The position numbers were made by a program, and so were the translations under genes. Below are positions 1 through 42,111 of a stretch of DNA of 42,111 nucleotides, one piece after another. The stretch spans positions 1 to 42,111 of the forward strand of contig JBFMEF010000054.1 in NCBI GenBank assembly GCA_040753495.1, written 5' to 3'. Below the pieces are notes generated by a model. That model saw only the letters and a program-made list of their open reading frames with translations, had not been told where the DNA came from and ran no database searches. The stretch is from Candidatus Zixiibacteriota bacterium. GTDB taxonomy: Bacteria; Zixibacteria; MSB-5A5; GN15; PGXB01. How positions within the stretch are numbered: position 1 is the stretch's first letter; each line of letters begins with the position of its first letter.

Positions 1-436
1 CGCTATCTGTGTTACCTTTTTCATATCCTATCTTCTTTTCGCCCTTTTTCCTCTGGAAGGTCCGCGCTACCATTTTGCCGGACAGTATATTAACACTATT
101 TCAGGTCCCATCTTTCGCCCTCTGGTTGACCTGGCTATAAATAAAGGGGCGGTCCATGGCGGCTGCATGCCTTCATCCCATGTCGCCGTCGCTCTCATTG
201 TCCTTTATTATTCGCTCAAACATATACCGGTGGCAGGTTATCTTCTCATCCCAATAAATATATTACTTGCGGCCGGAACAGTATATGGACGGTTCCATTA
301 TGTATCCGATGTCGTTGTCGGCGCGGCTATCGCGGCGGGAGTCTTATTCGTTACCAGGCGATGGCACCACCGTTTAGTCGAAAGTTCTCCCCTTAAGACC
401 CCAATTATGAAGGAAACTGCGCCTTATGTATCCTGA
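1..436 (+). CDS. PAP2-family phosphatase, C-terminal part (5' end outside the window)
   Basis: The frame is open from base 2 to a TGA at 434-436, so the gene begins before the window. The visible part has a hydrophobic segment, then PSSH (starting at the Met codon at 167) and, about 50 residues later, GRFHYVSDVVVG. These correspond to phosphatase motifs 2 and 3 of the PAP2 superfamily, with the catalytic histidines in PSSH and in GRFHYVSD. Members are integral membrane enzymes that remove phosphate from lipid phosphates such as phosphatidate or undecaprenyl pyrophosphate; the substrate here cannot be told. The end overlaps the start of lgt by 11 bases, so the two are probably co-translated. 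The family is clear; the exact role is not. Confidence 0.85.
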   Translation, partial: AICVTFFISYLLFALFPLEGPRYHFAGQYINTISGPIFRPLVDLAINKGAVHGGCMPSSHVAVALIVLYYSLKHIPVAGYLLIPINILLAAGTVYGRFHYVSDVVVGAAIAAGVLFVTRRWHHRLVESSPLKTPIMKETAPYVS

Positions 437-1244
437 GCTTTTCAATATAGGACCGATTTCGATTCGCGGCTATGGCTTGATGCTGACCATCTCCTTTTTG
501 CTCGGCGTTTACTATGTTTATCGCGCCGCCAGGAAAAACAAAGTTCCCTTTGAACCGCTCATGACCATCGCTTATATCATGATATTCAGCGGTGTCATTG
601 GCGCCCGTCTTTTTTATGTGCTGTTTCATCTCGAAGAATTCCAGGGGAGGTGGCTTGATACCATCAATCCTTTTCAATCAGGGCAGGTTGGCATTGCCGG
701 TCTGAATCTGTATGGAGGGATTGTTCTTGCCGTGATTTGCACTTACCTCTATATCCGGGCAAAGAAGTTACCGCTGCTTCAGACACTCGATCTCTTCGCC
801 CCTACGGTCGGTATTGGCTTAATGTTTACCCGTGTCGGCTGTTTTCTGAATGGCTGCTGTTTCGGCGTTCCTACCGAATTGCCATGGGGTGTAGCCTTCC
901 CGCCGGAGTCGATTCCATACTACATTTTCGGCGATGCGCATCTCCATCCCACACAAATCTACAGCTCCCTCTATGGATTGCTGCTGTTTCTGGTTCTTCA
1001 CTGGCGGCTTCAGCACAAACGGTTCGACGGTCAGGTGCTGGCTCTATTCTTCATGATTGAAGCCGTCTTCAGATTCTTCATTGAATATGTCCGCTATTAT
1101 GAGAGCGAGATGCATTTCACAATTGACGGCATTCAACCGACCTACAATCAGCTCATAGCCCTTGCGCTCTTTTTGGCCGGATTGATTTTATATCTTAAGC
1201 TGAGTCGCCAATCCCCGGCGAAGGGGACGCCACCGCGCAAATGA
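426..1244 (+). CDS. lgt: prolipoprotein diacylglyceryl transferase Lgt
   Basis: Lgt moves a diacylglyceryl group from phosphatidylglycerol to the lipobox cysteine of prolipoproteins in the inner membrane. The 272-aa length is normal for the family. The protein is polytopic and shows GARLFYVLFH near residue 60, LNLYGGIV near 95, the signature region RVGCFLNGCCFG near 138 and HPTQIYSS near 178, as in the 'GCFLNGCC' variety of Lgt. The start ATG at 426 has a purine-rich AAGGAAA about 10 bases upstream and lies inside the end of the PAP2 gene. The stop overlaps the next ATG as ATGA. Lgt implies a lipoprotein pathway in this cell. Confidence 0.93.
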   Translation: MYPELFNIGPISIRGYGLMLTISFLLGVYYVYRAARKNKVPFEPLMTIAYIMIFSGVIGARLFYVLFHLEEFQGRWLDTINPFQSGQVGIAGLNLYGGIVLAVICTYLYIRAKKLPLLQTLDLFAPTVGIGLMFTRVGCFLNGCCFGVPTELPWGVAFPPESIPYYIFGDAHLHPTQIYSSLYGLLLFLVLHWRLQHKRFDGQVLALFFMIEAVFRFFIEYVRYYESEMHFTIDGIQPTYNQLIALALFLAGLILYLKLSRQSPAKGTPPRK

Positions 1245-2158
1245 ATCCGAAACGAAGCGGCGACCTGGCCGCTCTGACATGCGCCCTGGCTTGCGGACTT
1301 GGAAATATCCCGGCAAAAGTGGGGCTCCAGAATGTATCTCCCGAGCTGTTCAACTTCTTTCTCTTCCTTTCCGCCTCTGTTTTTTCTGCCCTGCCTCTAT
1401 TCAATGCCCGCTACCGCGCCGAAATCGCCCAGATTCGGCCCACGACTCTGGCGCTGATTTTCGCCCTTTCCCTCCTTTTCGCTGCCGCCCTGACCCTGAA
1501 TATGACCGCCTTGAAATTGCTGGAGCCGGCTACCGCATCGTTTCTTTCCCGCTTTGAAGTAATTCTCACCATCGCCCTGGCTTACTTCATCCTGAGAGAG
1601 AAACTGGGCTTCATGGAAATTCTGGGAGGCATTATTGCCCTGTCTGGAGTTTTCGTCCTCCGTTTCAAGACTAATCTGGTCATTTCACAGGGCTCCACCT
1701 TGATGATTCTCTCCGGATTCTTTTTCGCCGCTTCCGAGATAATCATTAAGAAAAATATCGCCTCGTTATCGACGGCAAGTTTCCTTTTTTATCGCAATAT
1801 CTTCCTGATTCCGATTCTTTTCGGCATCATCCTCTTCCAGAGCGAGCGGTTCTTTGTCCCTGACGGAAAGACTCTACTTCTCATCATCGCGGCTTCCTTG
1901 CTTCTGCCGGTTATCGGACGGGCTACTTACCAGATGGCTCTTAAGCGGATTGATATCTCCCGCGCCGCCCTGATTACCCAGACCACCCCGCTTTTCACCG
2001 CCCTCTTCGCTTTTCTATTGCTGCAGACTTTCCCCTCGCCGACCGAATGGCTCGGCAGTGGCTTAATCATTCTGGGCGCTACTTTTGTAAGCTTCTCCCA
2101 CTACCTGTCCCGTATCAGAGTCGGAGCGATGCTTAAGCCCTTTGTCTCTAAAATGTAA
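1241..2158 (+). CDS. DMT-superfamily (EamA) transporter
   Basis: A 305-aa, strongly hydrophobic protein with about ten predicted membrane helices in two homologous halves, as in EamA/RhaT-type exporters of the drug/metabolite superfamily. The first half holds 'LKLLEPATASFLSRFEVI' and 'LGGIIALSGVFVL'. The second repeats the pattern with 'LKRIDISRAALITQTTPLF' and 'LGSGLIILGATFV'. The substrate cannot be predicted. Its ATG overlaps the lgt stop by four bases, so it is probably translationally coupled and the last gene of the PAP2-lgt-eamA unit. It converges with nadA; I see no convincing terminator in the 51 bases between them. Confidence 0.88.
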   Translation: MNPKRSGDLAALTCALACGLGNIPAKVGLQNVSPELFNFFLFLSASVFSALPLFNARYRAEIAQIRPTTLALIFALSLLFAAALTLNMTALKLLEPATASFLSRFEVILTIALAYFILREKLGFMEILGGIIALSGVFVLRFKTNLVISQGSTLMILSGFFFAASEIIIKKNIASLSTASFLFYRNIFLIPILFGIILFQSERFFVPDGKTLLLIIAASLLLPVIGRATYQMALKRIDISRAALITQTTPLFTALFAFLLLQTFPSPTEWLGSGLIILGATFVSFSHYLSRIRVGAMLKPFVSKM

Positions 2159-2209
2159 GATATTACAATATATCAGAATACGAGAATTACTTGACGTCTT
2201 AGATGATGC

Positions 2210-3289
2210 CTAATGGACTTCCAGCATCCGTTCCAGGGCAATCAGGGCGTAGGTTTTGGTGTCGTCCGGCACCGTAATCGGCTTCATCGTCTCGAAGTTT
2301 TCAAGACAATAGGTTAAGTCGTTCACCGTGGTGCGATACATATTGGCGCATACCGGACAGGTCTGTCCGGAGAGTTCAAATATTTTCATCTCTGGATGGG
2401 CATGCGCCAGCCGATGAATCAGATTTATCTCTGTTCCTATTGCCAGAACTGAACCGGGCGGCTGAGCGTTGACATATTTCACAATAAAACTGGTTGAGCC
2501 AACGGCATCGGCATGCTTGACCACTTCATAAGGGCATTCCGGATGAACCACTACTTTAACTCCCGGATACTGCTCCCGAACCTGAAAAACATGCTCCTCC
2601 TTGAAATTGGTATGGACATGGCAATGTCCCTTCCATAATATTACCTTTGCCCTCTCGATCTGCTCTTCCGAGAGACCTCCGTTCTCTTTGGAAAAGTCCC
2701 AGACCACCATATCGGAGTCTTTAAGACCAAACTTGATTCCGGTGTTATATCCCAGATGACGGTCAGGAAAAAAGAAGAGCTTTTCCCGTCTGTCAAATCC
2801 CCACTTGTAGGCGGCATCGGCATTGGATGAGGTGCAAATAAGTCCCCCATGCCGTCCGCAGAACGCTTTCAGTCCGGCCGCAGAATTCATGTAAGAAATC
2901 GGCATTATCCTCTTGTCGCCGCCGAAATTCTCCAGCACTTCCCAGGCTTCGAAGACATCAGCCATCTCCGCCATATCAGCCATCGGACAGCCGGCAAGCG
3001 GATTGGGTAGAAAGACCCTCTGATGTTCCTTCCCCAGCACATATGCCGCTTCCGCCATAAAGTGCACGCCACAGAAAAATATCAGGTCAACGTCGGAACG
3101 GGAAGCGGCAATCCTCGAGAGCCCATACGAATCCCCCACGGCATCTCCCAGTTCCACCACTTCCAGACGCTGGTAATGATGGGTTAAAATAATCGCCCTT
3201 TGCCCCAGACGTTCTTTTGCCGCCAGCGCCCGGAGTTTCAATTCCTCGACACTGGTCTCGCGATACTCTTTGGGAAGCGCAAAATACAT
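2210..3289 (-). CDS. nadA: quinolinate synthase NadA
   Basis: NadA condenses iminoaspartate with dihydroxyacetone phosphate to quinolinate in NAD synthesis and needs a [4Fe-4S] cluster. The 359-aa protein shows THHYQ (36-40), GDSYGLS, CGVHFMAE (73-80), AGCPMADM (Cys101), GHCHVH (Cys223), HPEC and a CPVC pair (Cys311/Cys314). Cys101, Cys223 and one of Cys311/314 match the three cluster ligands of the Bacillus-type enzyme, including its nearby CxxC. The start ATG at 3289 is preceded by a weak AAAGAGAAA. No nadB or nadC is in view. The 160 bases upstream hold a TATAAT-like box but no good -35, so it may read from its own weak promoter or from the peroxiredoxin unit. Confidence 0.95.
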   Translation of the reverse strand: MYFALPKEYRETSVEELKLRALAAKERLGQRAIILTHHYQRLEVVELGDAVGDSYGLSRIAASRSDVDLIFFCGVHFMAEAAYVLGKEHQRVFLPNPLAGCPMADMAEMADVFEAWEVLENFGGDKRIMPISYMNSAAGLKAFCGRHGGLICTSSNADAAYKWGFDRREKLFFFPDRHLGYNTGIKFGLKDSDMVVWDFSKENGGLSEEQIERAKVILWKGHCHVHTNFKEEHVFQVREQYPGVKVVVHPECPYEVVKHADAVGSTSFIVKYVNAQPPGSVLAIGTEINLIHRLAHAHPEMKIFELSGQTCPVCANMYRTTVNDLTYCLENFETMKPITVPDDTKTYALIALERMLEVH

Positions 3290-3449
3290 ACTTATTTCTC
3301 TTTACCTCAATCTGTAAACATTATACGCTTCAGAGAGGTTCCATATAATACGATTGTGCCCCTCCAGATGCAAACCTTCAGCCCGAAATTCCTTGTATTC
3401 ATACTCAGGAAAGAGAACCGGGGAGTGAGCTTATAGCGACCGTCGGCAG

Positions 3450-3935
3450 CTATCTCCCCTGAATTTTTGCCAGCTGCGCCATGGTCCTGGAATTGTCCGG
3501 AATATTGGCCAGCCCAACGACATCGATATCGCGAATGATTCCTTCCCTATCGACAATGATTATGACTCGTTCGCTGTATCCCGACTTCGTCATGACCCCG
3601 TACTTGCGGCAGACTTCTCCATAAGGCCACTGGTCGGAAAGTAATGGATAGGTTATCCCCCCCAGGCTTTTCTGCCAGGCTTGATGACATGGTATAGAAT
3701 CAACCGATATACCCAGCACCTGGGTATTGTACCGCTCAAACTCGGGCAAGTCCCGCTCGTATGACGGTATCTGGTTAGTTCAGACCGGCGTCCAGTCCAG
3801 AGGGTAAAACGCCAATAAGACGTTTTTCTTGCCTCTGAAACTCGAAAGTCGAACGCGTCCACCCAGGTGGGACGGCAAAGTGAAGTCGGGCGCTTTCTGT
3901 CCCACCTTCACTTTTTTTCGGTATAAGCCAAACAC
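3450..3935 (-). CDS. peroxiredoxin with in-frame UGA at the peroxidatic position (probable selenoprotein)
   Basis: Two open stretches in the same frame are separated only by TGA at 3780-3782. Read through, they give one complete peroxiredoxin of about 161 aa: [13 protein letters not shown], then [16 protein letters not shown], then [18 protein letters not shown] and [12 protein letters not shown]. In AhpC/Bcp-type peroxiredoxins the active-site motif is PxxxTxxC; here the UGA falls exactly on that Cys (residue 52 from the GTG at 3935). Cys83 and Cys109 remain as possible resolving cysteines. Start choice is uncertain: GTG at 3935 has GAGGGA ten bases upstream; TTG at 3953 or GTG at 3911 are alternatives. 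It follows the rubredoxin and rubrerythrin genes, which fits peroxide reduction. The alternative is a TGY-to-TGA disruption or sequencing error. Confidence 0.85.
3731..3768 (-). promoter_or_regulatory. possible SECIS-like hairpin after the UGA
   Basis: In the mRNA, eleven bases after the UGA, ACCG can pair with CGGU, enclosing a second stem CGGG/CCCG with apical loop ACUUG. The loop begins 28 bases after the UGA, inside the distance range usual for bacterial SECIS elements. The internal loop is large, and the apical loop lacks the early G often seen, so this is suggestive only. A competing GGUCUG/CAGA(U)ACC hairpin spans the UGA itself. Confidence 0.35.
3780..3782 (-). other. in-frame UGA, candidate selenocysteine codon
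   Basis: TGA on the minus strand replaces the peroxidatic cysteine codon of the peroxiredoxin. Both flanks keep full family similarity in one frame (3780 minus 3450 is divisible by three). Other genes in the window, such as lgt and the PAP2 gene, end in TGA, so UGA is not reassigned in general. Confidence 0.75.
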
Positions 3936-3942
3936 TGGAAAA

Positions 3943-4053
3943 TTATCCCTCAAATTTTGAGAATTTATCGGATGGAGCACCGCAAACCGGGCAATTCTCC
4001 GGCGGGGTCTCCCCGCTATGGACATATCCGCAAACTTCGCAAACCCATTCCAT
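3943..4053 (-). CDS. 36-aa stand-alone rubredoxin-like protein
   Basis: A short ORF reads [14 protein letters not shown], then [15 protein letters not shown] and ends at TAA. The two CxxC knuckles (Cys5/Cys8 and Cys21/Cys24) are the four iron ligands of a rubredoxin fold, and the length and sequence match the C-terminal rubredoxin domain of rubrerythrins rather than a full 50-55 aa rubredoxin. A strong GGGGGA ribosome site lies seven bases before the ATG. It sits 13 bases after the ferritin-like rubrerythrin gene, in a different frame, and just before the peroxiredoxin. The likely job is electron transfer to one or both peroxidases; this is inferred from context. Confidence 0.85.
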
Positions 4054-4066
4054 AACATCATCCCCC

Positions 4067-4570
4067 TTAATCTTCCATGGGAGCGCTGTCTTCTGTCGAA
4101 AACCAGTAGTAGTTTCCCGACATCGCTTCCCGTTCTGCCATCAAGAGCTCGTAGTGACTGTGCTCTTCGTCCTCCAGTTGCTCCATAATCTGCCTAAAAT
4201 CTTTGTCGTCAACTAAGTGCTTTCCTTCTTTGTAGAACTTGGTCGCCGCCAGTTCGGCATCAATGGCAAGATTAATATAGTCAATTTCGGAACGAAGTCT
4301 CTTTAGCCGTCCCTTTTCAAATACTTGCGCCAAAGCGTTTATACCCTTTGGCGGGAGTTCCCCGATTTCGCCGCCGACAAACTTCTTATAAAGATTCACC
4401 AGCACCGCTTTATGCCGTTTTTCATCGTTGCGAAGATTCTCCAGACGTCTCTTTGCCTCCGGATTGGTCGCCTTTTCCGCCAAGAGATTGTAAAAGGTAT
4501 AACCGTCTTCCTCCCCTTTGATAGCGCTTTTGAGTATCCCGGCTTTGTCCTTATATTGCTCGCTCTGCAT
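4067..4570 (-). CDS. rubrerythrin-type ferritin-like diiron protein (no fused rubredoxin)
   Basis: A 167-aa, mostly helical protein with the diiron pattern of the rubrerythrin/ferritin-like group: Glu20 in [10 protein letters not shown], Glu50-xx-His53 in NDEKRH, Glu106 in [10 protein letters not shown] and Glu136-xx-His139 in DEEHSHYE. Rubrerythrins reduce hydrogen peroxide in anaerobes and microaerophiles. The usual C-terminal rubredoxin domain is absent; instead a separate 36-aa rubredoxin gene follows at once. AGGAGT lies upstream of the ATG. The family is firm, the peroxidase role likely, the split design noteworthy. Confidence 0.9.
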
Positions 4571-4635
4571 CAGTCCACTCCTGAATGTATGTTTCGATTC
4601 TGTCTCAATATATCAAATCGCCCCCTCAAAATCCC

Positions 4636-4803
4636 TTACTTTTTCCCCTTTTTGGCGAGATTTTCCAGTTCTTTACGGAGCTTTTGAAGCCGATTCATAT
4701 TCCGTTTCTGAGTGGCGCGGTCGAAAAGCCCCCCAAAGTGGTCTTTATCCAACTTTTTTTCAAGTTCCGCGATCTCTTTTTCCAGCTTGGTCTTCTTATC
4801 CAT
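4636..4803 (-). CDS. 55-aa charged coiled-coil small protein
   Basis: An ORF of 55 codons starts at ATG 4803 with a textbook AAGGAG seven bases before it. The product begins MDKKTKLEKEIAELEKKLDKD and ends KLRKELENLAKKGKK. Leucines and isoleucines spaced as heptads (Leu7, Ile11, Leu14, Leu18 and Leu39, Leu42, Leu46, Leu49) on either side of a HFGGLFDR turn suggest two helices that pack as a hairpin coiled coil. Lys and Glu make up close to half the protein. It lies 11 bases after gltX and before the rubrerythrin gene. I do not recognise the family and give no function. Confidence 0.75.
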   Translation of the reverse strand: MDKKTKLEKEIAELEKKLDKDHFGGLFDRATQKRNMNRLQKLRKELENLAKKGKK

Positions 4804-4814
4804 AATTGAACTCC

Positions 4815-6248
4815 TTACTTCGCAATTGTATCTATGAATCTTTGAAGTCTCCTCATTACCTCCAGCTTGCCCAGCAGTTCCAACATATCATAAAGCCCTG
4901 GTCCTACTGTCATCCCCGAAACAGCCAGCCGGGTAGGATGAATCAAGTCCCCTTTTTTTATCGCTAATTCCGCGGCAACTTCGCCGAGAGCTTCTTCCAG
5001 TTTTTCCTTTCGGAAGTCGGTTACGGCTTCAAGGCGGTCTTTAAGCTTTTTCAATGCCACCGCGGTCTTCTCATTCCTCTGCTTCTCCAGCGCCTCCGGT
5101 TCAAATTTGAACTCATCATGGAAGAAATATTCACTGAGCGATACAAAATCAGTCATTCGGCGGCACCGCTCCTTGAGCAAACCGATAATCTTCAAGAAAT
5201 ACTCCCACCTTGTTTCCAGCCAGTACTTGGAGGTATGCCCGGCTTGGACAATCAGCGGCGCGGCCATCTCCGCCAGCTTGTAATCCGGATACAACTTTAT
5301 ATATTCCTTGTTGAGCGCCAGCAATTTTTCTTCATTGAAAATCGGGTTAGCGGCATTGACATTTTCCAGAGTGAAAATCTGAATCAGTTCCTCTTTTCTT
5401 ACCAGCTCACGGTTATCCTTTGGCGACCAACCGAGAAGGCAGAGGAAATTAAACAGCGCTTCGGGCAAAATCCCTTCTTTGCCGTACTCCGCGACATCTT
5501 TATCCCCCAGACGCTTCGAGACTTTTTTCCGGTCCGGGCGAAGGATTAACGGCAGATGTCCAAATTGCGGGGGAGTCAGCCCCAATCCGCGATAGATATG
5601 AATCTGCTTGAAGGTGTTGCTGATATGGTCATTCCCTCTGATTACGTGCGTTATCCCCATCTCGAAATCATCCACTACCACCGCCATATTGTAAACCGCC
5701 CGCCCGTCTCCGCGGCTGATTACCAAATCCTCAATCTCTTCGTTTTGGCGAGTGATCTTGCCGAGCACCAAGTCATTATAACTTGTCACCCCTTCGGGAA
5801 TTTGAAGGCGAATAGCAAACGGTGTATTTTTCTCCAGCAACGCCTTGATTTCGGCGTCAGAGCGTCTCAGGCACTTTCGGTCATATTTGGGCGGTCGTTT
5901 TTCTGCCATCGCTTTATTGCGCTCCGCTTCCAGTTCTTCCGGCGTGCAGAAACAGCGATAGGCATGCCCCGACTCCAGTAGTTTATTCACATATATCTTA
6001 TATTGGTCCAGTCGCTGTGACTGATATATCGGCTCTTCATCCCAGTCAAGCCCGAGCCACTTAAGGGCATCCATAATCGGTCCAATCAGGTCGGCGTCAG
6101 AACGAGCGGTATCTGTATCTTCGATTCGAACCAGGAACTTTCCGCCATGATGACGCGCAAAAAGCCAGTTGAAAATTGCCGTCCGCGCTGTGCCGACATG
6201 CAGATATCCTGACGGCGATGGCGCAATTCTTACTCGTACTTCAGTCAC
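4815..6248 (-). CDS. gltX: glutamyl-tRNA synthetase
   Basis: A class I aminoacyl-tRNA synthetase that charges tRNA-Glu; 477 aa is normal. The HIGH motif is HVGT at 17-20 after PSPSGYL, and the KMSKS motif is VSKR at 243-246. RIEDTDTARS (41-50) and VIRGNDHISN (202-211) are family landmarks. CFC (99-101) and Cys126 fit the zinc site of many bacterial GluRS. The start is GTG at 6248. Whether it also charges tRNA-Gln cannot be read from the sequence. It lies 22 bases after the DUF3566-like gene and 11 bases before the coiled-coil gene, so it is part of the long minus-strand series. Confidence 0.97.
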   Translation of the reverse strand: MTEVRVRIAPSPSGYLHVGTARTAIFNWLFARHHGGKFLVRIEDTDTARSDADLIGPIMDALKWLGLDWDEEPIYQSQRLDQYKIYVNKLLESGHAYRCFCTPEELEAERNKAMAEKRPPKYDRKCLRRSDAEIKALLEKNTPFAIRLQIPEGVTSYNDLVLGKITRQNEEIEDLVISRGDGRAVYNMAVVVDDFEMGITHVIRGNDHISNTFKQIHIYRGLGLTPPQFGHLPLILRPDRKKVSKRLGDKDVAEYGKEGILPEALFNFLCLLGWSPKDNRELVRKEELIQIFTLENVNAANPIFNEEKLLALNKEYIKLYPDYKLAEMAAPLIVQAGHTSKYWLETRWEYFLKIIGLLKERCRRMTDFVSLSEYFFHDEFKFEPEALEKQRNEKTAVALKKLKDRLEAVTDFRKEKLEEALGEVAAELAIKKGDLIHPTRLAVSGMTVGPGLYDMLELLGKLEVMRRLQRFIDTIAK

Positions 6249-6270
6249 AGAAAATCCGGCCCATCAAACT

Positions 6271-6750
6271 TTAACTCTGTCTCCGCGGTTCATTATCGTC
6301 CGGCGGTGGTGTTATATCAGGCGGCAGCGGCTCTACCGGCGGCGGTGGCGGCGGCGGGGTCGGATGGTACAGATGAGACTGCACATATGCCTGCGGCGGC
6401 GCTGCCGTCGGCACCATCACCGGCATCTGACTTAATTCGACCTCAATTCCTCCTATAAGTTTCGCCGTCAGATTGTAAACAAAAGCAATTATCAGCATGA
6501 AAATCGTGCCGAAAAACGCCCCGCCGAATCCGAGCATAATCGGATACATTGCCAGAAGAATCCCCAGCGGCGGCATTTCCTCCATCGGAAGCGGCATTCC
6601 CCCCAGCTCCCCTACATTGGCAATTAGCGACAACATCAAACCAATGAACAGCGCGAAAATAATCCCTATCGCAAAACCGGCGATGAGATGCACCACAAAG
6701 GAGATTTTAATCAATGACCAGTAGCCGATATGTTTCAACTCGAATTTCAT
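6271..6750 (-). CDS. DUF3566-like membrane protein with proline-rich tail
   Basis: A 159-aa protein with two hydrophobic segments, at about 13-47 and 62-97, the second followed by YNLTAKLIGGIEVEL. The layout 'KISF ... PI ... YN..A...GGIE' resembles DUF3566-type transmembrane proteins. After residue 110 the chain turns proline-rich, with seven consecutive prolines near 133-139, so translation may need EF-P. A strong AGGAGG lies before the ATG at 6750. It sits between the acyl-CoA synthetase and gltX. The function is unknown; family assignment is from pattern only. Confidence 0.75.
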   Translation of the reverse strand: MKFELKHIGYWSLIKISFVVHLIAGFAIGIIFALFIGLMLSLIANVGELGGMPLPMEEMPPLGILLAMYPIMLGFGGAFFGTIFMLIIAFVYNLTAKLIGGIEVELSQMPVMVPTAAPPQAYVQSHLYHPTPPPPPPPVEPLPPDITPPPDDNEPRRQS

Positions 6751-6781
6751 GGCCGCCTCCTGTCAACTCTCTATCCTTAGT

Positions 6782-8887
6782 TTATGACTCGCGCAATATG
6801 AATCTGGCATCGACCGCCTTTGACTTCCCTTTCGCCGAGCAGGCTATGAAGGGATTTATATCTATCTCCGAAATCTGGTCAAAATCGGACACTAACTGCG
6901 ACAGTCGCAATAGCGACTCTTTGAGCGTATCCATCTCCACCGGTTCCGATCCGCGGAATCCGGTCAGCAGCGGATATGATTTCAGGCTCTTCATCATTTC
7001 ATCAACGTTGTTGTCCGTCAGGGGATTAATCCGGAACGCCACATCCTTGAGAATCTCCACATAAATTCCCCCTAATCCGAACATTATCAGCGGCCCAAAA
7101 GATGGGTCGGTGGTCATTCCAATTACAGTCTCAATCCCGCCGGTTACCATCTCCTGCAGGATAACCGAATACTTCTCCCCTTTTTTCAGCGCCGGAAGCT
7201 TTTTGCGAAGCGCGCTAAAGGCATCACGAACCTCTTTGGCCGTTCGCAAATCGACAATGACTCCCCCAAATTCGGTTTTATGCAGAATTTGCGGAGTATT
7301 GATTTTAATGACGACCGGATAGCCTATCTTTTCCGCCGCCGCCACCGCTTCTTTTTCAGTAGATGCCACGGCACATTTGGTGGTGGGAATCCCATACGCC
7401 TCCAGAATCTCCAGGGCATTCTGGCTGACTATCGCCTTATCCCCTTTCTTCAGGGCTTTATCAATCATCTCCTGAACGCGCTTTTTGTCCACTCGGAAAG
7501 TCTTGAACTGTCCCCGCGGTCGCTCCAGCCACCTGCGATATCCGTCTATCAACGACAAGGTTTTCGCCACCGCCTCAGGGAAAATATATACCGGCACATT
7601 GCGACTCTTAAGATATTCCACCGCCGCCGACCCTTCGCCCGCCCCCATAAAACATGTCAGCACGGTCTTCTTGCACCCTTCAATGCCGGCAAGAATTGAA
7701 TTGGCAACCTCCATCTGATTAATAGTCACCGGCGGCACGCAAATGGTGAATATTGAGTCAAAATTCTTGTCATCCTTTACGACGCTTAGAGCCCGCTTAA
7801 ATGCCTCACCGCCGGCGCCTGCCACCAGGTCGAGCGGATTATGCACTTCTCCCTGACCGGTCAGCGCCTTTTTTAGTTTGGCTTTTGTTTCACCAGTGTA
7901 CTGAGGAAGCTCCATCCCCAGGCTTATCAAGGCATCGGTCGCCAGAAGCGCCGGTCCGCCGGCATTGCTTACTATGGCTACCTTGTTTCCCTTGGGCATC
8001 GGCTGGTTGGCTAAAGCAGCGCCGACATCAAACAGTTCCTCAATCGAGGATACTCGTATCACCCCGCACTGGTCAAATAGCGCGTCCACTCCGACATCAA
8101 GTTCCGCCAGAGCGCCGGTATGCGATGATGCCGCCGCCGCGCCTTGTCGAGTCCTTCCCGATTTCACCGCTACAATCGGCTTGCCGCGCGAAATCTCCCG
8201 CGCAATCTTGGTGAAATGACGCGGATTCCCGAAATTTTCCAGGTAAAGCAGAATAATGTCAGTATCCGGGTCATCTTTCAAGAATTCCAGGACATCATTA
8301 GCCGAAACATCCGCTTTATTCCCTATCGATGCCACCATCGAGAACCCTAACCCCAACTCCCGGGCATGAATCATAATCGCTTCCCCCAGCGCGCCCGACT
8401 GAGAAATAAATCCCACTCTTCCCTGCAATGCCCGCGTTTTTCCGAAAGTGCAATTGAGACTGTACTCCGGATGAGTATTTACTATGCCAAAGCAGTTTGG
8501 ACCAATCATCCGCATTTCATATTTTTTGACAATTCCAACCAGCTGGTCCTCCAGTTCAATCCCCCTGCCACCTACCTCTTTGAATCCGGCCGAAATAACC
8601 ACCAATCCTTTCACCCCTTTTTGCCCGCACTGCTCCGCGACCATCGGCACAAAATCACGCGGCACGGCGATTATCGCCATATCTACCATATCCGGAACAT
8701 CGAGTATAGTCGAGTAACATTTTATGGAATGTATCACCGACGCTTTCGGATTGACCGGGAAGACCTTGCCGTTGAATTCATTGACAATGATGTTATGAAG
8801 GATTTCCCGGCCGATTGTTCCTTTCTGGGTTGAGGCTCCAATTACTGCCACTGATTTAGGTTTAAATATATATTCTAACCCTTTCAT
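6782..8887 (-). CDS. ADP-forming acetate/acyl-CoA synthetase (fused alpha-beta)
   Basis: This enzyme family converts acyl-CoA, ADP and phosphate to the free acid, CoA and ATP, gaining ATP in fermentative or acetogenic metabolism. Domains in order for the 701-aa form: CoA-binding Rossmann fold (PKSVAVIGAS, 10-19; GPNCFG, 129-134), succinyl-CoA-ligase-like fold with ISQSGALGEA and the phosphohistidine candidate His256 in SSHTGAL, then an ATP-grasp domain from about residue 480 (YPVVIKINTP, QEMVTGGIETVIGM). An in-frame extension of 22 codons exists, but the ATG at 8887 has AAAGGTG before it and opens the conserved domain directly, so I prefer it. No GNAT domain is fused. The preferred acyl group is unknown. 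Confidence 0.92.
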   Translation of the reverse strand: MKGLEYIFKPKSVAVIGASTQKGTIGREILHNIIVNEFNGKVFPVNPKASVIHSIKCYSTILDVPDMVDMAIIAVPRDFVPMVAEQCGQKGVKGLVVISAGFKEVGGRGIELEDQLVGIVKKYEMRMIGPNCFGIVNTHPEYSLNCTFGKTRALQGRVGFISQSGALGEAIMIHARELGLGFSMVASIGNKADVSANDVLEFLKDDPDTDIILLYLENFGNPRHFTKIAREISRGKPIVAVKSGRTRQGAAAASSHTGALAELDVGVDALFDQCGVIRVSSIEELFDVGAALANQPMPKGNKVAIVSNAGGPALLATDALISLGMELPQYTGETKAKLKKALTGQGEVHNPLDLVAGAGGEAFKRALSVVKDDKNFDSIFTICVPPVTINQMEVANSILAGIEGCKKTVLTCFMGAGEGSAAVEYLKSRNVPVYIFPEAVAKTLSLIDGYRRWLERPRGQFKTFRVDKKRVQEMIDKALKKGDKAIVSQNALEILEAYGIPTTKCAVASTEKEAVAAAEKIGYPVVIKINTPQILHKTEFGGVIVDLRTAKEVRDAFSALRKKLPALKKGEKYSVILQEMVTGGIETVIGMTTDPSFGPLIMFGLGGIYVEILKDVAFRINPLTDNNVDEMMKSLKSYPLLTGFRGSEPVEMDTLKESLLRLSQLVSDFDQISEIDINPFIACSAKGKSKAVDARFILRES

Positions 8888-9363
8888 CTCGCACCTTTCA
8901 TTTATGGTCTGCCGACAAATTCGACTGTATGTAATATCATAATAGCCAATCAATTAACGATTTCTACCATCAAGAGTCAAGGATAAAGTATCCCGCCCCA
9001 TCCCAGACGAATTTCGCAGCAGTATAAATTCCTTTCTGTGAATTTGTTATTGGACCACAATTTCCTCCCGCCCTGCAACTATCATGATTACTTCCTGTAC
9101 CATGGTATCATCCCACCGATGCACTACGCTTCCCCGCAATTAAATATTGACAAATTTCACCATTTATGTTATATATTAGCACCGCAGGACATATATAATT
9201 TGCATTCCGATCGAGCACACCGGCGGTTACCCGATACGCTCAAATTTTATTGAACGCAGATGGTATCGAGAACCCATGGAATTCGCTCATGTATCATCTA
9301 TTCATTGTTTGAATAGGCAATTTCGTTGCTCACACTAAAACATCAACCTTCTGAGGAGGCAGC
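8888..9363. other. 476-bp divergent intergenic region
   Basis: It separates the leftward acyl-CoA synthetase from the rightward VCBS-dockerin gene. It contains a near-perfect promoter for the rightward gene and about 180 bases of its leader. For the leftward gene I see only weak boxes. I found no tRNA, repeat array or believable coding sequence in it. Confidence 0.7.
9147..9175 (+). promoter_or_regulatory. sigma70-type promoter of the VCBS-dockerin gene
   Basis: TTGACA at 9147-9152, a 17-base spacer, and TATATA at 9170-9175. Transcription should start near 9182, leaving an untranslated leader of about 180 bases before ATG 9364. Confidence 0.7.
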
Positions 9364-10740
9364 ATGGCACTGTTATCAAAAGCCTGTGGAATTCAGCTCA
9401 TTATCGCCTCAATGTTTGCTGTCATCTTTCCCGTGTCCGCAGAGGATATAGGAACATCTGCAACTGCCGCCCCCGACCCGCTCTTCGGAATGGCTACTGT
9501 ATATACAATTTACGCTGCTTCAACCTTCCCCTGGTTTATATCCGCAGCGGACTTGGACGGTGATGCAGACTTCGATTTGATAACAGCAAACGGCGGAACT
9601 AACGATGTCTCCATTATGAAAAACAACGGTGATGGCACCTTCGCCGGGGCCGTTAACTATGCCGTCGGAACATATCCCGGTTGTGTCTTTTCGGCTGACC
9701 TGGACGGTGATGGTGACAAGGATTTGGCGACCGCCAATCGGACCACAGACAACGTATCCGTCCTTATGAACAATGGCGACGGGACCTTTGCTACTTCTGT
9801 CGACTATGGTGTGGGGGATAATCCCTATTCCGTCTTTGCAGCAGACCTGGATGGTGATGGCGACCTTGATTTGGCCGCTTCCTGCAGTAGTAGTGACCAA
9901 TTTTCTCTCCTGTTCAACTATGGAGATGGTACATTCGCATCTGTCGTTAATTACTGGGCGGGAGACGGGGCGCGCTGTATTCACTGTGCTGACATCAACG
10001 GTGACAGCTACCCTGATTTGACTTCCTCGAATTTCTTGGGTTATAACATCGCCATTGCCCTTAATTTTGGCGACGGTACATTTGCATCAACATCTTATTA
10101 CTCAACCGGATCAAACTCATATCCCTCCGCCATCTTCTCCGCCGACCTCGATAAAGACAGCGACCTTGACCTCGTTGTGGTAAATACCAATCTCGATGAT
10201 ATCGCTATCTTCTTTAATGACGGTAGCGGGGCTATCGGAACCCCGGTTCATTATCCTGCGGGAGACGGGGCATATGGCGGCTGCTCGGCTGATTTTGACG
10301 GTGATGGCGATATAGATATTGCAACGTCAAATAGGATGCCCGATGACGTCACCATCCTCTTAAATAACGGCACCGGCGCGTTTGTGTCAGAAGGTGCTTA
10401 CTCCACCGGCGGATTGACCCCATATTCACTTTGTTCTGCTGACTTCGATGGCGATGGTGATTTCGACTTGGCAGTCGCAAATAGCGACTCGCATACATTT
10501 TCGGTAATCTTCAATCAAAGCGGACCATACCAGAACTTTGTCTGCGGCGACGCCAACGGCAATGGCACGGTCAACATTCTCGATGCCACCTTTATTATCT
10601 CGTATCGCTTTAAGGGCGGACCGGCGCCAAATCCGGTAGAGGCGGCGGATGCCAATGGTAACGGAACTATAAATATTCTTGATGCCACTTACATCATCTC
10701 CTATCGCTTTAAAGGAGGTCCCGCTCCCATCTGCCCGTGA
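9364..10740 (+). CDS. secreted seven-repeat VCBS/FG-GAP propeller protein with C-terminal dockerin
   Basis: The 458-aa product begins with a signal peptide (basic start, hydrophobic 10-24, cleavage near VSA-ED). Seven copies of a roughly 50-residue repeat follow, each with a calcium-loop-like (A)DLDGDGDxDL stretch and most with a NNGDGTF-like stretch. Seven such repeats would close one seven-bladed beta-propeller. The tail (about 395-458) is a dockerin: two GDANGNGxxNILDATxIISY units, each followed by FKGGPAP. GAGGAGG precedes the ATG by four bases. It is probably exported and held in an extracellular or surface assembly by its dockerin; the ligand is unknown. Nothing suggests enzymatic activity. 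Confidence 0.9.
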   Translation: MALLSKACGIQLIIASMFAVIFPVSAEDIGTSATAAPDPLFGMATVYTIYAASTFPWFISAADLDGDADFDLITANGGTNDVSIMKNNGDGTFAGAVNYAVGTYPGCVFSADLDGDGDKDLATANRTTDNVSVLMNNGDGTFATSVDYGVGDNPYSVFAADLDGDGDLDLAASCSSSDQFSLLFNYGDGTFASVVNYWAGDGARCIHCADINGDSYPDLTSSNFLGYNIAIALNFGDGTFASTSYYSTGSNSYPSAIFSADLDKDSDLDLVVVNTNLDDIAIFFNDGSGAIGTPVHYPAGDGAYGGCSADFDGDGDIDIATSNRMPDDVTILLNNGTGAFVSEGAYSTGGLTPYSLCSADFDGDGDFDLAVANSDSHTFSVIFNQSGPYQNFVCGDANGNGTVNILDATFIISYRFKGGPAPNPVEAADANGNGTINILDATYIISYRFKGGPAPICP

Positions 10741-10760
10741 TACTGCAGTCCAATAATTAA

Positions 10761-10785
10761 GGCCGCCCGTCTAGAACGAGCGGCC
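10761..10785. terminator. hairpin between convergent genes
   Basis: GGCCGC-C-CGT, loop CTAGA, ACG-A-GCGGCC: six plus three base pairs around one mismatch. There is no clean T-run on the plus strand and only TTAATTATT on the minus strand, so termination in either direction is plausible but unproven. Confidence 0.45.
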
Positions 10786-10815
10786 CCGCTGAGTGAGGTA
10801 GGGATAAGAGGGGAA

Positions 10816-11601
10816 CTAAGGTGCCTTTTCCTCATCGGTGAGGTCGATCATTTTTGTCCCGTTGATATATTCCGTCACTCGCTCTTGCGTTATAGTTATC
10901 AACTTCTGGGTTACATCCTTTATCCTGAGAGCCGATTCCTCTATCACCTTTAACTTCTTTTTCAATTCATCGTCCAGGTCGTTCCGCTTCATCAACAGCA
11001 GTTGCACATTCCCCAGAACCGCCGTCAAGGGATTATTAATTTCATGCGCTATAGTTGTCGCGATTTCGGTGATAGCGTCAAGACGCTCTTTTCTGATTTG
11101 CGCAGCGATATCGGTCGCTTTTGGCTCCACCGCTCCACCGGCAATCATAGTCAGCGAAAGCGCTGCCGCCAGCGCCTCCAGAAATTCCCCTTCGCCCACC
11201 AATGTGCCGCTTCCCGGCTGTACCCCCAGCACCGCCCCAAGTATCTTTTCCCCTTTCCTTAACGGCAAAGTAAAAGTCGCCAGCGGCCGCTCTCCCCCAA
11301 ATGAAAGATAGGCCGAAACCAGATGTCGCTTTCGCCTCAAGTTTAGAAATAACTCCTCCTCCAACTGCATCAACGCTTCCCTCTCCTGAAGCGTCTCCGA
11401 ATGCGTCACTGTCAATAATGGCGTAAAGCTCTCATCCCAGATCGTCAGCATGCCGGCCGAAAGCCCCACCAGATTCATCGCTCCCTTGAGCGCCGCTTCG
11501 GCGGTCTCCTGCGGCTTGCGCCCGGATGCGCCGGCCAGCGCTATATCGCGCATGATCTCAAACTGGCGAAACTCTTTCTTTTCCATAAATTCCCGGGGCA
11601 T
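10816..11601 (-). CDS. GAF plus HisKA-domain protein lacking the kinase ATPase domain
   Basis: About 261 aa. The first 170 residues look like a GAF sensor domain (ETAEAALKGAMNLVGLSAG, then TLPLRKGEKILGAVLGV). Next comes a HisKA dimerisation helix pair with the H-box IAHEINNPLTAVLGN. The chain stops about 50 residues after this, so the N, G1 and G2 boxes of the HATPase domain are missing. The open frame reaches 11697, but a TATAAT box touches that ATG; the ATG at 11601 has AGGA six bases upstream and is preferred. It may dimerise with, or accept phosphate from, another kinase; this is inference. No response regulator is adjacent. Confidence 0.8.
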   Translation of the reverse strand: MPREFMEKKEFRQFEIMRDIALAGASGRKPQETAEAALKGAMNLVGLSAGMLTIWDESFTPLLTVTHSETLQEREALMQLEEELFLNLRRKRHLVSAYLSFGGERPLATFTLPLRKGEKILGAVLGVQPGSGTLVGEGEFLEALAAALSLTMIAGGAVEPKATDIAAQIRKERLDAITEIATTIAHEINNPLTAVLGNVQLLLMKRNDLDDELKKKLKVIEESALRIKDVTQKLITITQERVTEYINGTKMIDLTDEEKAP

Positions 11602-11697
11602 AATCATTCCTGGCAGGTAATACCGCAAAATATATGCCCTTGCCCCAAATAGCAACTTTTTATCGGGACTTGACCTACCAGATTCAACCAAGTCCAT

Positions 11698-11703
11698 ATT
11701 ATA
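11698..11703 (-). promoter_or_regulatory. TATAAT -10 box upstream of the GAF-HisKA gene
   Basis: A perfect TATAAT on the minus strand with TTGTAA 15 bases further upstream. Transcription would start near 11690, inside the longest open frame, which supports a downstream start codon for the gene. Confidence 0.45.
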
Positions 11704-11817
11704 TTAATATACAACAGGTTACAAATAGCGCACTTGCCGCCGTCTTGTTTATATGAATGGAAACTTAAATCCCGTGCAATCTGTTTCACATTTATGACAG
11801 TGAACCCATTGATACCC

Positions 11818-11846
11818 TTGACAAGTCGTTATAAGACGATTAAATT
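11818..11846 (+). promoter_or_regulatory. promoter of purF
   Basis: TTGACA at 11818-11823, a 17-base spacer and TAAATT at 11841-11846. A short leader carrying AAAGGTAGGG leads to the ATG at 11874. No purine riboswitch fold is evident in so short a leader. Confidence 0.65.
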
Positions 11847-11873
11847 GTCCGCTTTTCGGAAAGGTAGGGTGGT

Positions 11874-13277
11874 ATGTTAGAGTCCCATCTGATGCACGAC
11901 AACTGCGGCATTTTTGGAATCTATGGAAATAACCGCGCCGCCGAACTGACCTACTTCGGATTATATTCTCTCCAGCACCGCGGACAGGAATCGGCCGGCA
12001 TTGTTACCTCCGGCAACGGTCAGGTATATATATATAAAGGGATGGGTGAAGTTAATGAGGTCTTCGCCAACAAAAAGTATATCGATCGTCTAAAAGGGAA
12101 CATTGCCATAGGCCATACCCGCTATTCCACCACCGGGGCATCATCGCTGACCAATATTCAGCCTTTGCTCATCACTAACCGGAGTCAGAAACTGGCTATC
12201 GCTCACAATGGCAATCTCACCAATTCCTACAGCCTGCGGATGCAACTCGAGCGAACCGGCTCAATCTTTCAAACAACGTCCGATACTGAAATTATTCTTC
12301 ATCTGGCGGCGCAATCCAGAAATCGAAACTGGGTCAACCGGATTTGCGAAGCCCTCAGCCGTGTCGAAGGGGCATATTCCCTGCTGTTTTTGACTGATGA
12401 GTCCATTATCGCCGCCCGCGACCCATTCGGTTTCCGGCCTCTGTCCCTTGGCAAATATAACGGAAGCTACATTGTCGCCTCCGAAACCTGCGCCTTTGAT
12501 ATCATTGGAGCAAAATATGTCCGCGATATCGAGCCCGGCGAAGTCCTCGAAATCGGTCCCAAGGGACTAAAATCGGTGCGGTTTGAGAGAAAGCAGCGCC
12601 ACGCTTTCTGTATTTTTGAATTCATCTACTTTGCTCGTCCCGATTCCATGATTTTCGGGGAAAACGTCGACAAGGTCCGCCGCCGACTGGGACGTCAACT
12701 GGCTATTGAGCATCCTGCTGACGCCGATATCGTCATCGCCATTCCAGACTCGGCCAATACCGCCGCCCTCGGGTATTCCGAAAAATCAGGAATCAAATTC
12801 GAAATCGGGCTTATTCGGAACCATTATGTCGGTCGCACCTTTATTGACCCCGAACAGACCATTCGCGACCTGGATGTTAAAGTGAAGTTTAATCCGGTCA
12901 AAGGCGTTCTTAAAGACAAGAGGGTTGTAGTCGTTGATGATTCCATAGTCCGGGGGACCACATCCAAGAAACTGGTCAAATTGATTCGCTCCGCCGGCGC
13001 CAAAGAGATTCATTTTCGCGTCTCCTCTCCCCCCATTATCTCTCCCTGTTTCTTCGGCATCGACATGCCTACCAAAAAGGAACTCATCGCCTCATCAAAG
13101 AAGGTGAAAGAGATACAGGATTATCTTGAAGTTGACTCCCTGGGGTATCTTTCCATTGAAGGGATGTTATCTATGCCATCACTCCCTCACGACAATTTCT
13201 GCGTCAGCTGTTTTTCCGGGCGCTATCCGGTCAAGATTGAGAAGATAAACGACAAGCTCCGTCTGGAGAAAGTCTAA
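11874..13277 (+). CDS. purF: amidophosphoribosyltransferase PurF (Fe-S type)
   Basis: PurF makes 5-phosphoribosylamine from PRPP and glutamine, the first committed step of purine synthesis. The 467-aa protein has a ten-residue propeptide before the nucleophile Cys11 (HDNCGIFG), the Ntn-glutaminase domain with HTRYSTTG (81-88) and HNGNL (111-115), and the PRPP-binding loop VVVVDDSIVRGTTS (351-364). Cys246, Cys392, Cys443 and Cys446 match the [4Fe-4S] ligands of the Bacillus subtilis enzyme, so this is the oxygen-sensitive, propeptide-processed class. It stands alone among pur genes here. Confidence 0.97.
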   Translation: MLESHLMHDNCGIFGIYGNNRAAELTYFGLYSLQHRGQESAGIVTSGNGQVYIYKGMGEVNEVFANKKYIDRLKGNIAIGHTRYSTTGASSLTNIQPLLITNRSQKLAIAHNGNLTNSYSLRMQLERTGSIFQTTSDTEIILHLAAQSRNRNWVNRICEALSRVEGAYSLLFLTDESIIAARDPFGFRPLSLGKYNGSYIVASETCAFDIIGAKYVRDIEPGEVLEIGPKGLKSVRFERKQRHAFCIFEFIYFARPDSMIFGENVDKVRRRLGRQLAIEHPADADIVIAIPDSANTAALGYSEKSGIKFEIGLIRNHYVGRTFIDPEQTIRDLDVKVKFNPVKGVLKDKRVVVVDDSIVRGTTSKKLVKLIRSAGAKEIHFRVSSPPIISPCFFGIDMPTKKELIASSKKVKEIQDYLEVDSLGYLSIEGMLSMPSLPHDNFCVSCFSGRYPVKIEKINDKLRLEKV

Positions 13278-13317
13278 CAGCTCCTGCAACCGGTCTCAAT
13301 TTTAAGTTGATTCTCAA

Positions 13318-13346
13318 TTGCCAAATATCACGGCGGGGAATATATT
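13318..13346 (+). promoter_or_regulatory. promoter of the STAS gene
   Basis: TTGCCA at 13318-13323, a 17-base spacer and TATATT at 13341-13346. The leader is about 34 bases and ends in a strong AAGGAGA. Confidence 0.6.
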
Positions 13347-13386
13347 AGCGTATCATTTGGCTCATTATCTGATAAGGAGATTTCTG

Positions 13387-13722
13387 ATGAAAGTGAAAAC
13401 AGAAATTAAAGGTGACGCCGTCGTATTTCACCTCTCCGGCAAAATCATGGGCGGTGAAGAATCGACTCTGTTTCACGGGCAGATTCATGAACAGATCGAC
13501 GCCGGAAAGAAGAAAGTTGTGATTGACCTGGGTGATGTGGAATGGATGAACTCCTCCGGAATTGGCATGCTTATATCTATCCTCACTACCGTCAAGAATA
13601 ACAAAGGGGAGCTGCGGATAGCCAACACCCCGAAAAAAGTGCAAAACCTGATTAACATCGTCCAGATTGAGAGGATTCTTAAGTCTTACGACTCCGTTGA
13701 GGATGCCCTCAAGTCATTCTGA
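13387..13722 (+). CDS. STAS-domain anti-sigma factor antagonist
   Basis: The 111-aa protein is a single STAS domain: VVFHLSGKIMGGEES at the start, KKVVIDLGDVEWMNSSGIGML in the middle with the usual phosphorylatable serine in NSSG, and the C-terminal helix KSYDSVEDALKSF. Such proteins bind a partner-switching anti-sigma kinase when unphosphorylated. I chose the ATG at 13387 because AAGGAGA lies six bases upstream; an in-frame extension to 13318 would run through the promoter. No kinase or sigma factor is adjacent, so the partner is elsewhere. Confidence 0.9.
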   Translation: MKVKTEIKGDAVVFHLSGKIMGGEESTLFHGQIHEQIDAGKKKVVIDLGDVEWMNSSGIGMLISILTTVKNNKGELRIANTPKKVQNLINIVQIERILKSYDSVEDALKSF

Positions 13723-13751
13723 GCGGAGACAGCATCGTTGATTACTGTCCT

Positions 13752-13777
13752 GCGGCGAGCAAATATCGCCGCCTTTT
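13752..13777 (+). terminator. Rho-independent terminator after the STAS gene
   Basis: GCGGCGA and TCGCCGC form a perfect seven-pair stem with a seven-base loop, followed by CTTTT. The T-run is short. Confidence 0.65.
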
Positions 13778-13841
13778 GCCAATTCTGCTGCGCAACTTTG
13801 GCGTATAATAATTCCCTGCCTGTCCGATAAAATAAGAATAG

Positions 13842-13869
13842 TTGACAGAAATTGACATCTCGGTATATT
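13842..13869 (+). promoter_or_regulatory. promoter of the subtilisin-dockerin gene
   Basis: TTGACA at 13842-13847, a 16-base spacer and TATATT at 13864-13869. A second TTGACA sits ten bases further on at 13852. The leader is about 78 bases. Confidence 0.6.
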
Positions 13870-13953
13870 AGATAATAAGTTATCTATTTACTCCTGTTTG
13901 CTTTAGCATTGGGAAGAATATAAACGTATTACTGAATAAAAACCGGAGGCATA

Positions 13954-16677
13954 ATGTTTAGACACCGCGCCCAGTTTTTCGCCTTTGCGCTTCTCTCAGT
14001 CCTCATACTCTCAAGTTCAGCCAGACCCAAAATGGCTTCGACGGGACCGGCAACGGGGGAGATTCGCTATCTTAAACAGCGTGTTATCCCGGAAAAACCG
14101 AAAAACGTCAAGATTGCCTCCGATGCCTCCTTCCGCTATGTAGTTGTCAAGTTTCAGGAGGGTTCCTCGGTTCGGCTGCGCGGGAATAATCTTACGGCCG
14201 AGGCGAACCATCTGAACTCTGCCAGGCAAGCCGAGAGACTGCTGGCGCCTTATATCAACGGCCAATTTGAAAGACATTTCAAGGTAAAGTCAGAGCATGA
14301 GCTTGAGCGTGCCCGCATTATTGCCGAGGCTTCCTCTAAACACCAGCTTGCCGACCTCAATCTCTATTATAGGATTCAGGTGAACTCGGCTGCGGAAGGG
14401 GAGGATTTAGTCAACCGTCTCAATCAACTCGATATTGTGGAGATTGCCTATATCGAGCCGGTTCCGGAACCGGCCGGAGATATCGCTCCGCCAACACCTG
14501 ATTATGAGTTCTATCAGGATTATCTTTTTGCCGCCCCGGGAGGAGTCGATGCCGAGTATGCCAAGACCCAGCCGGGTGGTGATGGCGCCGGTGTCAAGAT
14601 TATCGACATAGAGTTTGAGTGGACCGAGACTCATGAGGACCTGGAGAAAGCTCTGGGCGGGACCATTGTCGGCGGAGGCGCTCCCTATGGCGACCATGGC
14701 ACGGCGGTGATTGGCGAAATGATTGCCGGAGACAACGGCTATGGCGTCACCGGTATCTGCCCCGGCGCCGATATCGGCATGGTCTCGGTGGCGACGATTA
14801 GCACTGCCGAAGCGATTCTTGTTGCCGCCGACAATCTCCAGCCGGGCGACCTGATTCTGATTGAGCTTCATGCCCCTGGCCCGCATTACAATTTCCAGGT
14901 TCGTTCTGACCAGCGCGGTTATGTCTGCATGGAATACTGGCAGGATAATTTTGACGCCATTCAATATGCCTGGGCGAAAGGTGTCATTGTTGTCGAGGCG
15001 GCCGGCAACGGCGCCGAGAATTTTGATGACCCGTTGCTTTACGGGCAGTTATTTGATACCACCTATCGGAATTCCCGCGCCATTATCGTCGGCGCCGGCG
15101 CTCCGCCCAGCGGCGCATATGGCACCGACCGCTCCCGCCTTTCCTTTTCCAACTATGGCGAAAGAGTTAATCTGCAGGGATATGGCGCCGGAGTCTATAC
15201 CACCGGTTACGGCGGGCTCTTTGATGGCGGTGGTGATTACAATCAGCATTATACGGCATCTTTTTCCGGGACATCATCGGCTTCCCCCATTGTGACTGGC
15301 GCCGTGGCTTGCCTGCAGGGTTACTACAAAGCCACTTTTGGCGTTCCTATGACGGCAGATGCCGCTCGCAATCTCCTTTATGCCACCGGTTCCCCACAGC
15401 AGGGGTTGCTTACTCAGCATATCGGTCCCCGACCGGACCTTGCTGCCGCCTTTCCGGCAATTGCCCCGCCTTCATCTCTTTACAGCAGTCCTATTTATAT
15501 AGACACCTCTGTGGAAGGCGGAACTATGGTCAATATTCCGGTCTGGCTGCATAACCGCTCTGCTTCGACATCGCTCGACTTCAACCTGGTCGGAAATGAT
15601 TCACTCCCCAAAATGACCATCGGCAACTGGTTGAACGCATCACCCAGCGTCGGCTCGGTGCCTACCCTTGATTCTGTCGTAATTACCGTAACCATCGATG
15701 CCACTGTTATCCCTACCAGTCTGACCAGATATAAAGGGATAGTTGAAATCTCCTGGGGACAAAGCGGCAATCCGCTTGATTCTATGCTGTACTTGCCGGT
15801 CTTCTTGACTGTCCCCTGCGCCACCGATACCACTTTCGCCGCCAAATCAAGCAACGACAGTGGCCCGGCATTCAACTGGGTTGATATCACCGGCATCGGG
15901 ACCTTGATTCCCAAGAATACTTATTACAATACTTTTTCGCCGACGACTCCTCTGGATGACGGCTCGGCTGGACCATTCAATCTCCCCTTCACCTTCAAAT
16001 TCTTTGGGAGCAGCTACACTCAGTTCTATGTCGGGGTGAATGGAGCCATTTCCTTCACCGATTCGGAAGTCAACAGCAACGGATATTTCAGCGGTTTTAA
16101 TATCCCGGGGAATCCTTTCTCCACCTTTGTCTCCGCCTTCTGGAATGACCTGACTATAGATTCCGTGCGCGGGGGACATGGAAACATCTACTATTATTTC
16201 AGCCCCACGCACGACACTGCCATCATTGAGTGGTACCGAGTCGGCAACTTCAATTCCGCCAGTGATACTCTAACAACTTTTGAGATAATTCTCACCAAGA
16301 GGGGCGACATCACGTTTCAGTATCTTTCGGTCGGGAATTCGGGGCTGCAGAGTACTGCATTGATAGGCCTTAGCGCCATTGACTGCCAGGCATCACCATA
16401 CCTGGACAATTCCGTGCCGGTGAACCACCTGGTGGGGAACGCCGATGCCGTTCTCTTTGAGAGGCAGGATCTTGCTATGGCTGGTGATGCCAATAACAAC
16501 GGCATCACAAATATTCTTGATGCCACCTATTTGCTCGCCTATATGTATCGAAGTGGTCCCGCGCCGATACCGATGGAAGCGGGCGATGTCAACTGCAGCG
16601 GGGCGATTAATATTCTTGATGTAACCGCTCTGATTGGTTACCTCTACAAGTCCGGCGCTGAACCATGCTATTACTGA
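13954..16677 (+). CDS. secreted subtilisin-like (S8) protease with dockerin
   Basis: The 907-aa product has a signal peptide (hydrophobic 9-22), a propeptide-like region to about 185, and an S8 catalytic domain with Asp218 (KIIDIE), His248 (GDHGTAV), oxyanion Asn352 (AAGNG) and Ser441 (FSGTSSASP). A long stretch of beta-type modules follows, including a region with FKFFGSSYTQFYVGVNG. The C-terminus (about 843-905) is a dockerin, GDANNNGITNILDATYLLAY and a second GDVNCSGAINILDV unit. GGAGG lies before the ATG. It is probably an extracellular protease tethered by its dockerin. Its dockerin resembles that of the VCBS protein about 4 kb upstream. Confidence 0.93.
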   Translation: MFRHRAQFFAFALLSVLILSSSARPKMASTGPATGEIRYLKQRVIPEKPKNVKIASDASFRYVVVKFQEGSSVRLRGNNLTAEANHLNSARQAERLLAPYINGQFERHFKVKSEHELERARIIAEASSKHQLADLNLYYRIQVNSAAEGEDLVNRLNQLDIVEIAYIEPVPEPAGDIAPPTPDYEFYQDYLFAAPGGVDAEYAKTQPGGDGAGVKIIDIEFEWTETHEDLEKALGGTIVGGGAPYGDHGTAVIGEMIAGDNGYGVTGICPGADIGMVSVATISTAEAILVAADNLQPGDLILIELHAPGPHYNFQVRSDQRGYVCMEYWQDNFDAIQYAWAKGVIVVEAAGNGAENFDDPLLYGQLFDTTYRNSRAIIVGAGAPPSGAYGTDRSRLSFSNYGERVNLQGYGAGVYTTGYGGLFDGGGDYNQHYTASFSGTSSASPIVTGAVACLQGYYKATFGVPMTADAARNLLYATGSPQQGLLTQHIGPRPDLAAAFPAIAPPSSLYSSPIYIDTSVEGGTMVNIPVWLHNRSASTSLDFNLVGNDSLPKMTIGNWLNASPSVGSVPTLDSVVITVTIDATVIPTSLTRYKGIVEISWGQSGNPLDSMLYLPVFLTVPCATDTTFAAKSSNDSGPAFNWVDITGIGTLIPKNTYYNTFSPTTPLDDGSAGPFNLPFTFKFFGSSYTQFYVGVNGAISFTDSEVNSNGYFSGFNIPGNPFSTFVSAFWNDLTIDSVRGGHGNIYYYFSPTHDTAIIEWYRVGNFNSASDTLTTFEIILTKRGDITFQYLSVGNSGLQSTALIGLSAIDCQASPYLDNSVPVNHLVGNADAVLFERQDLAMAGDANNNGITNILDATYLLAYMYRSGPAPIPMEAGDVNCSGAINILDVTALIGYLYKSGAEPCYY

Positions 16678-16711
16678 AGCCTGGTTCCTGAATTGACAGA
16701 TATATAAATCT

Positions 16712-16741
16712 CCGCCCACTGCTAAAGTGGGCGGATTTTTT
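16712..16741 (+). terminator. strong Rho-independent terminator after the protease gene
   Basis: CCGCCCACT and AGTGGGCGG form nine perfect pairs around loop GCTAA, followed by ATTTTTT. It separates the protease gene from convergent nuoN. Confidence 0.9.
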
Positions 16742-16754
16742 AGTCTTCTTTAAA

Positions 16755-18200
16755 TTAAATCAGGGAAAAGATACTGAGGCGAGTGAGAGCCACCCAATAT
16801 TGGGGGAATAATCCCAGCGCCACGGTGCCAATGGCTGTAATCAGTAGCACCGCGGCCATTGCCGGCTTCAGCGAAAGCGGCATAAATTCCATGTCAGTCT
16901 TGCCAAAATATGCCGCCACGACAATCCGCAAATAATAATATACTGAAATGAAACTGTTCATCACGCCGATAATTGCCAGCCAGATATAACCCTGCTTGAT
17001 AGCCTCGGAGAAAATATAGAATTTCCCAAAAAATCCTGCCGTCGGTGGGAAACCGGCTAGCGAGAGCATGAAGAATGCCAGGAGAGCCGCCAGGTAAGGA
17101 TGCCGCCCCGATAGTCCTTTGACTTCGTCGATTGATGCCGTGCTTCCCTCCCGGCTGTCCAGCATCGTTACCAGCGCAAAACCGCCCAGGTTGAAAAAGG
17201 AATAAGCCAGAAGATAGAATATGGCGGCCGAGACCGCCCCTTCGCCGCCGGCGGTCAATGCCACCAGTAAATAACCGGCGTGCGCTATGGAAGAATATGC
17301 GAGAAGTCTCTTAATATTATCCTGATAAATAGCCAGAATATTGCCGACCGTCATTGTCAACACCGCCACGACCCAGAAGAGCCATTGCAGCTCCTCAATC
17401 CCACCGAAACCAAAAATAAAAATACGCAGAAGCGCGGCAAATCCGGCCGCTTTTGGCGCCACCGAGAAGAAGGCGGTGACCGGCGTGGGCGCTCCCTGGT
17501 ACACGTCCGGCACCCACATATGAAAAGGCACTGCCGCCACCTTGAAACCAAATCCTATCAGCACCAAAACCGCCCCGGAATACAGGAAGAGCCCCGAATG
17601 CGTCGCCAGAAAACCGAAATCCATCACAATCCGGCGCAAATCAGTGGTTCCGGCTGCTCCGTAGATGAAGGCAATCCCAAGAAGCAGAAATCCGGTCGCA
17701 AATGCTCCCATCATGAAATACTTAATTCCCGACTCGTTGGATTCGTCGCTGTGGCGCGCAAAGCCCGCCATCACATATAGCGGCACCGACATTATTTCCA
17801 ATCCCAGGAATATCACCACCAGGTCGGAACTTCCCGCCATCGTCATCATCCCCATCGCCGAAAACAGCAGCAATGGATAGAATTCGAACCGCTCAATTCC
17901 GCGCGATATCAAATAGGCGCGCGACATCAGAAGCGAGACACTCGTGGCAATCAGGAAAATGACCTTGAAGAAGACGGCGAAGTTGTCCACCTGTACCATG
18001 CCGTAGAATCCTGAAGAGAGCTCATCCCATTGCTGCAGCGACAATATAAGCGCCACCGCCAACCCCGCTAAGGCAAGATAGGCAATGAGCGCTTTATTCT
18101 TTATTAAATTGCCGGCGAGAAGCAGCGCCATGGCGACTGCCAGAATCACCAATTCTGGCGCAATAATTCCAAAATCGAGGGCCGCTGATTTTATATCCAT
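16755..18200 (-). CDS. nuoN: NADH-quinone oxidoreductase subunit N
   Basis: NuoN is one of three antiporter-like proton-pumping subunits in the membrane arm of complex I. The 481-aa protein has about 14 membrane helices. It shows the conserved core GLEIMSVPLYVMAGF, the lysine-bearing FKVAAVPFHMWVPDVYQGAPTPV and DNIKRLLAYSSIAHAGY. It is the last gene of the nuo operon, 47 bases after the inserted glutaredoxin gene; that gap is the largest in the distal part of the operon. Confidence 0.97.
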   Translation of the reverse strand: MDIKSAALDFGIIAPELVILAVAMALLLAGNLIKNKALIAYLALAGLAVALILSLQQWDELSSGFYGMVQVDNFAVFFKVIFLIATSVSLLMSRAYLISRGIERFEFYPLLLFSAMGMMTMAGSSDLVVIFLGLEIMSVPLYVMAGFARHSDESNESGIKYFMMGAFATGFLLLGIAFIYGAAGTTDLRRIVMDFGFLATHSGLFLYSGAVLVLIGFGFKVAAVPFHMWVPDVYQGAPTPVTAFFSVAPKAAGFAALLRIFIFGFGGIEELQWLFWVVAVLTMTVGNILAIYQDNIKRLLAYSSIAHAGYLLVALTAGGEGAVSAAIFYLLAYSFFNLGGFALVTMLDSREGSTASIDEVKGLSGRHPYLAALLAFFMLSLAGFPPTAGFFGKFYIFSEAIKQGYIWLAIIGVMNSFISVYYYLRIVVAAYFGKTDMEFMPLSLKPAMAAVLLITAIGTVALGLFPQYWVALTRLSIFSLI

Positions 18201-18247
18201 ATTCGCTTTTACCTTAGAACGCCACCCGGGCGTTCCTGCTAAATGCC

Positions 18248-18460
18248 TCAGCCTCCGCCAAAGCCTACTTTGACCGCTCCATCTTCAATAATGACCGGTA
18301 CAATCGCCTGTCCGCCTGCAATTCGTATTGCCTCTTCTTTTGCTCCTTTTACAGAGTAGACGTCTATCTCCTTAAAAGGTATCCCCTCTTTGGTGTAATG
18401 TTCCTTGGCAGCAGCGCAATACGGGCATCCCGGCTTGGTGTAAATGGTAACCTCGGGCAT
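18248..18460 (-). CDS. glutaredoxin-like thiol-disulfide protein inside the nuo operon
   Basis: A 70-aa thioredoxin-fold protein: MPEVTIYTKPGCPYCAAAK has the CPYC active site, and QAIVPVIIEDGAVKVGFGGG carries the cis-proline and the C-terminal glycine-rich end common in short glutaredoxins. I prefer the ATG at 18460, because GGAGG lies five bases before it; an in-frame ATG at 18472 would overlap the nuoM stop. It begins one base after nuoM and precedes nuoN, so it is cotranscribed with complex I. Substrate unknown; it could maintain thiols or assist Fe-S or cysteine chemistry during assembly, but this is speculation. Confidence 0.88.
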   Translation of the reverse strand: MPEVTIYTKPGCPYCAAAKEHYTKEGIPFKEIDVYSVKGAKEEAIRIAGGQAIVPVIIEDGAVKVGFGGG

Positions 18461-18461
18461 T

Positions 18462-20042
18462 TCATCCTCCATCTACTTTCAGTGTGTAACTCTCTTTCGT
18501 TCCCAGGCGAAAAGCAACTCTTTCCGCCGCGGTATCCACACTGTCCCGACTGGACCGCTCAGCGCGGTGGACCATACCCAGAATATTTTTCACAGCCGGT
18601 TCCATCCTGACAAAAAACGGTTTGGGATAAATTCCAATCCAGAAAATCAGGAGCACCAGCGGTATCAAGACCAGTTTTTCACGCCCATAAAGGTCATGAA
18701 GATTTTCATTTACGGTCTGCGTAATCTTTCCAAAAATCACTCTCTGCAGCATCCAGAGCATATAACAGGCGGCAAGAATCACTCCTGTCGCCGCCAGAAC
18801 GGCGTAAGTGACATTTGCCTTGAAGGTTCCCAGGAGTATTAAGAACTCTCCGACGAATCCGTTTGTCAGCGGCAAACCTATTGACGACAATGCCACAATC
18901 ATGAAAAACACCGAAAAAACCGGCATCGATTTCGCCAATCCGCCGAACTCCGATATCAACCGGGTATGCCGCCGCTCGTATATCATGCCGACAATTAAGA
19001 AGAGCGCCCCGGTGGAGATGCCATGATTAATCATCTGAATCACGGCTCCTTCCAACCCCTGCACATTGAGCGCCATCATCCCCAGCATCACAAAACCGAG
19101 ATGCGACACTGATGAGAATGCCACCAGCGATTTTACATCCCGCTGAACCATCGCCACCAGCGCGCCATAGATGATTCCGATAATCGCCAGAATCGATATT
19201 AGCGGCACAAATTTTAAGGTTGCCTCGGGGAATAGCGGCAGGCAGATGCGGATGAAGCCGTATATTCCCATCTTCAAGAGCACGCCGGCAAGTATAACCG
19301 AACCGGCCGTGGGCGCCTCCACATGGGCATCGGGAAGCCAGGTATGGAAGGGCCAGACCGGCACTTTGATGGCAAACGCCAGCGCAAATGCCAGAAACAT
19401 GTAGGTCTGCGCTCCCAGCGGAATCGGCATCTGATATATCTTCAGCAGGTCAAAACTGTACTCCCCGGCATAGCCGTGGTACATGAAGAACAGATAAAGA
19501 AGCGCTACCAGCATCAGAAGCGACCCGAACATCGTGAAGAGAACAAATTTTATTGCCGCATAGATTTTTCTTGGTCCGCCCCAGACACCTATCAGGAAAT
19601 ACATCGGTATCAACATCGCTTCCCAGAAGACATAGAATAAGAAGAGGTCGAGAGCGACAAAGACTCCCAGCATCCCGGTCTCCAGCAGCAGCATCGATAT
19701 ATAGTACCCCTTGACTCCGGTAGTAATCGCCCCCCACGATGAAACAATCGCCAGCAGCGCCAATAATGTGGTCAGTAAAATCAAGAGCAGCGAAATACCG
19801 TCAATCCCCAGATGATAATTGATTCCAAAGGCGGCTACCCATGGCAGATTGATTTCAAACTGCATCCCATTGGCAAAGGGGTCAAACTGCACATATAAGA
19901 AAAAGGAGATCAGCATGGTGATGAAAGAGACAATTATGGCAATCCCTTTTATGGAATCTTTTGCCTCTTTAGGAACCAGCACCAAGAGCGCCGCGCCAAG
20001 AAGCGGGAAAAACGTAACCAGTGTCAGTATATCTATACCCAT
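18462..20042 (-). CDS. nuoM: NADH-quinone oxidoreductase subunit M
   Basis: The second antiporter-like subunit of complex I, 526 aa with about 14 helices. Landmarks include LFYVFWEAMLIPMYFLIGVWGG with its conserved glutamate, the FAIKVPVWPFHTWLPDAHVEAPT block with the pumping lysine, and VQRDVKSLVAFSSVSHLGF. About 40 hydrophilic residues at the C-terminus extend beyond the last helix. It follows nuoL by one base and is followed by the glutaredoxin gene. Confidence 0.97.
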   Translation of the reverse strand: MGIDILTLVTFFPLLGAALLVLVPKEAKDSIKGIAIIVSFITMLISFFLYVQFDPFANGMQFEINLPWVAAFGINYHLGIDGISLLLILLTTLLALLAIVSSWGAITTGVKGYYISMLLLETGMLGVFVALDLFLFYVFWEAMLIPMYFLIGVWGGPRKIYAAIKFVLFTMFGSLLMLVALLYLFFMYHGYAGEYSFDLLKIYQMPIPLGAQTYMFLAFALAFAIKVPVWPFHTWLPDAHVEAPTAGSVILAGVLLKMGIYGFIRICLPLFPEATLKFVPLISILAIIGIIYGALVAMVQRDVKSLVAFSSVSHLGFVMLGMMALNVQGLEGAVIQMINHGISTGALFLIVGMIYERRHTRLISEFGGLAKSMPVFSVFFMIVALSSIGLPLTNGFVGEFLILLGTFKANVTYAVLAATGVILAACYMLWMLQRVIFGKITQTVNENLHDLYGREKLVLIPLVLLIFWIGIYPKPFFVRMEPAVKNILGMVHRAERSSRDSVDTAAERVAFRLGTKESYTLKVDGG

Positions 20043-20043
20043 T

Positions 20044-21981
20044 TTACCTGAAAATGAAAATCCCCATGATGATAATTACACCAAGCGCGAATACGGTAAC
20101 ATAACTTCGCAACCGGCCGGTCTGCATATGACGAAATCCCTTGGAAATATCGCCCACGAGATAGGCTAAACCGTTCAAAAGACCGTCAATAAGAATCACG
20201 TCGACAATTTTCCAGAGGAAAATCGACCCGCTTACCAGAGGTCGCACAATCACTGCTCCATATAATTCATCCACAAAATATTTCCCGTAGAGTATCCGGT
20301 AAATTCCTGAAAATGACTTTTGCATCCGACCGGCCAGGGCGGTATTTTTCAAATAGAAGTAGTACGCCATATATATAGAGAAGAGAACTAATGCGACCGA
20401 AAGGACCATCAGAAGAAGCTCCGTTGTCGCGCTATGCCCTGCCGACATATGAATCTCCTCCGACGGCGCCGCATGGCTGGCGCCCATTACCGGCTCCAGG
20501 AATTTCTCAAACTGGTTGCCACCTCCCAGAACATGCGGTATCCCCACATATCCCCCAATAATTGATAGCGCCGCCAGAATGGACAGCGGAACCGTCATTA
20601 TCCTGGGCGACTCATGAATATGCTCTCTGGTATGGGCATCCATTCGCTCCGAACCGTAGAAAGTCAGATAGAGCAGTCGGAACATATAAAACGCCGTCAG
20701 CATCGCCGTGAAGACCGCCACCACCCATAACCAGGGCGAGCCATAACTGGAAGAGAAGGCTTTCCAGAGAATTTCATCCTTGGAGAAGAAGCCGGACAGT
20801 CCCGGAATACCGGCAATGGCAAGAGTCGCCACCAGAAAAGTGAGATAAGTTGTCCGCAGTCTGCTTTTTAATCCTCCCATATATCGCATATCCTGCTGTC
20901 CCGATAAGGCGTGAATCACCGAGCCGGCCCCCAGGAAAAGGAGCGCCTTGAAAAAGGCATGAGTCATCAAATGAAAAATTCCTGCGGCAAAGGCAGCCAC
21001 GCCGCAGGCGGTAAACATATATCCCAGCTGACTTATAGTCGAATATGCCAGTACCCGCTTTATATCATTTTGAGTCATGGCAATGGTTGCGGCAAGAAGC
21101 GCGGTAGCCATCCCCACAATAGCCACTATCATGAGAGTTGTCGGAGCCATCATATACAGCACATTGGAGCGCGCAATCATATAGACCCCGGCGGTAACCA
21201 TGGTGGCGGCATGTATCAAAGCCGAGACCGGCGTGGGACCTTCCATAGCGTCCGGCAACCAAACATATAGCGGAATCTGCGCCGACTTGCCGGTCGCTCC
21301 CAGAAACAGCAGAAGCGTCGCCGCCGTAATCAATCCGCCTCCGGCAATAAATATTTCCGGCGCCCGCTCAAAGACGGCCGTGAAATTAAGGGAGCCGACC
21401 TGCCAGAAGATAATGAACATCCCCAGCAGAAACCCGAAATCGCCAATGCGGTTGACGATAAAGGCTTTTTTCCCGGCATCGCTGGCCGACTGCTTTTCAA
21501 ACCAGAACCCGATTAGCAGGTAACTGCAAAGCCCAACCCCTTCCCACCCCACAAACATCAGCAGATAATTATTGGCTAAGACTAAAGTCAGCATCGAAAA
21601 CACAAAAAGATTCAGATAGGTAAAATATCGCCCGTAACCCTTGTCATCGTGCATGTATCCGACCGAATAGAGATGAATCAAGAACCCGACTCCCGAAACC
21701 ACCAGCGCCATAACCGCCGAAAGCGGGTCAAACAGAAAACCGAAATTTACGGAAAACTCTCCTGATGGAATCCAGGAAAAAAGCACTTCTTCTATCTGAC
21801 GTTCTGTCTCGGGAAGCGCCAGCAGATTGAAAAATGTCTTTAGACTCCAGATAAATGACAGCCCCACCGAACCGCATCCGATAATGGAGATGAGCCTTTT
21901 ATTCAGCCGTCCCAAAAGCAGGCCATTGAGCAGAAATCCCGCCAGGGGAAAAATCGGTATTAAATATAGCGAATAATCCAT
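20044..21981 (-). CDS. nuoL: NADH-quinone oxidoreductase subunit L
   Basis: The distal antiporter-like subunit, 645 aa, with the expected N-terminal helices, the core LFVGWEGVGLCSYLLIGFWF, GKSAQIPLYVWLPDAMEGPTPVSALIHAATMV and NDIKRVLAYSTISQLGYMF. The C-terminal 150 residues include the stretch that forms the long lateral helix and the anchor helix. It lies 13 bases after nuoK and one base before nuoM. Confidence 0.97.
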   Translation of the reverse strand: MDYSLYLIPIFPLAGFLLNGLLLGRLNKRLISIIGCGSVGLSFIWSLKTFFNLLALPETERQIEEVLFSWIPSGEFSVNFGFLFDPLSAVMALVVSGVGFLIHLYSVGYMHDDKGYGRYFTYLNLFVFSMLTLVLANNYLLMFVGWEGVGLCSYLLIGFWFEKQSASDAGKKAFIVNRIGDFGFLLGMFIIFWQVGSLNFTAVFERAPEIFIAGGGLITAATLLLFLGATGKSAQIPLYVWLPDAMEGPTPVSALIHAATMVTAGVYMIARSNVLYMMAPTTLMIVAIVGMATALLAATIAMTQNDIKRVLAYSTISQLGYMFTACGVAAFAAGIFHLMTHAFFKALLFLGAGSVIHALSGQQDMRYMGGLKSRLRTTYLTFLVATLAIAGIPGLSGFFSKDEILWKAFSSSYGSPWLWVVAVFTAMLTAFYMFRLLYLTFYGSERMDAHTREHIHESPRIMTVPLSILAALSIIGGYVGIPHVLGGGNQFEKFLEPVMGASHAAPSEEIHMSAGHSATTELLLMVLSVALVLFSIYMAYYFYLKNTALAGRMQKSFSGIYRILYGKYFVDELYGAVIVRPLVSGSIFLWKIVDVILIDGLLNGLAYLVGDISKGFRHMQTGRLRSYVTVFALGVIIIMGIFIFR

Positions 21982-21994
21982 CCCGTTTACGGCC

Positions 21995-22297
21995 TTACCA
22001 TTTTAGTAAGCTGAATCGGTCAGCATCAATGCTGTTCTTGTTGCGAAAGATAGTTATAATCATCGCCAGTCCCACCGCCGCCTCGGCCGCCGCCACCGCC
22101 AGCACCAGAAATACGAAAACATGTCCATCCATCAGATTCAAGAACCGTGAAAAGACAATAATCGCCAGATTGGCGGCGTTCAGCATTAGCTCTATCGACA
22201 TAAACATAATTATCAGATTGCGCGACAGGATCACGCCGGCGACCCCGATGGAAAACAGAAAGATGCTCACTATCAAATAATGCGGCATCGGTATCAT
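21995..22297 (-). CDS. nuoK: NADH-quinone oxidoreductase subunit K
   Basis: 100 aa and three membrane helices. The two buried glutamates of the proton path are present in MSIELMLNAANL and AAAEAAVGLA. It follows nuoJ directly with no spacing. Confidence 0.97.
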   Translation of the reverse strand: MIPMPHYLIVSIFLFSIGVAGVILSRNLIIMFMSIELMLNAANLAIIVFSRFLNLMDGHVFVFLVLAVAAAEAAVGLAMIITIFRNKNSIDADRFSLLKW

Positions 22298-22837
22298 TTA
22301 TTTGTCCTCCTCATCGTGGTCGGTCCGACCCCTCTTTGCCATTATCACGGCGCCGACAATCGCCACCAGAAGCAGTATTGAGGTCAGTTCAAAGGGATAT
22401 AGATATTGTGTATACAATAACTCCGCTACCGGCTTAACACTTCCAAAATCGGGCGTCGCCTCTACCATCAGCTTATCCATTCGCTCCGGAAAAGCGGTCT
22501 GTTTAACTATCATGAGAAGCTCAATCATAAGCGCCAGGGATATCAGCATTTTGGTGGCGCGCCCCAGCCGGGGACGTTGCTCCTCAAATCTCTCGCCCCG
22601 AAGATTCAAGAGCATGATTACAAACAGGAACAGCACCAGAATCGCTCCGGCATAAACAATAACCAGAATGGCGCCGACAAACATGGCGCTCAATTGAATA
22701 TATAAAGTGGCTTGCGCCAGAAGCGATACAATCAAATACAACACCGATGCCACCGGGTTGCGCTGCAAAATCATCATTAACGCCGCCCCAATCGCCATGA
22801 CGGCGGCAATGTAGAATATGACCAGTTCCAGAAGCAT
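22298..22837 (-). CDS. nuoJ: NADH-quinone oxidoreductase subunit J
   Basis: 179 aa with five helices. The third-helix stretch AILVIVYAGAILVLFLFVIMLLN carries the family's characteristic pi-bulge segment. Its start overlaps the nuoI stop by one base. Confidence 0.95.
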   Translation of the reverse strand: MLLELVIFYIAAVMAIGAALMMILQRNPVASVLYLIVSLLAQATLYIQLSAMFVGAILVIVYAGAILVLFLFVIMLLNLRGERFEEQRPRLGRATKMLISLALMIELLMIVKQTAFPERMDKLMVEATPDFGSVKPVAELLYTQYLYPFELTSILLLVAIVGAVIMAKRGRTDHDEEDK

Positions 22838-23313
22838 TAAAATATCCTTCGCACGCGCCGGATAATCCGCTTGAACGGTTTCTCCTTCTTAGGGCGATTG
22901 GCTAACATCTGCTCCTTAGTAAATATAAAGACATCCCGATTGTCATTAGAAAACTCATATTCATGTCCCAGAAAAATCGCTTCCTCCGGGCAGGCTTCTT
23001 CGCAGAAGCCGCAATAAATGCAACGGAGCAGATTTATCTCGTAAATTTTGGCGTATCGTTCCCCTTTTTCATTTTCGGCTCCTTCCATGTAAATGGCATC
23101 GGCCGGACAGGCCGCCGCGCATAATCCACAACAGACACACCGTTCGGTGCCGTCCTCATAGACTTCCAGATAGTGCAGTCCCCGATAGCGCGGAGCCATC
23201 TCTCTTTTCACCTTCGGATACTGAATCGTCACCGGTTTCTTGAAGAGATGCTTGAGGGTGGTGTAAAAACCCTTCGGTAGAGCGATAAAAACTGTTCTTA
23301 TGACATCAACCAT
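22837..23313 (-). CDS. nuoI: NADH-quinone oxidoreductase subunit I (two [4Fe-4S])
   Basis: The ferredoxin-like subunit that carries clusters N6a and N6b at the membrane interface. The 158-aa protein has two CxxCxxCxxxCP motifs: Cys59, 62, 65, 69 and Cys98, 101, 104, 108. The basic N-terminal helix and the GLHYLEVYEDGTERC lead-in are typical. It begins seven bases after nuoH. Confidence 0.97.
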   Translation of the reverse strand: MVDVIRTVFIALPKGFYTTLKHLFKKPVTIQYPKVKREMAPRYRGLHYLEVYEDGTERCVCCGLCAAACPADAIYMEGAENEKGERYAKIYEINLLRCIYCGFCEEACPEEAIFLGHEYEFSNDNRDVFIFTKEQMLANRPKKEKPFKRIIRRVRRIF

Positions 23314-23320
23314 AATTGTC

Positions 23321-24310
23321 CTACAGACGATACATCAGCGCCGTAACCATCACATTCAATAGCGCCAGTGGGAACAAGACCTTCCAGCCTAAATTCATCA
23401 ACTGGTCATACCGCAAACGCGGAAGAGTCGCCCGCAGCCAGATATAGAACGACATAAACATTGCCACTTTGATTCCAAACCAGACCACCGGTGGCAGCAA
23501 TGGACCCTGCCAGCCGCCGAGAAATATAGTCGTCGCCACACAGGAAACGGCCAGCATATTAGCATATTCCCCAATAAAGAACATGGCAAACCGCATTGAG
23601 GAATATTCGGTATGATACCCCGCCACTAATTCCGATTCCGCTTCGGGAAGGTCAAAAGGGGCGCGGTTGGTCTCGGCAATGGCGCAGATAACATAAAGCA
23701 CAAACCCAACCGGCTGCTTGAATATGAACCAGTCAAAAAACGAGCTCTGTTGCGCCACCAGCTCTTTCATCGAGAGAGTCCCGGCCATAACCAAAACCCC
23801 GATAATAGATAACCCATAGGCGACTTCATAGGAAATCATCTGTGCCGATGACCGGATTCCCCCCAGCAGTGAATATTTGGAGCCGGACGACCATCCCGCC
23901 AGAACGATACCATAGACCCCCAGCGATGTCACCGCGAAAACAAAGAGCACGCCGATATCGAGGTCGGAGATGACCATATCAATCTGATATCCGAACATCG
24001 TTACCGTGTCACCGAACGGCACAACCGCAAAGGACAGTAGTGAAGGAATGAACATCACAATCGGCGCCAGAGCATAAGTTATCCGCTCAACGTTATTAGG
24101 AACTATATCTTCCTTGAATACCAATTTTATCGCATCCGCTATCGGCTGCAGCAAGCCAAACGGACCGGCCACATTGGGTCCGATACGATGCTGAAAATGT
24201 CCGACCAGTTTCCGCTCTAACCAGGTGCTGTATGCGCATCCGGTCAGAACCGCCAGCACAACTACAATTACCTTGATGGAGGAAATCAGCATGATTTCGG
24301 TGTAACTCAT
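23321..24310 (-). CDS. nuoH: NADH-quinone oxidoreductase subunit H
   Basis: The membrane subunit that forms much of the quinone chamber; 329 aa and about eight helices. It shows STWLERKLVGHFQHRIGPN near the N-terminus and the acidic loop AETNRAPFDLPEAESELVAG. Its start overlaps the nuoG stop as an ATGA-type junction. Confidence 0.97.
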   Translation of the reverse strand: MSYTEIMLISSIKVIVVVLAVLTGCAYSTWLERKLVGHFQHRIGPNVAGPFGLLQPIADAIKLVFKEDIVPNNVERITYALAPIVMFIPSLLSFAVVPFGDTVTMFGYQIDMVISDLDIGVLFVFAVTSLGVYGIVLAGWSSGSKYSLLGGIRSSAQMISYEVAYGLSIIGVLVMAGTLSMKELVAQQSSFFDWFIFKQPVGFVLYVICAIAETNRAPFDLPEAESELVAGYHTEYSSMRFAMFFIGEYANMLAVSCVATTIFLGGWQGPLLPPVVWFGIKVAMFMSFYIWLRATLPRLRYDQLMNLGWKVLFPLALLNVMVTALMYRL

Positions 24311-26841
24311 TTTTCCTCCACTCGAATCAAACGCACCCGGTCGATTCTTTTCTTCCGCATCTGCAGTATATTAGCGGCAGTCCCCGAGAAATTTTTGCTT
24401 ACCAGAATCACATCATTATCCAGCAGCTCCGATACTTTCGCCGGCAATACCATTTTGCCGGTCTCCGATTCCAGACGAACCAGGGAACCATTCTCTATCT
24501 GCAGTTTTTCCGCCAGCGACGGGGCAATTTCCGCCTGCGCCTCGGCGGCAAATGCCGCCAGTGAACGAGTCCGCTCGGTCAGATGTCCGAAGTGATGCAT
24601 CTCATCCACGACAAAGAGCGCATAAGGAAAATCTTTTTCACTTTTTTCTTCAACAAATTTGACTTCTGCCAAAGCATCCGAAACAGTCGGAAGCGATTCT
24701 GTTTTCAGGAGCTCCAGCATCTCACGCTCGAGATCTTTGACGTCAGTAAATAGCGCCCCCTTGAACTCCTGGGCGATTTCCTCTATAATCTGTCGTCCCG
24801 GACGCGAATTCCCCACCGGTTTGATTGCCGCATCGAAATGCTGCATGGTTCCTTCCAGATTGATGAAATGCCCGCTCTGCTCTACCCAGCTTGAGAGCGG
24901 AAGCACCACATCGGCTTTTTCCGTTGTCTCTGTTTCGTAGAGGTCGGCGACGACAGTAAAATCGAGTTTATCCAATCCCTCCCGGACAAATTGACCATCG
25001 GGAAATGATGCTACCGGATTGGCGCCAATAATCAGAAGGGCATCCAGCTCTTCTTTCTTTGCCGCATAAATCATTCGGTCGGTCGCCCGCCCTTCCGTCT
25101 CAGGGAAAGCGCCCCACAACGACTTCAGTTTTTCCTGGAGTTCCTTTGAAAGACTTGGCATGACTCCCAGCAATTCGGCGCCTTTGCTGTTGGCCGCCCT
25201 TGATAATATCGCCGCCTGTCCCCGCCCCTTCAAGTTTAAGACTATCGTCAAATTATGAATGGCGGCAGCAATCGCCTCGCGCGCCGGAGAGCCACTGACA
25301 AGTTCACCAACAATTATGCTGACATTCTTGGCGCTCCTCAAGGCCTCAGCCAATTCATGGAGCCTTGTTTCTGGAATACCGCAAATCTCCGCCGCTTTCG
25401 TCATGGTGTGCGGCTCCAATTTGGATTTCATCTCTCCCAACTGGACCTTGGTCTCCTTTGCGGCATTCTCGGCAATGCTTATACATAGTCCATTTAGAAG
25501 CGCCTCCAAAGTGCCGGGAATATGAATCATTTCATCCTGGGACAGGTCCCCTGATTTGGTCGCAAAGGGGTTGATAGTATAAAGCTTGGCGCCCCTCTGA
25601 CTGACCGCTTTACGCACTCTGATATGAACGATGGGATGCTCTTTTATCAAGTTTGAACCGACCACCAGAATCATGTCCGATTTTTCTATATCGGCAATCC
25701 GAAATCGGGCGGAGGTCAGATTGCCGTAATACGGATTTTCCTTTTCCGGCAGCATCTTATATTCGGTGCGAAAATCGATATTATTGGAGTGAAGTTGCGT
25801 CCGGAAAAATTTCGAGAACGCCACAAGGGTCTCGCAATCCTGTTGTGGAGAAATCAAGCCTCCGATGCAGACCCCCCCTTTTTTATCCTTAATCTCCCGG
25901 AACTTTCGCGCAATCAGTCCGATTGCCTCGTCCCAGGTCGCCGCTACCTGCTTATCCCCTTTCTTTATCAGCGGGGTCATTAATCGTCCCTCCGCCGCCG
26001 CTATCTGGTATCCATAACGTCCCACATCGCATATCCACCCTTCATCGATAGCGTCATTCCTTCGTGAGGTCGCCCGGTAGACTTTGTCGCGCTCTTTCCA
26101 GAGGGTTAGATTGCAGCCATCGGCGCAATATGAGCAGATTGATTTGACCTGCTGCGTCTTCCAGACCCGAATTTTGTACCGCCAGTCAGTATTGGTCAAT
26201 GCCCCCACCGGGCAGATTTCCACCAGATTGCCGGAGTAAATGGAATCAACCTTCTCCCCCGGAGCGGCATCTATTTCACTGATATTCCCCCGCTGAAAAA
26301 CTCCCAAGTCATATTCCCCGAATACCTCTTTGTTGGCGCGGACGCATTTGAAACATAAGATACAGCGGTTCTGATTTCTAATCATCTCCGGACCGATGCG
26401 ATAGTCATCAAAGGTCGATTTCCGGTCGCGGATGAAGCGGTATTTATTGAAGTCAAAGCGGGAATCGTCTATTCCGTGCGCGAAAGTGTTGTCCTGTAAA
26501 TCGCATTCCCCTCCTTTATCACAGGTGGGGCAATCGAGCGGATGATTTATAAGTATAAACTCCAGCACCGCCTTGCGTCCCTGCTTGACCTTTTCACTCT
26601 CGGTGTTCACCACCATTCCCGGCATAGCCTCAGTGGCGCAGGAGACTTGAAGTTTCGGCATCTTTTCTATTTCGACATAACAGATTCGGCATGCCCCGAC
26701 CGGCTTCAGTTTTGGATGCCAGCAGAAGGTCGGTATTTCTATCCCAACCGACTTTGCCGCCTCGAGCACTGTCGTCCCTTTAGGCACAGTCACTTCCCGG
26801 CCGTTTATCGTCAATGTTACTGTCGCTACCGTATCAGACAT
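24307..26841 (-). CDS. nuoG: NADH-quinone oxidoreductase subunit G
   Basis: 844 aa. The N-terminal [2Fe-2S] site uses Cys40, Cys51, Cys54 and Cys68. N5 uses His100, Cys104, Cys107 and Cys113. N4 uses Cys160, 163, 166 and 210. Next comes CxxCxxxC-x27-C at Cys236, 239, 243 and 271, the spacing of the off-path N7 cluster. The rest is a molybdopterin-oxidoreductase-like domain without the metal cofactor role. It overlaps nuoF by one base and nuoH by four. Confidence 0.97.
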   Translation of the reverse strand: MSDTVATVTLTINGREVTVPKGTTVLEAAKSVGIEIPTFCWHPKLKPVGACRICYVEIEKMPKLQVSCATEAMPGMVVNTESEKVKQGRKAVLEFILINHPLDCPTCDKGGECDLQDNTFAHGIDDSRFDFNKYRFIRDRKSTFDDYRIGPEMIRNQNRCILCFKCVRANKEVFGEYDLGVFQRGNISEIDAAPGEKVDSIYSGNLVEICPVGALTNTDWRYKIRVWKTQQVKSICSYCADGCNLTLWKERDKVYRATSRRNDAIDEGWICDVGRYGYQIAAAEGRLMTPLIKKGDKQVAATWDEAIGLIARKFREIKDKKGGVCIGGLISPQQDCETLVAFSKFFRTQLHSNNIDFRTEYKMLPEKENPYYGNLTSARFRIADIEKSDMILVVGSNLIKEHPIVHIRVRKAVSQRGAKLYTINPFATKSGDLSQDEMIHIPGTLEALLNGLCISIAENAAKETKVQLGEMKSKLEPHTMTKAAEICGIPETRLHELAEALRSAKNVSIIVGELVSGSPAREAIAAAIHNLTIVLNLKGRGQAAILSRAANSKGAELLGVMPSLSKELQEKLKSLWGAFPETEGRATDRMIYAAKKEELDALLIIGANPVASFPDGQFVREGLDKLDFTVVADLYETETTEKADVVLPLSSWVEQSGHFINLEGTMQHFDAAIKPVGNSRPGRQIIEEIAQEFKGALFTDVKDLEREMLELLKTESLPTVSDALAEVKFVEEKSEKDFPYALFVVDEMHHFGHLTERTRSLAAFAAEAQAEIAPSLAEKLQIENGSLVRLESETGKMVLPAKVSELLDNDVILVSKNFSGTAANILQMRKKRIDRVRLIRVEEK

Positions 26842-28124
26842 TACTTAAACTCAAACTCCGATTTGACCAGGCATTTCTTATGGTCAATATGATATTGAAA
26901 CTCGTCTCGGAACAACTTCAGCGCCGACTGAATCGGCATCACTGCCGCATCTCCCAGGGGGCAGATAGTTCGCCCCAGTATGTTGTCGCAAATCGAATCT
27001 ATCTTTTCCAGGTCTCCCGGTTTTCCCTCGCCTTTTTCTATCCGTGAAATCATCTGCTCCAGCCATCCGGTTCCCTCCCGGCACGGGGTGCATTTACCGC
27101 AAGATTCATGGCGATAAAAATGTATCAGCCTCTCAATGACCCAGACCATGCAGGTCCGCTCATCCATCACAATTACCGCTCCTGACCCCAGCATCGACCC
27201 GGCCGCCGCGATCGATTCGTAATCAAGGGGTACATCTATTTGCTCAGGGAGGAGAAACGGTGTTGATGACCCTCCCGGAATAATCGCTTTAATCTTATGC
27301 CCATCGAGAGGTCCTCCGCCCAATTCGTTTATCAGGTAGGAGAGCGGTGTTCCCATCTCCACTTCATAGTTGCCCGGTTTCTTAACATGTCCCGAAAGTG
27401 AAAAAATCTTGGTCCCCTTTGATTTTTCCGTCCCCATCGAGGCATACCAGTCTCCGCCATTGTTGATGACATGCGGCACTGCCGCCAGCGTCTCCACATT
27501 GTTGACTACGGTCGGGCAGGCGTACAGCCCTTCAATAGCCGGGAAAGGTGGACGAATGCGCGACATCCCCCGCTCCCCTTCCAGTGAATTCAAGAGTGCG
27601 GTTTCTTCGCCACATATATATGCGCCGCCGCCGGTATGAACGACCATATCCAAATCATAACCGGTGCCGAAAATATTTCTCCCCAGCATTTTCTTGTCAT
27701 ACGCCTCTCTTATCGCCTGCTCCATAAGAGTCGCCGGCTTGACAAATTCCCCCCTCACATAGCAGAACGCCAGATGACTCCCAATCGCATATGCCGCAAT
27801 TGCCATCCCTTCCACCACGCCGTGTGGATCTTGTTCCATCAGGACTCTATCTTTGCAGGTACCAGGTTCTGATTCATCGGCATTGCAAATCAGGTAGCGC
27901 GGTTTGGGGCTGTCTTTAGGCACAAAGCTCCATTTCATACCGGCCGGAAAGCCGGCGCCTCCACGTCCCCGCAGACCGGATTTTTTTGCTTCGTCTATGA
28001 CCTGTGCCGGTTGCATACTCTTGAGCGCTTTTTCCCACGCCCTGTAGCCGCCATGCTTGATATAAGTGTCGATATGAATCTGGTCGGGGTCATCAATATA
28101 TTTGAAGAGAATCCGCTTTTCCAT
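26841..28124 (-). CDS. nuoF: NADH-quinone oxidoreductase subunit F (NADH-binding)
   Basis: The 427-aa flavoprotein binds NADH and FMN and carries cluster N3. The nucleotide motif GRGGAGFPAGMKW lies near residue 53, ICNADESEPGTCKDR and GAYICGEETALLNSLEG follow, and the cluster ligands are in ESCGKCTPCREG plus the later ICPLGD cysteine. It starts one base after nuoE. Confidence 0.97.
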   Translation of the reverse strand: MEKRILFKYIDDPDQIHIDTYIKHGGYRAWEKALKSMQPAQVIDEAKKSGLRGRGGAGFPAGMKWSFVPKDSPKPRYLICNADESEPGTCKDRVLMEQDPHGVVEGMAIAAYAIGSHLAFCYVRGEFVKPATLMEQAIREAYDKKMLGRNIFGTGYDLDMVVHTGGGAYICGEETALLNSLEGERGMSRIRPPFPAIEGLYACPTVVNNVETLAAVPHVINNGGDWYASMGTEKSKGTKIFSLSGHVKKPGNYEVEMGTPLSYLINELGGGPLDGHKIKAIIPGGSSTPFLLPEQIDVPLDYESIAAAGSMLGSGAVIVMDERTCMVWVIERLIHFYRHESCGKCTPCREGTGWLEQMISRIEKGEGKPGDLEKIDSICDNILGRTICPLGDAAVMPIQSALKLFRDEFQYHIDHKKCLVKSEFEFK

Positions 28125-28125
28125 C

Positions 28126-28602
28126 TTACCCCTGCCTCCGCAACTCTTCCAGAATATTGTCCACTTTTTCGCGCGTCAGATTCTCATAATACTTTTCGTT
28201 TATCTGCATCATCGGCGCCGTGGCGCAACTGCCGAGACATTCCACCGAAATCAGTGTGAAGAGATTGTCCGGAGTTGTTTCCCCTTTCTTTATCCCCAGC
28301 TTTTGTTCCAGGTAACCTACCAGACTATCGGCGCCGAGAAGAGCACAACTGATATTATGACAGACTTGAATCAGGTATTTCCCGACCGGCTCCTTGGGGA
28401 ACATGGTATAGAAACTGGCCGCTTCGGCGACTTCTATATAGGGCACTTCTATGATTTCCGAGATTTCTCGGTAAATCCGGTCACTCAGATGCCCTACCTG
28501 GCGGTAGGCGACGGTCAATGCCGGAAGAATTGCCGACTTTCGTCGCGGATATTTCACCATCCGCTCCTTTATCTCCGCTATCGAAGTCTTATTAAGAATC
28601 AC
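28126..28602 (-). CDS. nuoE: NADH-quinone oxidoreductase subunit E
   Basis: 158 aa thioredoxin-fold subunit with cluster N1a. Ligands are Cys81 and Cys86 (CHNISC) and Cys122 and Cys126 (CLGSC). The N-terminal helical part (AILPALTVAYRQVGHLS) is standard. It overlaps the nuoD stop by four bases. Confidence 0.96.
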   Translation of the reverse strand: MILNKTSIAEIKERMVKYPRRKSAILPALTVAYRQVGHLSDRIYREISEIIEVPYIEVAEAASFYTMFPKEPVGKYLIQVCHNISCALLGADSLVGYLEQKLGIKKGETTPDNLFTLISVECLGSCATAPMMQINEKYYENLTREKVDNILEELRRQG

Positions 28603-29780
28603 CGGTCCACCTCACCCAGCACAATATCAATGGAACCGATGACGGCGATAACATCCGCCATCAGCCGTCCTTCTACCATCTTGGGCAATGCCGAAAGATT
28701 TATGAACGATGGCGGCCGAACCCGCATCCGGTGCGGTTTATTGGTTCCATCCGAGGAAATGTAATACCCCAATTCCCCTTTGGGGGATTCGATCGCCTGA
28801 TAGACCGCCCCCCGCGGCGGCTTGAATCCCTCGGTGATTATCTTAAAATGAAATATGAGCGACTCCATTTTCGAGAGGACATCTTCTTTGGGCGGAAGCA
28901 CTATCCCCGGGGCATGGACACGATAAGGTCCCGGCGGCATCCCTTCCAATGCCTGTTTGATAATCCGCAGCGACTGGCGCATCTCTTCCATTCGGATTAA
29001 GTACCGGTCATAGACATCACCGTTTTTTCCCAGAGGGACGTCAAATTCAAACTTTTCATAACCGCAGTACGGATTGGCTTTGCGTACATCGTAATTAACT
29101 CCGGAGCCGCGCAAGCAAGGTCCGGTCAGACTGCAGTTGATTGCATCTTCCGCCGATATCACTCCCACCCCGATTGTCCGGCTTCGGAAAATCTTGTTGT
29201 CATTCAAGAGCCGCTCGTAATCTTTCAGCCTCTCCGGAATCACTTTTAGGATATTTTTCACCCGCTTTTCAAAATCGTCCGGAAGGTCATATGCCAGCCC
29301 CCCAACTCTAAAATAGGTCGACATCATCCTCTGACCGGAGCAAGCCTCATATATGTCGATTATCATTTCCCGCTCGCGAAACGCATAAAGCAGCATCGAC
29401 ATCGCCCCCAGATCAAGGGCATGGGTTCCGACCCAGACCAGGTGTGATGCGATTCTGGTCAGTTCTGTTAGAATGACCCGCGCATATACCACACGCTCCG
29501 GCATCTCCAGCCCCAGAAGTTTCTCCACCGCCAGACAGAACCCCAGATTGTTCGACATGGGCGCCAAATAATCCATCCGGTCGGTCATCGGAATCACCTT
29601 GTAATAGAGCTTCGCTTCCGCCGTTTTTTCTATTCCGGTATGCAGATATCCGACATGCGGTGTAGCCTTGACCACCGTTTCGCCGTCAAGCTCCAGCTCC
29701 ACCCGAAGCACTCCGTGCGTCGCCGGATGCTGCGGACCCATATTCAGGGTCATGGTTTTCTTACCGGCGGTCTCTGTCAC
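28599..29780 (-). CDS. nuoD: NADH-quinone oxidoreductase subunit D
   Basis: 393 aa, the 49-kDa-type subunit that lines the quinone site with NuoB. NMGPQHPATHGVLR at the N-terminus holds the quinone-site histidine loop; RMDYLAPMSNNLGF and GPCLRGSGVNYDVRK follow. The nickel-binding cysteines of related hydrogenases are absent, as expected. Separate from nuoC, with a four-base overlap at each end. Confidence 0.97.
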   Translation of the reverse strand: MTETAGKKTMTLNMGPQHPATHGVLRVELELDGETVVKATPHVGYLHTGIEKTAEAKLYYKVIPMTDRMDYLAPMSNNLGFCLAVEKLLGLEMPERVVYARVILTELTRIASHLVWVGTHALDLGAMSMLLYAFREREMIIDIYEACSGQRMMSTYFRVGGLAYDLPDDFEKRVKNILKVIPERLKDYERLLNDNKIFRSRTIGVGVISAEDAINCSLTGPCLRGSGVNYDVRKANPYCGYEKFEFDVPLGKNGDVYDRYLIRMEEMRQSLRIIKQALEGMPPGPYRVHAPGIVLPPKEDVLSKMESLIFHFKIITEGFKPPRGAVYQAIESPKGELGYYISSDGTNKPHRMRVRPPSFINLSALPKMVEGRLMADVIAVIGSIDIVLGEVDR

Positions 29781-30316
29781 AATATCACCTCCGGTGGTTC
29801 GTTCTTGTTGTAGGAGAACTGCGGCATTTCATAGGTAAGCGGATAATCTTTCCTGAGCGGATATCCCTCCAGTTCATCGGGCGTGACTATCTTCCGCAGG
29901 TCAGGATGCCCCACAAAAGTTATCCCCATCAGGTCAAAAACTTCCCGCTCCATCCAGTTTGCTCCTTGCCAGATAGTCGTCACGGTGTCGATAGTCGGAT
30001 CGCTCTCCGCCAACCGCACTTTGAGAAGTAATCGATATTTAGATTTGAGGGAGTATAGATTGTAAATAACCTCAAATCGTCCCTCTTTTTCCTCAACATC
30101 CCCCAACCAGTCCAGAGAGCAGATATCGGAAAGAATTACAAACTCGAGCTCCGGCTCAGCTTTCAAAGCCCGGCAGATATCATAGAGATAATCTCTTTTG
30201 ATATAAAAAGACTGCTGATTCCGGAAATTATCTTCCCGGACTATCGCCTCTTCAAAATTCTTCTTAAGAAATTCTCTAACTTTATCTTCCAACATGTTCT
30301 TTGTGCCAAAATTCAC
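29777..30316 (-). CDS. nuoC: NADH-quinone oxidoreductase subunit C
   Basis: 179 aa, the 30-kDa-type subunit. The family block WQGANWMEREVFDLMGITFVGHPDLRKI is clear, ending in LEGYPLRKDYPL. The first codon of the frame is GTG at 30316; an ATG seven codons later (30295) is an alternative, and neither has a good ribosome site. It follows nuoB after 49 bases, the largest gap between core nuo genes. Confidence 0.95.
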   Translation of the reverse strand: MNFGTKNMLEDKVREFLKKNFEEAIVREDNFRNQQSFYIKRDYLYDICRALKAEPELEFVILSDICSLDWLGDVEEKEGRFEVIYNLYSLKSKYRLLLKVRLAESDPTIDTVTTIWQGANWMEREVFDLMGITFVGHPDLRKIVTPDELEGYPLRKDYPLTYEMPQFSYNKNEPPEVIL

Positions 30317-30365
30317 AAATCAGGTTAATAATCACCGAAGCGCTCGCATCTGCCCAGCCGGTCTA

Positions 30366-30863
30366 TTAAGCCTCTTTCCTTTCCAATTTCCGGCTCGATA
30401 CCGATTCTTTCTTTACCTTCTCAAAAAGCTTCAGAATCCCTTCCATTAACTGCTCCGGACGAGGCGGACAGCCGGGCACGTATATATCAACCGGGATAAT
30501 CTTATCTACTCCCTGGACAATCGCATAATTGTTGAAAACTCCTCCGCAAGAAGCGCAAGCGCCCATCGAAATCACCCATTTCGGGTTCGGCATCTGGTCA
30601 TAGAGACGCTTCACAACCGGCGCCATTTTCACCGATACCCGGCCTGCAACAATCATCAAATCAGCCTGGCGCGGCGAGGGCCTCATAACCTCCATCCCGA
30701 AACGGGCAAGGTCAAAGTGCGAGGCAAATGTCGATATCATCTCGATGGCGCAACAGGCAAGCCCGAATCCCAAAGGCCACATAGACCTTGTGCGCGCCCA
30801 GTTTACCATCTTATCAAGGCTGGTTAGTATAATTGAATCTGGTATCTTCTCCTCTATTCCCAT
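30366..30863 (-). CDS. nuoB: NADH-quinone oxidoreductase subunit B
   Basis: 165 aa, holder of cluster N2, the last iron-sulfur centre before quinone. Ligands are the adjacent Cys37-Cys38 (GLACCAIEM), Cys103 (SMGACAS) and Cys132 (PGCPPRPE). It overlaps nuoA by ten bases. Confidence 0.97.
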
Positions 30864-31210
30864 TTCAAGGCTCCTTTTCCCAAGATGTAAAAGTAACCGA
30901 CTAAAAGGATTACGATGAATACCAGCATTTCAATAAAACCAAACAACCCCAGACTCTGGTAAATGACCGCCCAGGGGTAGAGGAAGACTACTTCTAAGTC
31001 AAATAGAATAAATAAGATAGCAATCATGAAGAACTTTACCGGCACACGCCCGCGGGTATCCCCTTTTGGTTTCATACCGCTTTCATAAGGCTCCCCCTTG
31101 GCTCCTTCCGAACTTCTCCGTCCGAAAATTACCGATATAAAAGCCATCGCGACCGCCAAAATGGTCGCCAGCAAAACCATGAAAAATATCGGAAAAAGGG
31201 TCTCAAACAT
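30854..31210 (-). CDS. nuoA: NADH-quinone oxidoreductase subunit A
   Basis: 118 aa with three helices. It has the conserved loop [24 protein letters not shown] and the acidic helix [14 protein letters not shown]. It is the first gene of the operon; ATG 31210 follows an AAGGCG and a near-consensus promoter. Confidence 0.96.
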
Positions 31211-31236
31211 ATATGCGCCTTAATATTTAATTGGCA

Positions 31237-31265
31237 ATTATAAAATCGCGCCCTGTCATAGTCAA
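31237..31265 (-). promoter_or_regulatory. promoter of the nuo operon
   Basis: On the minus strand, TTGACT (31260-31265), a 17-base spacer and TATAAT (31237-31242). The leader to nuoA is about 20 bases. Confidence 0.8.
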
Positions 31266-31352
31266 CAATTATTTGTGAAAATTTTAACAATCACAAATTT
31301 ATATATCTTCAATTTCAACGTCTAATATCTACGAGAAGACTCTGCCAGCTGT

Positions 31353-32405
31353 TTAAATTCCCACCCGGATATGATTCGAAAATATCCATCCCCGTTCCCC
31401 CTTATATATCTCGACCCTATATAGACCTTGTTCTGTTGCTTTATGCTCCAGCGCCTTCCCATTGGTCATCGAAATGGTCCTTCCATTCACCACTACCCGG
31501 ATACCTCCCCTTTCAGGAAGTTTGACCGTCAAAACGGTGTCAGGCGATGGCTCCAATCGGCCGCCAGAAATCACCGTCTCATTCCTGTAATGACCACTGA
31601 ATTCAAAACCCGTGGCATCTCCCCAGCGGTAGTTGGATACAAACAGCCGACAATCTCGGATGGCGTCATATACCTGTCGTTTGGCGCGATTCAGGTCCCT
31701 GGAAAGCGGCTCCGGCAGAAGTATATGTGTCCGAAGTGAGCGAAATTGGACTTTGTACGGGAATATCGTGATCCGTATCGGACCGGCTTTGTACGGGTAC
31801 CCGTGAACATCGATTGCCCCCAGTCCAGCCACTTTTCTTTTTTGATTAAGGTCATCCCACTTCTGAAGTATCCTGTCGGTCGGAGAACGCATGAACTTCC
31901 TCGGGGAGAAAACCATCTTCAGCTTGTTATACGGTTTCAGATTTTCCATCCACTCCGACATCTGATTCCAAATTTCCAGCCCGTCGAACCCTTCGGCGTC
32001 CCAGGCGAGCCAGGGATAAGAGGGATATTTTCCCAGTCTCGGGCGAATCTCATCGGGGTGCGCGATTATCCCCAGCCCTCCCTGTTTTCTCCCTTCCGCC
32101 ACATATTCCTGCGGAGACATTTCGGAAGGCAGAACATCTTCGGTATTAAACAAGAGGTAATGATTGCAATCTTCCTGGTCATTATGCTCATATCCGATCA
32201 GCACCAGGGTATTCTTGTAATACCCCTCTTTTCCTTCTTTCTTTGACTTTAAGGTCATATGGTCGGTCACCAGGATGAAGTCAAGCCCGGTAGCGGAAGC
32301 GATTTCCGCCACTTCTTCCAGAGTCTTAGTCCCGTCCGAATCTGTGGTATGGATATGAATACAGCCGCAGTACTCGAAATATCCGTCGCTTCTCTTACTT
32401 ATCAT
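31353..32405 (-). CDS. PHP-domain metal-dependent phosphoesterase
   Basis: 350 aa. The N-terminal PHP domain shows the metal motifs HIHTTDSDG (His17, His19, Asp24), DFILVTDHMTL, GYEHND and GIIAHPDE. The last 90 residues (from about 260) look like an all-beta domain (GGRLEPSPDTVLTVKL to the end) that may bind a ligand or cap the site. Relatives are phosphoesterases or nucleases of many substrates; none can be chosen here. Its start lies inside the end of the MFS gene (11-base overlap), so it is the last member of the HD-MFS-PHP unit. Confidence 0.87.
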   Translation of the reverse strand: MISKRSDGYFEYCGCIHIHTTDSDGTKTLEEVAEIASATGLDFILVTDHMTLKSKKEGKEGYYKNTLVLIGYEHNDQEDCNHYLLFNTEDVLPSEMSPQEYVAEGRKQGGLGIIAHPDEIRPRLGKYPSYPWLAWDAEGFDGLEIWNQMSEWMENLKPYNKLKMVFSPRKFMRSPTDRILQKWDDLNQKRKVAGLGAIDVHGYPYKAGPIRITIFPYKVQFRSLRTHILLPEPLSRDLNRAKRQVYDAIRDCRLFVSNYRWGDATGFEFSGHYRNETVISGGRLEPSPDTVLTVKLPERGGIRVVVNGRTISMTNGKALEHKATEQGLYRVEIYKGERGWIFSNHIRVGI

Positions 32406-33726
32406 GGAGCGCCTGATTCCTTTCCGGCAGTTTCCGGAAGATTATCAACCCGATACCCATCATAATCATCAATGAAATTACGGCGCATCGATACGGTAAT
32501 TTGGCAGCCTTCGCTCCGTTCAAATCAAACATTGCTGCCAGGGCATTTCCGGCTGTCCTTTCCGGCGAGAAGATATAGACCGTTACTCCCCAGATTATCG
32601 GACCAAGCACCGCAGCGGCCCGTCCTGAAAGAGAATAGAGTCCAAAAAACCTGCCTAATTCCTCCCTCGGCACTCGTTCCGCCAGAAGCGGTCGCGACAC
32701 AGTCCATAAACCACCCAGAAAGATTCCCAACGCCGACCCCAGAAGGTAAATGACCACCTGATTCTCAATTACGACAAACAGCCCCAGGGTCATAAGCCAT
32801 CCCCAAATAATTGAGGACATCATACGCTTCAGGCTGCGTCCCTGGGATAACTTCCCTATAAGAAACGACCCTACCATTGCCGATAGAGTGGAAATAATCA
32901 GAAAGACGGTCAGATCGGCGTCTGAAAATCCCAGCACCAGTGACGAGAATATCCCGATATTCAATATCACTGTTGCGACGGCATCTTCAAAAAAATAGTC
33001 GGCAACAATGAATCTCATCACTCCGGGATATTTTCCGGTCTCTTTAATTCCCTGCCAGACCTCCTGGTACGCCTTTTTAATCCTGATACTACCCTTTTTG
33101 ATGAGATTTTTCTGCTCTTTTACCCAAAGAAAAAGAGGAATCGAGAACAGAAAGAAAAATACCGCCGTCGGAAGAAATGCCCCGGCTTTCCCATATCCAT
33201 TAATTCCCGGAATCTTCAGCCCAAACACTGTGCCGGTTACAGCAGGAAGCACCAGTATCATTCCGACAATCGAACCAAGATACCCCCAGGCCACTCCCAC
33301 CCCTGAAATCAACCGCGCTCTTTCTCCCTCCGCCACCGAATAGAGCAGAGAATTATAGAAGACCATCCCCCCCTCATAAAAGAAATTCGAGACTGAAAAT
33401 AGAATCAAAAGCAACGCAAATGCTGATAGCGGAATCAGCGGCAGTATGCCGGTGCTCAGACAGCAGAAAAGAGTGAACAGAAACAAGAACAGTTTCTTTT
33501 TACCGGAATGGTCCGAGATAGCCCCCAGCGCCGGCATCAGGATACCAGTGAGAAGCATTGAACCCGAAAAAGCAATATCATAATATAGCCCTTCGCGCCC
33601 CAGGTCCTCCACAATCCACCGCTTCAAATAGAGCGACAGGATATTCATCGAATAGATGGTGTTGGCAAAGTCATACAGCGACCAGCCGACTACATCCTTG
33701 CGAAAAATATCTCTGTATGGACTCAA
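32395..33726 (-). CDS. MFS transporter of the UMF1/Atg22-like family
   Basis: 443 aa, about 12 membrane helices. The start KDVVGWSLYDFANTIYSMNI is the hallmark of the UMF1/Atg22-like branch, and PALGAISDHSGKKKLFLF is the MFS loop 2-3 signature. Substrates of bacterial members are largely unknown. Four-base overlap with the HD gene upstream and 11-base overlap with the PHP gene downstream suggest tight coupling of the three. Confidence 0.88.
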   Translation of the reverse strand: MSPYRDIFRKDVVGWSLYDFANTIYSMNILSLYLKRWIVEDLGREGLYYDIAFSGSMLLTGILMPALGAISDHSGKKKLFLFLFTLFCCLSTGILPLIPLSAFALLLILFSVSNFFYEGGMVFYNSLLYSVAEGERARLISGVGVAWGYLGSIVGMILVLPAVTGTVFGLKIPGINGYGKAGAFLPTAVFFFLFSIPLFLWVKEQKNLIKKGSIRIKKAYQEVWQGIKETGKYPGVMRFIVADYFFEDAVATVILNIGIFSSLVLGFSDADLTVFLIISTLSAMVGSFLIGKLSQGRSLKRMMSSIIWGWLMTLGLFVVIENQVVIYLLGSALGIFLGGLWTVSRPLLAERVPREELGRFFGLYSLSGRAAAVLGPIIWGVTVYIFSPERTAGNALAAMFDLNGAKAAKLPYRCAVISLMIMMGIGLIIFRKLPERNQALHDK

Positions 33727-34274
33727 AGCTCGAGTATATCCGCTATGTTTAACATTCCGTCTCTAATCAGCATAAGAAAGTCAGCCAGTTCCAGTCCCAG
33801 GTGGGAACAGGCGGCGATATTTTCACGGGTCGCCCCGGCCGCAAACCGTTTCTCCTTATTGCGTCTCAGCATGAACTCCGCATCAATATTAATCAGTTTT
33901 TTTGACGGGTGCATGAGGGCGCAGGCGACAATGAACCCGGTAGTCGGGTCAGTGGTATACAACGCCCAATCGAGACGAGAACGGCAGGGGGCATGCCCCG
34001 GATGACACCTGATGGCGTAAATCATCTCTGACGGCAAATTATACGGCTTCAACCAGTCTTCGGTAATGAAAGTATGCTGTGGAGCATTTTCGGCGGTAAC
34101 ATCGTAATCAAGGTCATGCAACAGCCCGGTCAAACCCCAGAGGTTTTCGTCTTCGCCGAAGTGTCTCGCCAGGCGGACCATTCCGGCTTCCACTGAATAG
34201 ATATGCTTCCGAAGATTCTTGCCGGCAATCTTAGATTCCATCAAGCGTACTGCATCCGCGCGCTCCATCATCAT
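33723..34274 (-). CDS. HD-domain phosphohydrolase
   Basis: 183 aa. His24 (RKHIYSVEA), His53-Asp54 (GLLHDLDYD), His91 (IRCHPG) and Asp109 (YTTDPT) give the H...HD...H...D pattern of small HD-domain phosphohydrolases related to HDIG proteins. The N-terminus begins with three tandem Met codons after AAAGGCGA, so the exact start is uncertain by two codons. First gene of the HD-MFS-PHP unit. The substrate, probably a nucleotide or small phosphate, is unknown. Confidence 0.87.
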   Translation of the reverse strand: MMMERADAVRLMESKIAGKNLRKHIYSVEAGMVRLARHFGEDENLWGLTGLLHDLDYDVTAENAPQHTFITEDWLKPYNLPSEMIYAIRCHPGHAPCRSRLDWALYTTDPTTGFIVACALMHPSKKLINIDAEFMLRRNKEKRFAAGATRENIAACSHLGLELADFLMLIRDGMLNIADILEL

Positions 34275-34376
34275 TCGCCTTTCTTAAGATTGCTTATTAT
34301 ATACGATACTGCCGCAAATGTCAAAATCAGTCGTCCATCTTATTCATTCAATTTTCTTATCCTTTCATAATCGTTA

Positions 34377-34405
34377 TTGAATTGCGCGCTTAGTTTACCT
34401 ATAAT
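34377..34405 (+). promoter_or_regulatory. promoter of the TPR membrane protein gene
   Basis: TTGAAT (34377-34382), a 17-base spacer and perfect TATAAT (34400-34405). Initiation seven bases after the box falls at about 34412, two bases before the ATG. Confidence 0.65.
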
Positions 34406-34413
34406 CAGAGAGG

Positions 34414-36330
34414 ATGAAAAAGCCTAAAGAAGACCGCTTTCCGACCGGACGACTTATCATTCTGGTTATTGCTCTGATATATCTGTTTACCGGACCATTG
34501 CATCTGGAAATGCTCTGGGGTGTCAATCATCTTAAATATCTACCCGGCTACTCCCTTTTTATATTTGCATTGGCCATCCTGATTGGAGTGCTTGACAGCC
34601 CCTTGTCCTCAACGCTTAACGTCTTTCAATCTCTGAAACGGAAATTTGCTTCTCTCTCCCTGAGAATGCGATTGATTCTCTTGACAGTGGCTGCCATGGG
34701 ATTCTTCTATCTCCTGCGGGTAAAGGTTCATGCCCTGGGCGATGGCTATCAGCGAATCTATCAGATCGAGAGAGGATATTATTTTTATCTCACTGAAGCT
34801 CTCGATTTTTTCCTTCATGCCGCGCTTTTTCGTTTCTTTCGTTTATTCACAACCCTGTCCGCGGAATCAATCTACGTCGCCTTCAGTATTCTCTGCGGCG
34901 CCGTTTTTATCTTCGTCCTTTACCGTCAGTATTTTTCCGTGAAGTCATCAGACCAGGCAACGCTGCTATTTCCCTTTCTCCTTTCCACATTGTGCGGCGC
35001 TGTCCTCTTTTTTGGTTATGTCGAATCTTATTCATTATATTATCCGGCCGTCTTGCTCTATCTCGTATTTTCGCTCAACTATTTTCAGAGAGGACGAAAT
35101 ATCCTTACCGGAGCGGTCTGTCTCTCAATCGCCATTCTTTCACATCAAAGCGCCCTCTTCCTTCTCCCTTCTTTCGTCCTGCTGGCGTTACACTACTATC
35201 GAAAAAGCGATGCCGCTTTTCCCCGCCTTCTTCCTGCCGCTATAGTTGCATTTTCTCTTATTATTCTGCTGGCGCTTGAAATTTACAATCGTCTTAATTA
35301 TTCCGAATATCTCAAGAGTTTTGGCGAGAATTTCCTGCCGCTTTTCTCGGGCGAGTATCCTGCCTTATCACTGATGCACTTCCTCGACCTGACGAATCTT
35401 GTCCTGCTGATATTTCCCCTGGCTCCACTATTTATATATCTGGCGCTACGGCGGGACGCTTCCCAAATGAAATTGCCCGACGGCACTCGATGGTTTCTCT
35501 GGGCAGTTTTGGCTGGCTCTCTTTTCTTTCTCATCTTTGTTGACCCCAAACTCGGCATGCCCCGCGACTGGGACCTTTTCGCCACTCCCGCCGCATCGCT
35601 CGCTTTTGTTGTTATCGCTTTTGCGGTCAATCGTTGTCAACTGGGGAGATTGGAGCAGTTCCGCCTTGGGTACTTTGCCCTCCTTTTCTTTTCTCTCTGG
35701 ATCGCTGTCAATGCCTCGGAAGCGCGGCAATTGGAGCGCGCCGAGTCAATTCTAAAACTGAGTCCCAAGGGGCAGGATTACGGCACCGAACTTCTCGCCT
35801 TTCATTATCGTAACAAACTGAATAATAATCCCAAAGCGCTGGCGCTCTTCCAAAGCATTAAAGGGAAAGGACGCAACGCCCGCGTTCTCGGAACTATCGC
35901 CCAGATGCAACTTGAGATGGGGCTGGTCAATCAGGCTTTGGCGACCGCCCGCGAGGGATTGCCGCTCGACAGCAGCGGCGCTCTGCACGCCGTAACCGGC
36001 ACTATCCTTATGCGCCTTGATAGCGTCTCTTCAGCTCTACCGCATCTTCTGAAGGCGGTTGAATTGAGTCCTCAGACCGCCCGCAGTTTCTACCTTCTGG
36101 GACAGGCTTACTACCGGCTCGAAAACGATACCGCCGCCATCAGCGCTTTCAAATCATCGCTGGCTCTTGACCCGGCCGCTCACCCCGCCATGTTTAGCGT
36201 TGGGCAGGCTTATCTCCGCCTTGGGCAACTCGATTCCGCCTATGTCTATATTGAAGCCGGTCTCAAATTAAATCCCCAGGACCAGCAGGCCTGGGAATTA
36301 ATGAACTTCATCCGCAGCCAGAGACGATAG
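34414..36330 (+). CDS. polytopic membrane protein with C-terminal TPR domain
   Basis: 638 aa. Residues 10-440 hold about a dozen hydrophobic segments, with HALGDGYQRIYQIERGYYF after the third and PKLGMPRDWDLFATPAAS in a late loop. The layout resembles GT-C type polyprenol-sugar glycosyltransferases or related membrane enzymes, but I see no decisive motif. From about 480 to the end are three to four tetratricopeptide repeats (ALFQSIKGKGRNARVLGTIA, LPHLLKAVELSPQTARSFY, AISAFKSSLALDPAAHPAMF). AGAGAGG adjoins the ATG. The protein may assemble a surface-glycan or lipid enzyme with partners; unproven. Confidence 0.8.
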   Translation: MKKPKEDRFPTGRLIILVIALIYLFTGPLHLEMLWGVNHLKYLPGYSLFIFALAILIGVLDSPLSSTLNVFQSLKRKFASLSLRMRLILLTVAAMGFFYLLRVKVHALGDGYQRIYQIERGYYFYLTEALDFFLHAALFRFFRLFTTLSAESIYVAFSILCGAVFIFVLYRQYFSVKSSDQATLLFPFLLSTLCGAVLFFGYVESYSLYYPAVLLYLVFSLNYFQRGRNILTGAVCLSIAILSHQSALFLLPSFVLLALHYYRKSDAAFPRLLPAAIVAFSLIILLALEIYNRLNYSEYLKSFGENFLPLFSGEYPALSLMHFLDLTNLVLLIFPLAPLFIYLALRRDASQMKLPDGTRWFLWAVLAGSLFFLIFVDPKLGMPRDWDLFATPAASLAFVVIAFAVNRCQLGRLEQFRLGYFALLFFSLWIAVNASEARQLERAESILKLSPKGQDYGTELLAFHYRNKLNNNPKALALFQSIKGKGRNARVLGTIAQMQLEMGLVNQALATAREGLPLDSSGALHAVTGTILMRLDSVSSALPHLLKAVELSPQTARSFYLLGQAYYRLENDTAAISAFKSSLALDPAAHPAMFSVGQAYLRLGQLDSAYVYIEAGLKLNPQDQQAWELMNFIRSQRR

Positions 36331-36363
36331 CTCTATCTGGCGTTTCCAATCGCTTTAAAGCGC

Positions 36364-36392
36364 TTGACTTTGCTGCCGATTCGGTATAAAAT
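36364..36392 (+). promoter_or_regulatory. promoter of tRNA-His
   Basis: TTGACT (36364-36369), a 17-base spacer and TAAAAT (36387-36392). Predicted initiation near 36399, four bases before the tRNA. The 12-base perfect palindrome CGCTTTAAAGCG (36351-36362) ends one base before the -35 box. Confidence 0.6.
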
Positions 36393-36402
36393 AGCCCAAG
36401 AC

Positions 36403-36477
36403 GCTGGGGTAGCTCAGTTGGTATAGAGCGCCTGACTGTGGATCAGGAGGTCGGGAGTTCGACTCTCCCCCCCAGTA
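36403..36477 (+). tRNA. tRNA-His (anticodon GTG), variant acceptor end
   Basis: A full cloverleaf: acceptor GCTGGGG/CCCCAGT, D-stem GCTC/GAGC, anticodon stem CCTGA/TCAGG with loop CTGTGGA (anticodon GTG at 36438-36440), five-base variable loop, T-stem GGGAG/CTCCC with loop TTCGACT. The base before position 1 is C, the first pair is a G1:U72 wobble and the discriminator is A73, so the near-universal G-1:C73 histidine identity pair is missing. CCA is not encoded. hisS starts 105 bases downstream. Confidence 0.95.
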
Positions 36478-36582
36478 GTTAATAATTTCCCAGAGATTCC
36501 ATACTTCCCACCATCATTCAAAAAAAACTGTTTCCGATTTCCAAAAATCTCTTAAATTCCAGTTTTTAAACTGGCAATAAGT

Positions 36583-38019
36583 ATGGGAAACCTGAAATCA
36601 AACCGCAAAATAGAACCCCGTCTGCTGAAAGGGTTTCGCGATTACCCGCCGGAAGAAGAGATGGCGCGTCAGACTCTCATTGCAAGAGTCCGCTCCATTT
36701 ACGAGCGGTACGGTTTTCTCCCGCTGCAAACACCAGCCCTGGAATATGCCGAGACTCTTCTGGGCGCCGACTATACCGCCGACAATCTCAAAGAACTTTT
36801 CGGTTTCCGCGGTCCCGATGATGTCGATATGGCTCTTCGCTATGAATTCACCGTCTCCCTCGCCCGGTATATCGCGGTCAATCCGGAACTGGCTTTACCG
36901 TTCCGACGCTACCAATATGGTCCGGTCTGGCGGGTCGATAAGCCGGGACCGGGACGGTTCCGCGAATTTATGCAGTGTGATTTTGATATAGTCGGCACTT
37001 CTTCCATGCTGGCTGATGCCGAGATTATCGCCGTTATGGTCGAAGTGATGAGCGCTCTCGGAATCAAAAACTTCCTGGTGCGTTATTCCAATCGGAAACT
37101 GATAAACGGCCTCTCCGCCTTTGCCGGCATACCCGATAGCCGTCTGCAGGATGTCTTCCGTGTCATCGATAAACTGGAGAAACAGGGACGGGAGGCGGTT
37201 GTTCTTGAACTTGGACCTGGTCGAACCGATAAGTCCGGCGACAAAATTCCTGGCTTAAATCTTGAGAAAAAACAGATTGACTATTTGATGCGATTTATTG
37301 ATATCGCCGCCACCCAACCTCGCGACCTTCTCGACAGTGTCGAAAAGCTATTGGGCGATATTGAAATTTCCCGACAGGGTTTGGAAGAATTGCGTCAGAT
37401 AGAGCAATATCTCTCTCGGATGAATGTCCCGGTTGATAAAACAAGAATCGATATCACCATAGTTCGTGGTTTGGGCTACTATACCGGCCCGGTTTATGAA
37501 ACCACATTGCTGGAGTTGCCGGAGTATGGCTCTGTTTTCTCCGGTGGACGATACGACAACCTTATTGAGCGATTCTCCAGCAAACCGCTTCCTGCCACCG
37601 GTTCCTCTTTTGGCGTCGATAGAATGCTCGCCGCTCTTATCGCTCTTAATGCCGTTACGCTCACGAAAGCGACATCTCAAGTGCTCGTGACTACCATGGA
37701 TAAATCGCTAATCGATGACTATATCTCCCTTGTGGCTGAAATTCGGCGCTCCGGTATTAACGCCGAACTTTTTATAGGGGAAACCAAGAACTTGAACAAG
37801 CAACTCAAATATGCTGACCGTATCGGTATTCCCCTGGCGGTCATATCCGGTTCCGACGAATTTCAGTCCGGCACCGTCACGGTTAAAGACCTTCGCGCCG
37901 GCGCCGAAAGAGCCCGCAATCTGACCGACCGCGATGAATGGCTTAAGGCCGAGCAGGTGCAGGAAACGATTGACCGCTCCCAGCTAATCCTTTACCTCAA
38001 GCGAAAACTGGCGCAATAA
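36583..38019 (+). CDS. hisS: histidyl-tRNA synthetase (variant type)
   Basis: 478 aa class II synthetase that charges tRNA-His. Motif 2 region reads RYQYGPVWRVDKPGPGRFRE then FMQCDFDIVG, and RGLGYYTGPVYETTL and FSGGRYDNLIERF are the histidine-site motifs. GRFREFxQCDFDIVG is the form found in eukaryotic, archaeal and alphaproteobacterial enzymes; common bacterial HisRS has a GRYRQFHQLGCE-like sequence here. This fits the adjacent tRNA that lacks G-1:C73. No strong ribosome site precedes the ATG; a short CCAGTTT/AAACTGG hairpin lies at 36559-36574. Confidence 0.96.
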   Translation: MGNLKSNRKIEPRLLKGFRDYPPEEEMARQTLIARVRSIYERYGFLPLQTPALEYAETLLGADYTADNLKELFGFRGPDDVDMALRYEFTVSLARYIAVNPELALPFRRYQYGPVWRVDKPGPGRFREFMQCDFDIVGTSSMLADAEIIAVMVEVMSALGIKNFLVRYSNRKLINGLSAFAGIPDSRLQDVFRVIDKLEKQGREAVVLELGPGRTDKSGDKIPGLNLEKKQIDYLMRFIDIAATQPRDLLDSVEKLLGDIEISRQGLEELRQIEQYLSRMNVPVDKTRIDITIVRGLGYYTGPVYETTLLELPEYGSVFSGGRYDNLIERFSSKPLPATGSSFGVDRMLAALIALNAVTLTKATSQVLVTTMDKSLIDDYISLVAEIRRSGINAELFIGETKNLNKQLKYADRIGIPLAVISGSDEFQSGTVTVKDLRAGAERARNLTDRDEWLKAEQVQETIDRSQLILYLKRKLAQ

Positions 38020-38086
38020 GCGCTCTTCTGTCTGCCTCATTATTACCCCGTTTCTGCCGATAACTCATATAGATACGGAGGCGAAA

Positions 38087-38767
38087 ATGAATGGCATAGT
38101 CACTGTTTTCGATGATGAATTAGCCGCCCTCAAAGACTACAGCCTGGTCGATGATATCATCAAGCGGGCCGGCGCTAAGTTCTATCGCGGCCGCCTTAAT
38201 GAGCAAAATATCATTTTCACCAAAGTCGCCAATAATCCACTTGAAGCCGCTCTGGCGGCACAACTGTTGGCGGACCATTTTGAGGTCACCCGCCTATTTT
38301 TCAGCGGAATCGCATCTCCTCTGGCTCCATTCATTAATGACGGTGACCTTATTATCGCCAATTATTTCATAGAAAGTTCCTCACCAGACCGGACCGTTAT
38401 GTTTGAAGCCGATGAGAAAATGCTGTCAACAATCAGGACTGTAAGCGCTGTTCCGCAGCGGGGACGAAACCCCCATATATTCGGCGCCTTCGCGAAAACG
38501 ACACCAGACCCTGTCAGCGCCGCGCGCGTCAAAAACCTCCAGCGGGAGTTTGGTATAATTGCGGCGGATGAGACTGGCGCCGCCTTTGCCTTTGCTTGTC
38601 GGCGCAACAGCGTTCCCTTCGCCGTTATCGATGTCGCGGTTGGCTCTGATGAGATTGATGAGAAAAGCCTTAACGATAAATACCACTCCTCCATCCTTGA
38701 CCTCTTCGAAATTAAAGGATTGACTCTGGTGGAATTGACCCTCTCCGCTCTCACTGCCGACTTATAA
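38087..38767 (+). CDS. nucleoside phosphorylase/MTA-SAH nucleosidase-like protein
   Basis: 226 aa with the fold pattern of the purine phosphorylase/MTA nucleosidase superfamily: VTVFDDELAAL at the N-terminus, LFFSGIASPLAPFINDGDLIIANYF in the centre, and DETGAAFAFACRRNSVPFAVIDVAVGSDE, which matches the ME(A/T)xAxAxVC and the final D of the family. The match is partial, so the catalytic Glu and Asp need alignment. GGAGG precedes the ATG. It follows hisS by 67 bases. Substrate not certain; true MTAN activity is possible but unproven. Confidence 0.7.
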   Translation: MNGIVTVFDDELAALKDYSLVDDIIKRAGAKFYRGRLNEQNIIFTKVANNPLEAALAAQLLADHFEVTRLFFSGIASPLAPFINDGDLIIANYFIESSSPDRTVMFEADEKMLSTIRTVSAVPQRGRNPHIFGAFAKTTPDPVSAARVKNLQREFGIIAADETGAAFAFACRRNSVPFAVIDVAVGSDEIDEKSLNDKYHSSILDLFEIKGLTLVELTLSALTADL

Positions 38768-38772
38768 TTTCA

Positions 38773-38800
38773 TTGACTATTTCCACTCGGGCAATATTAT
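38773..38800 (+). promoter_or_regulatory. promoter of the PrsW-like fusion gene
   Basis: TTGACT (38773-38778), a 16-base spacer and TATTAT (38795-38800). Initiation would fall at about 38807, the A of the ATG; no ribosome site precedes it. Confidence 0.5.
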
Positions 38801-38806
38801 ATACCC

Positions 38807-40339
38807 ATGCGAATAAAGACCTTCCGACTACTGTCGCTTCTGATACCAATATTTCCACTCATTTTTACTCAGAATTTGGCGCAGTCGCAGGCATCTGAAG
38901 GGGTCAAGTCATTTGAGCGATATCGCGCCGAAAACTCCCGGCGCACGTATCAATTCCTTCTCAATTCGGAGCCGTTCGGCACTCTGGAGTCGGTATATGA
39001 CGGCACGGCGCGCTTTAAAGGCTCCCGTGGCCATCGCTTAATTGAAAAACTGAATCTCGACTTCTCTTCCTTCGCCAATCCTTATAAACTCACAATCGAG
39101 AATGAGCATTACAGCGATGATTCAGGGCGATATCTGGGTGATGAAATGAGCCTCCGAATAGATGACGTATCGCAGGAGTTGTTTCTCAGTTACAAGAATG
39201 GAAAAATTGCCGGCTATCTCGAACGTGACCGCCAGAAAGATAACATCGAACGGGATGTTCCCCTTCCCGTTTTTGCCGTGGATAACTATCTGGTTGACCA
39301 ACTAGAGCTTTTCCTCGCTTTTCACGACCTTAATGTTGGCGATACCATCACCGATTCCTTCTTCGTTCCCCAGACCGCCATCTTTTCGCCAGCGCGCTAT
39401 ATTGTCGAGGGATTTGCTCGGATTCCATATGGCAACATGGTTGATTCCGCCTTTATATGCCGCTTTCTGGAACCGCTGGAGCAGACTGCCTATGTCACCC
39501 GTGACCGGCGGCTTATAAAATTGGTGCAACCATATCAGAATATCACCATAGTTCTCAATGAAACCATCCTGGACCGACTGCGACCGCCGAAGAAGTCTTT
39601 CACTCTATCCGATTTTGTTCGCCGCCTTCCTCTTTATCTATTCTTTCTCGGAATCGGTGTCGTCCTGACCGCCCCCTTCTGGGTCAGGTACCGTCGCCAC
39701 ACAAGCATATTTTTTGCCTTTATAGCAGGAGCCCTTGTTTACCTTTTGGTCGGTGTCACCCATATCCCTTTGCAGGAATGGTATTCCAATCGTGTCGTTT
39801 TCCCGGCCATTCAGCAGGGCGGCTCAATTTATGCCTTCACTGTCGGCAATGCTCTTTTGACGGGACTTGTAAAAGAACTGCTTAAGATTTTGCCGGTAAT
39901 TCTCTTCTTCTACCTCCGAAAGACCAATCTGCCGCCCTTATATATCCTGGGCATCTTTTGCGGAGCCGGCTTCGGAATTTTTGAATCGGGCGCGCTGACG
40001 GGCGACGCCTATCAAGCGGGAGCAATGAAATTTCTCTCCTGGGGAGCGTTCGAACGAATCACCGCTCTGGTATTTCAAATGACATCGGGAGCCCTGTACG
40101 GCTGGGCGCTGTGTCATTCTCTGCCCCGGACCGTATCGATTTTTATCGCCCTTTTTGCGCTCCATTCCTTCTCTGCCTATCTCATCGTATTCGTCCAGAA
40201 AAAAATCCTCGACATTGCCCTCTTTGAGCTTCTGGTGGCGCTCATTTACCTGATTCTACTTCTTATCGCCTACCTGAAAATCTCCGGCAGCCCCCTATTC
40301 AATAAGCCTCCTTCTCAAAGAAAATCAGGCAAGAGCTGA
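38807..40339 (+). CDS. periplasmic-domain plus PrsW-like membrane protease fusion
   Basis: 510 aa. A signal-like hydrophobic stretch (residues 6-22) is followed by about 240 soluble residues, rich in beta-like segments, that I do not recognise. From about 275 on there are eight or so membrane segments. Among these GLVKELLKILPVILF, GAGFGIFESGAL and a later HSFSAY resemble the E..K, G.GF...E and H motifs of PrsW/CPBP-type intramembrane proteases. Such proteases cleave anti-sigma factors or process prenylated peptides. The soluble part could sense or present a substrate. Both assignments are tentative. Confidence 0.65.
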   Translation: MRIKTFRLLSLLIPIFPLIFTQNLAQSQASEGVKSFERYRAENSRRTYQFLLNSEPFGTLESVYDGTARFKGSRGHRLIEKLNLDFSSFANPYKLTIENEHYSDDSGRYLGDEMSLRIDDVSQELFLSYKNGKIAGYLERDRQKDNIERDVPLPVFAVDNYLVDQLELFLAFHDLNVGDTITDSFFVPQTAIFSPARYIVEGFARIPYGNMVDSAFICRFLEPLEQTAYVTRDRRLIKLVQPYQNITIVLNETILDRLRPPKKSFTLSDFVRRLPLYLFFLGIGVVLTAPFWVRYRRHTSIFFAFIAGALVYLLVGVTHIPLQEWYSNRVVFPAIQQGGSIYAFTVGNALLTGLVKELLKILPVILFFYLRKTNLPPLYILGIFCGAGFGIFESGALTGDAYQAGAMKFLSWGAFERITALVFQMTSGALYGWALCHSLPRTVSIFIALFALHSFSAYLIVFVQKKILDIALFELLVALIYLILLLIAYLKISGSPLFNKPPSQRKSGKS

Positions 40340-40380
40340 CAACTTTCAGCAACTTCATCCTTTGAGGTTCTGAAAAATCG

Positions 40381-40411
40381 GTTTGACAACTTGTCAAACA
40401 GTTGCTATGTT
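40381..40411 (+). promoter_or_regulatory. promoter with overlapping palindromic operator
   Basis: TTGACA (40383-40388), a 17-base spacer and TATGTT (40406-40411). The -35 box lies inside the perfect inverted repeat GTTTGACAA-C-TTGTCAAAC (40381-40399). A bound protein would block polymerase, so it looks like a repressor site for the downstream aminotransferase gene. Confidence 0.7.
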
Positions 40412-40484
40412 CCCATCAAACTGATTGGAAGGAACAATATAGACCTTTTCGGATTGGCGACAAATAGATGAAAGGCAACAAAAT

Positions 40485-41723
40485 ATGAGAGGGGCAGTAG
40501 GGTCTGAAAATAAGAGTCTGAAAACTGCTGTAAATATCTCCGCCCGCGGCAAGGCGCTTCCCGCCTCCCCCATTCGAAAACTGATTCCTCTTGCTGAGCA
40601 GGCTAAAGCCCGCGGCATAAAGATTTACCACCTTAATATCGGGCAGCCTGATATCGAAACACCGCCCGAATTCTGGTCGGCTGTCAAGAATTATACCAAC
40701 AAAGTCCTTGCCTACGGCAACTCGCAGGGTATGGCTGACTACTTGAAGAAGCTGTCGCAGTATTATCGCCAGCGGGGACTGGATATTGAACCCGATAATA
40801 TTATTGTTACCACCGGCGGCTCCGAAGCGATAATCTTCGCCATGACTATCATCTGCGAGCCAGGTGACGAGCTAATTGTCTTTGAGCCGTTTTACACTAA
40901 CTACAATGGCTTTGCGGTGCAGGCGGGAATAAGATTGGTTCCCCTAATTACCCGCGCCGAAGATGGTTTTCATCTTCCTTCCGAATCTGTAATTGAAAGC
41001 GCCCTCACCGCCAAAACCCGCGGCATTCTCTACTGCAACCCCAATAATCCTACCGGAACTGTTTATTACGACTCAGAGCTGGAGATGCTTCGCCGCCTTG
41101 CCCTGAAGCATGGATTATTCCTACTGGCTGATGAGGTCTATCGCGAATTTATCTATGAAGGCAAACATAGAAGTGTTATGTCTCTTGACGGTCTCTCTGA
41201 CAGCGCCATAATGCTCGATTCCATTAGCAAGAGATTCTCCGCCTGCGGCGCCCGGGTAGGCAATCTCGTAACCAGAAATCGTGATGTTTATCAAGCGGCG
41301 CTTCATCTCGGGCAGGCGCGGCTTTGCTCTCCAACACTGGAGCAGGTCGGAGCCGCTGCCGCCTATGACCTCGATGACCGATACTTTGTCAAGACTATCG
41401 ATGAGTATCGCCGGCGACGCGATGTCGTCTATGAAGGTTTGATGCAGATACCCGGCACCGTTTGCATCAATCCCGGCGGGGCTTTCTATATTATGGCAAA
41501 GCTCCCTATGAATGACGCCGAAAAATTCGCCTCTTTTCTTCTCACTGATTTCCATCTCAATGGCAAGACTGTCATGATTGCCCCCGGACCAGGATTCTAT
41601 GCCACCCCCGGTTTGGGACAGCAGGAATGCAGGATTGCCTATGTGCTGAATACTGATGACCTTAAAGACGCCATGCTGCTTCTGAAAGCGGGCGTTGATG
41701 CCTATAATTCTAAGGGGATATGA
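40485..41723 (+). CDS. class I/II pyridoxal-phosphate aminotransferase
   Basis: 412 aa. The family motifs NIGQPDI (51-57), NPNNPTG (185-191), ADEVYR (215-220) and the PLP lysine Lys249 in DSISKRFSACGARVG are all present. It is an aspartate-aminotransferase-like (fold type I) enzyme; amino donor and acceptor cannot be told. AAAGG lies upstream of the ATG, which is preceded by an operator-bearing promoter. The ROK kinase gene follows after 60 bases. Confidence 0.93.
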   Translation: MRGAVGSENKSLKTAVNISARGKALPASPIRKLIPLAEQAKARGIKIYHLNIGQPDIETPPEFWSAVKNYTNKVLAYGNSQGMADYLKKLSQYYRQRGLDIEPDNIIVTTGGSEAIIFAMTIICEPGDELIVFEPFYTNYNGFAVQAGIRLVPLITRAEDGFHLPSESVIESALTAKTRGILYCNPNNPTGTVYYDSELEMLRRLALKHGLFLLADEVYREFIYEGKHRSVMSLDGLSDSAIMLDSISKRFSACGARVGNLVTRNRDVYQAALHLGQARLCSPTLEQVGAAAAYDLDDRYFVKTIDEYRRRRDVVYEGLMQIPGTVCINPGGAFYIMAKLPMNDAEKFASFLLTDFHLNGKTVMIAPGPGFYATPGLGQQECRIAYVLNTDDLKDAMLLLKAGVDAYNSKGI

Positions 41724-41783
41724 CCCGCCTGACAGCAATCAATATCAACCGCACAAACCAAGAGATATACTAAGCAACTCCCC

Positions 41784-42111
41784 ATGAAAAACGTTGACCA
41801 CTACGCCGGAATCGATATCGGGGCAACTAATATCAAGTATGGGCTGTTTGATTCCACCGGCAAAATCATCTTTCGTGACCAGAAACCGGCTCTGGTCGAA
41901 AAAGGAGCCACCCCTTTATTGCATCTGGTCACCAATATCGGCGAGAATCTTCTTCTCCACGCGGCGGAAGAAGAGATGAGTGTCCGCTGGCTAGGTGTCG
42001 GTTCCCCCGGCATAATAAACAATGTCACCGGAGAGGTTGCCGGAGCCTGTCCCAATATACCGGGCTGGGTTGGAATCAAAATCGGGGCGCACCTGAAGGA
42101 ACATCTCAACC
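41784..42111 (+). CDS. ROK-family sugar kinase, N-terminal part (runs off the window)
   Basis: The open frame starts at ATG 41784 and continues to the end of the window (109 codons). The N-terminus has YAGIDIGATNIKYGLFD, the phosphate-1 loop of ROK kinases and repressors, and GVGSPGIINNVTG is the next landmark. No helix-turn-helix precedes the kinase domain, so it is more likely a kinase (glucokinase-like) than a repressor. No strong ribosome site is visible upstream. Confidence 0.88.
   Translation, partial: MKNVDHYAGIDIGATNIKYGLFDSTGKIIFRDQKPALVEKGATPLLHLVTNIGENLLLHAAEEEMSVRWLGVGSPGIINNVTGEVAGACPNIPGWVGIKIGAHLKEHLN

Follow-up and report, generated by a model that had tools for sequence, protein, structure and literature searches.

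Does a bacterial gene that joins an exported domain to a PrsW-like membrane domain encode a working intramembrane protease, or a protein in which the protease fold serves another end? The question is raised by an open reading frame of 510 amino acids with an ATG start (38807..40339, + strand) on contig JBFMEF010000054.1 of Candidatus Zixiibacteriota bacterium, positions 1 to 42,111 of which form the 42,111-nucleotide stretch analysed here (hereafter, the window). PrsW is a signalling protease, and the initial annotation regarded the product as an unrecognised soluble domain fused to a protease of this kind, possibly a site-1/site-2-like signalling device. Its outline has been borne out: the one frame encodes both a signal-led soluble stretch and a multi-span half, and the KELLK, GFGIFE, and late histidine to which it drew attention are found at residues 356-360, 388-393, and 453 (H453).

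Table 1. Features of the fusion gene and its neighbours, in window coordinates.
Feature	Position	Strand	Basis and remarks
Histidyl-tRNA synthetase (hisS), upstream	36583..38019	+	TIGR00442, 366.7 bits, cut-off 286.75; cluster in 12/21 loci
Nucleoside phosphorylase-superfamily protein, MTA/SAH nucleosidase-like, upstream	38087..38767	+	Below NCBIfam cut-offs; cluster in 7/21 loci
Putative signal peptide (1-27) and predicted EipB/LolA-like beta-spiral (28-260)	38807..39586	+	AlphaFold2, VIA-align
Predicted seven-helix PrsW/APH-1-type membrane domain, residues 267-494	39605..40288	+	Model helices, APH-1 match, hhalign to PrsW
P321-L322-Q323 after helix 2, periplasmic end by predicted topology	39767..39775	+	58-member alignment, model helices
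Motif 1, KELLK, residues 356-360 (PrsW EExxK)	39872..39886	+	58-member alignment; register by hhalign
Motif 2, FGIFE, residues 389-393 (PrsW FxxxE)	39971..39985	+	58-member alignment
Motif 3 position, Q424 (codon CAA)	40076..40078	+	Alignment, same-genus comparison
Motif 4 His, H453 (PrsW H175 position)	40163..40165	+	58-member alignment
Class I/II aminotransferase, downstream	40485..41723	+	PF00155; cluster in 6/21 loci
ROK-family sugar kinase, downstream, cut by window end	41784..42111	+	Clusters with full-length L094 gene (PF00480); 15/21 loci

The fusion ORF is real and conserved. Of the phylum's 132 genomes, 71 have a match to a family profile, mostly one each; a search made without the profile gave a homologue in 63 of 98 relatives, and a plasmid search gave no family match. 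Motif counts refer throughout to 58 members, one per genome, drawn from 58 of the 71 profile-positive genomes; the members of the 13 genomes left out of the counts (G029, G030, G046, G049, G052, G059, G062, G065, G068, G070, G071, G073, and G098) are partial, split, stop-bearing, or unfetched. Both halves are complete in 56 of the 58 aligned members, and the remaining two (L011 and L020), truncated by contig ends, give gap cells in the counts. Of the first 30 loci, 27 entered the set A1. The copy from the same genus is 83% identical to the window protein, and in this one pair dN/dS is about 0.09 for the whole gene (dN 0.094; dS 1.06, which is near saturation) and about 0.06 for the membrane half (dN 0.068, dS 1.15). 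Such low values in one species pair point to purifying selection on the fusion gene. A tree of 57 members (L020 omitted, seven motif columns blanked, midpoint root) follows taxonomy, with 4 changes for five taxonomic families; as this is the minimum number possible, the fusion gene has been inherited vertically.

The exported half was correctly described as unrecognised insofar as no sequence passed a cut-off in Pfam scans of the beta domain, but its predicted fold is recognisable. The fold prediction that had been proposed for it yielded a confident model of residues 28-260 (AlphaFold2 on these residues alone, pLDDT 93.5, pTM 0.90), namely an EipB-like beta-spiral. With this predicted model as the query, VIA-align placed Brucella EipB first (6ntr_D, Z 15.5, rmsd 3.4, 201 aligned of 236), followed by a DUF1089 protein (2h1t_A, Z 15.0, 162 aligned) and a chain of the bovine sperm axoneme (9fqr_Xh, Z 14.7, 212 aligned). 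These three are tied and lie well above RseB, MucB, LolA, LolB, LppX, and LprG (Z about 5 to 9, with RseB at 8.7 and MucB at 7.5). Foldseek gave E 1.5e-6 against 9fqr_Xh and 5.0e-6 against EipB. At the level of sequence, the EipB model (PF08904) found nothing above its cut-off in 129 genomes, and no match listed falls on the family gene; across 129 genomes the DUF1089 model likewise had nothing over cut-off on the family gene, and a PDB search by sequence with the beta half returned chance-level matches only. DUF3108 (PF11306) remained below cut-off on two members (L016, 17.3 bits; G015, 21.4 bits), and hhalign of the beta half with DUF3108 gave 12% (reversed, 0.9%), a weak similarity; an origin of the beta domain from DUF3108 is not supported by these comparisons. 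The window's genome yielded no second copy of the domain. The predicted likeness to EipB (DUF1849) concerns the beta-spiral fold and the periplasmic location. Apart from the missing PF08904 match, the family differs from EipB in that the latter, as portrayed in the relevant part of PMC10787603, is a periplasmic protein and not part of a membrane protein. The same portion of that paper presents EipB as a protein that affects envelope integrity and resembles LolA/LolB, with its function unsettled.

The membrane half is homologous to PrsW, a relation that emerges from the sequences of the family and not from the window sequence alone. The PrsW model (PF13367) passes its cut-off of 23.5 bits on four members (G008, 32.3; G106, 25.9; G061, 25.8; G031, 24.5) and matches six at E below 0.001, with G021 and G049 under the cut-off; these matches lie on the membrane half. 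The window protein alone has no PF13367 match, and Pfam and NCBIfam scans assign it to no accepted family; TssN was rejected as a candidate for it (E 0.034, under cut-off). The link to PrsW rests on the genome profile search and on profile comparison, because Pfam scans of single sequences are weak (PrsW in one of 27 members, and weakly). When the membrane half was compared by hhalign with the phylum's stand-alone PrsW proteins (a profile of 8 of the 11 stand-alone ORFs, with motifs checked on the full reading frames of all 11), the result was 91.4% (53 of 57 sequences used) and all four motifs lined up; a second comparison gave 89.4% (40 of 41 sequences used), again with the motifs in register. 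Reversed PrsW (the control), CPBP, and DUF3108 profiles gave 0.2% each. The proposal of an exported domain fused to a PrsW-type membrane domain is upheld by these figures, the profile search suggested at the time having succeeded with the four members and not with the window protein. For CPBP (PF02517), represented by 19 proteins of relatives, hhalign to the membrane half gave 0.2%, but the test is a weak one: PrsW against CPBP gave 0.1%, PrsW and CPBP being reported as remote homologues in the section of PMC6588880 on this superfamily. Motif 1 of CPBP is given there as EExxxR, a pattern that the family, with QExxK as its commonest form and FxxxE as motif 2, does not follow.

A full-length AlphaFold2 model built from 15 sequences (mean pLDDT 82.2) has a pTM of 0.54, at which the relative placement of the two halves is not reliable. 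It contains seven long helices and an extra helix at 319-336. The best solved fold for the predicted membrane half is that of APH-1, a non-catalytic subunit of gamma-secretase (5a63_C, Z 18.9, rmsd 5.2, 223 aligned of 243). Next come 7tm3_6, from the multipass translocon (Z 17.3, rmsd 4.2, 214 aligned), and 9c7u_C, from the BOS complex (Z 15.7), both of which we take, from the entry titles, to be TMEM147; the first unrelated helical row stands at Z 8.0. Foldseek matches to APH-1 were modest (E 6.9e-3 and 8.8e-3). Rce1 (4cad) is absent among the structural matches listed, an absence that excludes nothing. By sequence, no PDB chain was matched by the membrane half or by the stand-alone PrsW proteins, and the Aph-1 model (PF06105) had nothing above its cut-off in the 129 genomes searched, with no match listed on the family gene. 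The N-terminus is probably outside and the C-terminus inside, because a basic loop follows helix 1 and the C-terminus is basic. At the putative periplasmic end of helix 2, P321 is kept in 56 and Q323 in 55 of the 58 members.

The motifs of B. subtilis PrsW (YpdC/PrsW type), in the passage of PMC12943098 devoted to them, are E75E76xxK79, F110xxxE114, H138, and H175xxxD/N179, and the double change E75A/E76A as well as H175A indicate that these residues are functionally important. The fusion family shares with PrsW a homologous membrane domain and the same order of four motifs, and the spacing is similar (75 to 175 in that passage, 356 to 453 in the window protein). It differs from PrsW in that the first Glu is replaced by Gln or Lys, that the late His is often Asn or Asp, and that a large exported beta domain stands in front. 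The phylum's 11 stand-alone PrsW ORFs all retain EExxK, FxxxEN, His, and HxxxN. Among the 58 fusion proteins, the E75 position holds Q in 46, H in 4, E in 4, K in 2, L in 1, and I in 1, the window protein having K356. Glu is found at the E76 position (E357) in 40, Lys at the K79 position (K360) in 44, and Glu at the E114 position (E393) in 50. The H138 position (424) is occupied by H in 49, N in 4, Q in 2, F in 1, C in 1, and a gap in 1, and the H175 position (453) by H in 20, N in 27, D in 5, K in 4, V in 1, and a gap in 1. The commonest form of motif 1 is QExxK (33/58), that of the window protein being KExxK, and in 12 of the 58 members E357, K360, E393, H424, and H453 are all kept with the first Glu alone changed. 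Mean column identity is 41-44%, and E393, H424, K360, and E357 are conserved above that level. The window protein itself carries K356, E357, K360, E393, Q424, and H453; the CAA codon of Q424 is one base away from the CAT (His) of the same-genus relative.

By its motifs, the family is a PrsW homologue and not a canonical PrsW protease, because EE occurs in 2, the late His in 20, and the two together in none of the 58 members. By analogy with Rce1, the first Glu is presumed to act as the general base, and its replacement by Gln is a usual way of disabling such enzymes. Proteolysis has probably been lost, because Gln, or Lys in the window protein, takes the place of this residue; the weight laid on the first Glu alone derives from work on Rce1, since the B. 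subtilis passage gives only the E75A/E76A pair. The assignment as a protease is weakened to this extent: the homology to PrsW stands, but the first Glu is kept in only 4 and the late His in 20 of the 58 members, and the middle His of the window protein is Gln. Conservation of the Glu, Lys, and His residues in homologues, which the initial annotation had named as decisive, holds for K360 and E393 and fails for the first Glu and the late His.

On the tree, Gln occupies the first motif-1 position in all but one of the five family clades. Gln-His-His at 356, 424, and 453 is suggested to be the old state, because it is spread over families f9, f2, and f1 and two f4 members, the root being only a midpoint. 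The four divergent members of the f8 clade (L119-L122) carry Glu in first place, with EExxK in two of them; at the three remaining motif positions they show Gln, Asn/Cys, and Lys. To judge from these residues, f8 represents a different route to losing the canonical active site.

The reading that we prefer, to which we give roughly even chances, is that of an inner-membrane receptor or chaperone, in which a ligand-binding EipB/LolA-like domain is carried on a PrsW-derived pseudoprotease scaffold; its role and class of ligand are putative, and both folds and the topology are predicted from models. The beta-spiral half would most likely sit in the periplasm and bind an acyl chain, a lipoprotein, or a hydrophobic peptide, and it would act in one chain, in the inner membrane, with the seven-helix PrsW/APH-1-type domain. 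The latter keeps much of the polar core of PrsW (the second Glu, the Lys, the motif-2 Glu, and usually the middle His) but probably no longer cuts; by analogy with APH-1 and TMEM147, it most likely acts as a scaffold or funnel in which the ligand is held or to which it is passed on. In APH-1 and in TMEM147 of the Nicalin-TMEM147-NOMO complex, as in the family, an outer domain stands beside the membrane domain, and the predicted seven-helix fold has these proteins as its best solved matches. Nicastrin and nicalin have a different fold and are chains of their own, whereas the outer domain of the family is fused and is predicted to be a beta-spiral; moreover, no sequence match links the family to APH-1 or TMEM147. 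TMEM147 and APH-1 are described, in the part of PMC7505659 that deals with them, as funnels that accommodate a portion of a partner. APH-1, which is related to CPBP and PrsW, has QExxR at the matching place according to the pertinent section of PMC6588880; the QExxK found in 33 of the 58 members has the same Gln-Glu but Lys for the Arg, and the window protein has KExxK.

Against the receptor or chaperone reading, E393, H424, K360, and E357 are conserved as the residues of an active site would be, and the Gln-Glu pair might support an unusual protease. The strongest alternative, which we regard as unlikely, is an intramembrane protease that still cuts with a modified active site, in which E357, E393, and H453 would be catalytic and the beta domain would sense envelope stress or recognise substrate. 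It draws on the homology to PrsW, on the retention of E357 and E393, on the purifying selection in one species pair, and on the broad fold that the beta domain has in common with the envelope-stress proteins RseB and MucB; however, the first Glu is changed in 54 of the 58 members and the late His is absent from 38 (one of them a gap), and EE is in no case combined with the late His, as opposed to the full set of motifs in each of the phylum's 11 stand-alone PrsW proteins. PrsW joined to an extra domain is also found in the PrsW-PilZ protein LIC_20173 of Leptospira (as described in part of PMC12943098) and in PrsW-toxin fusions (PMC3482391). In these fusions the PrsW domain leads at the N-terminus with the added domain behind it, whereas in the present family the added domain is exported and precedes the membrane domain, and the catalytic motifs of LIC_20173 are reported to be intact in the passage of PMC12943098 on this protein. 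In the open-licence literature, no paper was found that pairs PrsW with Zixibacteria, PrsW with pseudoprotease, or Zixibacteria with intramembrane protease. PrsW matches over cut-off occur in 17 of 132 genomes, and a stand-alone PrsW is found together with the fusion protein in several (e.g., G005, G023, G028, G032, G036, and G067); thus, the fusion protein is not a replacement for PrsW there. The window's own genome has no PrsW match and one CPBP match.

The neighbourhood also bears on the protease alternative. Neighbours were clustered in 21 loci and families scanned on representatives, with single genes mostly unidentified; at one of the 21 loci (L105) the clustering missed the family gene, which the alignment contains. 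In addition to the clusters in Table 1, a small membrane protein recurs in 10 and a methyltransferase in 6 of the 21 loci, and the identified neighbours are mostly housekeeping genes. No sigma, anti-sigma, or site-2 protease gene is among the identified neighbours, many single genes being unidentified, and the suggested site-1/site-2-like device is thus left unsupported. No ligand, partner, or operon link of the fusion protein was found. The nucleosidase-like protein upstream reaches 62.8 bits against a cut-off of 169, compared with 236.1 for its relative in L111, and is possibly divergent or altered. The small protein, exemplified by L094:9979-10350 (+), has 124 amino acids, is probably a membrane protein, and at E 0.001 matches nothing in Pfam or NCBIfam; in many relatives it is encoded downstream of the fusion gene, at a distance of two or three genes, and its cluster is present in 10/21 loci. 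Upstream of hisS, 34414-36330 encodes a 638-amino-acid protein with a hydrophobic N-terminal part and C-terminal TPR repeats. Elsewhere in the window, an FG-GAP repeat protein (9364-10740) and a subtilase (13954-16677) both end in a type I dockerin domain, and 16755-26841 (-) carries NADH:quinone oxidoreductase (complex I) genes (four of the ORFs scanned).

It is rather improbable that the protein takes part in inner-membrane lipid or lipoprotein transfer, with the beta domain loading cargo, the membrane funnel feeding it, and the PrsW chemistry unused. EipB, LolA, LolB, LppX, and LprG folds do appear among the matches of the beta domain, but the last four score Z about 5 to 7, a level reached by unrelated models; the membrane half also has an LptG match (7efo_G, Z 8.0), but a Z of 8 is below the chance level of helical bundles; and no ATPase or lipid-transport gene is among the identified neighbours. 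A chance or decaying fusion without function is highly improbable: one in-frame stop in each of two members (G046 and G030) and the lack of a match in 61 of 132 genomes might suggest decay, but dN/dS in the one pair is low, inheritance has been vertical over five families, and both halves are complete in nearly all aligned members, and a scaffold fits better than a decaying gene because the polar core is conserved but altered and purifying selection is seen in the pair.

For automated annotation the family is a warning, as members that pass the PrsW model would be named proteases without possessing the canonical catalytic set. More tentatively, the family may be a bacterial counterpart of the APH-1/TMEM147 principle, in which a PrsW-derived pseudoprotease funnel and a periplasmic ligand-binding domain are combined in a single chain throughout the class, and the same Glu-to-Gln change as in APH-1 would mark the pseudoprotease. 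If this is true, the step from protease to scaffold happened also in bacteria, independently of or before eukaryotes. A vertically inherited family with an APH-1-like altered centre and a periplasmic domain of its own offers a bacterial model of a protease becoming a scaffold.
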